Shown here piece after piece: positions 1-48,948 of a stretch of DNA of 48,948 bases. Location of the stretch: positions 1-48,948 of the forward strand of contig JAMDCK010000023.1 of NCBI GenBank assembly GCA_023488435.1, written 5' to 3'. Positions within the stretch are counted from its first letter, which is position 1; each line of letters begins with the position of its first letter. Made by a program: the position numbers and the translations under genes. A model generated the notes under the pieces. It saw only the letters and a program-made list of their open reading frames with translations, was not told the DNA's origin and ran no database searches. The stretch is from Actinomycetota bacterium (GTDB taxonomy: Bacteria; Actinomycetota; Coriobacteriia; Anaerosomatales; UBA912).

Positions 1-133
1 AGGTGACCATCATTGCGAAAAGGACGAAGCCGGCCAGGAAGAAGACTACCGATCCTGTCCAGATTATGAAGCGCGGGCGGGTCTTGGGATTCTTGAACCC
101 ACCAACCAGCTTTCCAAGTGAAAGTTTCGGCAT
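1..133 (-). CDS. N-terminus of membrane-anchored protein, possibly NapC/NirT-type cytochrome (partial)
   Basis: The reverse strand reads from an ATG at 131-133 off the left edge, giving 44 residues. There is a basic start (MPKLSLGKLVGG, then KNPKTRPR) followed by one hydrophobic segment (about residues 22-43) that ends at the window edge. This is the layout of a single N-terminal signal anchor with the bulk of the protein outside the cytoplasm. NapC/NirT/NrfH-type multihaem quinol dehydrogenases begin this way and the region is rich in cytochromes, but no haem motif lies inside the window, so the family is only a guess. A promoter-like pair lies about 70 bases upstream (205-233). Confidence 0.5.
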   Translation of the reverse strand, partial: MPKLSLGKLVGGFKNPKTRPRFIIWTGSVVFFLAGFVLFAMMVT

Positions 134-166
134 CAACGCCTCTTTTCGTCCGACTGCCCTACTCTA

Positions 167-180
167 GTTTTCGTGAAAAC
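167..180. promoter_or_regulatory. 14-bp perfect palindrome in the 5' region of the leftmost gene
   Basis: GTTTTCGTGAAAAC is a perfect inverted repeat. It lies between the proposed transcription start (about 198) and the ATG at 133 of the leftmost gene. It could be an operator or a small mRNA hairpin; nothing in the window identifies a binding protein. Confidence 0.35.
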
Positions 181-204
181 GTGCACAACGCCTCCCGCGA
201 TTAC

Positions 205-233
205 ACGATAATCCAATTACTATTCACGTTCAA
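205..233 (-). promoter_or_regulatory. Sigma70-type promoter candidate for the leftmost gene
   Basis: On the minus strand TTGAAC (228-233) and TATCGT (205-210) are separated by exactly 17 bases. The start codon is about 70 bases downstream. The match to the consensus is fair (5/6 and 4/6), and no other promoter for this gene is evident. Confidence 0.4.
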
Positions 234-324
234 TAAGCGCATCTACAAAATCTCCACATTTTGCACGCGCTCAAGGAGCTTCCCCGCACGCATGAAAAGT
301 AAAGTAGCGACCCCCGGTAAACCC

Positions 325-792
325 CTATTCAACTGCGAGGATAAGAGAAACCTCCACCGGGGCACCCAAGGGGAGACTTGCGACCCCCACCGCCTCGCGT
401 GCGTGCAAGCCCGCCTGCCCAAAAGCGATGCCGAGCACCTCGCTGGCACCATCGATCACCGCGGGATGCTGTGTGAAATCGGGGGTTGACGCAACATAGC
501 CGACCAACTTCACCGGATGAACCTGCTTATCAAGGTCGCAGACTGTCGATGCCGCAACCAAACAGTTGATCGCGCACAACCTCGCGCACTCAACAGCATC
601 TTCGATTGATAGCGCGACACCTACTGCCCCCTTCGCCACCAAGACTCCGTCCCTGACCGGGAGTTGCCCTGATGTGTATATGAGCGAGCCGACTCTGATC
701 GCTGGAACGTATCGTCCCACCGGGGCCGGAGGTGGGGGAACCTCTATGCCAGCCTCAAGCAGTCTATCGAATACTCTATTGGCAGCCACCAC
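325..792 (-). CDS. RidA/YjgF-family protein
   Basis: This 155-residue protein matches the RidA (YjgF/YER057c/UK114) family, whose best known members hydrolyse reactive enamine/imine intermediates released by PLP enzymes. Visible hallmarks are the N-terminal EAGIEVPPPPAPVGRYVPA, the central YTSGQLP strand, and a C-terminal segment with HAREAVGVASLPLGAPVEV. The opening resembles the subgroup whose proteins begin RLxEAGIxLPxPPxPxGxY, which is slightly longer than classic RidA (about 130 aa). Its start is 6 bases after the stop of the upstream chemoreceptor gene, so the two are probably cotranscribed; the functional link is unclear. The substrate cannot be deduced. Confidence 0.88.
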   Translation of the reverse strand: MVAANRVFDRLLEAGIEVPPPPAPVGRYVPAIRVGSLIYTSGQLPVRDGVLVAKGAVGVALSIEDAVECARLCAINCLVAASTVCDLDKQVHPVKLVGYVASTPDFTQHPAVIDGASEVLGIAFGQAGLHAREAVGVASLPLGAPVEVSLILAVE

Positions 793-798
793 TTCTCC

Positions 799-1956
799 CT
801 ACTTGAGCAAGAGCGAGTCGGCAACTCGATTCAGATCCACAATCGCCGAGGAGATCTGCCGCGAACTTTCCGCCGACTGCTGACTGACTTGTGCGACCTC
901 TCGCATCGAAAGGACAACCTGATCTGAGGCCGTCCGCTGCTGCTGCGTTGCGATCGATATCTGCTTGGCTGCATCAGTAGTATTCTCAACCTGGCGGACA
1001 ATGCGATCCAGTGAGTCCGCTGTCAGCTGCGCGAGTTGTTTGCCTTCCTCCACCTTCTGGGCTGTGCGTTCGGTAGACATGATCAACTGTGACGACGAGG
1101 TCTGGATCTCTCGAACGACGCGCCCGATTTCCTGGGTCGAGTCGGTGACAGAGTCGGCCAGCTTTCTGATCTCCTCGGCCACTACCGCGAACCCTTTGCC
1201 CGCCTCTCCGGCCCTTGCCGCCTCGATTGCGGCATTGAGCGCCAATATCTTGGTCTGTTCGGCGACGTCATCGATGATGACCAACACTCGCCCAATCTCT
1301 TGACTGCGTTCGCCCAGCACCAGGATCCTATCGGAAGCATGTTGGGTACTGGCCCGTATCTGTTCGATGCCGTCAGAAGTGTCGATGACTGAACGCATGC
1401 CTTCTTCGACAGTGGCAAGCGTCCTTTCGGCAGTTGTGGCCACCGAGGCCGAGTTGTCAGCGATCTGCTTGGACGTCTGCGCGAGCTCTTCAACCGTCGC
1501 CGATGTCTGGGTCACCGCGGCGGCCTGCTCGGCGGCCCCGGATGCTTGTTGCTCCGTGGCTGCGAGGACCTGGCTCGTCAAGGCGCGGAGCTCAGCATTG
1601 ATGGAGATAGCTTGGTTGATGACGCTGTCTGCGCGTTGAAGTAGCTTCTTGACTTCCTCCTGCATGTCATCAACGCTGCCAGAGACTTGGACAGCAAACG
1701 AGGTGTTCTTTTGGGCCTCATTGAGAACATCGACGAAAAGCGCACGACTTGTCTTCAGTGCCACAAAGATGCAGAACAACCCAAGCAGAAGCCCGGCTGC
1801 GACGCATAGTATCCAGAACGCGATGTTCATTGCAGGACTCACGGGATCAACGAAGAATGAAGCTGCGAGAGGGAAGGCTACACCGATGCCCACACCTGCC
1901 AGCAGCATGGTCACCACAAGCCGACGGCCCGTCCTCGACATTCTCAAGTCAGCCAA
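799..1956 (-). CDS. Methyl-accepting chemotaxis protein without a periplasmic sensor domain
   Basis: The 385-residue product has two closely spaced membrane segments (about residues 10-32 and 43-67) with only a short external loop, then a long helical MCP signalling domain. The hairpin tip is present as [41 protein letters not shown] (split here at 20: tip residues begin near position 235). Ala/Gln/Glu-rich helices flank it on both sides and could hold methylation sites. With no extracytoplasmic domain it must sense a membrane, cytoplasmic or partner-derived signal. The start used is TTG with GGAG five bases upstream; an ATG at 1941 is an alternative. It lies about 18 kb from the main che cluster. 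Confidence 0.9.
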
Positions 1957-2033
1957 CTTCGCTCCAATCAGAGGACTACGTGCTCACATTTTAGCAATCG
2001 CACACGCAAGAGGCCACGGTTCCATGAGTAGAC

Positions 2034-2062
2034 TTGCGCTTGGATACCCCATAGGGTATTAT
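2034..2062 (+). promoter_or_regulatory. Promoter with CsoR/CstR-like operator upstream of the candidate selenoprotein
   Basis: TTGCGC (2034-2039) and TATTAT (2057-2062) are 17 bases apart, a good sigma70-type promoter. The spacer and the -10 box overlap the inverted repeat ATACCC-CATA-GGGTAT (2044-2059). Inverted repeats of this ATACCC/GGGTAT type are the operators of the CsoR/RcnR/CstR repressor family, which respond to copper, nickel/cobalt, formaldehyde or persulfide. The expected transcript starts near 2069 and includes the ATG at 2117, favouring that start over 2219. No CsoR-family gene is in the window, so the regulator assignment is inference. Confidence 0.6.
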
Positions 2063-2116
2063 TCTATCCACTGCCCAGGATGGGCGGATGGCCGCCACGC
2101 GAGCAAGGTGATCAGT

Positions 2117-2452
2117 ATGAGCAACCGCATATCTGTACAAGTCTTCGATAGAGCCTCTGGACAAAACTGCTTCTCCGTCGGCTGAGGGCCCTCTTGGTCT
2201 CCGGAGGAGATCACCACAATGATCGCGCATGAGCTGAATCGTCGATTCGGCGACTCGGTCACGGTCACATACCTGGACGCATCGAGCAGCGATGTTCGAG
2301 CGGAGCACTCGGAGATCATCGCGTCCATCGAGGCCAAGGGCCTCCTTTATCCCGTGACGCTGATCGATGGGGCCCCCAGATTCGAAGGCAGCGTCTCGTA
2401 TCCATCGATCATGAGGATCGTCACCGAGAAAGTCGCCGACTTGGGGCATTGA
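2117..2452 (+). CDS. Candidate small thioredoxin-fold selenoprotein (in-frame UGA read as Sec23)
   Basis: Reading from ATG 2117 (ribosome site AAGG at 2105-2108) through an in-frame TGA at 2183-2185 gives 111 residues. Predicted order: strand 1 (ISVQVFD, 5-11), active-site loop with Cys18 and Sec23 (NCFSVGU, then GPSWSPEEIT), helix 1 (to about 47), strand 2 (VTVTYLD), helix 2, a strand opened by a cis-Pro-like LYPVTLIDG, and a final helix. That is a complete thioredoxin fold of the small YuzD/DUF1462-like kind. The shorter reading from ATG 2219 (77 aa) has a good ribosome site (GGAGGAG) but lacks strand 1 and the redox loop, so it would be half a fold. A SECIS-like hairpin follows the UGA (2196-2212), and Sec use is supported independently by the formate dehydrogenase gene in this window. 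It appears monocistronic; dnaJ is convergent. The substrate is unknown. The alternative is a 77-aa hypothetical protein. Confidence 0.68.
2196..2212 (+). promoter_or_regulatory. SECIS-like hairpin after the UGA at 2183-2185
   Basis: GGTCTCC-GGA-GGAGATC forms a 7-bp stem (one G-U pair) with a GG-starting loop. The stem begins 10 bases after the UGA and the loop 17 bases after it. The clear SECIS of the formate dehydrogenase gene in this window has an 11-base gap, a 7-bp stem, and a GG-starting loop 18 bases after the UGA. The same bases also contain GGAGGAG, which could serve as a ribosome site for ATG 2219, so the element is ambiguous by itself. Confidence 0.55.
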
Positions 2453-2484
2453 TCCCTCCAGCATCCACGGGAAACACTCGACCA

Positions 2485-2793
2485 TCAATCCCTGTCTCGC
2501 TCCATCTTGTCCCACAACATGCCGACAAGACCTTTCTCTAGAAAATGATCCCATGCGCTGGCTCCCGCGGGATATTCCAATCCTCTGTCGTAGACCGCTC
2601 GCTTCTTCGAGTCCTTGAGCACGGCATATGCGGCGTTGATGCGCTGCATCTTGATGGTCGCATCATCGCCACTGCGCGAGGACGTCGGGGTGCTGCGATC
2701 AGGATGGTACTTCATGCATAGCGCCTTGTAAGCCTTCTCAATGACTTCTGGTTCGGCATCTCGATCCACCTGCAAGGTCTTGTAGTGACTCAC
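2485..2793 (-). CDS. Small J-domain (DnaJ-like) protein
   Basis: The 102-residue product is essentially one J domain. The opening SHYKTLQVDRDAEPEVIEKA is followed by the essential HPD in KYHPDRS, then helices with INAAYAVLKDSKKRAVYD. J domains stimulate Hsp70 ATPases; no DnaK lies nearby and there is no Gly/Phe or zinc-finger region, so it is a J-domain-only co-chaperone rather than canonical DnaJ. The start chosen is GTG at 2793, with a GGGGG tract about 8 bases upstream. The frame stays open to 2937, but that extension would overlap the end of the PBP gene and has no domain similarity. The C-terminal 35 residues are unrecognised. Confidence 0.8.
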   Translation of the reverse strand: MSHYKTLQVDRDAEPEVIEKAYKALCMKYHPDRSTPTSSRSGDDATIKMQRINAAYAVLKDSKKRAVYDRGLEYPAGASAWDHFLEKGLVGMLWDKMERDRD

Positions 2794-2818
2794 GCGTTCG
2801 CCCCCTGTGACGTCTTCG

Positions 2819-4828
2819 TTAGTGGAGATTACACACCGCCTGAGGAACAACCCTCGCATCGAGATATATCTTCTCGGGCGAAGGACAAGTGGGGCCGGCG
2901 ATTCGCGCCGACTCGGGACAGATAGTGACCTCGACAAAGCTTTCCGCTGGCGTTGGAGTTGCTGTCTCGCTAGCGGGTGCTTGAGGGGCGGGTGGTGGCG
3001 GCGCGGATTGTCTGAGTAGCGCTTGTGTCCGAGTCATGAACGCACCCCATATCTGTGTTGGGAAACTACCCCCACTTACTTGTATTCCTCGGACATTGGT
3101 CATATCCACTTGTCCCTCTCGGTGGCCGACCCATACTCCCGTCACGATGTTGCCCGTGAATCCAACAAACCACGCATCCCGATATGATTGCGTCGTTCCG
3201 GTCTTCCCGGCAACCGAGAGTCCAGGTATGCGTGCTGCCGCGCCTGTTCCAGACTCGACGGTCCCCACGAGCATCGCCGAGACCTGACGGGCGACCCGCT
3301 CCTCGATAGTCCTTTCGCTAACCCTGGTCGGCTCCCAGACGACATTGCCTTCCGAATCGGTGACTCGGGTAATCGCAACGGGAGCTACCCGATAGCCACC
3401 GTTCGCGAAAGTACCATACGCTGATGTCATCTCAAGAGGCGAGACGCCGATTTCCATCCCTCCCAGCGCGATAGCCGGGTTCGCATCGAGGGGGCTGGTG
3501 ATTCCCGCCCGCCTGGCCATATCGACAACTGACTCCGCTCCCATATTCATGATCAATCGGGCGTAGACGGCGTTGACTGACCAGTCAGTGGCGGCCTGAA
3601 GAGTCACCCTCGGAGCGGTACTCTCGTTCTCGTAGTTGTTGACGGTCCATATCCCGTCTGTGACTCGCACCGTGTAGGGCGTGGCATCGAAAACCTGATC
3701 GGGCCGCACTCCCCTCTCGATCGCCTCCGCCAACACAAAGGTCTTGAATGCGGAACCGGGCTGACGACGCCCCTGAGAAGCGAGGTTGAACTGGTTGGTC
3801 GCGAAGTCCCGACCGCCGACCATGGTGACTATCTCGCCGGTCTTACTTTCGATCGCAACGATCGCATACTCCGGGTCGCCGACTCTCCCCAAGAACCTCG
3901 CGGCAGCCTTCTCGGCTTCTCTCTGAAGATCGGGGCGAAGCGTAGTGTATACCCGCAGGCCGCCAGTAAAGACGGGGTCGCTACCCAACTCCTCGATTAG
4001 CATCTGCTTGACGTGTTCCACAAAGTACGGAGCCACGTCAGGGGCATCTTTGCGGGCCGCCAATCCCAGGTCGAGTGAGGCGACTTCGCTCCTTACGACT
4101 TCGGAGATGAGCCCTTGCTGCTCCATGATCTCCAGTACCTCGTTGCGTTCACGCAGGGCAACTTCAGGCTGATTTATTGGGGATCGGGCGCCGGGTGAAT
4201 CGATGAGAGCTGCGAGCATCGCAGACTGATGCAACGTGAGTTCGGATGCCCTCACTCCGAAGAATCGACCAGCTGCCGCCTCGATGCCGTAGGCACCGTG
4301 GCCGAAGTACACTGTGTTGAGATACCCCTCCAGCAAGCGCTCCTTCTCGACACGGGTGCTAAGCTCGTGGGCCAGTAGAGTCTCCTGGACCTTTCGGATA
4401 AGGGTACGTTCTTCGTCAGGGAACATCATCTTGACCATCTGCTGGGTTATTGTGCTCCCAGCCCCATCAACGCGGCCACCGCCGATGCCGGCAGAGGCCA
4501 AAATCACATCGAGGTCGAAGCCACGATGTTCGAAGAACCCCGGGTCCTGGGTAACTACGACCGCATCCTGAAGGGTCTTTGCTATCGCGCTCATCGGCAC
4601 GATGGTGCGATCCTCGCCAGCATGCCATTGGGCGATCAGAGAGCCGTCAGATGCATACACCATCGAAGTCTGGGCTGCCTCGAACATGAGGGGGCCTTCT
4701 TCAAAATCCGGAAGTGTGGTCGACAGATAGAATATGTAGAAGCCCGCGGCGATGAACACCACCGCGCACAACGCGAAGACGGAGGCAGAAATCTTGAGCA
4801 AAGCCGCCACGCGGCCCGAGACAACCAC
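2819..4828 (-). CDS. Class A penicillin-binding protein (GT51 + transpeptidase), GT51 catalytic Glu replaced by Gln
   Basis: From the GTG start (GAGAGGA five bases upstream) the protein has 669 residues. There is one N-terminal membrane anchor (about 8-37), a GT51 peptidoglycan glycosyltransferase domain (about 65-240), and a transpeptidase domain (about 320-580) with SxxK (SAFK), SxN (SVN) and KTG (VAGKTGTTQ). The tail is Pro/Ala-rich. GT51 motif 1 is normally EDxxFxxHxGxD; here residue 94 is Gln in TQDPGFFEHRGFD (codon CAG, complement of 4547-4549), so the catalytic Glu is missing. The GxGSTITQQ and EGYLNTVYFG motifs are intact. Transpeptidase activity is expected; glycosyltransferase activity is doubtful. 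An in-frame ATG at 4921 would add 31 residues but overlaps the divergent gene. Confidence 0.87.
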   Translation of the reverse strand: MVVSGRVAALLKISASVFALCAVVFIAAGFYIFYLSTTLPDFEEGPLMFEAAQTSMVYASDGSLIAQWHAGEDRTIVPMSAIAKTLQDAVVVTQDPGFFEHRGFDLDVILASAGIGGGRVDGAGSTITQQMVKMMFPDEERTLIRKVQETLLAHELSTRVEKERLLEGYLNTVYFGHGAYGIEAAAGRFFGVRASELTLHQSAMLAALIDSPGARSPINQPEVALRERNEVLEIMEQQGLISEVVRSEVASLDLGLAARKDAPDVAPYFVEHVKQMLIEELGSDPVFTGGLRVYTTLRPDLQREAEKAAARFLGRVGDPEYAIVAIESKTGEIVTMVGGRDFATNQFNLASQGRRQPGSAFKTFVLAEAIERGVRPDQVFDATPYTVRVTDGIWTVNNYENESTAPRVTLQAATDWSVNAVYARLIMNMGAESVVDMARRAGITSPLDANPAIALGGMEIGVSPLEMTSAYGTFANGGYRVAPVAITRVTDSEGNVVWEPTRVSERTIEERVARQVSAMLVGTVESGTGAAARIPGLSVAGKTGTTQSYRDAWFVGFTGNIVTGVWVGHREGQVDMTNVRGIQVSGGSFPTQIWGAFMTRTQALLRQSAPPPPAPQAPASETATPTPAESFVEVTICPESARIAGPTCPSPEKIYLDARVVPQAVCNLH

Positions 4829-4919
4829 TCGATTCCTCTCGTGACCTGACAAGTCGAGTAAACTGAAACTCCGAAAGTGTTCGTATTCGAGATTACCCAA
4901 AGGAAAGCGAACCTCGACC

Positions 4920-5570
4920 ATGTTACCACGCAAGAATGAGTCCGATGCCGCTGAATCCTCTAAGAGCGGTGCATCGGTGACCAGTGCGCTGTTCAGTCAA
5001 TGGGCGCGCCTGTTAGGCAGGGCCCTGCAGCCGTTCATCGGCATGCGATCGCGGCTCGGACGTCCGGGCATCTCGGTGCCGGACATTCGCACGATTGTTT
5101 CAGACGGTGTTGGTTTGCTTTCGGCTGGACGCAACTCGGCTGGACGCTCGACCACGGCGTTGGTTGTGCTCGCTGTGACTGCAATAGGCATAGGAGCGAC
5201 AGTGTCTGTGCTCCTCAGCGCACAAGGGGTCTTGCAGGCGATAGTAGGCGCGCTGATCGGTATAGGATGGGTTGCGATCCGACTACCGATCATGCATGCG
5301 ATCTTCAGCTCAGCCGACCCTGAGAGGAAGACGTGTTTGACTGAATCATGGGTTGCCGGATCGATACCGTATATCCTGGCGGTCAATCCACCACTACGAT
5401 TCATCGCATGGTTGCTCGGCGCCGTGTTAGCCTATCGCGTGTTGTTGAAAGGTGGTGCCGACCGGAGAAGAGTGCGATCGACGATTGCGATCGGTTTCGG
5501 GTTCGAGGCCATCGGGGTGCTAGCTGTCCTCGCGACACGTTACGCGATGGTGCTCCTTGAGCTCCTCTAG
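4920..5570 (+). CDS. Yip1-like multi-pass membrane protein
   Basis: The product is 216 residues. A polar, Ser-rich N-terminus (about 1-75) precedes about five hydrophobic segments: roughly 80-103, 105-125, 147-160, 163-178 and 190-214. It ends in the membrane. The arrangement resembles bacterial YIP1-domain proteins, whose function is mostly unknown; no catalytic motif is visible. It is divergent from the PBP gene (start 4828 on the other strand), leaving about 90 bases for both promoters. The stop is 8 bases from the convergent EamA gene. The family call is tentative, the membrane nature is firm. Confidence 0.6.
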   Translation: MLPRKNESDAAESSKSGASVTSALFSQWARLLGRALQPFIGMRSRLGRPGISVPDIRTIVSDGVGLLSAGRNSAGRSTTALVVLAVTAIGIGATVSVLLSAQGVLQAIVGALIGIGWVAIRLPIMHAIFSSADPERKTCLTESWVAGSIPYILAVNPPLRFIAWLLGAVLAYRVLLKGGADRRRVRSTIAIGFGFEAIGVLAVLATRYAMVLLELL

Positions 5571-5578
5571 TCGGATTC

Positions 5579-6487
5579 TCACACGATGGCTGGCTCTGGT
5601 GGGAACTTCTCGGCGACTACGATACCGCCTAGGATCAGCATAGCGCCCAGCAGCTGAGTCAGGGTAAGACGCTCTCCGAGGACCAGCGCTGCCAAGGCGA
5701 CCGTGAACACGGGCTCGAAGGTGGAGACGATAGCGGCTCTCGATGCTCCCAGCCCTCGCAGCGCTTTGAGATAGAGAAGTATCGCAGCGAATGTCGGTAA
5801 CAGGACTATGGCCCCGAGCAATGCCCACGTCACCGTGTCCCACTCCTTGGCCGTGAGTGGAGTAGAGGTAATCCACGCCGCCACCCCACAAAGTATTGCA
5901 GTGAACGCGAATAGATGCACCATCAGCGTTGTGCGAGGGCGACCGGGCAGCCAGCGGTGGCTCACGAGCGTGAACAGGGCATACCCAGCGGCCGCGCCAA
6001 AAGCGAGAAGCACCCCGACTGCCGAGGCCTCCATCTGTCCCGAAGCTGGACCGACAACGAAGACGCACCCGGCAAAGGTAAGGCCCACGGCCCAGGCCCT
6101 GCCGTTGGTCAAAGGAACCTTGAAGAACAGCCTTTCGGCGATTACCACCATTGCGGGGTAGGTGTAGAGAATGATCGCCACCACGGCGACATCAGCATGG
6201 GTCAGCGCGAAGAAGAAGCAGATCGAGGCAGCCCCATATCCTGCGAGCGAGATGACAGCGTAGCGGCCGATGTCGCCGACAGGGGCCACAAGCTTGCCGG
6301 GCCGTGTGATTGCCATGTACGATGCCAGCAACAGTGCTGCCAGAGCGAATCGCCAAGTGAGCAACTGTAAAGGCGTTGCTCCGCGTTCGTAGGCCAGACT
6401 CGCCAGGATGGCGAGTGTCCCAAAACATGCCGCCGCCAAAACGGCGTACGCCAGAAACCCAGATGATGTCCGATTCGAACCGCTCAC
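5579..6487 (-). CDS. EamA-family (DMT superfamily) transporter
   Basis: A ten-helix drug/metabolite-type transporter of about 302 residues made of two EamA repeats of five helices each. Typical features include the start FLAYAVLAAACFGTLAILAS, the RFALAALLLASYMA helix 2, and the second-repeat ending ASRAAIVSTFEPVFTVALAA, followed by VLGERLTLTQLLGAMLIL, a classic EamA signature. The substrate is unknown. The GTG at 6487 gives the usual family length; the frame is open to 6637, but that would run across the VanZ start and adds nothing hydrophobic. The first 42 codons lie inside the 960-bp duplication, so they recur at 7321-7447. Confidence 0.88.
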   Translation of the reverse strand: MSGSNRTSSGFLAYAVLAAACFGTLAILASLAYERGATPLQLLTWRFALAALLLASYMAITRPGKLVAPVGDIGRYAVISLAGYGAASICFFFALTHADVAVVAIILYTYPAMVVIAERLFFKVPLTNGRAWAVGLTFAGCVFVVGPASGQMEASAVGVLLAFGAAAGYALFTLVSHRWLPGRPRTTLMVHLFAFTAILCGVAAWITSTPLTAKEWDTVTWALLGAIVLLPTFAAILLYLKALRGLGASRAAIVSTFEPVFTVALAALVLGERLTLTQLLGAMLILGGIVVAEKFPPEPAIV

Positions 6488-7320
6488 AAGGCTGATAAAC
6501 TGCCATGAGCGACGAGTGAAGTCAAGGAGGCCGCTGGTGCGGCGTTTCTCAAGATGGATTCCTGCCATAGGCGTTGTGTCGATCATTTGGTGGTCGTCAT
6601 CGCAGCCAGGCTCGAACATGCCGCCAAACGATTTCAACTCGCTGGCCCACTTCGTCGTGTACGCGCTCCTTGCTGTGGCGATTCACTTTGCGCTCAGCCG
6701 CGACCACGACGCTCAAACAGTGTGGGTCTTTGCGATCTTGCTCGCATCGGCTTACGGAGTCGTTGACGAAGTCCATCAGTCCTTTGTGCCAGGCAGAACG
6801 CCAGACGTCGTGGACTGGGGATGGGACACGCTAGGAGCGGCTGTCGGAGCTTCGGTAGCTCGCAGCGTCAGTGGCAAGCGCCTTCATCAGCCGAAGGGGC
6901 ACACCCCGACGATCAGAGGCGGCTAAGGCAGCACCGGGACGCATCAGTAAGAGTCTGCGGATCCGTCCTCATAGTAGGCATCCTCTTGAGTTGGAGGCTC
7001 GCGCCACTCTTCGTCCATGGCCAGCCCTGACCCACCTCTTCGGCCGTTGCTCTCTTCGCGGTAGTCAGGATACTCGGACTCCTGCGGCTCGCGCTCCTGA
7101 GGCTCGGACTCCTGCGGCTCCGAATGCTCGCCGCGTCGGCCTCTAGGCTCAGCGGGCTCGCTTTCATCGGCGGGATCGGCCTCTTCCTTAGGCTCGGCGG
7201 GGTCACTCTCGTACGTGCCCTCACTTTCACGGTACTCCGTCTCATCAGCATCGGTTGCTGGCGGAACGACAGGTGCGAGCTTCCTCTCGAGCGGCTCCTC
7301 GGCCGGTGGCTCGAGCGGAA
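6361..7320. repeat. Perfect 960-bp direct tandem repeat, copy 1
   Basis: These 960 bases are identical, base for base by my comparison, to 7321-8280, which follows with no gap. The unit contains the 5' end of the EamA gene, the complete VanZ gene and the 3' part of the anti-sigma gene. The junctions share at most one base of microhomology. Confidence 0.97.
6537..6926 (+). CDS. VanZ-family protein, copy 1
   Basis: The 129-residue product begins at GTG 6537, preceded by AAGGAGG with a 6-base gap. VanZ hallmarks are visible: N-terminal hydrophobic helix, SSQPGSN, LAHFVVYALLAVAIHFAL, then YGVVDEVHQSFVPGRTPDV and DWGWDTLGAAVGA. VanZ-like proteins are small membrane proteins named for the teicoplanin-resistance cluster; most have no proven role and there is no van cluster here, so no resistance function should be inferred. 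Upstream in-frame ATG 6408 lies in the divergent EamA gene and is not preferred. An identical copy is at 7497-7886. Confidence 0.82.
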   Translation: MRRFSRWIPAIGVVSIIWWSSSQPGSNMPPNDFNSLAHFVVYALLAVAIHFALSRDHDAQTVWVFAILLASAYGVVDEVHQSFVPGRTPDVVDWGWDTLGAAVGASVARSVSGKRLHQPKGHTPTIRGG

Positions 7321-7447
7321 GCAACTGTAAAGGCGTTGCTCCGCGTTCGTAGGCCAGACTCGCCAGGATGGCGAGTGTCCCAAAACATGCCGCCGCCAAA
7401 ACGGCGTACGCCAGAAACCCAGATGATGTCCGATTCGAACCGCTCAC
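6944..7447 (-). pseudogene. Chimeric ORF: EamA N-terminus joined to anti-sigma C-terminus
   Basis: Because the 960-bp unit is repeated, the minus strand carries a hybrid reading frame. It starts with the first 42 residues of the EamA protein (from GTG 7447; frame open to 7597), then joins in frame at the repeat junction (7320/7321) to the anti-sigma C-terminal tail beginning PLEPPAEEPLERK. The product would have one or two membrane helices and an acidic tail. It is a by-product of the duplication, not a gene in its own right. If the duplication is an assembly error, it does not exist. Confidence 0.85.
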
Positions 7448-8280
7448 AAGGCTGATAAACTGCCATGAGCGACGAGTGAAGTCAAGGAGGCCGCTGGTGC
7501 GGCGTTTCTCAAGATGGATTCCTGCCATAGGCGTTGTGTCGATCATTTGGTGGTCGTCATCGCAGCCAGGCTCGAACATGCCGCCAAACGATTTCAACTC
7601 GCTGGCCCACTTCGTCGTGTACGCGCTCCTTGCTGTGGCGATTCACTTTGCGCTCAGCCGCGACCACGACGCTCAAACAGTGTGGGTCTTTGCGATCTTG
7701 CTCGCATCGGCTTACGGAGTCGTTGACGAAGTCCATCAGTCCTTTGTGCCAGGCAGAACGCCAGACGTCGTGGACTGGGGATGGGACACGCTAGGAGCGG
7801 CTGTCGGAGCTTCGGTAGCTCGCAGCGTCAGTGGCAAGCGCCTTCATCAGCCGAAGGGGCACACCCCGACGATCAGAGGCGGCTAAGGCAGCACCGGGAC
7901 GCATCAGTAAGAGTCTGCGGATCCGTCCTCATAGTAGGCATCCTCTTGAGTTGGAGGCTCGCGCCACTCTTCGTCCATGGCCAGCCCTGACCCACCTCTT
8001 CGGCCGTTGCTCTCTTCGCGGTAGTCAGGATACTCGGACTCCTGCGGCTCGCGCTCCTGAGGCTCGGACTCCTGCGGCTCCGAATGCTCGCCGCGTCGGC
8101 CTCTAGGCTCAGCGGGCTCGCTTTCATCGGCGGGATCGGCCTCTTCCTTAGGCTCGGCGGGGTCACTCTCGTACGTGCCCTCACTTTCACGGTACTCCGT
8201 CTCATCAGCATCGGTTGCTGGCGGAACGACAGGTGCGAGCTTCCTCTCGAGCGGCTCCTCGGCCGGTGGCTCGAGCGGAA
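7321..8280. repeat. Perfect 960-bp direct tandem repeat, copy 2
   Basis: Second copy of 6361-7320 with no difference seen. Removing one copy leaves EamA, VanZ and anti-sigma all intact in single copy, so the extra unit adds only a second VanZ and a hybrid ORF. Perfect identity means either a very recent duplication or an assembly artefact. Confidence 0.97.
7497..7886 (+). CDS. VanZ-family protein, copy 2 (identical duplicate)
   Basis: This is identical in sequence, GTG start and ribosome site to the VanZ gene at 6537-6926. It arises from the 960-bp tandem duplication. It should be counted as one gene if the duplication proves to be an assembly artefact. Confidence 0.8.
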   Translation: MRRFSRWIPAIGVVSIIWWSSSQPGSNMPPNDFNSLAHFVVYALLAVAIHFALSRDHDAQTVWVFAILLASAYGVVDEVHQSFVPGRTPDVVDWGWDTLGAAVGASVARSVSGKRLHQPKGHTPTIRGG

Positions 8281-8569
8281 CCTGGCCGACTCCGATCTTC
8301 GAGGCGGCTTCTCTGATCGGAAACAACACGTCGCCGGGCGCAGACCGCATCACAGCGTAAGCGGTTCCGCCGAAGAGTGCGACGGCAAGCGCAGCAAGGG
8401 CCGCCATCCGCACCAAGCGAATCCCCGGACGAATGGGGGTGCGTGGAAGCGAAACACGAACAGAAGCCATGGTAGTCGCGCGGAGCCTCTGCCGAACATC
8501 CTCGGGCATAGGTGTCTCAGCGAGCTTGATGGCTCTCTCGAGTTCTTTATGTGCTCTATCAGTTCTCAT
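7904..8569 (-). CDS. Membrane anti-sigma factor, DUF5667-like
   Basis: The product is 221 residues. A charged helical N-terminus (1-50) precedes one membrane helix (about 53-72), then a motif with SAPGDVLFPIREAASKIGV, which resembles the DUF5667 segment found next to actinobacterial ECF sigma factors. The outer tail (about 95-221) is strongly acidic and low-complexity, with repeats of EPQESEPQE type. Its ATG overlaps the stop of the ECF sigma gene by 11 bases, so the pair is translationally coupled and the cytoplasmic N-terminus probably binds the sigma factor. The C-terminal 123 or so codons lie in repeat copy 2 and also occur in copy 1. Confidence 0.8.
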   Translation of the reverse strand: MRTDRAHKELERAIKLAETPMPEDVRQRLRATTMASVRVSLPRTPIRPGIRLVRMAALAALAVALFGGTAYAVMRSAPGDVLFPIREAASKIGVGQVPLEPPAEEPLERKLAPVVPPATDADETEYRESEGTYESDPAEPKEEADPADESEPAEPRGRRGEHSEPQESEPQEREPQESEYPDYREESNGRRGGSGLAMDEEWREPPTQEDAYYEDGSADSY

Positions 8570-9128
8570 CGTTCTGCTCTTCTATTATTCGAGCCAGCCT
8601 CTTCATGGCTCGATGCTGCAACGCCTTCACTGCGTTTTCCGTGCGGTCCAGAACCTTTGCGGTGGATCTCACATCCATATCCCAGATGAATCGGGCTACG
8701 ATCACGGCTGCCTGCTCGCTGGTCAGTCTGGATATGCTCTCCTTCATCATCTCCGCGTCTACCTGCGCTAACACTACTTCGTCCACCACAATCGGGTCTT
8801 GCTCCGTGTAGCTCTCAATATCCTCGACCGGTTCGGGAGCCTTCGCGTTTCGCCTGTGATGGTCGACGATCGCATTGTGCGCGATCCGAAACAACCATGC
8901 CGAGAAGGGCGCTCCCGTCTGCCGATATCCTGCGACTGCTTCAAATGCCTTCAGGAAGACCGTCCCGGCGATGTCCTCGGCATCATGCTCCGTGCGCACA
9001 CGGACTCGAATGTATCCGTAGACGCGATCGGCGTAGATGTCGAAGATCGCTCCGAAAGCCTCGGCATCTCCTCTGACGGCTTTCTTCACAAGCCTGTCAA
9101 TGTGCCTTTCCTCGAACAGCCGTCTCAA
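8559..9128 (-). CDS. ECF-type RNA polymerase sigma factor
   Basis: This is a two-domain sigma70-family protein of 189 residues from the TTG start, which has CAGGAG six bases upstream; the frame is open to 9200. Region 2 is visible as AFGAIFDIYADRVYGYIR through EDIAGTVFLKAFE to LFRIAHNAIVDHHRR. Region 4 is LTSEQAAVIVARFIWDMDV followed by a helix-turn-helix ending ENAVKALQHRAMKRL. It directs transcription of a regulon likely released by the downstream membrane anti-sigma factor. A BldN-like CGTAAC/CGTTAT pair just upstream (9146-9174) suggests autoregulation. It follows pilT by about 80 bases. Confidence 0.88.
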   Translation of the reverse strand: MRRLFEERHIDRLVKKAVRGDAEAFGAIFDIYADRVYGYIRVRVRTEHDAEDIAGTVFLKAFEAVAGYRQTGAPFSAWLFRIAHNAIVDHHRRNAKAPEPVEDIESYTEQDPIVVDEVVLAQVDAEMMKESISRLTSEQAAVIVARFIWDMDVRSTAKVLDRTENAVKALQHRAMKRLARIIEEQNDEN

Positions 9129-9145
9129 AATGATCTCCTGATGGA

Positions 9146-9174
9146 ATAACGTGATGACCCCTGTAAAAGTTACG
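9146..9174 (-). promoter_or_regulatory. Possible ECF (BldN-like) autoregulatory promoter
   Basis: On the minus strand CGTAAC (9169-9174) and CGTTAT (9146-9151) are 17 bases apart, just before the sigma gene start. Streptomyces BldN promoters are about CGTAAC-N16-CGTTGA. The predicted start would leave a very short leader, so this is a suggestion only. Confidence 0.3.
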
Positions 9175-9211
9175 GGCATGCTCCCGCCAATATGACGCAA
9201 CCAGATGTGAC

Positions 9212-10318
9212 TTAGTATATGCCACTCTCTGACGCCGCCTGTGGATCAATGCCCAACTGACGGACCTTGATCATGAAGTCGTGTGCGTTGTGCGCCATCG
9301 CCTTGGCATCGTCCAACGTGATCTTGCGATCCGTGTACAGCCGCAGGAGACTTTGATCGAACGTCTGCATCCCGTAATACTCCCCATCCTCCATGGCATC
9401 ACGGATGATGTAGGTCTTGTCGGGATCCATGATGTACTCCCGGATCGTGCCGGTTGTTACCATGACTTCGACCGCCGGGACCAGTCCGCCGTTGATCGAA
9501 GGGATCAATCGCAAAGAGATGATGCCTTTGAGCGTCGAAGCCAGCATCAAACGAATCTGTTTTTGCTGATAAGGGGGAAAGAAGTCGATGACCCTGGTGA
9601 TGGTTTCTGTGGCATCTATCGTATGCAGCGTCGATAGGACGAAGTTGCCGATCTCGGCAGCCGTCATTGCCGCTGCCACGGTCTCATGGTCGCGCATCTC
9701 CCCGATTAGGATGACGTCCGGATCCTGCCGAACCACATGACGCAATGCATCTGCATAGCTGTCGGTGTCGATGCCGATCTCTCGCTGATTGACGATACAC
9801 CTGTTGTCCTGATGCAAGACCTCGATTGGATCCTCGATCGTAACGATGTGACCATCCCTGGTCGAATTGATATGATCGATCATCGCAGCTAGTGTGGTGG
9901 TTTTTCCCGAACCTGCTGTTCCGGTCACCAACACCAGACCCCGAGGCTCATTAGCTAGAGCTCGAACCGTAGCTGGTAGCCCCAGGGACTCGATGCTCTC
10001 CCGCTCGGTCGTGACGCGACGCAGCGTCATTCCAATGCTTCCCCGCTGGTGGAAGACGTTCACCCGAAAGCGCCCGACTCCGGGCAGTGAATAAGCGAAG
10101 TCTATCTCTCGGCGCTGTTCGAAGGAGTGAATCTGACGCTCATCCATCATCCCGTTGGCAAGAATTCGCGTCTGTTCAGGATTCAGCGACTGGAACTGCT
10201 CCCGTAGCACTATCAGGCGCCCGTTGAGTCTGATTGCAGGCGGACTCCCCGCCTTCAGATGAAGGTCGGATGAACCCTTCTCGGTCATAAGTTTAAGAAG
10301 CCCGTCGATCTCGGCCAT
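9212..10318 (-). CDS. pilT: PilT-type retraction ATPase
   Basis: The 368-residue cytoplasmic hexameric ATPase depolymerises type IV pili and drives twitching. It opens with the PilT N-terminal domain (KGSSDLHLKAGSPPAIRLNG), then Walker A (GTAGSGKTTT, about 125-134), Asp box, Walker B (DPDVILIGEMRD), a His box (LSTLHTIDA) and the C-terminal signature region. ATG 10318 (AAGGTGG upstream) fits the family length; a 12-codon upstream extension is unlikely. It stands at the end of the chemotaxis/c-di-GMP cluster with no other pilus genes in the window, which suggests that cluster steers pili. Confidence 0.92.
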   Translation of the reverse strand: MAEIDGLLKLMTEKGSSDLHLKAGSPPAIRLNGRLIVLREQFQSLNPEQTRILANGMMDERQIHSFEQRREIDFAYSLPGVGRFRVNVFHQRGSIGMTLRRVTTERESIESLGLPATVRALANEPRGLVLVTGTAGSGKTTTLAAMIDHINSTRDGHIVTIEDPIEVLHQDNRCIVNQREIGIDTDSYADALRHVVRQDPDVILIGEMRDHETVAAAMTAAEIGNFVLSTLHTIDATETITRVIDFFPPYQQKQIRLMLASTLKGIISLRLIPSINGGLVPAVEVMVTTGTIREYIMDPDKTYIIRDAMEDGEYYGMQTFDQSLLRLYTDRKITLDDAKAMAHNAHDFMIKVRQLGIDPQAASESGIY

Positions 10319-10409
10319 CAGACACCACCTTGGAATATCCGCACACTCAACCAAAACGATACATCACTGTGTATCGGCATGTTCGAGCGGTCTCTCCAGT
10401 GTTGGCGCT

Positions 10410-11489
10410 TTAGGGGCGCGTGGCACCCGCAAAATCCCGGCGGGTCATCGGATCGATCGAGACCACATCTCCGGTACGCGGTGAGTGGATGTAACGGCCT
10501 CCACCAACGTAGATGCCCACATGATGGATCGGCCTGCCAAAGAACACCAGGTCGCCCGGTTGCAGGTCTTGCCTAGACACCCGCTGTCCGACATTGATCT
10601 GCTGTCTGGACACCCGAGGAAGGTTGACGCCCACCTGGCGGAACACGTAACGCGTGAAGCCGCTGCAGTCAAATGAGTTGGGTCCGTTTCCGCCCCACTT
10701 GTACGGAGTACCCAGGTACCGCTTGGCGATGTTGACTACCTCGCTCCGGGCAGCCCTAGTCGGGGCAGGGAAGTTACGGTCGCGTGGTTGGCTCCGCCGG
10801 GTTGAAGCTGTTCTGAGTTCGGCCTCGGCCCTAGCCCTGTCGGCCCGCTCGATTGCAGCGATCTCATCTTCGATTCCCTGGAGCATCCGCCGACGATCGG
10901 CCAGTTTGCCTTCGGCAGACGCCCTGCGGGCGGCCATGACTGAGAGTGCCTCAGCAGCCGCTGCCTCCTGAACGACTAGCTCTGCCTCATATCGCTCAGC
11001 CTTGGCGCGCGCCTCTTTGAGGGAGCCGACGTTCTCGGCCTCCTCCCTATTCATCTCCTCGAGCATCATCCATGTCGAGGTGAACTCCTCGAGATCTTGT
11101 GTGCTAAGCAAGACTTCCACGAATTGCAGTGGTCCTCGGCGGTACATCGCCTCGGCGCTCGCCGACAGGTAATCCTCAAGCACAGATATCCTTGCGTTGG
11201 TTTTCTCGAGCTCCGAGCGCGTCTCGTTGATCTTCTGGGTGACGTCCGCGTGCTTCTCGGCAGCTTCGTTGTGATCCTCGGCAGCAAGGGCCAGCTGCCT
11301 GTCCAACTCATCGAGCTGGGCCTTCACGCGCCTGGCCTCTTCGCGCCTCTCGGCTAACGCCGGGTTTGCTGTCGCAGACCCCGCGGCTACCTGGAGTGTC
11401 AGAGCCGCTAGCAGCGTAATCATAGCTATGCGATATACAACCTTCAGGGTTATCCCTCCCCAAAATGTGGGCTTCGTTTCAGTTTCCAT
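10410..11489 (-). CDS. Secreted coiled-coil NlpC/P60 peptidoglycan endopeptidase
   Basis: This exported protein of about 359 residues has an N-terminal hydrophobic segment (ITLLAALTLQVAAGSATA), a long coiled coil (about 45-230, rich in Glu/Ala/Arg), and a C-terminal NlpC/P60 domain (about 245-359). The catalytic Cys is in SFDCSGFTRYVF, the first His in HHVGIYVG and the third residue His in YIHSPRTG. RipA/CwlO-type enzymes with this layout cut D-Glu-mesoDAP bonds and are held inactive by the coiled coil. ATG 11489 was chosen; an ATG at 11423 would begin directly at the hydrophobic core. Confidence 0.9.
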   Translation of the reverse strand: METETKPTFWGGITLKVVYRIAMITLLAALTLQVAAGSATANPALAERREEARRVKAQLDELDRQLALAAEDHNEAAEKHADVTQKINETRSELEKTNARISVLEDYLSASAEAMYRRGPLQFVEVLLSTQDLEEFTSTWMMLEEMNREEAENVGSLKEARAKAERYEAELVVQEAAAAEALSVMAARRASAEGKLADRRRMLQGIEDEIAAIERADRARAEAELRTASTRRSQPRDRNFPAPTRAARSEVVNIAKRYLGTPYKWGGNGPNSFDCSGFTRYVFRQVGVNLPRVSRQQINVGQRVSRQDLQPGDLVFFGRPIHHVGIYVGGGRYIHSPRTGDVVSIDPMTRRDFAGATRP

Positions 11490-11558
11490 ACACGTCAAAA
11501 GTGTACCACTATTGAATATCTTCAACTCCGGGAAGCATATTCCGGGCCAACAAGGCCC

Positions 11559-12065
11559 CTAGATGGCATCCGAATCGGAAGCCGGCAGAGGACGGGGGGA
11601 AGGACTTTTGCCGTGCCACAGATGTCGCAGCGCCTCAAGCGCACTCGCTGTCTCTGTGCCGAAGATGCCGTCAACCGCATGTCCACAGCTTCGCTGGAAC
11701 TCGCGCACCGCCGCCTCTGTGCTGGCTCCAAAGATCCCGTCCTCAGCGCCAACGCTGAATCCCAGCGCATTCAGCGCCCCTTGCAACACCTTCACGTCAT
11801 GCCCATGAAAGTAGGGCAGCCGAAGATACAGCGTTCTGTCACCAAGGATGAAGGTGCTATCCACGAGCGCGGACCAGGTCGCCTGTCCGACTACTCCGTC
11901 GTCGGGTAGGCCGTGCTCCTGCTGAAAGTTGCAGACAGCTTCTTGAGTCCTGCCTAGAAATACTCCGTCGACACCCGTTCTTCCCAGGTCATACCCGAGC
12001 ATCAGTAGACGTCTTTGAATGTCCTCTATTGCAGGGCCTCTGGTGCCCGGGGTTATCGGCTTCAC
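11559..12065 (-). CDS. Double peptidoglycan-binding domain (PGRP-type) protein
   Basis: The 168 residues comprise two PG_binding_1 units, about 5-70 (GPAIEDIQRRLLMLGYDLGR, then FQQEHGLPDDGVVGQATWSAL) and 83-150 (DVKVLQGALNALGF, then FQRSCGHAVDGIFGTETASAL), plus a short Pro/Ser tail. There is no catalytic domain and no signal peptide, so how or whether it reaches the wall is unclear. The GTG start overlaps the stop of the diguanylate cyclase gene (GTGA), indicating coupling. Confidence 0.85.
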   Translation of the reverse strand: MKPITPGTRGPAIEDIQRRLLMLGYDLGRTGVDGVFLGRTQEAVCNFQQEHGLPDDGVVGQATWSALVDSTFILGDRTLYLRLPYFHGHDVKVLQGALNALGFSVGAEDGIFGASTEAAVREFQRSCGHAVDGIFGTETASALEALRHLWHGKSPSPRPLPASDSDAI

Positions 12066-13588
12066 TGCTGGCCAGCCACCCTGACCTGATTCTTCCCAGC
12101 GCGTTTTGCGATATACATGGCTCGATCGGCTTCCTCAAGCAGCCCCGAGGCTCGATCAGCATTCCCAGGAAAGGATGCTACTCCCAAGGAGATGGTCTTG
12201 CGTACCGGAGGGATATCATGGCCGCCCCTGAACTCGGTACCTTCGACCTCCGCACGGATCCTCTCCGCCACTGCAAGGGCTCCCTCGGCGTCTGTTTCGG
12301 GAAGGAGGACGACGAATTCTTCGCCTCCGTATCGGGCAGCAACATCGATCTCTCGCAAGTTGTTTCGGATGATGGAGCTGACCGTCTGAAGAACTTTATC
12401 TCCTCTTGGGTGACCGTAGGTGTCGTTGAACGCCTTGAAATCATCGATGTCAGCAAGGATCAGGGACAGGCTATGTCCGAAGCGCTCCGCGCGTATGAAC
12501 TCCTCGGATAGGCGCTGCTGGAAGTATCCGTGATTGTATAGCTCGGTCAACCGGTCCGTCACGGAGAGACGCTCCAGCTCCTCATGGAGGAGCGCGCTCT
12601 GTAGCGACAGTGAGGACTGATTGCCGATGACCCGAAGTCGATCACTCTCCAGTTGGGTCAATGCACGATAGATCGAAGAACCCACGACCAGAACGCCCAT
12701 CACTTGGTCTCCGGTGCGGAGTGCAACCGCCGCTTGGGAGCGAATGACACCAGGGACGCTGAACCAACTTGAGGACTCAGACTCATATGGGACGTCTTTC
12801 TCCTGCGCAGTCCCGTCTCTAAAAGCGGTCCCGAGAATACTCTCTTGAACAGGAATGATATGTCTGAAGTTGTCTTCGGACCGTCCCTGGAACGCTGCAA
12901 GCTGCAAGGTCCAGTCATCGCGCGACACGAGATACACACAAGATATCTCAGCGCCGAGAATGCCGTTGGCGCCGTCGACGATCAGGGAGCAAACATCATC
13001 GACCCTACTATACGAAGTGAGTGCCTTGAAGAACTCGTGTGTGAAGAAGATCTCGGCAAGTCGTCGCTCCAGCTCTTCGTTGGTGCGCTCCAGCTTGACC
13101 TTGTTCTCCTGAAGGTTGCGTTCGTGGCTGCGGATCCTGTCGTAGGCCACCTGCAGCTCCACAAACAGCTTCTCCTGCTCTTCGCCCCTTTTCTTTGCCA
13201 CGAGCAGGTCCCAGATTAGACCCGAGCCGATTGAGCCTATGAGCTCCACATCCGCAGGGCGCTGAAATTTGAGCGAGCGTTGAATCTCCTCGTCATCCGA
13301 AATGTCGATGATCAAATCCAACTCTGGAATCTGGTATATCTCGGTGAAGTCCGGTGTTGTGAACAAGCCGAGATCCGCGGCAAGGCGTGTGGCTGGAGCA
13401 CTCGGATTGGGAGAACTGATAGCTACGATGTCGACGTTATCCGCTTCGCTGAGCAACCGAAGGATAGAGGCGGCCCGAAGATTGCCTCCCACGATGGCAA
13501 CACGGAATTTACCAGGGGTCGAATCCAATGATTGCGCCTTGGCTCCTTGAATCTTGTCGATGATTCGTTGTTCTCTTTGTGGGTTCAC
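12062..13588 (-). CDS. Diguanylate cyclase with Rossmann-like, GAF and GGDEF domains
   Basis: The 508-residue soluble enzyme makes c-di-GMP from GTP. Order: an N-terminal Rossmann-like nucleotide-binding unit (about 28-120; glycine-rich VAIVGGNLRAASIL, then DLIIDISDDEE), a coiled coil (about 130-180), a GAF-like sensor domain (about 185-335), and GGDEF (about 340-508). The GGDEF active site is GGEEF, and REID sits five residues before it as an intact inhibitory RxxD site, so feedback inhibition is expected. The Rossmann-like domain resembles the NAD(P)-binding part of GFO/IDH-type proteins and could make cyclase activity depend on a dinucleotide. Its GTG overlaps the cheD stop. Confidence 0.88.
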   Translation of the reverse strand: MNPQREQRIIDKIQGAKAQSLDSTPGKFRVAIVGGNLRAASILRLLSEADNVDIVAISSPNPSAPATRLAADLGLFTTPDFTEIYQIPELDLIIDISDDEEIQRSLKFQRPADVELIGSIGSGLIWDLLVAKKRGEEQEKLFVELQVAYDRIRSHERNLQENKVKLERTNEELERRLAEIFFTHEFFKALTSYSRVDDVCSLIVDGANGILGAEISCVYLVSRDDWTLQLAAFQGRSEDNFRHIIPVQESILGTAFRDGTAQEKDVPYESESSSWFSVPGVIRSQAAVALRTGDQVMGVLVVGSSIYRALTQLESDRLRVIGNQSSLSLQSALLHEELERLSVTDRLTELYNHGYFQQRLSEEFIRAERFGHSLSLILADIDDFKAFNDTYGHPRGDKVLQTVSSIIRNNLREIDVAARYGGEEFVVLLPETDAEGALAVAERIRAEVEGTEFRGGHDIPPVRKTISLGVASFPGNADRASGLLEEADRAMYIAKRAGKNQVRVAGQQ

Positions 13589-14100
13589 AGTCTAATCACA
13601 CCATACACATAGCTTCGGACCAGGAACAGACCTGTGTCTAGATGTAGCTCGACAGTCCTGGCATGTCGTTCACCAGTATCTTCGGCAATTAGAGGTATTC
13701 GCAATAGCCTTAGCTGGTTCTTCGCCTCGACGACATTCCGCTGTCCTATGCCTGCCAATAGCCCGTCGAACTGGAACATCGAGGCTCCGCCGGCCATCTT
13801 TGCGACTAGGGACCTCCTCTTGGATCCGAGGGCCTCAAGGCGCCTGACCATCTCCGGAAGGGCAAAGACGACGAATCGTTCATTGTTTCCAGGATGCTGG
13901 TGTCCCAGCGGGGCGGGCAACATCGCATGGGCCAGGGCGCCCCTTTTCAGCACGGAGTCCCAGAGTACGACTCCGACACAAGAGCCCAAAGCCTTGGTCA
14001 CCAGATACTCTGGGTGGGTGGCAACGCCGAGTGCGCCGAGGCCGACTTCGACGGCGGTCCCACGTGGTTCACTGCGATCCGGTCTAGGATTTGGCGCCAT
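13585..14100 (-). CDS. cheD: Chemoreceptor glutamine deamidase CheD
   Basis: The 171-residue enzyme deamidates glutamines on chemoreceptors and works as a partner of CheC. The catalytic Cys is in ALGSCVGVVLWD and the His in GALAHAMLP; the conserved TGERHARTVELHLDTG region is near the C-terminus. Adjacent cheC and shared operon support the assignment. Presence of CheC/CheD points to the Bacillus/Thermotoga-type adaptation scheme rather than the enteric CheZ scheme. Confidence 0.93.
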   Translation of the reverse strand: MAPNPRPDRSEPRGTAVEVGLGALGVATHPEYLVTKALGSCVGVVLWDSVLKRGALAHAMLPAPLGHQHPGNNERFVVFALPEMVRRLEALGSKRRSLVAKMAGGASMFQFDGLLAGIGQRNVVEAKNQLRLLRIPLIAEDTGERHARTVELHLDTGLFLVRSYVYGVIRL

Positions 14101-14106
14101 AGGAAA

Positions 14107-14718
14107 TCACTTGACTCCAAGTCTTCCCAGGATGACCTCGAGTGCCTCGGTGTCGGGCAAGAATAGCAGGGCCGTGTCGACAGAGGCATCCTCGCTGGTG
14201 AATATGGTTCTTACGAAGATCGTCTCATCCGACAAAAAGCTCATCTGTATCGCAACGCTCTCGAGTACTGCGCCTGCCATATCGAGCGCGAAGTGTGGAG
14301 TGTTGGGCAGTACACTCAAATCCGTCATTCGGCCTATTGCCGCAGCGTATGCAGCAATCAGGATCGAGGCTGTGTGAGTCAGCAGCTTCTCCTCTTCAAG
14401 CCCGAACGACTTCGCTGTCTTAGGTGGACGCCCTCTCATCATGTCCACTAGGCCCAGCGAGGAGTCGCGATCCGCCATGAACAGCATATTCGCATGGGCG
14501 TCTCCAAGTAGCTTGACGAACACTGCGCCAACTAGTCTTTCGGGCCCACCGAACACATTGGGGACATCGGAAAAAGGGACTATCTCCAGGGTTGGAGAGG
14601 ATATCCCAATCGGATTGTCAGTCAACTGGGACAGGGCAGTCGCTGCATGGCCGGCCCCGATATTCCCGAGCTCGCGGATAGCATCCAGCTGCAACTCCGA
14701 CAACTGTCCGATCTTCAT
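14107..14718 (-). CDS. cheC: CheY-P phosphatase CheC, second active site degenerate
   Basis: The 203-residue protein starts at ATG 14718 with GAGAGGA upstream. CheC dephosphorylates CheY-P and is stimulated by CheD. The first site is intact (DAIRELGNIGAGHA, Glu and Asn present). The second pseudo-symmetric site, expected as ExxN, reads HTASILIAAY, with His and Ser where Glu and Asn are normal, so only one site should be active. It lies between cheA and cheD. Confidence 0.92.
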   Translation of the reverse strand: MKIGQLSELQLDAIRELGNIGAGHAATALSQLTDNPIGISSPTLEIVPFSDVPNVFGGPERLVGAVFVKLLGDAHANMLFMADRDSSLGLVDMMRGRPPKTAKSFGLEEEKLLTHTASILIAAYAAAIGRMTDLSVLPNTPHFALDMAGAVLESVAIQMSFLSDETIFVRTIFTSEDASVDTALLFLPDTEALEVILGRLGVK

Positions 14719-14729
14719 TTGTGATCCTC

Positions 14730-16751
14730 TCATCCAGAGAACAGTGTCCGTGGGTCGATGATTAGGGCCACCCGTGCATCTCCTAGGACAGTAGCGCCAC
14801 TAAGGCCCTTGGTATCCCGGAACATAGGTGACAGCGGCTTGATGACAGCCTCGGTGCGCCCACCAAGACTTTCGACAATCAAGCCTCGCTTACCCCCATC
14901 TGGACTGTGGATCAGAATGATCTGCTCCTTAGAATCGGCTGCCGGGCCATCGTTGTCGCTCAGTCCCAAAACGCGATCGAGTCTGTGTAAGGGAATCACC
15001 GCATCATCTCGGTAGACCATTACCGGCATCCCATCGATCGTATCGATGCTCACAGTTTCTGCGGCCAGGACTTCATCCACAAAGCTCAGGGGCAGGGCAA
15101 ATGTCTGTCTCCCCGCACTGACCAGAAGGACCTGGATGATCGCGAGCGTCAACGGCAACGTCAACTCGAAGTCCGTGCCAACACCACGTTTCGAACTGAT
15201 CGCCAACGACCCGCCAAGATACTCAATCTTACCTTTGACCGCATCCATTCCCACCCCGCGCCCGGATACCCGAGTGGCATTTTCCACAGTGGAGAACCCA
15301 GGGGCGCAAGTAAGCATGAGCACGTCTTCGTCATCGAACGTCGCCCTGTCATCCGGGTTCACTAGACCGACCGAGCAGGCCTTGGTCCAAATGCGCTCCG
15401 TATCGATGCCCGCTCCGTCATCGCTGATGGTAATCCGGACAGTGTCCCTCTCGCGCTTGGCGGATAGAGTGACGGTCCCCTTGGGTGGTTTGCCAGCAGC
15501 CTTACGGGCATCGGCTTTCTCGATCCCATGATCGATGCTGTTTCGGAGTAGATGGACGATCGGGTCTCCAATTTCATCGAGAACCGTACGATCCAGCTCT
15601 ATGCCCAGGCCATCCATTCGAAACACAACTTCTTTGTCCAGCTCGCGGGCTAGATCCCGAACCATCCGCGGGAACCTGTTGAAGATGTTCTCCACCGGAA
15701 CCATGCGTGTGTCCATTACCACGTACCGAAGTTCCGTCGATATCCTGTGCAGGTCCTCCACGGCATCATCCAAAGCGCGATTTCCCATCGCTTCGGCGAT
15801 TCGGTCCAATCGGGAACGGAACGTGATCAACTCACCCACCAAGTCGACCATGGAGTCTAGGTATCCGATTGAGATGCGGACCGTTTGCGTTTCGAGGATC
15901 ATCGGGGTGTCTCGGCGTCTGGATGAACCGGAGGAACCATGTTGGTCGCTAGAAGCTTTGGTCTCACTCTGCGGCACTATGGCTTCCTCGACGACTCTGG
16001 CATCTGCGACTTCGGTCACCGCGGTGACGGCTCTTGTCAACTCGGAAGCGGCGCTCGCGGTCTGAACCTTCACCGTGAACTCGAGGTCGAAGCGTTCATC
16101 TTCGATATCCCTCGCCGAAGGGATAGTGTCAGTCACGGTCCCCAGATAGTTCAGGCGCTTGATCACCATGTACGCCCTCACAGCTTTCAGCACACAGTCC
16201 TCTTCAAGCGTGACTACCACGGAGTACGAACGCGCGCCATCACCTTCGGTGCGCGGCGTCGCTGAGTGGCCGCCGGCTTCAGAAGCCAATCGAACTGTCG
16301 AAGGATCACTTCCCCTGGAGTCGTCAACATGCTCATCAGCTAGAGGCCCCGACTTCGGGTCCCGAGAGTCCGCCGTCTGCATCTCGACTATCCTAGCTAC
16401 CAACTCGCTGAAATCGGTGGCATCAGTTTGGCCCGAGGACTCTTCGGCTATTGATCTTCGAACTGCATCAACCGCGTCGAGCATCAGGTCGACAAGCTCA
16501 GCATCCACTTTCCGGTCGCGGCGCCTGACCCGATCCATCAGTTCTTCCATAGTGTGCGTGAGATCAGCAGTTCGCTCGTAGCCCATCGCGGCCGACATGC
16601 CCTTCAGGCTGTGGGCACCTCGAAACACCACTTCGACGTGCGCGAGGTCATGAGGGGTTTCCTCCAGTGCGAGTAGCCCGTCAGTGATTGACTGCAAGTA
16701 GTCGGTACTCTCAGACAGAAAGAGGTCCTTGTAGGCGTCCATCTCACTCAT
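14730..16751 (-). CDS. cheA: Chemotaxis histidine kinase CheA
   Basis: At 673 residues this is full length. P1 Hpt domain at 1-110 with phosphorylatable His47 (RGAHSLKG); a CheY/CheB-binding P2-like domain about 180-260; P3 dimerisation about 290-360; P4 ATPase with N box (NSIDHGIEKA), G1 (DDGAGID) and G2 (GRGVGMDAVK) about 360-530; and a CheW-like P5 domain at the C-terminus. It phosphorylates CheY and CheB in response to the receptors. Its start overlaps the cheB stop by 8 bases. Confidence 0.96.
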   Translation of the reverse strand: MSEMDAYKDLFLSESTDYLQSITDGLLALEETPHDLAHVEVVFRGAHSLKGMSAAMGYERTADLTHTMEELMDRVRRRDRKVDAELVDLMLDAVDAVRRSIAEESSGQTDATDFSELVARIVEMQTADSRDPKSGPLADEHVDDSRGSDPSTVRLASEAGGHSATPRTEGDGARSYSVVVTLEEDCVLKAVRAYMVIKRLNYLGTVTDTIPSARDIEDERFDLEFTVKVQTASAASELTRAVTAVTEVADARVVEEAIVPQSETKASSDQHGSSGSSRRRDTPMILETQTVRISIGYLDSMVDLVGELITFRSRLDRIAEAMGNRALDDAVEDLHRISTELRYVVMDTRMVPVENIFNRFPRMVRDLARELDKEVVFRMDGLGIELDRTVLDEIGDPIVHLLRNSIDHGIEKADARKAAGKPPKGTVTLSAKRERDTVRITISDDGAGIDTERIWTKACSVGLVNPDDRATFDDEDVLMLTCAPGFSTVENATRVSGRGVGMDAVKGKIEYLGGSLAISSKRGVGTDFELTLPLTLAIIQVLLVSAGRQTFALPLSFVDEVLAAETVSIDTIDGMPVMVYRDDAVIPLHRLDRVLGLSDNDGPAADSKEQIILIHSPDGGKRGLIVESLGGRTEAVIKPLSPMFRDTKGLSGATVLGDARVALIIDPRTLFSG

Positions 16752-17847
16752 TGGAGTCCGCCCGCCTCAAGGCGCGTCGAATCTGAAATGCCACACTGTC
16801 GACCGGCACCACATGCTCGGCGACGCCCGCACGAACCGCGGTTCCCGGCATCCCCCATACGACACTGGTCTGTTCATCTTGAGCTATGGTTGCCCCGCCG
16901 GCAGCTTTCACTGCGGTAAGCCCGATTGCGCCATCCTTGCCCATGCCACTCAAGATCACCCCGACCGTCTTCTTGCCGTATTCACTCGCGATGCTTGCGA
17001 GCAAAGGATCGGCGGCGGGTCTGACCCCATGCAATGGTGGGCCATCATCGAAATGGATCCTAGGGCCGGTAGCGGCACTCTTGACCCGCATGTGCGCTCC
17101 GTAGGGAGCGATGTAGGCTTTGCCCGACAAGACCGGCATCCCGTCACGAGCTTCAACCGCCTCCACACAGCCCGCCTTGGATATCCTGCGAGCCAACGAT
17201 GCCGAGAATCCTGTCGGCAGGTGTTGGACAACGAGATAGGCCGCAGGAAGTGAGTCCTCCAAGCCAGCAAAGACCCTCTCAAGTGCTGGAGGGCCGCCCG
17301 TGGATGAGGCTATCCCGACGAGATACGAAGGAGGGCCATTAGATTGCAAGTCATTCCCGCAACAGTCAGCCCTGTCAAAGTGGGAACGCCTGTCTGCAGT
17401 CCTGTTCTCCAGACCGCTTGCGATCTCACGCACCCTGGAAGGGTCGATCCGGTATGCAGTGCGAATCTTCTTGAACAGTAACTCAGAAAGCTCCGTCATC
17501 GAACTCGCCATTCCCGCCTTGGGTTTGCAGACGAAGTCGACGGCCCCAGCACTCAGTGCCTGATAGGTTGTGTCGGAGTCATCTAGAGAGCTCAGCATGA
17601 CCACCCTCGCATCGCACTTGTCTGCGATGTACGGCAGCGCCTCGATGCCGCTCAGTTCGGGCATCTCGATGTCCAAGGTGATTACATCCGGTTTGAACTG
17701 ATCTGCAAGCGCGATTGCTTCGACTCCGGTTTTGGCGGTTCCAACGATCTCTAGCCGAGGGTCGACTCCAAGTGCCCTCGTGAGCATCTGCCGGATCAAA
17801 GCAGAGTCGTCCACCACCAAGACTTTGATGCTCGCCGCTCTGCGCAT
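16744..17847 (-). CDS. cheB: Receptor methylesterase/deamidase CheB
   Basis: A 367-residue response regulator enzyme. The receiver domain (about 1-125) has DDSALIRQ, phospho-Asp in ITLDIEMPELSG and Lys in CKPKAG. The methylesterase domain (about 175-365) has the nucleophile Ser in GIASSTGGPPAL, His in VQHLPTGFS and Asp in GMGKDGAIGL. ATG 17847 was chosen; the longer reading to 17922 lies in cheY. With CheR it resets receptor methylation. Confidence 0.95.
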   Translation of the reverse strand: MRRAASIKVLVVDDSALIRQMLTRALGVDPRLEIVGTAKTGVEAIALADQFKPDVITLDIEMPELSGIEALPYIADKCDARVVMLSSLDDSDTTYQALSAGAVDFVCKPKAGMASSMTELSELLFKKIRTAYRIDPSRVREIASGLENRTADRRSHFDRADCCGNDLQSNGPPSYLVGIASSTGGPPALERVFAGLEDSLPAAYLVVQHLPTGFSASLARRISKAGCVEAVEARDGMPVLSGKAYIAPYGAHMRVKSAATGPRIHFDDGPPLHGVRPAADPLLASIASEYGKKTVGVILSGMGKDGAIGLTAVKAAGGATIAQDEQTSVVWGMPGTAVRAGVAEHVVPVDSVAFQIRRALRRADSNE

Positions 17848-17851
17848 CGGC

Positions 17852-18223
17852 TCAGGGGGTCCGAGGCCGCAAACACTTGTTGATGGTATCCAGCACTTTG
17901 GTCGGCTGGAATGGTTTAACAAGGAAGTCCAAGGCGCCAGCCTCGAGCGCCTCCATGATGAGCTTCTGTTGCCCCATCGCGCTCACCATGAGAACGCGTG
18001 CGCCAGAGTCTGAGCTCATGATAGCCCTGAGTGCGTCGATCCCGTTCATCTCCGGCATCGTGATATCCATTGTTACGAGGTCGGGTTTGATCTCCTCGTA
18101 CTTCTCAACCGCGTCGCGCCCATTCACCGCTTCATAGATGACGAAACCTTCCGTGGACAAAATGTCCCTGATCATCATCCGCATGAAAGCCGCATCGTCA
18201 ACGACCAGAACCGTTTTAGACAT
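17852..18223 (-). CDS. cheY: Chemotaxis response regulator CheY
   Basis: A single receiver domain of 123 residues. The acidic pair is DD in LVVDDAAFMRMM, phospho-Asp in VTMDITMPEMNG, the switch Ser in VSAMG, and the conserved Lys in VKPF. ATG 18223 has an upstream GGAGGGG tract and overlaps the cheW stop by 8 bases. Its target could be a flagellar motor or the type IV pilus; no flagellar gene is seen in the window. Confidence 0.94.
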   Translation of the reverse strand: MSKTVLVVDDAAFMRMMIRDILSTEGFVIYEAVNGRDAVEKYEEIKPDLVTMDITMPEMNGIDALRAIMSSDSGARVLMVSAMGQQKLIMEALEAGALDFLVKPFQPTKVLDTINKCLRPRTP

Positions 18224-18713
18224 CCCCGTACCCCTCCGCTTCAACGGATTGTTCTATATCGATTAGGGCTGCTCGAGGGAGCGCCCTATCCAGATCGATC
18301 AATATGACCAGCGCTCCATCTTTGTGGGCCACTCCTTCGAATATCTCGCCGTTCCGGCCACTGACAACTGCATCCGGAGTCGGCTGTATCGAGCTCGAAT
18401 CGATAGGCGTGACCTCGTGAGCGGCATCGACCGCAAGTCCTAGCACACCGGCATCACCCTCGACGACAACGAGCCTCGAGCCCACTCTCTGTACGAAGGG
18501 CTCGCGCCCAAGCCTAGTCGCAAGGTCAATCACCGGAATCACCTTCCCGCGAAGGTTGACAACCCCGAGCACCGACTCGGGGCACCTAGGCACCGGTGTG
18601 GGCTGCGCATAATCAACGATACTCTGTACCCGCCGGATGTCGAGTCCGTACTCCTCGGATCCGAGCCGGAAGATCACATATATCCTGCTGTCTTTATCGC
18701 CTATGGTAGTCAC
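18216..18713 (-). CDS. cheW: Chemotaxis adaptor CheW
   Basis: The 165-residue protein is a single CheW domain that couples receptors to CheA. Hallmarks are YVIFRLGSEEYGLDIRRVQ near the start, GVVNLRGKVIPVIDLATRLG in the middle, and LVVVEGDAGVLGLAVDAAHE. The C-terminal 20 residues are extra and acidic. Confidence 0.94.
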   Translation of the reverse strand: MTTIGDKDSRIYVIFRLGSEEYGLDIRRVQSIVDYAQPTPVPRCPESVLGVVNLRGKVIPVIDLATRLGREPFVQRVGSRLVVVEGDAGVLGLAVDAAHEVTPIDSSSIQPTPDAVVSGRNGEIFEGVAHKDGALVILIDLDRALPRAALIDIEQSVEAEGYGDV

Positions 18714-18722
18714 TGCCGATCA

Positions 18723-20036
18723 CTAGACCCTCAGCTGACTTACGGCTTCTTCAAGCTTGTTCGCCATCGTGGATAGCTCTTGGGCCGCCGAAGCGATCTC
18801 TTCCATGCAGGCGGTTTGCTGCTCTGTGGCTGCTGCAGTCTCCTCGGCAGAGGCAGCGTTTTGCTCGACGATGGCAGCAATGTCGTGCATCGCCGAATCG
18901 ACCTCAGCCGCACGAGGTACCTGGTGTTTCATCGCCTCGGCGATAGCCTGTGACAAGATCGCCGTCCGCGAGACAGCCTCGTTGATCTGGCGAAGAGCCT
19001 CGCCCGTCTTGCCGACGATCTCGCTGCCTACTTCCACCTCTCGGGTTCCGAGCTCCATGTACTTGACGGCCTTAGCGGTCTCTTCCTGTACCTCAGCGAT
19101 CAGGCCCGAGATACGCTGCGCAGCTTGTGTAGAGCCTTCGGCGAGCTTGCGTATCTCGTCGGCGACCACCGAGAAGCCTCTTCCGGACTCCCCGACTCTT
19201 GCCGCCTCGATAGCGGCGTTCAGTGACAGGAGGTTCGTCTGATCGGCGATCGCGGTGATGACATCGACGATTGACCCGATCTCGTTGCTGCGTCGACCGA
19301 GAAGCTCCACCGACGTCGCGAGGGTCTCGATCGCTTGCTGGACCTCGGATATCTTGACGATGGCCTCGTCTGTGGCCTGTTGCCCGAATGCCGAGTACCT
19401 AGCAGCCTCATCACTGATGCTTGCAGCTTCCTGAGCCTGTCCCGACACCTCGTCGGTGATCCTGTTGATCGCCTCTATAGCTCGCGTGGTCTCGTCAATC
19501 TTGTGCGACTGCATCTCTGCGCCGTGTGCGATCTGTTGGACCGATGAGGATATCTCGACTGCCGAGACGGAGACCTCCTCAGAGGATGCGGAAAGCTCAT
19601 CGGAGGCTGCCGCCACCGATTCGGCCGACAATCTTACCTGATTGACGATCACCGAGAGAGACTCGAGCAGGCGGTTGCAGTCCTCGGCGAGTAGGCCGAT
19701 CTCGTCTCTTCTGACGACCGTGACCCTCTGGCCCAGATCGCCATCGCCCACCAGGACCATCACTCCGCCGAGATCTCGAAGGGGCCTCAGCACCCTCTCT
19801 TTGAATTGCCAGCGCCAGAGCAGGGTCCCGGGAACAGCCAGTACGAGCATGAACACTGAGCCTGCGAGTATGACAGGCAACATATCCGAGAACGTCAGGT
19901 CCAGCCAAACAGCAGCGAACACAGCGGAAAGTATGAGTCCCGTCAGAACCGGTGGACCAATCGTGGCCCAGGTCAGAAAGGTGAAGGCGAGAGATAGGCC
20001 CCCCTTGACCACACTGCTCCGATGTTCCTGTTGCAT
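18723..20036 (-). CDS. Methyl-accepting chemotaxis protein, membrane-embedded, HAMP domain
   Basis: The 437-residue receptor has two membrane helices (about 15-38 and 54-75) separated by a short loop, a HAMP domain (about 75-130) and the MCP signalling domain (about 150-437). The hairpin tip contains [20 protein letters not shown], then [20 protein letters not shown]. It has no periplasmic ligand domain, like the receptor at 799-1956. It is encoded between cheR and cheW, so it is probably the main receptor of this system. Confidence 0.92.
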
Positions 20037-20099
20037 ACGGCGACAACCTCCTTGTCCTAGTGGCGCGAATTGAGCATGCGCGCACCCTCCGCAAAGGTA

Positions 20100-20963
20100 T
20101 CACAAGCCGTCGGTCTTGCGATACACCCGCTCTCTGCCCTGGATCGATTCGAACTTGCCTGCCATCGAAGAAGGCATCTTCTCGCTCTTCCCCAAGACGA
20201 GATAGCCACCCTTCGTGAGCGAGGACCAAAACTTTTCGAGAATCTTCTCCTGCTGATCTTTGTTGAAGTATATGAAGACGTTGCGACAGAGGATCAGGTC
20301 GACCATCCCCACCGGGCGATCTGAGAAGAGATCGAGTGGACGGAATCTCACGTGTTTGGTGACTTTTGGACGAATCGTGAAGCGATCGTCGGCGAACTCA
20401 AGATACTTCGCCTGCAGCGCTTTTGGGATGTGCGATGCACGGCTGATTGGGTAGTTAGCTTGTTTGGCGAGCGCTAGTGCATTGACGTCGAGGTCGGTGC
20501 CAACCACAGAGAAGTGGACCTCCCTCCCGTACGGACCAAGGGTCTCCAGCAGCGCCATTGCCAAGGAGTATGGCTCTTCCCCAGTTGCACATCCTGCAGA
20601 CCAAATCCGAATGAGGCGGTTCCTCGACCCGCGCTTGCGATCAACCAGTTCCGGCAACACCTGTTTTGCCAGGAACCGATACATCGATGGGTCTCGGAAG
20701 AAGTCGGTTACATTGATGGTGAGCGTGTCAAGCAATAGGACCCTCTCGCCCGGCTCATCGGCAAGATGCTGGCAGTATTGCCTATACGTCTTTAGGCGAA
20801 GCACGCGCATTCTGGCCGCAACTCGACGCTCGACGTACGACCGTCGATAGTTCGAGAGGTCGATATCGCAGGCGTCGCTGATTTTCTCGATCAGCCTATT
20901 GGCGTCACCTTTGTGTCCGGACTCCTTTGGGGTGCCGATCAACAGTCTCGCTCCTGATGCCAA
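20100..20963 (-). CDS. cheR: Chemoreceptor methyltransferase CheR
   Basis: The 287-residue enzyme methylates receptor glutamates with SAM. The N-terminal helical domain includes IDLSNYRRSYVERRVAARM; the SAM-binding domain has WSAGCATGEEPYSLAM, GTDLDVNALALAKQ and LILCRNVFIYF. The first codon used is TTG at 20963; the start is uncertain because no good ribosome site is seen and the conserved domain begins about 20 residues in. It is the first gene of the che cluster, 50 bases from a divergent gene. Confidence 0.92.
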   Translation of the reverse strand: MASGARLLIGTPKESGHKGDANRLIEKISDACDIDLSNYRRSYVERRVAARMRVLRLKTYRQYCQHLADEPGERVLLLDTLTINVTDFFRDPSMYRFLAKQVLPELVDRKRGSRNRLIRIWSAGCATGEEPYSLAMALLETLGPYGREVHFSVVGTDLDVNALALAKQANYPISRASHIPKALQAKYLEFADDRFTIRPKVTKHVRFRPLDLFSDRPVGMVDLILCRNVFIYFNKDQQEKILEKFWSSLTKGGYLVLGKSEKMPSSMAGKFESIQGRERVYRKTDGL

Positions 20964-21013
20964 TTAGCGCGGAATTAATGTAGGATACTACCATCTTTCT
21001 GGAAGGACAGGAC

Positions 21014-22054
21014 ATGAGCTCTCGGTCTACCCTGGTAAAGGTTCTGATCGCCGTGACGAGCGTCATGATGTTCGTTACATCGACCGGCCTTACCCTTGCC
21101 CTCGCAAATGATTACAGAATGCGCGAGATCATACCTGCCCGCGTCCACCTGGCCGACGGCACATCCCTCGCCGGTCTGGATCGGAACCAGGCCCGCAAAG
21201 TTATCCTCGATCGCCTGGACGGAGACCAGGAGGACGTGTTCACTGCGTCTCTAGGCGACCGCCACTTCACCTTCGACGTCGATGACGCGGTGGGTGTCGA
21301 TGCCGAAGCCATGCTGGATGTGGCCCTAAAGGGTCGGACCGAAACACCTCTGGTGCGCAGGATGCTCTCGCAGATTACCGGGGAATCCGAGGGGCTCGCC
21401 GTTCTACCGATATACCAGATCGACGAGGATGTCCTAGCCGGCTCGATCCAGGCGATTGCATCCAAGGTGCACGCCCCGCCGGTGGATGCGGCGATATACA
21501 TCCGTGAGGGCCGGATTGCAAAGCGGTCCTCAGCGTATGGCCAAAACCTCGAGGTCGAAGAGAGCACCAGGCGAATTGAGGAGGCACTGAGTGCTGGCGT
21601 GAGACGTGCGGAGCTAAGCGTAAAAGAGGTTCCCCCGGCGATAGCGGACGCGAATCTCGGCCGGACGATCGTGGTCTCGCTGTCTGAGCGCAGGCTTCGC
21701 CTTTACGAGGGGATGGAAGTCAAGCGAACCTATCGGGTCGCAGTCGGAGCACCAGGGCACTCCACCCCCAGGGGTACATGGGAGGTCATAAACAAGCGCA
21801 GAAATCCGACGTGGCGCAATCCGGGCAGCGAGTGGGCCCGAGACATGCCAGCGGTCGCTCCTCCTGGGGTCAACAATCCACTGGGCACCAGGGCGCTCGA
21901 CCTGAACGCTCGCCTCATCAGGATCCACGGAACTTCGAGAGACTACTCGATCGGAACAGCTGCCAGCCGAGGATGCATCAGGATGCATCGCTGGGATGTC
22001 GAAGAGTTGTTCGAGCTCGTCCCCGTGGGAACTCCGGTGCTGATAGTCCGCTAA
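21014..22054 (+). CDS. L,D-transpeptidase (YkuD domain)
   Basis: A 346-residue exported protein that forms 3-3 peptidoglycan cross-links or attaches proteins to the wall. An N-terminal membrane segment (about 8-30) is followed by a peptidoglycan-binding-like/VanW-type region (about 35-200) and a YkuD domain (about 220-346). The active site is the classic pattern with His in RIHGT and Cys in SRGCIRMH. The start has AAGGA 8 bases upstream. It is divergent from cheR and convergent with the large cytochrome gene. Confidence 0.9.
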   Translation: MSSRSTLVKVLIAVTSVMMFVTSTGLTLALANDYRMREIIPARVHLADGTSLAGLDRNQARKVILDRLDGDQEDVFTASLGDRHFTFDVDDAVGVDAEAMLDVALKGRTETPLVRRMLSQITGESEGLAVLPIYQIDEDVLAGSIQAIASKVHAPPVDAAIYIREGRIAKRSSAYGQNLEVEESTRRIEEALSAGVRRAELSVKEVPPAIADANLGRTIVVSLSERRLRLYEGMEVKRTYRVAVGAPGHSTPRGTWEVINKRRNPTWRNPGSEWARDMPAVAPPGVNNPLGTRALDLNARLIRIHGTSRDYSIGTAASRGCIRMHRWDVEELFELVPVGTPVLIVR

Positions 22055-22104
22055 TCGTCGGCCCGAGTCAGCTGACATGAGTTGCCGAGTAGAGCACGAG
22101 CACT

Positions 22105-25100
22105 CTAACGCGAGTAGGTTTCGATTCCCCCTGCGTGACACTGAGTAGCGCAGCTCCCGCCTGTCGGCGACTCGACCCAACCCAGCCCAGTCCTTATCAG
22201 ATGTGTGTTCTGTCGCGAGCCGTGGGACACGTGACAGGTAGAACACGCAAGTCCTGCCCCACTTGTGTGCAGCGAGTGCAATCTGGGCTCAGCCAAGCTG
22301 GGGTCTCTGAAGTTGCTGGTGGATGCGGGCACAAGGTCCTCGGTGCCGGTGAAGTAAACCGTGTACCTGTGACATGAGTAACACAGCATCGCCTCATCAT
22401 CGGGACGCGCGCCCCAGTACTCCCTGCTTAGCAGTGGAGCGGCCTCGCTGGTGTGAGGGCCGCGCGGTTTTGTTGGGTCGCTATTGCCGTGGCAGTCCAC
22501 ACAGTACAGCACCGTCGAGGTCGTCAACGCCGGCGTGGTAGCTACGAACGAGCCTGGCGTGTTCTCGGCTTGAGATGTGCCCGACTGGATCAGGTGGAAC
22601 GATGGGTTGTTCACGTTGAACTGCATTGCGATGTCATCCGGACCTCCTGGAGCGCGACTCCAGCCGGAGTGGCACTCGAAGCAGACCTCGTGCTCGTAGC
22701 GGACCCCTTGCCGCTGGAGGTATGTGATCGTCGAAGTCGTATCGAACCGCGCATCCACACCCCATACTCCACGCAGGGTGCCGTAAACGGCGGGTGCAGT
22801 GGCATTTCGCGGGGTAGGCGTGCTTGTCGCAGCGTGCGGACTGTGGCAATCCACGCACTCGACGTGCAGCTCAGCCGGTGGACTCTCGGTGGAGACATGC
22901 GCGGTGAACGGCTGCGTCGCGTCCCTTGCGACCGACACAGGATGCCGAGAAGCCCCGACACCTCCCAGGTCGACGACTGCCACGGCAGGCGTGCTACCGG
23001 CCCTCTCGGCGCCTCCGGCACTGTAAGTCACCGGTGCTACAAGCGCATCTCCCGCGGCGTTCGCGCGGAACACCTGCACCGAGGGGGCCACATGGCGATC
23101 GGTCCGCAGCGGGCCCCAGGACCCAGCGTTGGCTACCACGAGCTCACCGCGGCCACCAACCGCCGAGTCAACATCGCCAAACGCGAGTGAGGCGGTCGCA
23201 TAACCCAGCCCAGTCGCCGAGAAAACCGGAGGCGTCACGAGGCCAGCGGCGGAATCGCGCTCGAACACGTTGATACCACTTGTGCCGCCACTGTTGCGCA
23301 GAGCAACGACCGTCTCGGCGCCTGCGACTTCGGGAAGGACATCAGCGATGAGCGTGTCCCACGCGACCGCTCCTGCCGGTCCGGTAGCAGCATAAGACCC
23401 CACCAACCCGGTGCTGACGCTGAAGATCGACACCGTGTCCGTAGTCTCGAGCGAGTTGGCAACCGCGATCTCGTTGCCGGGGCTGTCCTGGCTCGCATCG
23501 CCGATGCTCGGGCCCCGCGGACCCGCCAGGACGCCCTCGGTGGCGGTGTAGCTGCGCACTGGGATCGCCCCTAGCTGCCCGGGGGTCGTCACAGACTCGC
23601 TGTACACACTGATCGACGGGCCGCTTGTGGCGGTGATAGCGATGTCGCTCCTGTCGGCGCGGGTCAAGCGCCCAATCGCGATTCCGGACACATCGTCATC
23701 GAGCGCGATGGGGCCGCCGATCTCGGCAAGTCCGCCGCCAGTGGCATCCCAGCGGTAGAGCCAAAGCGTGCTGTTGGCAGTCGCATCTGCCGAGCGGGAC
23801 ACCACGACCACCTCGGGTCTTCCAGAGCCGTCAAGGATCACGTCGCCGATGGCGACCATCGATGGAGTCGTGGTTATGGAAACCGTGGAAACCGTCACCC
23901 CGGCCAGCGGATCAGGTGTCGCGAGCGTCAAGCGGCGGGCGACGGAGTCCGCGATCACAAGTTCGCTGAAGCCCAGTCCTCGAATGTCGCCGGAGGCCAT
24001 GTCAGCAGCCACCCCTGGGACATCGAACTCCCGGGGTCCCACCAATCTCTGAGGTGCGGTGCCTGTCGTCGGCTGAGAGTAGAGTGCAAGTCGGTCGAAA
24101 ACGCTCGGCTCACGGCCAGCGTTGTACGCGACTGCGACCTCAAGCCTGGGTGCCTCGGCAGGTGGGAAGCGGAACTGCGCGATGTCGGCTGCGACCGTCG
24201 CGAGTGCGGAGGTGCTGCTGTGGCAAGCATCGCAAAGTTCGCGGCCGGGTCGCTCCAGCAACCTCGGGAAGAGGTTGCCCGCCGTGTCAGTGCGCCCCAT
24301 CGGATTGTGGCAGGTCTGGCATTCGCCGATGGTGCGGCTTGATTCCGCCGAGGCCCACTCGCCCGCGATCGCGAGAGTTGCCGGAGCCATCCCGTGAACA
24401 GTGAACTCGAACACCGTGCGGCCAGGGAATGTGCCCTGAGCCCCCGCATGGCAAGTGAAGCAGAAGGTGCGATCATTGGCAGCAACCGTCTGAGTCGATG
24501 GCGCGGCTGGCGGAGCGACAACGGTCCTGATGAGCGGGGCGACTGGAGACCCGTGGGACACATGGCAGTTGGAGCAGGTCACACCGGTTCCGGAGGCCGG
24601 GGCGGTCATCTCGGCAGCATGGGCGGTCCTGCGCCATACTTCGATGCCGCTGAAGCTACTGCCCTCCCGGATGCCATGACACGCGGCGCAGAAAGCATCG
24701 CCGGAGTTGATCGTGACGGTGCTGCCCTGACTTGCAACCACGCTCAGCAGTGCCGGATAGGGCATCCCGCCGGGCATCCGCTGGGAGCCGTGACTGTCGT
24801 GGCAGGAAGAGCATCGCTTCGGCGATGGACCGAACTCGGAAGGCGAGGGAGCGATACTGTGCGCCGAGGAAGCCTCGAAATCCGATTGCACGTCGATTGC
24901 CGAGCCCAGGCCTTCGACCCCGTGACATGAGAAGCATAGTTGCGTATCGGCGGCACCCGAGTACACGCCGACAATGAGCGCAGTGCGGGTGGTGTCGCCG
25001 GAGCTGCCTTCGATGGTCCTAGTGATGTCGCTCGCCGCTGTGTGGGCACGATGACAGATAGCGCATGCGTCAGTCTCGAGCTCGGTAGGCACATGGGGAG

Positions 25101-25239
25101 GTACGACGGTTGTGGCTAGAACTGCCGGGGCACAAGCGAGGGCTATAGCGGCGCAGCATGCAGTAGCCACCAGGAACCCGGTGCGCCGAACACCCTTGCC
25201 CGAATACGCGACAAAGAGTCGCGGTATCCCTAGCACCAT
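22105..25239 (-). CDS. 14-haem cytochrome c with a central propeller-like segment
   Basis: From ATG 25239 (AAGGA upstream) the protein has 1044 residues with an N-terminal hydrophobic segment (about 22-42). I count 13 CxxCH motifs plus one CxxxCH (CATQCH) near the C-terminus. Eight haem motifs (CAICH to CDACH) lie in the first 350 or so residues and six after residue 800. The Cys-free stretch between (about 360-790) has repeated strand-rich segments with DG/GD turns, like FG-GAP/VCBS propeller blades. It is probably an exported electron carrier with a binding or scaffold domain between two haem blocks. It lies downstream of the CWB2 wall protein. The redox partner is unknown. Confidence 0.85.
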   Translation of the reverse strand: MVLGIPRLFVAYSGKGVRRTGFLVATACCAAIALACAPAVLATTVVPPHVPTELETDACAICHRAHTAASDITRTIEGSSGDTTRTALIVGVYSGAADTQLCFSCHGVEGLGSAIDVQSDFEASSAHSIAPSPSEFGPSPKRCSSCHDSHGSQRMPGGMPYPALLSVVASQGSTVTINSGDAFCAACHGIREGSSFSGIEVWRRTAHAAEMTAPASGTGVTCSNCHVSHGSPVAPLIRTVVAPPAAPSTQTVAANDRTFCFTCHAGAQGTFPGRTVFEFTVHGMAPATLAIAGEWASAESSRTIGECQTCHNPMGRTDTAGNLFPRLLERPGRELCDACHSSTSALATVAADIAQFRFPPAEAPRLEVAVAYNAGREPSVFDRLALYSQPTTGTAPQRLVGPREFDVPGVAADMASGDIRGLGFSELVIADSVARRLTLATPDPLAGVTVSTVSITTTPSMVAIGDVILDGSGRPEVVVVSRSADATANSTLWLYRWDATGGGLAEIGGPIALDDDVSGIAIGRLTRADRSDIAITATSGPSISVYSESVTTPGQLGAIPVRSYTATEGVLAGPRGPSIGDASQDSPGNEIAVANSLETTDTVSIFSVSTGLVGSYAATGPAGAVAWDTLIADVLPEVAGAETVVALRNSGGTSGINVFERDSAAGLVTPPVFSATGLGYATASLAFGDVDSAVGGRGELVVANAGSWGPLRTDRHVAPSVQVFRANAAGDALVAPVTYSAGGAERAGSTPAVAVVDLGGVGASRHPVSVARDATQPFTAHVSTESPPAELHVECVDCHSPHAATSTPTPRNATAPAVYGTLRGVWGVDARFDTTSTITYLQRQGVRYEHEVCFECHSGWSRAPGGPDDIAMQFNVNNPSFHLIQSGTSQAENTPGSFVATTPALTTSTVLYCVDCHGNSDPTKPRGPHTSEAAPLLSREYWGARPDDEAMLCYSCHRYTVYFTGTEDLVPASTSNFRDPSLAEPRLHSLHTSGAGLACSTCHVSHGSRQNTHLIRTGLGWVESPTGGSCATQCHAGGIETYSR

Positions 25240-25324
25240 CGTGAGACCGTCCTTGACTGCCGGAAAGACGTTGTATATCACGTGACTGACACTGAGTAGC
25301 AGTATATCGCCGAATAACCCGAAA

Positions 25325-25362
25325 CGCACTGGAAATCCACGTATACAAGCAATTCCAGTGCG
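25325..25362. promoter_or_regulatory. 10-bp perfect inverted repeat between wall protein and cytochrome genes
   Basis: CGCACTGGAA (25325-25334) and TTCCAGTGCG (25353-25362) are perfect complements separated by 18 bases that contain GTATAC. The element begins about 20 bases after the CWB2 gene stop and lies some 85 bases before the 14-haem cytochrome start. Only UUU follows on the minus strand, so it is a weak terminator at best; an operator or mRNA-stability hairpin fits equally well. Confidence 0.45.
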
Positions 25363-25382
25363 GTCAAAATCGTACGAGTGTC

Positions 25383-27431
25383 TCATCGTGGTGCGGTTGC
25401 GGCGAGTATAGCGGATGCTCTTACGGGCTCGGTCAGTACGCTCGTCCCCCCCACGAAACGAATTCTCTCAATTCGACCCGCGTTTGCGGTAAGGAGGTCT
25501 CTGGCTTCATTGTGCAGCGATTCGCTTTCTGTGAGAACCATGACCGATCCTGTCAGTCCTTGGACCACACCGCCAGCGATCGCATCGGGGAAGTCGCGGC
25601 CAGTAGCAAGAGCCACATCACTCACGCCTAGGCCACGCTCAATGGATCTCTCTGCTATGACCCGAGCCGTAGCGAAACGATTCGGGCCGCCCCATCGTCC
25701 GGCGATGTCTATATTCTTATCGGCCACGCTGGATTCTGTGTCAGGACTTACCGCTCCTTCCCCTCCCAGCAGATATACCCTCGTGACACCCTGCGCGCGC
25801 ATTGCCTCAAGAACAGCACTGTCGATTCCTCGTTGTGGGTGCGCCAGGTAGACGGGATACCCGCTGTGAGCAGCTAACGGAGCCGCGGCTAAAGCGTCAG
25901 GAAAGTTGCCTCCTGTCGCGATAAAAGCCGTGCCGTCCCATTTCGGCCTTCCGGTCACGGAGACCGTCGCGCTCGCAATCAAGTGTGCGGTAGCGTAGCG
26001 ATCAGCGCCGCCGATTCTGCGAACATTCTGAGAGCCGACTATCTCTGCCAGCTGGGCTTGCACATCTTTGCTGACGACCCCCGTCCCGCCGACGATGATG
26101 ATCCTGTTCGCCTTTATGCCACGGATGTAATCGGCGACTTCGGCAGGTAGCTTGTCGGGGCGAGTAAGCAAAACTGGAGCCTCAAGAGCACCAGCTAGCC
26201 CTGACGCCGCAAGCGCGTCAGGCCAGTTCGTCCCTGAAGCGACTATCACCGTCTTTTGGCCGTCAGGTCCTGGCGGCATCGGCTGCAATGCAGGATACAC
26301 GAGCTTTGCTGCAGCCAGGGCCGTTGCGAATCGATCCGCACCATCCACTCGCACCCTCACCGGAGCCGACGGTGGCACTGGAGCACTCCAGGTCAGGCCT
26401 CCATCGGTGGTGCGCACAATCAGCCCACCATCACCTACGGCCACTCCACTCGTAGCGTCGATTGCGACCACATCTCTCAAGTGGGCAGTCGATCCTGAGG
26501 TCTGGGCGAACCAAGTGACACCTGGGTCCGTGGTGCGCAGGATGGTTCCCGACTGCCCAACGGCCCATCCCGAAGTGGTCCCCCAGGCCATTGAAACGGC
26601 ATTGATCGACACCGAGGTGCCTGAGTTCCGCGCCGTCCACAACGCACCGCCATTGTCAGTGCTACGAATCCTACCGGCCTCACCAACTGCCACGCCGCTG
26701 TCTGTGTCGGCGAAAGAGACATCGAAGAAGGCACCCGTCTCGCCGGAGAAGCTCTGCTCTGTCCAGTTCCCGCCATCCATCCGCCAAACGATCGCTCTAT
26801 TGGGGATGAGCAAAAAGTCATGCCCTACCGCCCATGCCCGCGTGGGCGACACCGCATCAATTCCGTAAAAGTAGCCTAAGCCGTCGCGCGGAAAGGGTGG
26901 GGCGTCTGCCGGCGGGTCATGCGAGCCTGCCAGGTGCGGCGTACCCCAATCACGGGCTCCGGTGGAGCTGGTCCAGATGGCGGGCTGCGTACCCTGCGCA
27001 CCTCCCACAACCGCTACCACCGAGGTGCTCAGGGCGCTGATTCCATGCATCTGTTCGGCTACGTAGAACAGTCCGGCAAGGTCATTGGAGATCAGAGACC
27101 AACTCTGACCCCCATCGGTTGTACGGAAGACCGCTCCGGCCAGCGTGACTGCCCATCCATTCTGAGAGTCTGCGAAGTCTATTCCGGTGATCGTATGTCC
27201 CGTAGCACTGTTCACGCGATCCCAGGTAGCACCGGCGTCGGTGCTCCTGAGGATAGTTCCCGCCTCTCCGGCGGCGAAGATGACATCATCCGCGACAGCC
27301 ACCGCATTGAGATTGACTGTGATCTTGCCTGCGTCAATGGTCCAAACCGCATGAGCCGCCGGCATCGGGGGCACCAGGGCGAACGCCAAAACCACAGCGA
27401 GAACAAGGCGCACAATCGCCGGTAAGTTCAT
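25383..27431 (-). CDS. Cell-wall-anchored YCF48/BNR-like propeller protein with three CWB2 repeats
   Basis: This 682-residue exported protein begins with a signal peptide (about 1-28, ending PMPAAHA). Residues 30-340 hold repeated blades with signature TILRSTDAGATW, VFRTTDGGQSW, ILRTTDPGVTW and IVRTTDGGLTW, typical of YCF48/BNR-type seven-bladed propellers. Residues 345-682 hold three cell-wall-binding type 2 repeats (VDGADRFATA, IGGADRYATA and WGGPNRFATA starts, with FPDALAA and VGG signatures). CWB2 modules bind anionic wall polymers in Gram-positive bacteria. It probably acts on the cell surface as a scaffold. Its start overlaps the lipoprotein stop by 4 bases. Confidence 0.88.
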   Translation of the reverse strand: MNLPAIVRLVLAVVLAFALVPPMPAAHAVWTIDAGKITVNLNAVAVADDVIFAAGEAGTILRSTDAGATWDRVNSATGHTITGIDFADSQNGWAVTLAGAVFRTTDGGQSWSLISNDLAGLFYVAEQMHGISALSTSVVAVVGGAQGTQPAIWTSSTGARDWGTPHLAGSHDPPADAPPFPRDGLGYFYGIDAVSPTRAWAVGHDFLLIPNRAIVWRMDGGNWTEQSFSGETGAFFDVSFADTDSGVAVGEAGRIRSTDNGGALWTARNSGTSVSINAVSMAWGTTSGWAVGQSGTILRTTDPGVTWFAQTSGSTAHLRDVVAIDATSGVAVGDGGLIVRTTDGGLTWSAPVPPSAPVRVRVDGADRFATALAAAKLVYPALQPMPPGPDGQKTVIVASGTNWPDALAASGLAGALEAPVLLTRPDKLPAEVADYIRGIKANRIIIVGGTGVVSKDVQAQLAEIVGSQNVRRIGGADRYATAHLIASATVSVTGRPKWDGTAFIATGGNFPDALAAAPLAAHSGYPVYLAHPQRGIDSAVLEAMRAQGVTRVYLLGGEGAVSPDTESSVADKNIDIAGRWGGPNRFATARVIAERSIERGLGVSDVALATGRDFPDAIAGGVVQGLTGSVMVLTESESLHNEARDLLTANAGRIERIRFVGGTSVLTEPVRASAILAATAPR

Positions 27432-28336
27432 CGTGCGAGTCTTTCAGCAAGTGTCATCATATCGCGTTCGATCCGAGCACCATCATCGCCGACTGCGGTT
27501 CCTTCGAGAGCCACCAGCAGGTTCCCCTGCAAGAAGGCCACGACTGCAACTGGTCCGTTCACCCCGAAATATGCGGGATCTCCCTTCAGCGTGAACGACC
27601 TGCCGGCCTGCGGATAGCTCGATCGGATCGCTGTATCCATCCGCTTTCTGGCAGCAGCCGCATCTGCGAATTGCTCCACCACCACAACGAATCCTCGGAA
27701 TGTGTCCTGTGATGTCGGCACATAGTGTCTAGTGAACACGAAGGCGTCCACAATCAGTTCTTGTCCATTGAGGCCAGGAAGAGTGTCAGGCGTGTAGGGC
27801 AGGAACAATGAAATTGGACCCTCGTCTACGGGAGGCGGAGCATCGGTTCGGTCACCGCCGCCATCGGGAGCCGGTGGTGTGACGCCCGGCGTGGTGGGAC
27901 GTGGCGAAGTCCCCGGGCGGGGCACGATGGCTACGTCTACCGGAGGTGTCCGGCCTGCTTCGAGGTCAGCCAGTTGTTGCGGGGCCCTTCGGAATCTCGG
28001 GTCTTGAGCGACCACTTCTGCTAGAAGCCGCTGTGCGCCCTGTAGATCACCCGAGTCGAGTGCCCGCTGGCCATCCGCGTAGAGGGCAGCGAGCTTTGCA
28101 TGCAGATCGCACACCTCAACACGAGTGGTGACCTTGTACTGGTCGACCTCATCTGCGGGCACCTCCTTCTCGACGGTGGTGTCCGAAACGATCTCGCCTT
28201 CGGTGCAAAGCACGATCTCGCCGGTTCGAACGGTCACTGTGGACTGCCGCTGCTGGCAGCCGGTCAAACCGACAGAGGCGGCGGCCAAAGCTAGCAGCAG
28301 ACCCATCGAAAGGATTGCTCTGATGCGTTTGCTCAA
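27428..28336 (-). CDS. Lipoprotein of unknown function
   Basis: About 302 residues from the TTG at 28336, which has an AGGTGAG ribosome site; the frame is open to an ATG at 28357. A basic start and hydrophobic stretch lead to a lipobox VGLTGC, so the mature protein should be lipid-anchored at the outer face. A short helical, TPR-like region (about 75-125) and a Pro/Thr-rich linker (about 130-170) precede a C-terminal domain with about 130 residues. I do not recognise the C-terminal domain. It is coupled to the downstream wall protein, suggesting joint function at the surface. Confidence 0.72.
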   Translation of the reverse strand: MSKRIRAILSMGLLLALAAASVGLTGCQQRQSTVTVRTGEIVLCTEGEIVSDTTVEKEVPADEVDQYKVTTRVEVCDLHAKLAALYADGQRALDSGDLQGAQRLLAEVVAQDPRFRRAPQQLADLEAGRTPPVDVAIVPRPGTSPRPTTPGVTPPAPDGGGDRTDAPPPVDEGPISLFLPYTPDTLPGLNGQELIVDAFVFTRHYVPTSQDTFRGFVVVVEQFADAAAARKRMDTAIRSSYPQAGRSFTLKGDPAYFGVNGPVAVVAFLQGNLLVALEGTAVGDDGARIERDMMTLAERLAR

Positions 28337-28358
28337 AGTTGTCTCACCTGTTTCCATC

Positions 28359-28387
28359 GGAAGGGCCGGGTAACCCCCGGCCCTTCC
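28359..28387. terminator. 12-bp GC-rich perfect hairpin after the formate dehydrogenase/cytochrome genes
   Basis: GGAAGGGCCGGG and CCCGGCCCTTCC flank a 5-base loop. The hairpin lies 49 bases after the stop of the 6-haem cytochrome gene and 22 bases before the lipoprotein start, so it probably ends or trims the formate dehydrogenase transcript. Neither strand has a U tract after it, so it is not a standard intrinsic terminator. Confidence 0.55.
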
Positions 28388-28436
28388 ATCTGGCTATACA
28401 GCTTTCTTTGGTCGTACCCTTACTACGTCGAGCTTC

Positions 28437-29654
28437 TTACTTGTTGTGGCAGGACTGGCACACTCCGCGGTTATCGAGCCTTAGCAATGAATTGCCTCCG
28501 CTGGGGGGTACGCCTCCAGTGCCACTGTTGGGCTGGGGATCCCGTGAATCAGCTACGTTAGCATAACCCGTCATCTCAGATGACGAGCCGTGTGCTACGT
28601 GGCACGTCAAGCAGCTCATCCAGTCCGATGAATCGTTGGTACCAGCGTTTTCCGGGTCATGCGAAAGCGCGAGCCCCGGTGCGTTGACGTTGATCGGACG
28701 CGGGCCGAGGTAGCCGGCGAGATCGACGTTGATGGGATGCCTGTGTCGGACAGCCGCTCCGAATCCATCGCCTGAGTCATAACCCCTTGCAGTGTCCACA
28801 ACCAGCGTCTCATTTCCGCCTTCGCCAGGGGTCAGGCTGGTGTCGAAGACCGCACCTGTAGGCTGCATGTACTGGATGTGACAAGCCGAGCACCAGCCGC
28901 TGATTCCCCTAGCCGTGTCCAGCCCCGGAGGCTTCGCATGCAGAGGTGTGGTGTAGTTGGGCTGGTAGGCTGCCATCTGAGCAGCGCCAGGCTCATGCAG
29001 GAGCCATCCCATAGCTGGGTATCCAGGCTCGGCGGAAACAACCCAAGGCGTCGGCATGGGGTTCTCTGGCGTGGCCCCCGGAGCTGTCGGATCGTAACCA
29101 CCCACCGTGCGTCCGTTCACCCTGTCCTTGAGGAGTCGGTAGTTCGAACTACCGTGCACATCATGGCAGGAGGTGCAGCTCATGACGATCTGCGGATCGC
29201 CGTCACTCAGGTTGCCGAGTAGATCGGAATCCGTGGCTCCACCGTAAGCGAACCATGATGCACCGGTGTACATGTGCGAGGTCGGGAACATCCCTGAGTC
29301 GAACCCTCCAGCGTTGAGGCGACCACCGGTGATGTTGCCAGCCAGGGTTCCTTCGTAGATGCCTTCTTCAACGTTCGTGTCTGCGCCCAGTCCAACGGAA
29401 TCGTGGCACGTGTAGCAGAACTGATACACCTCACTTGCAGTGCTCATGAGAAGCGCACTGCCTTGGGTGTTGTCCGCTCTGGTCCATGTGATGCCACTCG
29501 CAGCGGTATGGGCCCGGTGACATCCAGCACACGAATCCGTGTCCATGGAGTATCCACCGTGCGGACCGAAATTGGCCATCGCCACCCCGGGCGTCAGGGC
29601 GAACACCAGCACCGCCAAGGCTGACACAAAGACTAGAAGTCTGATTCGGCGCAT
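28437..29654 (-). CDS. 6-haem cytochrome c, probable electron acceptor of formate dehydrogenase
   Basis: The 405-residue exported protein has a signal peptide (about 1-27, MRRIRLLVFVSALAVLVFAL start) and six CxxCH motifs: CAGCH, CYTCH, CTSCH, CSACH, CLTCH and CQSCH, the last near the C-terminus. Several are followed by HGS or HTAA, a pattern shared with the 14-haem protein, so the two are related. The gene follows formate dehydrogenase beta by 6 bases. No cytochrome b gamma subunit is present, so this protein likely takes electrons from the beta subunit, as a cytochrome c subunit does in Desulfovibrio FdhABC3. Confidence 0.87.
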   Translation of the reverse strand: MRRIRLLVFVSALAVLVFALTPGVAMANFGPHGGYSMDTDSCAGCHRAHTAASGITWTRADNTQGSALLMSTASEVYQFCYTCHDSVGLGADTNVEEGIYEGTLAGNITGGRLNAGGFDSGMFPTSHMYTGASWFAYGGATDSDLLGNLSDGDPQIVMSCTSCHDVHGSSNYRLLKDRVNGRTVGGYDPTAPGATPENPMPTPWVVSAEPGYPAMGWLLHEPGAAQMAAYQPNYTTPLHAKPPGLDTARGISGWCSACHIQYMQPTGAVFDTSLTPGEGGNETLVVDTARGYDSGDGFGAAVRHRHPINVDLAGYLGPRPINVNAPGLALSHDPENAGTNDSSDWMSCLTCHVAHGSSSEMTGYANVADSRDPQPNSGTGGVPPSGGNSLLRLDNRGVCQSCHNK

Positions 29655-29660
29655 CTCAGA

Positions 29661-30521
29661 TCACCCCTTTCCTTCGGTAGCGGCTTCTTCGGCAAGTTTG
29701 ATCCTTCGTGCAATCACGGAGAACACGCCTCCTGCCACGAGCGCAGGTACCACTGCGGCTTGGGCGACCGACTGTGTGAGTACCGTCGACATCAGCGACC
29801 CGACTCGTCTTTGATCCAGCGGATTGGCCCGGGGTGCGGCAAGGACATAGTTCTTGCTTGCCCACATCACGCTGCCGTTACCTTGGAACGAAAGGTATCC
29901 ACCTGTGCGAATCCACTCGCGGATGTTGGCTCTAGTATCCCACATCATCGCCTTTGCTGGGCATGTGTACACGCAAGTGGGCTCATGTGCCGTCTCCGGA
30001 ACCGGAGGGTTGCTGAGTCTCGTGTGGTTCCGGGTCGTAGGCAGTGGATTGCCATATGCAGGATCAAGCTGTGCTGTTGCTCCAGCCCGCCCATGACACA
30101 GAGTGCACTTCCACGCCTTTGCAGTCGGGAACCGCTCGTTTCCTACCCCTACTCGCGGGTATCCGCCGTGTGGACAATCCGCAACACACTGACGGGTGCA
30201 CTGCACACCTGCCCTGTTCGTTGCACCTGGGGTGCACTTGACTGGATCGATGGACACGGCCCCGTTGGGTTGCTTGGCGAGTGCCGTGAACGGACACCGC
30301 TTCACACAGGGAGGATCGGGGCAGTGCCAGCAACTGAACCTGATGAAGGGACCCATGTCCAGTCGCTTCTGCGAGTTGATGACCATCCTGTCATCCGGTG
30401 CGACCCTATGGACACCCGGGTTCAGAGACATCATCTTCCACGTCCGCTTGCAACCAATGGTACATCCATTGCAGCGAATACACTTGTCTACGTCTTGAAA
30501 GACCGCCATTACATTAGCCAC
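29661..30521 (-). CDS. Formate dehydrogenase iron-sulfur (beta) subunit
   Basis: The 286-residue protein has 16 or so Cys arranged as four ferredoxin-type clusters: CIRCNGCTIGCKR, CWHCPDPPCVKRCPF, CTRQCVADCPHGG with CTLCHGR, and CVYTCPAKAM. This is the FdnH/HybA-type electron relay, taking electrons from the alpha subunit. It has no signal peptide and would cross the membrane with the Tat-dependent alpha subunit. One hydrophobic helix near the C-terminus (about 250-270) could anchor the complex. It begins 14 bases after the alpha stop. Confidence 0.92.
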   Translation of the reverse strand: MANVMAVFQDVDKCIRCNGCTIGCKRTWKMMSLNPGVHRVAPDDRMVINSQKRLDMGPFIRFSCWHCPDPPCVKRCPFTALAKQPNGAVSIDPVKCTPGATNRAGVQCTRQCVADCPHGGYPRVGVGNERFPTAKAWKCTLCHGRAGATAQLDPAYGNPLPTTRNHTRLSNPPVPETAHEPTCVYTCPAKAMMWDTRANIREWIRTGGYLSFQGNGSVMWASKNYVLAAPRANPLDQRRVGSLMSTVLTQSVAQAAVVPALVAGGVFSVIARRIKLAEEAATEGKG

Positions 30522-30535
30522 CGCTCATCACCTCC

Positions 30536-33500
30536 TTATGCCTTCTCGATCCTGCAAAGCAGGGCCTTGTATTCGGGAATGATCGTATTCGCATCGAAAG
30601 CGTCATGACATAGGTCGTTGGCACGAGACCCCTTGGAGAGACCTCGGTCGCCCCAGTGGAACGGAATCGCCACCACTCCACGGCCGACTCTCTGGTTGTT
30701 CTGGAGTCCTACGCCGACCTTTGCCCGGAATCCTTTCGCGAACTGACCGCTACCGGGGGTGGCGGCGTTCTGGTCTGCGATCGAATCGCTCCGGCATGTG
30801 ATGATGTTGACCCAGTCACCCGTCTTGATTCCCAATGCTGCCGCATCAATCGAGTTGATCTCGATCCACGGATCGGGCTCCAACTCGACGTTGACAGCGT
30901 TGTTGCGGGTCATCGGTCCACCCTGGAAGTGCTCTACGGAGCGCATGGTCGTCAGGACCAGTGGGTAATCGGCCACGTTGATCCCGCCTCTTCCAGCAAG
31001 AGGGGTGTCCGATCTGATAAGGTCCCACTGACCTGTCCCACGCGTGTTGCGACCCCAGGCGGCAACCAAGTCCGGCCTAGGCGACTCGTACGGCTCCGTG
31101 TGCCCAGGGAACCTACCCGACAGCGAATGCCCGCCTTGGAAGTGAGGGCTCGCCGGATTGGTGTATGGCTGGCCGATGAACGCCACGTCCGGCTTATCGG
31201 CCAAGCGATGGTAGTACCTGAACCAGCGCGAGTAGTTGAGGTCGCGGCCAGAACGGGTAGCGCTCGTGACGAAAATGCGCTGCACCGAGTCCGGTCCCAT
31301 GAACCAGTCGATGACGTCCCCGGGGACCTCGTTGTTGTTATACAGAACGCGCCTGTTGACCAGCCAGGCATATCCCCAAGCTGGATACGCAAGGGTGCCA
31401 TTCGGGTCAGTGGTCACGCGCTGCTTCGCACGATTGTTCAACAGCCAAGGATCCTGGCCAGCATGTCTGTTCGTCGTCCGGTCAAGGCTGTATCCACCCG
31501 TCACCAACCAGCCGGCACCGGTCCCCGGCGTACAGGTCTCACGGTAGATTTGCTCGGTAATCCACTCCGAGCCGTAGACGGGACCCGTCCTCGGTGCGGT
31601 TTCTGCACCACGCCAGATCTCGGCTTCTCCACTGACGTCCTCGAACGCTGTCGCTCCACCGGGAGTCCAGCCGTATCGATCGCCGTATAGCGTCTGGTAG
31701 GCACTCGTGAACGTAAGGCCCAAATCCGTCCAAGCGGCGGTGAGGTGCGAGAATGCACCGGCGCCATCCAGTGCGTGAGCAAGACGGAACAGAAGCTCGA
31801 TGTCTGACTTGCTGTTGCCCTTCGGCTTGGTGGCTCGCTCGCGCCACTGCAGCACGCGCCCTGAGTTAGCGGAGCTTCCGGCCTCTTCGACGTAGGAGCA
31901 CGCGGGCAAGAGGTACGTGACGCCATCGGGCTTCCTCGGCAGTGCAGCCGTCTCGGTCTCGAACATGTCGACTACTACCAGCGTGTCCAGCGCATAGATG
32001 CCGTCGCGGATGTTCTTCAGGCGAGCCTCGGTGACGGCAACATTCATGCCCCACATCACGATGGCCCTCAGTTCACCAGCAGCTGCTTTTCTGAACATCT
32101 CGATGTGATGATCGCCGTTGGTCTTGGGCCACAGATCGTAGAGCGCATTGGTGCGGGCTCGGTTCGCCACTGGGGTGCTCATCCACGCCGGACTTCCGAA
32201 GAAGTTGTAGGTCATGTTGAGGAATCCACGTTGTTGCAAACTGAGCGCAGCCGTGTTGTAGGCGTCGTCGTAGGAGCCGTTCATGTTGGTCCTCACGCCG
32301 CTCCCATTGACCGGCACGCCCCAAAGTCCGCCGTCCATGTACTTACCGAACGCATTCGGGTCAGCGCTTGTCATCGTGCTTGGGTTGCCCGAGTAGAACG
32401 GGATCAGGTTGAAGAGATTCCCGTTGTCCGTCGAGCCTTGGACGTTGTGGATGCCTCGCAAGGCGTTGATTCCTCCACCAGCGCGTCCCAAGTTGCCCGT
32501 CAAGGACATCAGGACGCTGAAAGCCCTCACGTTCTGAGCGCCATGCGTGTGCTGGGTGAGACCCATCGCATAGAGCATCGTCGTGGCCTTGTAGCCTGGG
32601 ACTCGGGGGTCCTGGGATCCCGTACCGAACTGGGAACCGGTGACAGGGTGACCCGGAGATGAGCAGCGACCATTCTCAATGTAGGCATTGATGACGTAGT
32701 CGAGATCATCAACGGTACATCCACAGATGTCAGCCGCAGCCTCCCGAGTGTAGGGATCCAGGTGCGCCTTCAAGCGGTTGTACACCGTGTTCGGGTCGCT
32801 GGTCACATCAGTTGCCCGCCTGGGGAAGTTCGAGATGATCGTGTTGGCTGGCTCGCCACCAACTGCAGGAAGGCCCGTTGAAGCGACGATCGTCTCGCGC
32901 TCGTAGTCGGTGCCGTCGGCGCGCAAGATGAAGCGCGCGTCCGTGTGACGCGAACAGTTGGGTACGGCAGAAGGAGTGCTTGCCGAGCCCGGTGCGCCGT
33001 CAGTGAAGAACATCCCGGCTCCGCCTGCTGCCCAGTTTGCAGGTGCCGACCAGTTTAGGTACTCGAAGAACCTCATCCTGACAGGATCGGACGCCGGGCG
33101 AGCCTCCAGGTTCGCGATGATCCCTCTGGACACGGCGTTACAGAACGCAATATCCGTCCCTGGGCGTATCCTGATGAACCTGTCTGCCACGGTTGCGGTC
33201 CTCGTCTTCCGAGGATCGATCACGAGCAGCTTTCCGCCCTTTGCCCTAGCTCGGTTGATGTGCGCCATGCTCATCGGGTGGTTCTCGGCGGGGTTACCGC
33301 CCATTACGACTATGAGCGACGAGTTGCCGAGGTCGTTCCATGTGTTCGACATCGCACCACGCCCGTACGCGGCGGCCAGACCGGCCACCGTGGACGAGTG
33401 TCAAAGTCGAGCCTGATGCTCGACGTTCGATGTTCCGAACTGAGCGATCAGGCGGCGATAACTGAAGTTCTGCTCGTTGTTCAGGTGCGAGGAGCCGAAG

Positions 33501-34030
33501 AAGGCCACGCTCTTGCTGTTGTGTCCGTTGGCGGGCGTAACCGGTCCGCGTGCGGCAACCATCCTGGCCGCGATATCAGTCATCGCATCAGTCAGTGCCA
33601 CCTTGCTCCATGGGCCGTCTCCGGTCCTCCTGTAGGCGACGCCATCGGTGAACGCTGGGTCGAATGCAAACACATTGTTTTCCGGATGGGGGCCGGGGAA
33701 AGCACCCAGTCTACGCGGATTGTTCACCAGCTGGAAACCGCCGGCACCTTTCGAGCACAGGCCACCAGTGTTCAGCGGAGACATGTGGTCGCCGTAGACG
33801 TCGATCACGTTTCCGGTTGCATCGACATCGATAAGCTGTCCACAACTCGCCGAACAGTACGGACAGGTCGTGTGGTAGGTCTCTGCAACCGGTGCTGCTG
33901 ACGCAGAAGCCGGGTGGAGAGCGAAATCCGCGCCGACTGCCGCGGCAGCAGCTGCAGCAGCACCGGTCTTGAGGAAGTCCCTTCGACTCATCCCCTTACG
34001 CGGTTCCTTCTTGTGGTCAAGTTCGTCCAT
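30536..34030 (-). CDS. Selenocysteine-containing formate dehydrogenase catalytic (alpha) subunit, Tat-exported
   Basis: Two reading frames, 33401-34030 and 30536-33400, are one gene of 1164 residues when the TGA at 33401-33403 is read as Sec210. The context HQARL-U-HSSTVAGLAAAYGRG matches formate dehydrogenase, where Sec-His ligates and assists the Mo/W centre (E. coli FdnG has RVUHGPTVASL). A Tat signal (SRRDFLK, 15-21) and a [4Fe-4S] motif (C56, C59, C63, C92) precede it; MGD-binding regions and a C-terminal MopB_C-type domain follow. A SECIS hairpin lies directly after the UGA. The ribosome site is GAAGGAGG. It oxidises formate (or reduces CO2) outside the cytoplasm. At 1164 aa it is longer than FdnG (about 1015). 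Annotators ignoring Sec will split it. Confidence 0.95.
33371..33389 (-). promoter_or_regulatory. SECIS element of formate dehydrogenase alpha
   Basis: On the minus strand, 11 bases after the UGA, GGUGGCC-GGUCU-GGCCGCC forms a 7-bp stem (one G-U pair) with a five-base loop. The loop GGUCU and its distance of 18 bases from the UGA equal those of E. coli fdhF, where SelB binds. It provides direct evidence that this organism decodes UGA as selenocysteine. Confidence 0.93.
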
Positions 34031-34162
34031 GTGTCCTTCCCTCCTTCACTTCTCGATCCTATAACCGGACATACCCACTTTCGTTGGGGAAATCACGCGG
34101 TCGCGTTCAGTTGGGGGGCGGCATCACCGACCTCTGAAAGACGTCAGCAAGAGGTGGGGAGC

Positions 34163-34218
34163 AAGAAAAGACCGGCCAACCAGGGGCTAAGATCCCCAAT
34201 CCTGTTGAGCCGGTCTTT
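34163..34218 (-). terminator. Intrinsic terminator inside the formate dehydrogenase leader (attenuator)
   Basis: Read on the minus strand, AAAGACCGGC (34218 to 34209) pairs with GCCGGTCTTT (34176 to 34167), enclosing an inner CAGG/CCTG and GGGG/CCCC hairpin, and is followed by TTTTCTT. It stands between the promoter (34350-34378) and the ATG at 34030, so transcription of the dehydrogenase operon would need read-through or antitermination. Confidence 0.65.
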
Positions 34219-34343
34219 GCGGTTTGCATCAAACCATTCACTTCCTTACCCCGAAGGTCTCGCATGAAAGCCCAGCTTTCTTGCGGTTAGCCTGTAAAGC
34301 GGATCGGGCTGCCGGCCCTCTAGTAACATCCGTTACAAGCTCT
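34219..34343 (-). promoter_or_regulatory. Structured 5' leader of the formate dehydrogenase operon (riboswitch-like)
   Basis: The leader between promoter and attenuator can fold into several hairpins. GTAAC-GGAT-GTTAC is at 34323-34336, CGCA-GAAAGC-TGG-GCTTTC-TGCG with one internal mismatch at 34261-34285, and GGTTT-GATGC-AAACC at about 34224-34238. Together with the terminator this looks like a ligand- or protein-controlled attenuator. A molybdenum/tungsten cofactor riboswitch would suit the gene it controls, but I cannot match a known consensus by eye. No ORF is seen in 34031-34403. Confidence 0.4.
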
Positions 34344-34349
34344 GCAAAT

Positions 34350-34378
34350 ACTATACGCCTGATGCGCTAAGGCGTCAA
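34350..34378 (-). promoter_or_regulatory. Sigma70-type promoter of the formate dehydrogenase operon
   Basis: TTGACG (34373-34378) and TATAGT (34350-34355) on the minus strand are exactly 17 bases apart, both 5/6 matches to consensus. Transcription would start near 34343, about 310 bases before the alpha ATG. The 14-base inverted repeat 34323-34336 lies just downstream of the start and could be an operator. Confidence 0.65.
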
Positions 34379-34403
34379 GAAATTCTCGTGCTCACCGAAC
34401 AGC

Positions 34404-35924
34404 CTAGCGACGGACGGTCTTTCCAAAGCGTTCAACGTATCCCTTGACATCGAAGACCTCGATTCCCAGACGTCGGGCCTGGCTCGCCAGCCGCGCATCT
34501 TGGGTGCAAAGTCTCTTGGCGCGTTTCGCCAGCACCAGCAGGGCTGCATCTTCGTAGCCTAGGCCATGTTTGGCTACGAGAACCCGAGCATCCGAGTCCG
34601 AGAAGGCGGACTTCCGGATCAACTTGCCCAGATCGTCGCCCTCGATCAGTCTTCCAGCGAATGCCGGATGGATCTGCTCGGGCGTCAAAAACATGCGGAA
34701 CCTACGGCGCAAGAGATCCACTCGACCGGCTTCAATCAGTGCATCGACGAAGTCCTCCGTGACTACGAACTTACGTCGACGGAGTAGGAACGGCAGCAAG
34801 GGCAAGAGCAGCAGCGGCAACAGCCATGCAAGCGTCTCAACGCGGAAGCCCGGTGGAACTGGGAGCACTATGGCCTGCTGCGGCCACTCCCAGACCTGGA
34901 CCTGGTGGTTCTCTCGGTCGGTGACGTAGATCCTGCCAGCCGCATCCAAGTCGATTGCGTTGGCGAACGAGAACTGGCCAGGGCCTATCCCCCGTCCCCC
35001 GAAGCTAGTGATCTTGTTGCCATCCAGGTCGTAGACATCGATTGCGTGCGCTAGGGCGTCGACCACATACAGACGGTCCTGTTCATCTATCGCGAGGCCA
35101 CGGGGTATGCCCGCCGTCGCTATGATGTAGTCGAACTCACCCTCCTTGTCGAAGACCTGAACGCGCCTGTTGTTGCTGTCACTGACGAAGACCCGACCGT
35201 CATCGCTGATAGCGATGTGATTGGGGAAGAACAACCGGCCCGGGCTCTCCATCATCTGCTCCACCATAACGGTGGAGCCGAATCGTTGAATCTCGACACC
35301 CTGGGGGTCGAATGCGATGACCCTGTGGTTTTCGGCGATTCCGACATCGGTCGCCCAGATGTTGCCCTGTGCGTCGAAGGTGGTCCCCAGCGGGCTCCAC
35401 AGTTGCTCATCGGTTCCGGTCGGTGCTATTCGGCGAATGAACGTTCCGTCGGCGGAAAAGACGAAGATCGAGCGATGGCGGCGGTCCGAGACGTAGATAT
35501 TCCCGTCCGGCCCTGCCGAGATGTGGTGAGGATTCCCGAGGCTCTCGTACTCGCCGTCGCCAATCGCCGAGAAGGAGAAGCGGTACTCGCCATTGAGTGA
35601 GTAGACCCTGACGGCGCGGGCGTCCGTGTCGGTGATGTACACGCTGTCGCCGAGCACTGCGACCCCGATTGGGCGGGTCAAGGCATCGGGACCTCGGGGG
35701 CCGGCGATTGCGAACTGGAATTCGGGTGGGGCCACGATCTCGGCTGCGTCGATTCCGATGCGCGGGATCGGCAGGCGACGGTGGGTGAGGTAATACCACG
35801 AAGCGAAGAGCACCAAAGCGATAAGCGCGAGCAAGACCGCCAGCAATACGATTTGCCGGGTCTTGGAGCGGGATCCGCGCCCGGACACTCCATCATCTGG
35901 TTTGATGTCTGTGGGCTCACTCAC
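34404..35924 (-). CDS. NHL-repeat propeller protein with transmembrane segment and C-terminal PIN-like domain
   Basis: The 506-residue protein starts at GTG 35924 (GAGGAGGAA upstream). One membrane helix (about 26-46) is followed by an extracytoplasmic six-bladed NHL propeller (about 65-340; blades with GNIYVSDRRHRSIFVFSADG, GRVFVSDSNNRRVQVFDKEG, DRLYVVDALAHAIDVYDLDG, GRIYVTDRENHQVQVWE). A second hydrophobic helix (about 360-382) precedes a C-terminal PIN-like domain with GYEDAALLVLAKRAKRLCTQ then DARLASQARRLGIEVFDV. Two helices place the propeller outside and the PIN-like part inside. PIN domains are usually RNases, but activity cannot be assumed. It ends a cytochrome operon. Confidence 0.8.
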   Translation of the reverse strand: MSEPTDIKPDDGVSGRGSRSKTRQIVLLAVLLALIALVLFASWYYLTHRRLPIPRIGIDAAEIVAPPEFQFAIAGPRGPDALTRPIGVAVLGDSVYITDTDARAVRVYSLNGEYRFSFSAIGDGEYESLGNPHHISAGPDGNIYVSDRRHRSIFVFSADGTFIRRIAPTGTDEQLWSPLGTTFDAQGNIWATDVGIAENHRVIAFDPQGVEIQRFGSTVMVEQMMESPGRLFFPNHIAISDDGRVFVSDSNNRRVQVFDKEGEFDYIIATAGIPRGLAIDEQDRLYVVDALAHAIDVYDLDGNKITSFGGRGIGPGQFSFANAIDLDAAGRIYVTDRENHQVQVWEWPQQAIVLPVPPGFRVETLAWLLPLLLLPLLPFLLRRRKFVVTEDFVDALIEAGRVDLLRRRFRMFLTPEQIHPAFAGRLIEGDDLGKLIRKSAFSDSDARVLVAKHGLGYEDAALLVLAKRAKRLCTQDARLASQARRLGIEVFDVKGYVERFGKTVRR

Positions 35925-35951
35925 AAAAACATTCCTCCTCTAGGGTGGGTT

Positions 35952-36157
35952 CTACTGCGCGGGTGGCTGCAAACGCTCCGATCCCGACAGCGCTTCGGGG
36001 TCACCTGGAACCAGGACAAGCACTCTCTGCCAGCCCGCCAAAGCGGCCTCACGGTTGTCGAGGCGCTCGTACAGAGTCGCCACAAGACGGGCCGCTTCAA
36101 CGCTTTCAGGGTCGATCGCGGCTGCGATCCTCGCCTCGCTCAGGGCTGCGCTGGCAT
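35952..36157 (-). pseudogene. Displaced C-terminal part of the TPR gene
   Basis: This stretch encodes the real C-terminus of the TPR protein (ending AGWQRVLVLVPGD, then SGSERLQPPAQ) but is out of frame with the upstream part because of the 152-bp duplication. Removing one repeat unit joins it in frame to 36340-37117, restoring 337 residues. Confidence 0.85.
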
Positions 36158-36339
36158 CTACCGAGGCAAGCTCGGAGGCGCTTTGCACGCCAAAGCGGCC
36201 TCACGGTTGTCGAGGCGCTCGTACAGAGTCGCCACAAGACGGGCCGCTTCAACGCTTTCAGGGTCGATCGCGGCTGCGATCCTCGCCTCGCTCAGGGCTG
36301 CGCTGGCATCTACCGAGGCAAGCTCGGAGGCGCTTTGCA
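36036..36339. repeat. Perfect 152-bp direct tandem repeat
   Basis: 36036-36187 and 36188-36339 are identical and adjacent. 152 is not a multiple of 3, so the second copy shifts the frame of the TPR gene. The flanks share no evident microhomology. This is the second perfect tandem duplication in the window. Confidence 0.97.
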
Positions 36340-37117
36340 GCCTGGCAGGGGCGGTCCCCAGCTCAGCCAAAGCCTCCTGTGGCTCGGTGCGATCGGCTGG
36401 CGCGTTCTCGGCTGCGACACGGAACCTCTCGGCAGCGCCCGCGGTGTCTCCGTCGGCGAGGAGGATCCGGCCGTATTCGTAGTTGGCGTCTGGCCGAAGC
36501 GGGTCGAACCGCAGCGCGAATTGGATGTTCTCACGGTAGAGCACGGGCGAATCGATCTCGCGGTAAGCGATACCGAGCAGGAAGTAGGTGTCCGCGACAT
36601 CCCTTCGGACGCGCGTAGCCTCACGCAGGTACTTGATGGCCTCCTCGTACTCTTGGCGCTCCATCAGCGTAGCCCCGAGATGCCGATAGGCCCTCTCCAA
36701 CCGTTGATCGACCGCGTCGAAGCGACCGTCCGTGAGTACCTCGATGATCCTGCGCCAGTATCCTTCGGCGGTCAGCCACTCGCCCTGCTCCATCGCGATG
36801 AACGCCAGTCCAGCAAGGGCCCGAGGGTCATCGGCTTGGGCGCTCAAGACCTCCTGATACTGCTCGGAGGCGGCGCGGAAGCTCCCGGCCGCCAGTAGGG
36901 CGTCGGCCAGATTCAAGCGTGCACCGAGGTCGTTGGGGTCGTCGCGCACAATCTGCTCCAGGTTCGCGATGGCCCTAGCCGCCGGTGTGGCGGCCCGCTG
37001 CTGAAGCTCGGTCGCGATTATCACATAAGCGAGGAAAGCCAGCGCCAAGACCAGGCCTCCAATGGCTACCTTGATGGCTATGTCTAGACGCCGAGGATTG
37101 TCATCGCGTGCATCCAC
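36158..37117 (-). CDS. Membrane-anchored TPR protein, C-terminus disrupted by a tandem duplication
   Basis: As it stands the frame encodes 319 residues from GTG 37117 (AAAGGAG upstream): a membrane helix (about 17-37) and TPR units (about 45-300) with alternating helix pairs such as DLGARLNLADALLAAGSFRA, DPRALAGLAFIAMEQGEWLT and VADTYFLLGIAYREI. The frame then runs into the second copy of the 152-bp repeat and ends in nine foreign residues (CKAPPSLPR). Without one repeat unit the gene is 337 residues, 35952-37117. TPR proteins scaffold complexes; between multihaem cytochrome genes it may help assemble them, like CcmH/NrfG-type factors. Confidence 0.82.
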   Translation of the reverse strand: MDARDDNPRRLDIAIKVAIGGLVLALAFLAYVIIATELQQRAATPAARAIANLEQIVRDDPNDLGARLNLADALLAAGSFRAASEQYQEVLSAQADDPRALAGLAFIAMEQGEWLTAEGYWRRIIEVLTDGRFDAVDQRLERAYRHLGATLMERQEYEEAIKYLREATRVRRDVADTYFLLGIAYREIDSPVLYRENIQFALRFDPLRPDANYEYGRILLADGDTAGAAERFRVAAENAPADRTEPQEALAELGTAPARLQSASELASVDASAALSEARIAAAIDPESVEAARLVATLYERLDNREAALACKAPPSLPR

Positions 37118-37165
37118 TGTGGCGTTGCTCCTTTCGGCGTCTCAAGTTCGAGATGCATCTTGGGA

Positions 37166-38752
37166 TCATAGTCTGAGGTCGTCGTGACAGCGCCGACATA
37201 GCTCCGACCCCGGATAGGGAGCGATGAGCAGATTGTCGATGCCGAGGTTACCGTGGCACTCGTAGCATAGCCGGACATCGTGCGCCTGGGCGGGTGCTGC
37301 CGGGCCGGGGATCGGGCGCACTTGGAACTGGGTGTGGCAGTCATCGCAGACATACGCCCTTCCAACCCGCTCCTGGACGTTGAAGTGAACCGCATGTTCG
37401 GCCAGGCGCGCATCATCGATCTCGGTAGCCGGCTCTGTTTCCATCTCCACGTGACACTCCACACAGTTCTCCTGCAGCAACTCAAGGTCGGCGACGGTCT
37501 CGTGATGGCAATCCTGGCACCACGACCGATCGGTATGGCAGACGTTGCAGTCATCCGCCAGTGGTTGAGCACTTTGCACCGTATGCTGTGAAAGCCACGC
37601 CGGTGGATGCGGCATCGACGTCGTGTGGCACATCTCGCACGACTGGGATGTGTGGCATATCGAGCATGCCCCACGTTGGCCGAGGAAGTCCTGACCGTGG
37701 TCGGGGATCCACTCCCGAGCATAGTGAAGTTCGGGTATCACGGGCTCGCTGACTCGACCGTCGGCCATCTGAGCTCCGCCGACATGGCAGTCGGTGCAGA
37801 ATGTCGATGTGTGACACATCGTGCACGACTCCATTTGAGCTTCGGCGGTCTGTGTGTGGACTCCGGACATGAAAGCCGTCGTGTGATCCGCGGGGACGAG
37901 ATTGAAAGCCGGAGGATGGCAGGCTCCGCACTCTTCTGTCGCGACTTCGCCCTGAGCGGCATGGGTGAGGCCATGGCACCGGTAGCATGAAAGCATGTCC
38001 GGGACCACGGTCGTGTCCTGCTGATGAGGGAAGACCTCGTGGCATGCTGCGCAATCGTAATCCCGCTCCAGGTGTGGATCGTGCGGGAAGATAATCCTTT
38101 CATCCCGTGTCTCATCGACGGTGGTGTGACAGTACGCACACTGACTCATCGTCACTTCTTCGGTGGTGTCGATCCAAACATCGGGTAGCACTGGCTCTTC
38201 GGGTAGCAGGCGCAGGTAGATGCTGGGCATCGGTCCGACCTCGGGAACGAGTTCAGCATGACAGGCATCACAATCTGTCGCAGCCACATGACACATCATG
38301 CAGGAGTTAACGCCGACCCGTTCGCTGGCGACGGCATGGGGTTCATCCACCCACGTTTCGACGTGACTCGCCGGTCGCAATGTGTGTTCGGGGGTGTGGC
38401 AGGTCGAGCATGTGCCGGATGCCATGACCAACTGCGGTCCATGGAGCATCCCGTGGCAGGCGAAGCAGGTCTGCATGTCAGGGCGATAAGTCCTGTCGGC
38501 CTCGTGAGCCGGACGCACATGACAGGCAGCGCACTCTGCGGGCGGATGTTCCTGGTGATTGAAGGCCAGGCCCCTGAGATCGGACTGGGCGATTTCCATG
38601 TGGCACGGGCGACAATCGAAGTTGCGCGTCGGCAGAGCGGTGACGTTCACCCTGCCATCGTCCAAGGTCTCACCCGTTGCGGGTCGCCAGAACAAAGCCG
38701 TGCCCGCTATCAGCACAGCCACTGCGATGGTCGCTAAGATCCGAAACTTCAC
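37166..38752 (-). CDS. 20-haem cytochrome c
   Basis: The 528-residue exported protein has a signal-anchor-like start (MKFRILATIAVAVLIAGTAL) and 20 CxxCH motifs by my count, about one per 26 residues. Several occur as close pairs (CMMCH/CDACH, CTMCH/CTDCH, CSICH/CEMCH, CNVCH/CQDCH). Such density usually makes a wire-like haem stack carrying electrons over long distance. No catalytic haem variant is evident. It follows the 7-haem gene by 19 bases and precedes the TPR gene by 48, in one operon. Confidence 0.92.
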   Translation of the reverse strand: MKFRILATIAVAVLIAGTALFWRPATGETLDDGRVNVTALPTRNFDCRPCHMEIAQSDLRGLAFNHQEHPPAECAACHVRPAHEADRTYRPDMQTCFACHGMLHGPQLVMASGTCSTCHTPEHTLRPASHVETWVDEPHAVASERVGVNSCMMCHVAATDCDACHAELVPEVGPMPSIYLRLLPEEPVLPDVWIDTTEEVTMSQCAYCHTTVDETRDERIIFPHDPHLERDYDCAACHEVFPHQQDTTVVPDMLSCYRCHGLTHAAQGEVATEECGACHPPAFNLVPADHTTAFMSGVHTQTAEAQMESCTMCHTSTFCTDCHVGGAQMADGRVSEPVIPELHYAREWIPDHGQDFLGQRGACSICHTSQSCEMCHTTSMPHPPAWLSQHTVQSAQPLADDCNVCHTDRSWCQDCHHETVADLELLQENCVECHVEMETEPATEIDDARLAEHAVHFNVQERVGRAYVCDDCHTQFQVRPIPGPAAPAQAHDVRLCYECHGNLGIDNLLIAPYPGSELCRRCHDDLRL

Positions 38753-38771
38753 CGGAGTCCTTCTTTTGCGC

Positions 38772-39737
38772 TTATCGGGCGAATAATTCGCTCATGGCCT
38801 GGCGCAGCCAGTCAGCCCACCTTGCGAGGAATACCTCGTCCGATATCTCCTCGCGGCCATGGATGAACCGGGCGTAGTCGACATAAGCCTCGTTCGCATC
38901 CGGATGGCATGGCGAGCATGTCTGAACCAGGCGTCGCTCGTTGACCATCGATTGACGGTCATCGGCCGGACGGATGTCGTGATATCCATGACAATCCCAG
39001 CATGCGGGAGCGTCGGTCGCACCCCGCCTGTAGGCCGCGCCGTGATAGTAGTCATCGTACGAGTACCAGTAGTCCTCATGGCAGCGACCGCACACCTCCC
39101 ACCCCCGAGCGCGCATCTCGGCACGTCCGGCAGGGCTCTCGCTGAGGAATCCGATCTGGTGGCTACCGTGACAGTCGCTGCACAACGGACGCCTGGGTGC
39201 GTCCGGGTCCGCCAATGCCTCGGGGTCAGTCTCGGCGCGGTGTGCTCCCCTGCCGACATCGAGTGCCTGATCCTCGTGACAGTTCTTGCAAGCAGAGCCT
39301 GCTACCGACTGCCAGTCGGTTCCAAGCTGTGCGTGAGGTGCTACGAAGGCGAAGTCCAGGTGGCAGCCGACGCACTGGATCTCCCCGTGCGCGGAAGCCT
39401 CGAATTGCGAGGGATCGACGAAGTAGCTGATGACTCGACCGTCCCTGATGCGGGTGAGGTCCTCATCCGCATGACACACCATGCAGCCAGCTCTGGCTGC
39501 GGTGGGGAGCGTGAAGTCGACGTCGTAGCCCTCGATGGTCACGGTGGTGACAGCGGTCGTCTCAGGCAGAGGGGGTTGTGCGATTGCGAGCGTAGGAGTC
39601 ATTGCAATGGCAGCCAATGTTAGCGCGGCCAGCACTATCGACGCTGCATACGCATGGAATCGCTCCGCTGAATCGGACAGTCGAAGCAGACAGTCATGCA
39701 GTCCTGACCCTTGACCCCTGTACAAAATCGCCACCAT
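38772..39737 (-). CDS. 7-haem cytochrome c, first gene of a cytochrome operon
   Basis: The 321-residue frame contains seven CxxCH motifs: CMVCH, CVGCH, CKNCH, CSDCH, CGRCH, CWDCH and CSPCH. A hydrophobic export signal lies at about 33-54 (IVLAALTLAAIAMTPTLAIA). The start is unclear: ATG 39737 puts 32 mostly polar residues before the signal. A better-looking ATG with GCGGAG upstream (39653-39655, MRMQRR) is one frame off and hits a stop at once; one extra base would fuse it to the signal peptide. A one-base error or mutation is possible. Residues 200-290 resemble other soluble multihaem cytochromes with HGYHD after CWDC. Confidence 0.82.
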   Translation of the reverse strand: MVAILYRGQGSGLHDCLLRLSDSAERFHAYAASIVLAALTLAAIAMTPTLAIAQPPLPETTAVTTVTIEGYDVDFTLPTAARAGCMVCHADEDLTRIRDGRVISYFVDPSQFEASAHGEIQCVGCHLDFAFVAPHAQLGTDWQSVAGSACKNCHEDQALDVGRGAHRAETDPEALADPDAPRRPLCSDCHGSHQIGFLSESPAGRAEMRARGWEVCGRCHEDYWYSYDDYYHGAAYRRGATDAPACWDCHGYHDIRPADDRQSMVNERRLVQTCSPCHPDANEAYVDYARFIHGREEISDEVFLARWADWLRQAMSELFAR

Positions 39738-39788
39738 CCAATGCGACTCGTGCGATCACTGATATTCAATACTTTGCCGGTTACTCGC

Positions 39789-39817
39789 AGGATAGGAAAG
39801 GCGGAGGGTAACGTCAA
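39789..39817 (-). promoter_or_regulatory. Sigma70-type promoter of the 7-haem/20-haem cytochrome operon
   Basis: TTGACG (39812-39817) and TATCCT (39789-39794) on the minus strand have a 17-base spacer. The transcript would begin near 39782, about 45 bases before ATG 39737. It lies in the 122-base gap after the cysteine desulfurase stop, marking a break between the cofactor operon and the cytochrome operon. Confidence 0.6.
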
Positions 39818-39859
39818 CACATTTCGCCCCCAGCCGAGGATACCGGGCGCGAACGGGCT

Positions 39860-41032
39860 TCAGTGACTCGCGACGACCCGCTCCAGACTCCCAATCAGAT
39901 AGTCGGCGTCAGCGACCGAGATGCCGTGCCCGATCGAGAAGCGCACCGTCCCGCTCTCAAGCGTCCCGACGGTCCTGTGCGCCCAGGGGCTGCAGTGAAG
40001 TCCCGGTCGGCAGGCGATTCTAGCCTGTCTGTCGAGAGCGAAGGCGATCTCGTCGGCTGCGAGCTTGTCGTGGACGATGCTCACGACGGGCACTCGTTCC
40101 ACGCCTGTCGGCGGTCCAAGCACTCGCACTCCCGGAGTCTGCGCCAGCCCCTCGATGAGCCTGAACGTCAACTCCAGCTCGAGCCTTCGCAGCTCCTCGC
40201 CGTGCTCGCCGAGGAAGCCGACGCCCGCCCCCAGGCCGATGATTCCCGGCGTGTTGAGGGTCCCCGCCTCGTAGCGCTCGGGTCGCTCGGCAGTTTCGCC
40301 CTCTTCCAGCGAGAACGCTCCGCCTGTCCCGCCCTCGACGAGCGGATCGGGGTCGATCCGGGCTGAGAGGTACATCAGGCCGATGCCCTGCGGTCCGAGC
40401 AAGCCCTTGTGGCCCGAGAGCAGGTAGGCGTCGGCGCCCAGCGAGCCTAGGTCCACCGACAGGTGCCCCCCGGCCTGCGCGCCATCGACGATCATCACCG
40501 CCCCGTGGGCGTGTGCGATGTCGGCGAGGTCGCCCACCGCCTGGATCGTGCCGGTGACGTTGGAGGCGTGCTGGCAGATCACCGCGCGGGTGGGCGCGGC
40601 GGCCACGGCCTTCTCGGCGTGGTCGGGATCGATGAAACCGGTGGGGTCGGCGTGCACCACGACCACTTCAACACCGGCGGCGGCGAGTGTCGCGAGCGGC
40701 CGGGTGATGGCGTTGTGCTCCATCGAGCCGACGACGACCCTGTCGCCCGGGCGCAGCAGGCCCTTGAGCACCAGGTTGCACGCGGCCGTGCACGAGGGCA
40801 CGAACATGAGGTCGCGCGCGTCGGGCACGCCCAGGTAGCGCGCGCAGGCGCCGCGCGCCTCGAAGACCGCTCGCGAGGTGCGAAGAGCGAGTTCGTGGAC
40901 GCCACGGCCGGGGTTTCCGCCCAGCTCACGCATGGCGAGGTCCATCGCCTTGATGACGGCATCGGGTTTGGGCCACGACGAGGCCGCATGGTCGAAATAG
41001 CGGATCGGATTCTCTGTCGCTGGCGACGTCAT
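39860..41032 (-). CDS. Cysteine desulfurase-like PLP enzyme (class V aminotransferase, EF2568-type)
   Basis: The 390-residue enzyme has the class V fold: PLP-Lys in LLSGHKGLLGPQGIG, the HNAITRPL and DGAQAGGH motifs, and the loop RPGLHCSPWAHRTVG with the candidate catalytic Cys. The opening IRYFDHAASSWPKPDAVIKA is typical of the EF2568-type desulfurase family, which tends to occur with selenium- and molybdenum-enzyme genes. It converts cysteine to alanine and a persulfide (or may use selenocysteine). As last gene of the cofactor operon it could donate sulfur to FdhD or MOSC domains; that link is inference. Its start overlaps mogA by 4 bases. Confidence 0.85.
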   Translation of the reverse strand: MTSPATENPIRYFDHAASSWPKPDAVIKAMDLAMRELGGNPGRGVHELALRTSRAVFEARGACARYLGVPDARDLMFVPSCTAACNLVLKGLLRPGDRVVVGSMEHNAITRPLATLAAAGVEVVVVHADPTGFIDPDHAEKAVAAAPTRAVICQHASNVTGTIQAVGDLADIAHAHGAVMIVDGAQAGGHLSVDLGSLGADAYLLSGHKGLLGPQGIGLMYLSARIDPDPLVEGGTGGAFSLEEGETAERPERYEAGTLNTPGIIGLGAGVGFLGEHGEELRRLELELTFRLIEGLAQTPGVRVLGPPTGVERVPVVSIVHDKLAADEIAFALDRQARIACRPGLHCSPWAHRTVGTLESGTVRFSIGHGISVADADYLIGSLERVVASH

Positions 41033-41517
41033 CCCTGGTGGCCGCCGCCCTCGACCATCGCGATGGCGTGCTCGAGCTGGTCAGCGACGAAACCCAGGCA
41101 CTCGAGTGCGCCCTTGTGGCTGCCGGGCAGGTTGATCACGAGCGTCGAACCCCGCAGGGCTGCGGCTCCCCGCGAGAGCATCGCTCGGCGGGTGACCTGC
41201 ATCGAGCTCGCGCGGATCGCCTCGGCGATGCCCGGAGCGTTGCGGTCGCAGACATCGAGAGTCGCCTCGGGCGTCACATCGCGCGGAGCGAAACCGGTGC
41301 CGCCGGTAGTGAGCACGACGTCGGCCCCGACCTCATCGGCGAGTTCGACGATAGCTGCCGAGATGCCCGCCCGGTCATCGGGAACCAGCCTGCTGGCGAC
41401 AACCTGCCAGCCGAGCGCGACGACCTGCTCGGCGAGTGCCGGGCCGGCCGTGTCCTCGGCATCGCCTGCGAAGCGCGAATCCGAGCAGGTCACGATCGCG
41501 ACCGTTAGCGGCCTCAT
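41029..41517 (-). CDS. mogA: Molybdopterin adenylyltransferase MogA/MoaB
   Basis: The 162-residue protein adenylates molybdopterin before metal insertion by MoeA. Motifs: VTCSDSRFAGDAEDTAGP, the TTGGTGFAPRDVTPEA phosphate-binding loop, and NLPGSHKGALECL. ATG 41517 overlaps the moaC/MOSC stop (ATGA). A longer upstream frame exists but is Arg/His-rich and antisense-like, so it is rejected. Confidence 0.92.
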   Translation of the reverse strand: MRPLTVAIVTCSDSRFAGDAEDTAGPALAEQVVALGWQVVASRLVPDDRAGISAAIVELADEVGADVVLTTGGTGFAPRDVTPEATLDVCDRNAPGIAEAIRASSMQVTRRAMLSRGAAALRGSTLVINLPGSHKGALECLGFVADQLEHAIAMVEGGGHQG

Positions 41518-42455
41518 GGGGTGGCCTCGGCCTCGGGTGCGGGAGTGGGGGTGCTTTCGACCCAGATGCGGTCGCCTGGGCGGATGACGCCGCCGGTGCG
41601 CACCGTGGCGAAGATGCCCTCCTTGGGCATGACGCAGTCGCCGGCCTGGTAGTAGATGGCGCAGCGTGTGTGACACTCCTTGCCGATTTGCGAGACCTCC
41701 ATGACGGCGTCGTCTCCGGCGCGGAGCACCGTGCCCACGGGCAGGCTGACCAGGTCGATCCCGCTGGTTGTGATGTTCTCGGCGAAGTCACCGGCGGTGA
41801 CATCGAGGCCGAGTGCGACCATCTTGTCGATCGATTCGGCGGCCAGCAGTGAGACCTGGCGGTGCCAATCCCCGGCGTGGGCATCGGCGCTGAGTCCGCT
41901 TCCGGCAACCAGCGTCGCGCTCTCGACCGGCGTCTTGCGGACTCCCTTGCCTTCGGAGACGTTGATCGATTCGATCGTGCCGAAGGAGATTCCTTTGGTG
42001 CCGCCACTCTTTGCGATGACCTTCACGTCACTGAGCTCCATCCCTTTGTCGATCGCTTTGCACATGTCATAGAGCGTCAGCCCGGCGACGGTTGCGGCCG
42101 TAAGCGCCTCCATCTCGACGCCGGTCTTGCCGTCGGTGGCGACCGTAGCGCGGATGGCGATCCCCGGACGCGCGCCGAGTGAAGGCTCAAGCTCAACTGA
42201 AGCGTGAGTCACTGCGAGCGGATGGCACATCGGGATGAGGTCACTGGTACGCTTGGCCGCCATGATCCCTGCGACGCGTGCGACAGCGAGTACGTCCCCT
42301 TTGGGGACCTTCCCGTCCACGATCGCCTCAACGGTCGCTGGCTGCATGCTGATAAAGCCGGAAGCAACGGCGGTCCTGCTGGTCACAGGCTTGTCCGAGA
42401 TATCCACCATCCTCGCCGCCCCGGTCTTGTCGATATGAGTAAGCTCTTCAGGCAT
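41514..42455 (-). CDS. MoaC-MOSC fusion protein
   Basis: A 313-residue two-domain protein. Residues 1-157 are MoaC (cyclic pyranopterin monophosphate synthase), with DLIPMCHPL, KTGVEMEALTA and YDMCKAIDKGM. Residues 158-313 are a MOSC domain (SADAHAGDWHRQVSLLA, GDFAENITTSGIDL, and KECHTRCAIYYQAGDCVMPK). MOSC domains bind or transfer sulfur with the molybdenum cofactor, using a conserved Cys; the CAIYYQAGDC pair here is a good candidate. Fusing pterin synthesis to a sulfur carrier is seen in some anaerobes. It lies between moaA and mogA. Confidence 0.9.
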   Translation of the reverse strand: MPEELTHIDKTGAARMVDISDKPVTSRTAVASGFISMQPATVEAIVDGKVPKGDVLAVARVAGIMAAKRTSDLIPMCHPLAVTHASVELEPSLGARPGIAIRATVATDGKTGVEMEALTAATVAGLTLYDMCKAIDKGMELSDVKVIAKSGGTKGISFGTIESINVSEGKGVRKTPVESATLVAGSGLSADAHAGDWHRQVSLLAAESIDKMVALGLDVTAGDFAENITTSGIDLVSLPVGTVLRAGDDAVMEVSQIGKECHTRCAIYYQAGDCVMPKEGIFATVRTGGVIRPGDRIWVESTPTPAPEAEATP

Positions 42456-42458
42456 CGG

Positions 42459-43508
42459 CTAACCTCCGATCTGCGACATCCGGCGGGCCGTACCGATCCG
42501 GCTGCCATGGTCTTTCGGTTTGAAGTGCAGTGCGGACCGCACGAGCTCTCTGACATCCTCGTCGGACCCCTCGCGCAGGGCCTGGCGCACGTCGATCTCC
42601 TCGTCGGAGAACAAACACGCGCGCAATCTGCCATCGGCGGTCAACCGCAGTCGGTTGCACCGATCGCAGAAGTGGTGCGAAAGCGGGCTGATGACCCCGA
42701 TCGTACCCGCTGCGCCCGCGAAGCGGTAGTAGCTCGCAGGTCCCCAGCCGCCCGGCGCATCACCGCGCTCCACAGGCTGCAGCTCACCGAGACCTTCAGC
42801 CTTACCGCCTGCCGAGAGAACCGCGAGCACCTCCTCGGAAGGCATGTGGTCGGCGCGCGTCCAGTGGAAGCCTTCTGCCGTGGCGGCCTTGCCGCCATCG
42901 CCGATGCACGCACCGCCCTCTTCGGCATCGTCGCCTATGGGCATGAACTCGATGAAGCGCACGTGCAGCGGGCGGGCAAGCGTCATCTTCGCGAAGCCGA
43001 GCAGGTCCTGTGCGAGCGAGCGGACCACGACCACGTTGAGCTTGACCGGGGCGAACCCGGAGGAGAACGCCGATTCGATGCCTGCCAGCGCGTCGGCCAG
43101 GTCGCCGCCGCGCGTCATGCGCGAGAAGACGTCCGGGTCGAGCGAGTCAAGCGAGATGTTCACGCGCGAGAGTCCCGCTTCGCGCAGCTCGGCCGCGAAT
43201 CGCGGCAGCAGCGTGCCGTTGGTGGTGAGCGCGATGGCCTCCAGGCCGGTGATCGCACGCAGGCGGCGGACGTGGTCCACGAGCCCGGCGCGCACAAGTG
43301 GCTCTCCGCCGGTCAGGCGGATCTTGCCGATCCCTTCGGCGACGGCGATCGCAGCGAAGCGCTCGATGTGCTCGAAGGAGAGGATGTCGGCGCGTGGCTT
43401 GAAGGACACGCCTTCGGGCGGCATGCAGTATACGCACCGAAGGTTGCAGCGGTCAGTAAGCGATATGCGCAGGTAGTCGATGGTGCGGCCTAGCGCGTCA
43501 GTCGCCAT
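42459..43508 (-). CDS. moaA: GTP 3',8-cyclase MoaA (radical SAM)
   Basis: The 349-residue enzyme begins molybdopterin synthesis by rearranging GTP. The radical SAM cluster motif is CNLRCVYC (about 21-28); the second cluster is CDRCNRLRL followed by RLRACLF; the essential GG ends the protein (MSQIGG). LTGGEPLVRAGL is the SAM-binding GGE region. The start overlaps the mobB stop by 11 bases. Confidence 0.95.
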   Translation of the reverse strand: MATDALGRTIDYLRISLTDRCNLRCVYCMPPEGVSFKPRADILSFEHIERFAAIAVAEGIGKIRLTGGEPLVRAGLVDHVRRLRAITGLEAIALTTNGTLLPRFAAELREAGLSRVNISLDSLDPDVFSRMTRGGDLADALAGIESAFSSGFAPVKLNVVVVRSLAQDLLGFAKMTLARPLHVRFIEFMPIGDDAEEGGACIGDGGKAATAEGFHWTRADHMPSEEVLAVLSAGGKAEGLGELQPVERGDAPGGWGPASYYRFAGAAGTIGVISPLSHHFCDRCNRLRLTADGRLRACLFSDEEIDVRQALREGSDEDVRELVRSALHFKPKDHGSRIGTARRMSQIGG

Positions 43509-44079
43509 CGGCGGCCTCCTCGGCAGCGGGGCGACGACCCTGGCGGCCCTGTCGCGCGCGCAGCTCGGCCTCCACGAGGTCGGCCAGCCCGACGATGTCG
43601 TCGAGGCCGAAGCGAGGGCGCCCAGCGTCGGCGAGCTCGGGGTTGTCGGTCACGAGCGCGAACCGCTCCTCGGCGGGTACGATGCCTTCCGAGCTGCGCT
43701 CGCGGCGAGAGACCTCGATGCGCGTGGGGCCCGAGCGCATGAAGCCCTCGGTGAGAACGAGGTCGACCTCGCCTGCCGCCTCGGCGATCTCGGCGAGCGT
43801 GCGCTCCCGCTCGACGCGGCGGATGACGGCGAACTGCGTCGGCGAGGAGATCATGGTGACGTGCGAGCCCGCGCGGGCATGGCGCCACGAGTCCTTGCCG
43901 GGCACGTCGATGTCGACCGCGTGCTTGTGATGCTTGACGGTCGCGATCTTGTAGCCGCGGCCCGTAAGCTCCCGCACGAGTCGCTCGACCACGCCGGTCT
44001 TACCCGAGTCGCTCTTGCCGACTACCGAGAAGACCGGTGGCGCGCTGGCGGTGCCGCCGATGTCATCGCCAAGGCTCAA
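43498..44079 (-). CDS. mobB: MobB-type GTP-binding protein
   Basis: About 193 residues with a Walker A loop (VVGKSDSGKTGVVERLV) and KHHKHAVDIDVPGKDSWRHA typical of MobB, which assists guanine-dinucleotide attachment to the molybdenum cofactor. The start is uncertain: the frame runs far upstream but overlaps the previous gene. TTG 44079, one base after that gene's stop and with GGGGTG upstream, gives the usual family length. The Ala/Arg/Glu-rich C-terminal 20 residues are extra. Confidence 0.85.
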   Translation of the reverse strand: MSLGDDIGGTASAPPVFSVVGKSDSGKTGVVERLVRELTGRGYKIATVKHHKHAVDIDVPGKDSWRHARAGSHVTMISSPTQFAVIRRVERERTLAEIAEAAGEVDLVLTEGFMRSGPTRIEVSRRERSSEGIVPAEERFALVTDNPELADAGRPRFGLDDIVGLADLVEAELRARQGRQGRRPAAEEAADGD

Positions 44080-44080
44080 G

Positions 44081-44296
44081 TTAGAAGCACCCCAGATCGC
44101 AGTTCTTGACGCGGATGCCGGCTGCATCAGCCGCAGCTCCCGCGACCTTGTAGGCGACACCGCTGTCCTCGGCGAACTTGCGAAGCACCGGGCATGTGAC
44201 CTTGCCGTCGACTGCCTTGGCCTTGACGGCCTCGAGCATCTCGGGCGTGACCTGCTCGGCCCAGCGCGGATCGACCTGCTTGGATGAACCACTCAT
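44081..44296 (-). CDS. Small conserved-looking Cys protein in the cofactor operon
   Basis: A 71-residue protein starting at ATG 44296, overlapping the moeA stop (ATGA). It is mainly helical, with Cys in VTCPVLRKFAEDSGV and a C-terminal CDLGCF. The central part (AYKVAGAAADAAGIRVKN) could be a small winged or helical fold. I do not recognise a characterised family. The position between moeA and mobB, with tight overlap, suggests a role in cofactor synthesis, metal handling or sulfur delivery. The frame and ribosome context are convincing. Confidence 0.75.
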   Translation of the reverse strand: MSGSSKQVDPRWAEQVTPEMLEAVKAKAVDGKVTCPVLRKFAEDSGVAYKVAGAAADAAGIRVKNCDLGCF

Positions 44297-45549
44297 AGTA
44301 CGACTCCTTCCTCGATGTCGAGCCGCATACACTCGACCAGCGAACCTGCCGAAAAGTGACTCTCGCCCGCCTCGAGCACGAGCAGGCAGTTACCTCGATG
44401 TGCAGCGCTCAGCAGCGCCGAGGACTGGCTTCCGGCCAGCTCGACCTCGAGCCCGGGGGCCCCCGAAGCGCTCAGCCGCGCGCGCAGGTAGTAGCGCTTC
44501 TCGGCACGCTTGCGCACGTCGTGTGCGAGGCGAGCGGTCACGCGCGGGCGCTCGAGCGCGGTGTGTCCCTGCATCTTGCGGAGCACGGGGCGCACGAAGA
44601 CCTCGAAGCCGACGTAGGCGCTCGTAGGATTGCCTGGCAGCCCGAAGACCGGCGTGTCGCCGACGCGCCCCATCGTCTGGGGAGCGCCTGGGCGCATGGC
44701 GACCTTGTAGAACGCGAGCTTGCCGATCCGCTCGAGGACCGGTCGCACGAAGTCGAAATCCCCAACGCTGACTCCGCCGGAGGTGATGATGTAGTCGGCC
44801 TCTTCGGCGGCGCGCAGGAACGCGGCCTCGATCGCGGCGACGTCGTCGTGGACGATCGGGTAACGCAGCGGCTCGCCCCCCGCGGCGCGCACCTGCGCAG
44901 CCAGCGAGTAGCTGTTGGAGTTGCGGATCTTGCCGGGCCCCGGCGCCATACCGACCTCGACGAGCTCGCTGCCGGTCGAGATGACCGCCACGCGCGGCCT
45001 TCGGAAGACCTCGACAGTCGCATGTCCGGTCGCTGCGAGAAGCCCGACCGCCGCCGGGCCGATGACCTCACCTGCCGAGAGGACCACCTCGCCCGCCGAG
45101 ACCTCCTCGCCCCTTCGGCGGATGTGATCGCCCTCGCCCGGCGCCTGCGCGAAGGCCACGCGCGACCCGATCGAGCCGTCGCCGGAGGCAGTGCGGGTCA
45201 CCTCGACCATCACCACTGTGTCGGCGCCTGCAGGCACGGGTGCGCCGGTCATGATGCGCGCTGCCTGGCCGGGGGCGAGCGGGCCGTCCCACCAGGTGCC
45301 GGCCGGGATATCGGCGGCGACCTCGAGGATCACGGGTGTCTCGGCAGTTGCGGAGGCGAGATCGGCGGCTCGCACAGCGAACCCGTCCATCGCCGAGTTG
45401 TCGAAGGGCGCGACGTCGATGTCGCTGCGTGCGTCGGCTGCGAGCACTCGGCCGAGGGCCTCGGTGAGCGCCACCCGCTCCGCGCCAAGCGGCGTGACCA
45501 TCGAGAGCGCAGCCTCCCTGGCCTGCTCCACGGTTATCGGGGTGCTCAT
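44293..45549 (-). CDS. moeA: Molybdopterin molybdenumtransferase MoeA
   Basis: The 418-residue enzyme inserts molybdate (or tungstate) into adenylated molybdopterin. Motifs: FDNSAMDGFAVRAADL, IMTGAPVPAGADTVV, ISTGSELVEVG, TSGGVSVGDFDFV, and GLPGNPTSAYVGFEVFV. ATG 45549 overlaps the mobA/fdhD stop (ATGA). Only one MoeA is seen in the window; tungsten users often have a second. Confidence 0.94.
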   Translation of the reverse strand: MSTPITVEQAREAALSMVTPLGAERVALTEALGRVLAADARSDIDVAPFDNSAMDGFAVRAADLASATAETPVILEVAADIPAGTWWDGPLAPGQAARIMTGAPVPAGADTVVMVEVTRTASGDGSIGSRVAFAQAPGEGDHIRRRGEEVSAGEVVLSAGEVIGPAAVGLLAATGHATVEVFRRPRVAVISTGSELVEVGMAPGPGKIRNSNSYSLAAQVRAAGGEPLRYPIVHDDVAAIEAAFLRAAEEADYIITSGGVSVGDFDFVRPVLERIGKLAFYKVAMRPGAPQTMGRVGDTPVFGLPGNPTSAYVGFEVFVRPVLRKMQGHTALERPRVTARLAHDVRKRAEKRYYLRARLSASGAPGLEVELAGSQSSALLSAAHRGNCLLVLEAGESHFSAGSLVECMRLDIEEGVVL

Positions 45550-47012
45550 CGGCTGTCTCCGTCCTGTTGGGGTGCGACCGCGGGCGCACCTTCGGCGACC
45601 TCGACCCGCTGTGGGCATGTGTATACCACCAGCTTACCGCCACGCGCATACCCGACCAGCGTGATCCCGAGCTCGGCGGCGATCTTGGCCGCCAGGTCGG
45701 TCACCGCCGTGCGTGACACCACGACCGGTATCCGCGATTTCGCCGCTTTGACCGCCATCTCATACGATATGCGCCCGGTGGTCAGCAGCACGGCATCCGC
45801 GAGCGGCAGGCGGTCGAGCCACGCCCGGCCGAGCGCCTTGTCCAGCGCGTTATGCCGCCCGACGTCCTCTCGCACGATGCGCACGCGGCCATCGACGCCC
45901 AGCGCGCACGCGTGCATGCCACCGGTGTCGCGGTACGCGGCCGCGTCGCGCGTCATCTGCCCCATCATCTCGTACAGCAGCTCACTCGACACCGAGGCGC
46001 CGCTCTCGATCCGCGCCAGACCGCGCGCGTGCCCCACGCTGGAGAAGGTGATGCCCTTCCCGCAACCGCTGGTCACGTAGCGCGTCTTGTAGACCATGTC
46101 CTCGGGCACCGCCTCGGCGGTCGATACCCACACGAGTCCCCGCTTGGCGTCGACCTCGATGCCACCAAGCGCATCCCGGTCGCTCACGAGCCCTTCGGCG
46201 AGCAGGAATCCGGCCGCCATCTCCTCAAGATCGCTCGGCGTGGCCTGCACGGTGGCGATCTCGACGTCGTTCATGTGGATGGTCACCGGATGCTCGACGG
46301 GCATCCCGCGCGCGCGCCTCGTGCCGACCTCGACCACTCGCGTGCGGATCCGACGCTCACCTGCCGAGAAGCCCGGATCGCCCGCCGGATCATGGCGAGC
46401 TTCGGCGAGATCGTCGGCGGTGTTGATGTTTCGCAGGCTGCGCAGCTCGGGGTCGACCTCGCGCAGCGACTCGACCGCGACCTCGGCGACCGTAAGCCCC
46501 GGCAGGATCGCCACAAGCCGCCTGCGTCCGCTATCGAGCGCCTTTCGCGCGGCGGGCAGACACGTCTCGCGACGATAGAGCGCGAGCAGCGGCTCGGGCC
46601 CTTCGGCGGAGACCGGCATCACGACATCGGCGCCTTCGGCCCGCGCCCACAACGCGCGCACCACCGAGGGCTTGAGCCACGGCATGTCGGCGGCGACCGC
46701 GAGCACCCATTCCTCCTCGGCGGCAGCGAGCGCGGTGGCAAGCCCGCCGAGCGGTCCCTGGTACGCGACCTCGTCGCGCAGGACGCGGACCTCAGGCGGC
46801 AGCCCGGCTGTCGAGATCGCCTCGGGGCGGTTCGTGACGACCAGCGTTGAGGCGCAGACCGCGCCCACGACATCGACCACGCGCGACACGAGCGTCTCGC
46901 CCTCGAAGTCGAGCAGCGTCTTGTCGACGCCCATGCGCACGCTGCGGCCGCCCGCGAGCACCGCTGCTGTCACCGGCAACCTGTCTGGTTGTATCGCCGA
47001 AGGGTCACTCAC
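45546..47012 (-). CDS. MobA-FdhD fusion protein
   Basis: The 488-residue protein joins MobA (about 1-200: VLAGGRSVRMGVDKTLLDFE, then AVAADMPWLKP), which makes the guanine dinucleotide cofactor, to FdhD (about 215-488: VEHPVTIHMNDVEIATVQAT, SGCGKGITFSS, VREDVGRHNALDKALGR, TTGRISYEMAVKAA). FdhD passes sulfur from a cysteine desulfurase to the formate dehydrogenase cofactor. FdhD's sulfur-transfer region has one Cys (SGCGKG) rather than CxxC. The start is GTG with AGGAGG upstream. Fusion puts cofactor completion and formate dehydrogenase sulfuration in one polypeptide. Confidence 0.92.
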   Translation of the reverse strand: MSDPSAIQPDRLPVTAAVLAGGRSVRMGVDKTLLDFEGETLVSRVVDVVGAVCASTLVVTNRPEAISTAGLPPEVRVLRDEVAYQGPLGGLATALAAAEEEWVLAVAADMPWLKPSVVRALWARAEGADVVMPVSAEGPEPLLALYRRETCLPAARKALDSGRRRLVAILPGLTVAEVAVESLREVDPELRSLRNINTADDLAEARHDPAGDPGFSAGERRIRTRVVEVGTRRARGMPVEHPVTIHMNDVEIATVQATPSDLEEMAAGFLLAEGLVSDRDALGGIEVDAKRGLVWVSTAEAVPEDMVYKTRYVTSGCGKGITFSSVGHARGLARIESGASVSSELLYEMMGQMTRDAAAYRDTGGMHACALGVDGRVRIVREDVGRHNALDKALGRAWLDRLPLADAVLLTTGRISYEMAVKAAKSRIPVVVSRTAVTDLAAKIAAELGITLVGYARGGKLVVYTCPQRVEVAEGAPAVAPQQDGDSR

Positions 47013-47016
47013 GCTA

Positions 47017-48099
47017 TCACGCCTCCTGTCGCACTAGCACCGCTGAAGCCTTGAAGAGCGCCTTGACCCGCAAGCCGGGTTTCAGGCCCAGGTCCTGGAT
47101 CGCAGCCCTGGTCACCCGCGCCAGGATCGTCTGGCCGCCCAGGTCGAGCACAACATGGCTGGTCACGCCCCAGTATTTGACGTCGACCACCGTTGCAGGA
47201 AGCAGATTCCTTGCCGAGGAACGCGCGGCCTCGAAATCCGCCTCGAAGAGCACGACGTCCTCCGGCCGCAGACCCAGGATGACCCGCAGGCCCGCGGGAA
47301 TCTCTCCGACCGCCTCGACGGTCACGCCGCCGATGTCGATCGTGAGCAGCCCGTCATGGCGCTCTTCGACGATACCACGCAGCGGCATCTGTGCACCCAC
47401 GAACCCGGCCATCCACTCATCGCCGGGCAATCCGATGACCTCGGCGACCGGGCCTTGCGCGACGATGCGGCCTTCGCGCATGACCGCGAGGTCATCGGCG
47501 ATCGCGGTCGCTTCCTGCTGGTCGTGGGTGACGTAAATCGTCGTCATCGAATCCTGCGAAAGGATGCGCGAGAAATCCAGTGCGAGTCGGCTTTTGAGCA
47601 GCGGGTCCAAAGACGCGAGCGGCTCGTCGAGGAAGAGCACATCGGGCTTGAGCACCAGTGCGCGCGCGAGCGCCACACGCTGGGACTCGCCGCCGGAGAG
47701 CGTGAGCGCCGAGCGATCCTCCCACCCCTCGAGACCGACGCGGGCAAGCGCCTCAGAGACCGCCTCGGCACGCTTGGGCGGCGCGATGCGCCTGAGCTTG
47801 AGGCCGTAGGCGACGTTGTCGGCGACCGTGCCCTTGAACAGGTACGGGTTCTGGAACGCCGCAGCGAAGCGCCTGCGTGTCTGCCTGTCGCGGGTGTCGA
47901 CCGGCTGGCCGTCGAACAAGACCTGCCCGGCGTCAGGGCGCTCAAGCAGGCCGAGCAACGCCAGCAGCGTCGATTTCCCCGCTCCTGAGGGTCCCACTAT
48001 CCCCAGCGTGAGCCCCGCGCGTGCCTCGATGCGGCCGATGTCGACCACGGCTCGCCCGCCGTAACTCCTCACGAGACCCTCGCCTACGAGCATCGTCAT
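47017..48099 (-). CDS. tupC: Tungstate/molybdate ABC transporter ATP-binding protein
   Basis: The 360-residue ATPase has Walker A (GPSGAGKST), signature LSGGESQRVALARAL, Walker B (LFLDEP) and the switch His (YVTHDQQEA). Residues about 240-360 hold a two-part TOBE domain that may sense oxyanion. The neighbouring permease looks TupB-like, so tungstate is the likelier substrate; molybdate is possible. It overlaps the permease gene by 4 bases. Confidence 0.86.
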   Translation of the reverse strand: MTMLVGEGLVRSYGGRAVVDIGRIEARAGLTLGIVGPSGAGKSTLLALLGLLERPDAGQVLFDGQPVDTRDRQTRRRFAAAFQNPYLFKGTVADNVAYGLKLRRIAPPKRAEAVSEALARVGLEGWEDRSALTLSGGESQRVALARALVLKPDVLFLDEPLASLDPLLKSRLALDFSRILSQDSMTTIYVTHDQQEATAIADDLAVMREGRIVAQGPVAEVIGLPGDEWMAGFVGAQMPLRGIVEERHDGLLTIDIGGVTVEAVGEIPAGLRVILGLRPEDVVLFEADFEAARSSARNLLPATVVDVKYWGVTSHVVLDLGGQTILARVTRAAIQDLGLKPGLRVKALFKASAVLVRQEA

Positions 48100-48806
48100 C
48101 GCCCCGGCTCGAAGCGCTCGGTGGAGTGCTGGTACCAGGCCAGCGCAGCGTTGATCGCAAATGTGATCACCAGCAGGATCAGCCCGAGCGCGAGCGCCAT
48201 CCCGAACTCGCCTCGGCGGGCCTCCTGCACGATCGCGGTGGTCAGCACCCTGGTCTCGCCCTCGATGTTGCCGCCCACCATCATGACCGCGCCGACGCCT
48301 CGGATCACAGCGCCGAACGCGGTGGCGACGGCCGCCAGCACGCCCAGGCGCGCCTCACGCAAGGTGAGGATCGCCTCCTGCCACGCCGAGGCACCCAGCG
48401 AACGCGCCTGCAGCCGCAAACGGTAGGGCACCGAAGCGACCGCCACCGCCGTCAGCCCGGCGATGATCGGCGCCGAAATCAGGGTCTGCGCGATCGACAT
48501 CGCCTCCACCGAGTACAGCAAGCCGAGAAAACCCAGCGGGCCAGTCCGAGAGAGCGCCATCATCACCAACAAGCCGATGACCACCGGCGGGACCGCCATC
48601 GCGGTCGACATGAGGGCCACTGTTGCGCGCTTGCCTCGGAAACGCACGACGCCCAGCACGAACCCGATGGGTGTGCCGAGCGCCATGCCTGCTACGGTGG
48701 AGACTATCGCGACCTGGAACGTCGTTGCGATGATCTGCCACAACTCGGCGGAACCACCCGTCACAAGCGTCCATGCGGTCACGAATGCTTCAGCGAATAT
48801 CTCCAC
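48096..48806 (-). CDS. tupB: Tungstate-type ABC transporter permease
   Basis: The 236-residue membrane protein has about six helices and the binding-protein-dependent permease loop region SLGASAWQEAILTLREARLG. Segments RTGPLGFLGLLYS and VGGNIEGETRVLTTAIVQEA match TupB-type tungstate permeases. The start is GTG 48806. It lies between tupA and tupC. Confidence 0.86.
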   Translation of the reverse strand: MEIFAEAFVTAWTLVTGGSAELWQIIATTFQVAIVSTVAGMALGTPIGFVLGVVRFRGKRATVALMSTAMAVPPVVIGLLVMMALSRTGPLGFLGLLYSVEAMSIAQTLISAPIIAGLTAVAVASVPYRLRLQARSLGASAWQEAILTLREARLGVLAAVATAFGAVIRGVGAVMMVGGNIEGETRVLTTAIVQEARRGEFGMALALGLILLVITFAINAALAWYQHSTERFEPGR

Positions 48807-48822
48807 CGTGTTTCAGTCCTAC

Positions 48823-48948
48823 CTAGGATGCGTTGGGAATGAAGAGCGGCTCTCCGAACTCCTCCACGCCGAACTCCTCGATCACCGCCTGAGCCTCGGG
48901 CGAGAGAATCCAGTCGAAGAACGCCTGGGCGCCCTCGGGGTTGGCCGC
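48823..48948 (-). CDS. tupA: C-terminus of tungstate-binding protein (partial)
   Basis: The last 41 codons are inside the window, reading AANPEGAQAFFDWILSPEAQ and ending EPLFIPNAS with TAG at 48823-48825. This is the usual C-terminus of periplasmic oxyanion-binding proteins of the TupA type. The gene continues past the right edge. It is the first of the three transporter genes visible in this operon. Confidence 0.85.
   Translation of the reverse strand, partial: AANPEGAQAFFDWILSPEAQAVIEEFGVEEFGEPLFIPNAS

Follow-up and report, generated by a model that had tools for sequence, protein, structure and literature searches.

Near the start of the window, by which we mean the whole stretch of 48,948 nucleotides that was analysed, lies a tiny gene on the forward strand (2117-2449, with a TGA stop at 2450-2452) whose translation gives 111 residues and a single in-frame TGA at codon 23 (2183-2185). 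With this TGA read as selenocysteine (Sec, U), the product is MSNRISVQVFDRASGQNCFSVGUGPSWSPEEITTMIAHELNRRFGDSVTVTYLDASSSDVRAEHSEIIASIEAKGLLYPVTLIDGAPRFEGSVSYPSIMRIVTEKVADLGH, which carries a C-x4-U-G-P motif around Sec23 and has a thioredoxin fold in an AF2 model. A Shine-Dalgarno-like AAGGTG (2105-2110) stands six bases before the ATG at 2117, a bSECIS hairpin, UGGUCUCC-GGA-GGAGAUCA, follows the UGA at 2195-2213 on the same strand, and the operator-like palindrome TACCCCATAGGGTA precedes the gene at 2045-2058 (+). The palindrome falls between weak promoter-like hexamers (TTGCGC-17-TATTAT, 2034-2062, +) that were read off the sequence and remain an inference only; a sigma-70 scan found no promoter at its threshold. 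The only entry in the ordinary ORF list at this locus is a frame of 77 residues (2219-2452, +), which is a truncation of the real protein. The preliminary description, made from the sequence alone, had claimed an in-frame TGA at codon 23 with a 77-codon frame downstream, a ribosome site before the ATG and a merely truncated product in the output of gene callers, and all three claims held.

The window contains a second selenoprotein gene, a formate dehydrogenase alpha-type gene on the reverse strand (30539-34030) with an in-frame TGA at 33403-33401 that corresponds to Sec210. The reverse-strand stretch from 22105 to 38752 encodes multiheme cytochromes, this Sec formate dehydrogenase, a 4Fe-4S protein and NHL and cell-wall-binding proteins, a gene content from which extracellular or periplasmic electron transfer can be inferred as a possibility. 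A CheA region (14730-16751) matched the TGACAY pattern and was rejected as a selenoprotein. Finally, positions 6360-8110 hold a direct duplication spaced by 960 bp, with an exact repeat of 300 nt and identical ORFs at 6408-6926 and 7368-7886; this may be a real tandem duplication or an assembly artefact, either being possible.

Comparison of homologs establishes that the gene is coding through the UGA. A six-frame search recovered homologs in 55 of 61 related genomes and in 36 of 40 genera, with one TGA inside each match, and in all 30 loci fetched from this search the TGA occupies the same column with a Cys five residues upstream. A scan of named contigs, nearly all labelled as Coriobacteriia, Anaerosomatales or with broader actinobacterial MAG names, gave 48 loci, every one with the TGA and the upstream Cys and none with Cys at the Sec position. 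Among the 54 unique sequences the TGA is universal (54/54), the upstream Cys is always kept, the frame is open in all, and neither Cys nor Trp is found at the UGA codon in any homolog. Over the 18 codons that lead up to the UGA, the frame is free of stops in all 54, compared with 19 of 54 that have a stop in each of the other two frames, and differences there are concentrated at third codon positions (0.27/0.21/0.52 for the three positions), which argues for selection at the protein level. The third-position difference is 0.52 before the UGA and 0.56 after it, and drops to 0.007 in codons 28-32. D11, C18 and G22 are invariant before the UGA, and Pro79 is invariant in branch A1; codon 35, the ATG at 2219, is ATG in only 3 of 53 homologs. 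The criterion for a bacterial selenoprotein, a conserved UGA with coding conservation on both sides, is therefore met, and the UGA-containing gene is kept across a whole order of anaerobic Actinomycetota, the Anaerosomatales. The check proposed at the outset, that homologs should have UGA at position 23 and a conserved upstream region, was passed, and the opposite outcome that would have refuted the proposal, homologs starting at the ATG at 2219 without upstream conservation, was not borne out. We consider it very likely that the protein is a selenoprotein and that this gene, cut short by annotation software, encodes a selenium-containing thioredoxin-like protein; the incorporation of selenium itself is inferred from comparative sequence.

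The SECIS structure is likewise shown by comparison. The hairpin consists of 8 bp (UGGUCUCC paired with GGAGAUCA) closed by the GGA loop at 2203-2205, starts at the 10th base past the UGA and has an energy of -11.6 kcal/mol in a 40-nt segment. Published bSECIS rules (PMC13188914) specify a loop of 3-9 nt, a stem of 4-16 bp, a G at loop position 1 or 2, a distance of 16-37 nt from the UGA and an MFE at or below -7.5, and the hairpin, whose loop starts 17 nt past the UGA, satisfies every one of them. A single-sequence fold test was uninformative (z about 0, energy not unusual); conservation of the hairpin in the 54 unique homologs, and in 12 that are more distant, exceeds chance. The 8 bp and the loop G are kept in 51 of 54 homologs, and codons 28-32 (Ser-Pro-Glu-Glu-Ile) are almost frozen as TCT (50/50), CCG (53/54), GAG (50/50), GAG (54/54) and ATC (53/53), with one synonymous change only, while the neighbouring codons 24-26 and 33 are as variable as the gene at large (third-position difference elsewhere about 0.55). 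In 65 sequences, other branches included, 517 of 520 hairpin cells are paired, compared with 200-365 when the partner is shifted by 1-3 bases; of 1000 shuffles, not one reached 517. Because the shuffle control ignores relatedness, the stronger point is that changes on both sides of the stem separate the branches: at the closing pair the Anaerosomatales have C-G, 10 distant sequences have U-A and 2 have A-U, and double-sided changes at two basal pairs bring the number of such pairs to three. A change at the closing pair replaces Pro by Leu or Gln, whereas the matching base in Glu30 can change silently (GAG to GAA); selection on the protein alone therefore does not account for these changes. The hairpin originally described, of 7 bp with a GG loop 10 bases after the UGA, is thus real but has 8 bp and a GGA loop, and its proposed likeness to the SECIS of the formate dehydrogenase gene held, as the latter has an 8-bp stem that begins 10 nt after its UGA and a GGUCU loop at 18 rather than 17 nt.

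Comparison of loci shows that in the Anaerosomatales the selenoprotein gene usually forms a two-gene operon with the gene of a [4Fe-4S]-type ferredoxin, which comes first. A 7-Cys ferredoxin gene lies directly upstream in 41 of 49 loci and ends 61-86 nt before the UGA, mostly about 10 nt before the start codon, and in 45 of 46 ferredoxin-bearing relatives the ferredoxin adjoins the selenoprotein gene. Its Cys pattern is C-x5-C-x5-C ... C-x2-C-x2-C-x3-C. We observed in this ferredoxin family (L048-L094) the motif CDRSPxCPxRRxCP ... CxGCGxCxRVC, in which the C-x5-C-x5-C spacing of the first three Cys is unusual. The window and its sister locus L047 have no adjacent ferredoxin, which is absent in the window's own genus, so another donor or a different partner would be needed there. 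A DUF362/Fer4 gene follows immediately downstream in nine loci. Comparison also shows a palindrome, TACCC-N4-GGGTA, ahead of the operon in 46 of 49 loci, with no copy elsewhere in these loci (chance expectation 0.17 loci, and 0.01 in the window); it stands at about -340 where the ferredoxin is present and about -138 where it is not. It also precedes three distant branches (the ferredoxin/coiled-coil branch, the trxA branch and L103). Measured against the CsoR operator criterion, TAC-X9-GTA with G-tracts, the spacing is TAC-X8-GTA in the 46 loci and X9 in L103. We infer by analogy a CsoR-like repressor, although its identity has not been established. Repressors of the DUF156 family answer Cu, Ni/Co or formaldehyde, and CstR answers persulfide and also selenite and tellurite (PMC5016687), and the signal that would induce the operon is therefore left open.

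If the UGA is read as Sec, the machinery for doing so should be present, and in most relatives it is: selA was found in 50 of 61 and tRNA-Sec above cut-off in 53 of 61, with serine tRNAs possibly among the lowest-scoring of these. In the window's own assembly (96% complete), neither selA, selB, selD nor tRNA-Sec was found above cut-off, so the other stated refuter, absence of selA/B/C/D from the genome, is literally true of this assembly. The gene order in relatives is a GGDEF gene, selD, in some cases a DsrE-like gene, selA, selB and tRNA-Sec, and the GGDEF gene, which G003 and the same-genus genome G001 share at 79% identity, is likewise absent from the window's assembly, where the best match is a 26% paralog. 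In G001 itself, a 3.7-kb contig holds selD and selA, a second contig of 3.3 kb holds tRNA-Sec with a selB fragment, and in relatives the sel cluster breaks at contig ends. Given that the GGDEF neighbour is missing too and that selD, selA and tRNA-Sec occur in the same-genus genome, the evidence favours an assembly gap, which we regard as likely but not proved; true loss of the Sec trait, with the conserved neighbour of selD gone as well and the cluster prone to splitting at contig ends, was considered and judged unlikely. A different picture is given by G017 (99% complete), in which selA, selB, selD and tRNA-Sec were not found over the cut-off: its locus keeps the palindrome (L143) as well as the ferredoxin and flanking DnaJ-like genes, between which the selenoprotein gene alone is missing. 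As a separate observation, selD has an in-frame TGA of its own in seven relatives (G001, G003, G012, G014, G028, G053 and G055), from which we infer that SelD is likely itself a selenoprotein there.

Comparative evidence also shows that the protein has a thioredoxin fold and belongs to a family related to DUF1462 and ArsD, both of which were earlier placed in the thioredoxin-like clan (PMC3091736). The AF2 model has a pLDDT of 89 and a pTM of 0.82, its worst-modelled part being the active-site loop, with residues 19-22 below pLDDT 50. The query scores 27.1 bits against DUF1462 (PF07315; gathering score 25), all 28 aligned members match DUF1462 (E up to 1) and 21 match ArsD weakly. Foldseek ranked 1xg8, a DUF1462 protein of S. 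aureus, at the top (E 1.7e-5, TM 0.61, about 20% identity) and placed ArsD 3kgk (TM 0.61) among thioredoxins; searching PDB sequences with the protein on its own returned chance matches only, while a profile search recovered 1xg8. In the hhalign alignment to ArsD (92.5% probability), C18 and U23 correspond to the second and third Cys of the ArsD site. The three As(III)-binding Cys are essential in ArsD of E. coli R773 (PMC4562236), where they are Cys12, Cys13 and Cys18; here Cys13 and Cys18 have counterparts (C18 and U23) but Cys12 has none, so the three-Cys criterion is not met, and neither is the NCBIfam chaperon_ArsD cut-off (90 bits), with weak matches in 6 of 28 members (best E 6.5e-4). 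With one of three ligands missing and the score far under the cut-off, identity with ArsD was rejected. The suggested relationship to DUF1462/YuzD held for fold and remote homology, and ArsD is a second relative that had not been named.

Beyond the order, a 300-genome sample of the class yielded two further members and a 397-genome sample of the phylum 19 members outside the class. The distant branches are typified by CSGGUGPSWSLEE, CGFGUGSYGLSQAE and RGGGUxPxLSLEE and by the singletons L103, L104 and L120, which are tentative because each is a single sequence; every branch has its UGA at or near the same place, in L104 just before the matched stretch. SelB was above cut-off in 19 of 24 genomes searched, including those of nearly all distant branches, and searches of plasmids and viral contigs returned no relatives. 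One distant branch has an operon of a ferredoxin of the same family, a small coiled-coil protein and the selenoprotein, and another has trxA, the selenoprotein and a zinc ribbon. We noted that the coiled-coil protein, with a LILGQTGVHIN motif, occurs in this position in L107, L108, L115 and L116, and that a relative of it lies upstream in L103 and L106. Genes for arsA/arsB or acr3 were not found beside the gene in Anaerosomatales loci, only in the distant L104/L145 branch, where the order is ArsD-ArsR-ArsA-ArsA-[U protein]-zinc ribbon-ACR3. The U protein there is a candidate Sec protein with AGAGGUGPVCEPADCGPAQ (L145, 3440-4020) for which a TTG start is likely; the ACR3 is a fusion with a universal stress protein.

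Altogether, a selenoprotein with its family, operon and palindrome is the likely best overall explanation of these data. In our proposed mechanism, SelB bound to the hairpin at 2195-2213 would insert Sec at the UGA at 2183-2185, Cys18 and Sec23 would form the reactive pair, the ferredoxin of the operon would reduce their selenenylsulfide, and the selenolate would then reduce either a protein disulfide or some small species containing sulfur, selenium or a metalloid. We lean, by a narrow margin, towards such a role as a ferredoxin-linked thiol/selenol oxidoreductase on account of the thioredoxin fold, the reactive Sec, the invariant Pro79 and the redox partners in two separate branches; the redox role, the ferredoxin partnership, the repressor and the substrate are all inferred. 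Against it, C-x4-U is not a classical CxxC or UxxC active-site motif, the surrounding loop is the least reliable part of the model, and the window's own genus has no ferredoxin gene next to this one.

Three rival explanations have to be weighed against this model. That the real protein is the 77-residue ORF starting at 2219, with the upstream part a leader or a decayed gene, is supported by its being the sole ordinary ORF at the locus; however, the conserved, stop-free upstream coding pattern in 54 homologs, the rarity of that ATG and the loss of strand 1 and the active site from such a product all but exclude it, and we rejected this protein. Alternatively, the UGA might stand for an ordinary amino acid, Trp or Cys by near-cognate decoding, or be read through for regulation only, in either case without selenium, as the lack of sel genes in this assembly would allow. 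A covarying bSECIS hairpin kept at the canonical distance, sel genes in most relatives, the same genus included, a Sec-less relative without the gene and the consistent absence of Cys and Trp from the codon make this very unlikely.

The main rival, which remains possible, accepts the same selenoprotein but gives it an ArsD-like function, in which Cys18 and Sec23 would bind a soft metal or metalloid, for instance As(III) or Cu(I), and pass it to a pump or enzyme without electron shuttling. In its favour are the alignment of both residues with As(III)-binding Cys, the single-sequence L104/L145 relative in an arsenic operon and the resemblance of the palindrome to the site of the copper repressor CsoR; against it, the protein has only two of the three ligands, the gene lies outside ars operons in the Anaerosomatales, this genome encodes a separate canonical ArsD elsewhere, and the partners in other branches are redox proteins (ferredoxin, thioredoxin). 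Returning to the oxidoreductase model, it is tempting to speculate on a bolder reading, against which we would still wager: an old, obligately Sec-containing superfamily, with at least four branches in several anaerobic Actinomycetota lineages, all with UGA and none with Cys, might form a ferredoxin- or thioredoxin-linked module under one CsoR/CstR-like site that defends against or metabolises reactive sulfur, selenium or soft metals, its C-x4-U descending from or sharing the ArsD loop. If true, this would link metallochaperone and redox chemistry.

The 119-family selenoprotein catalogue of 2026 (PMC13188914) has no C-x4-U, DUF1462 or ArsD entry, NCBIfam 20.0 gives no family name to any member, and the open-licence literature searched held nothing relevant on selenoproteins in DUF1462/YuzD/ArsD or in Anaerosomatales/Coriobacteriia; description elsewhere is not excluded. 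Within that catalogue and literature, the original statement that no described family has exactly this motif held. New here are the ferredoxin operon, the CsoR-like palindrome and the precise loss of the gene from the Sec-less relative. The results add a family of selenoproteins, nearly ubiquitous in one order, whose C-x4-U motif is unlisted and which escaped gene callers, Pfam names, NCBIfam and the 2026 catalogue alike; since no Cys version has been seen in the clade, methods based on Cys homologs would overlook it. They connect Sec with the ArsD/DUF1462 branch of thioredoxin folds, in which it takes the place of a known metal ligand, and the conserved ferredoxin partner and control site make the function testable.

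Among known systems, the control site is most readily compared with the type 2 operator of Streptomyces lividans CsoR (PMC3902906), a G-tract pseudopalindrome with flanking TAC/GTA, from which the new palindrome differs by one base less in the spacing. DUF1462/YuzD (PF07315; 1xg8) resembles the new family in that all 28 aligned members match it and Sec23 falls on a Cys of 1xg8 in the profile alignment; 1xg8 differs in carrying that Cys at the Sec position and in an identity of no more than about 20%. The likeness to ArsD (PF06953, NF033727; 3kgk, 3mwh) extends to residue-level equivalence, with C18 and U23 on CC-STGV-C-GPS, Sec23 on the third arsenite-binding Cys and the G-P shared, but with two of three ligands and a location outside ars operons in the Anaerosomatales the new protein differs from it. 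Finally, SaoT, HUIPC-motif proteins, Trx-like Sec.1/Sec.2, Grx and UXX-star share with the new protein a small thioredoxin fold and a reactive Sec near the N-terminus, while these known thioredoxin-fold selenoproteins have UxxC, CxU, UxC and similar motifs (PMC13188914) in contrast to C-x4-U.
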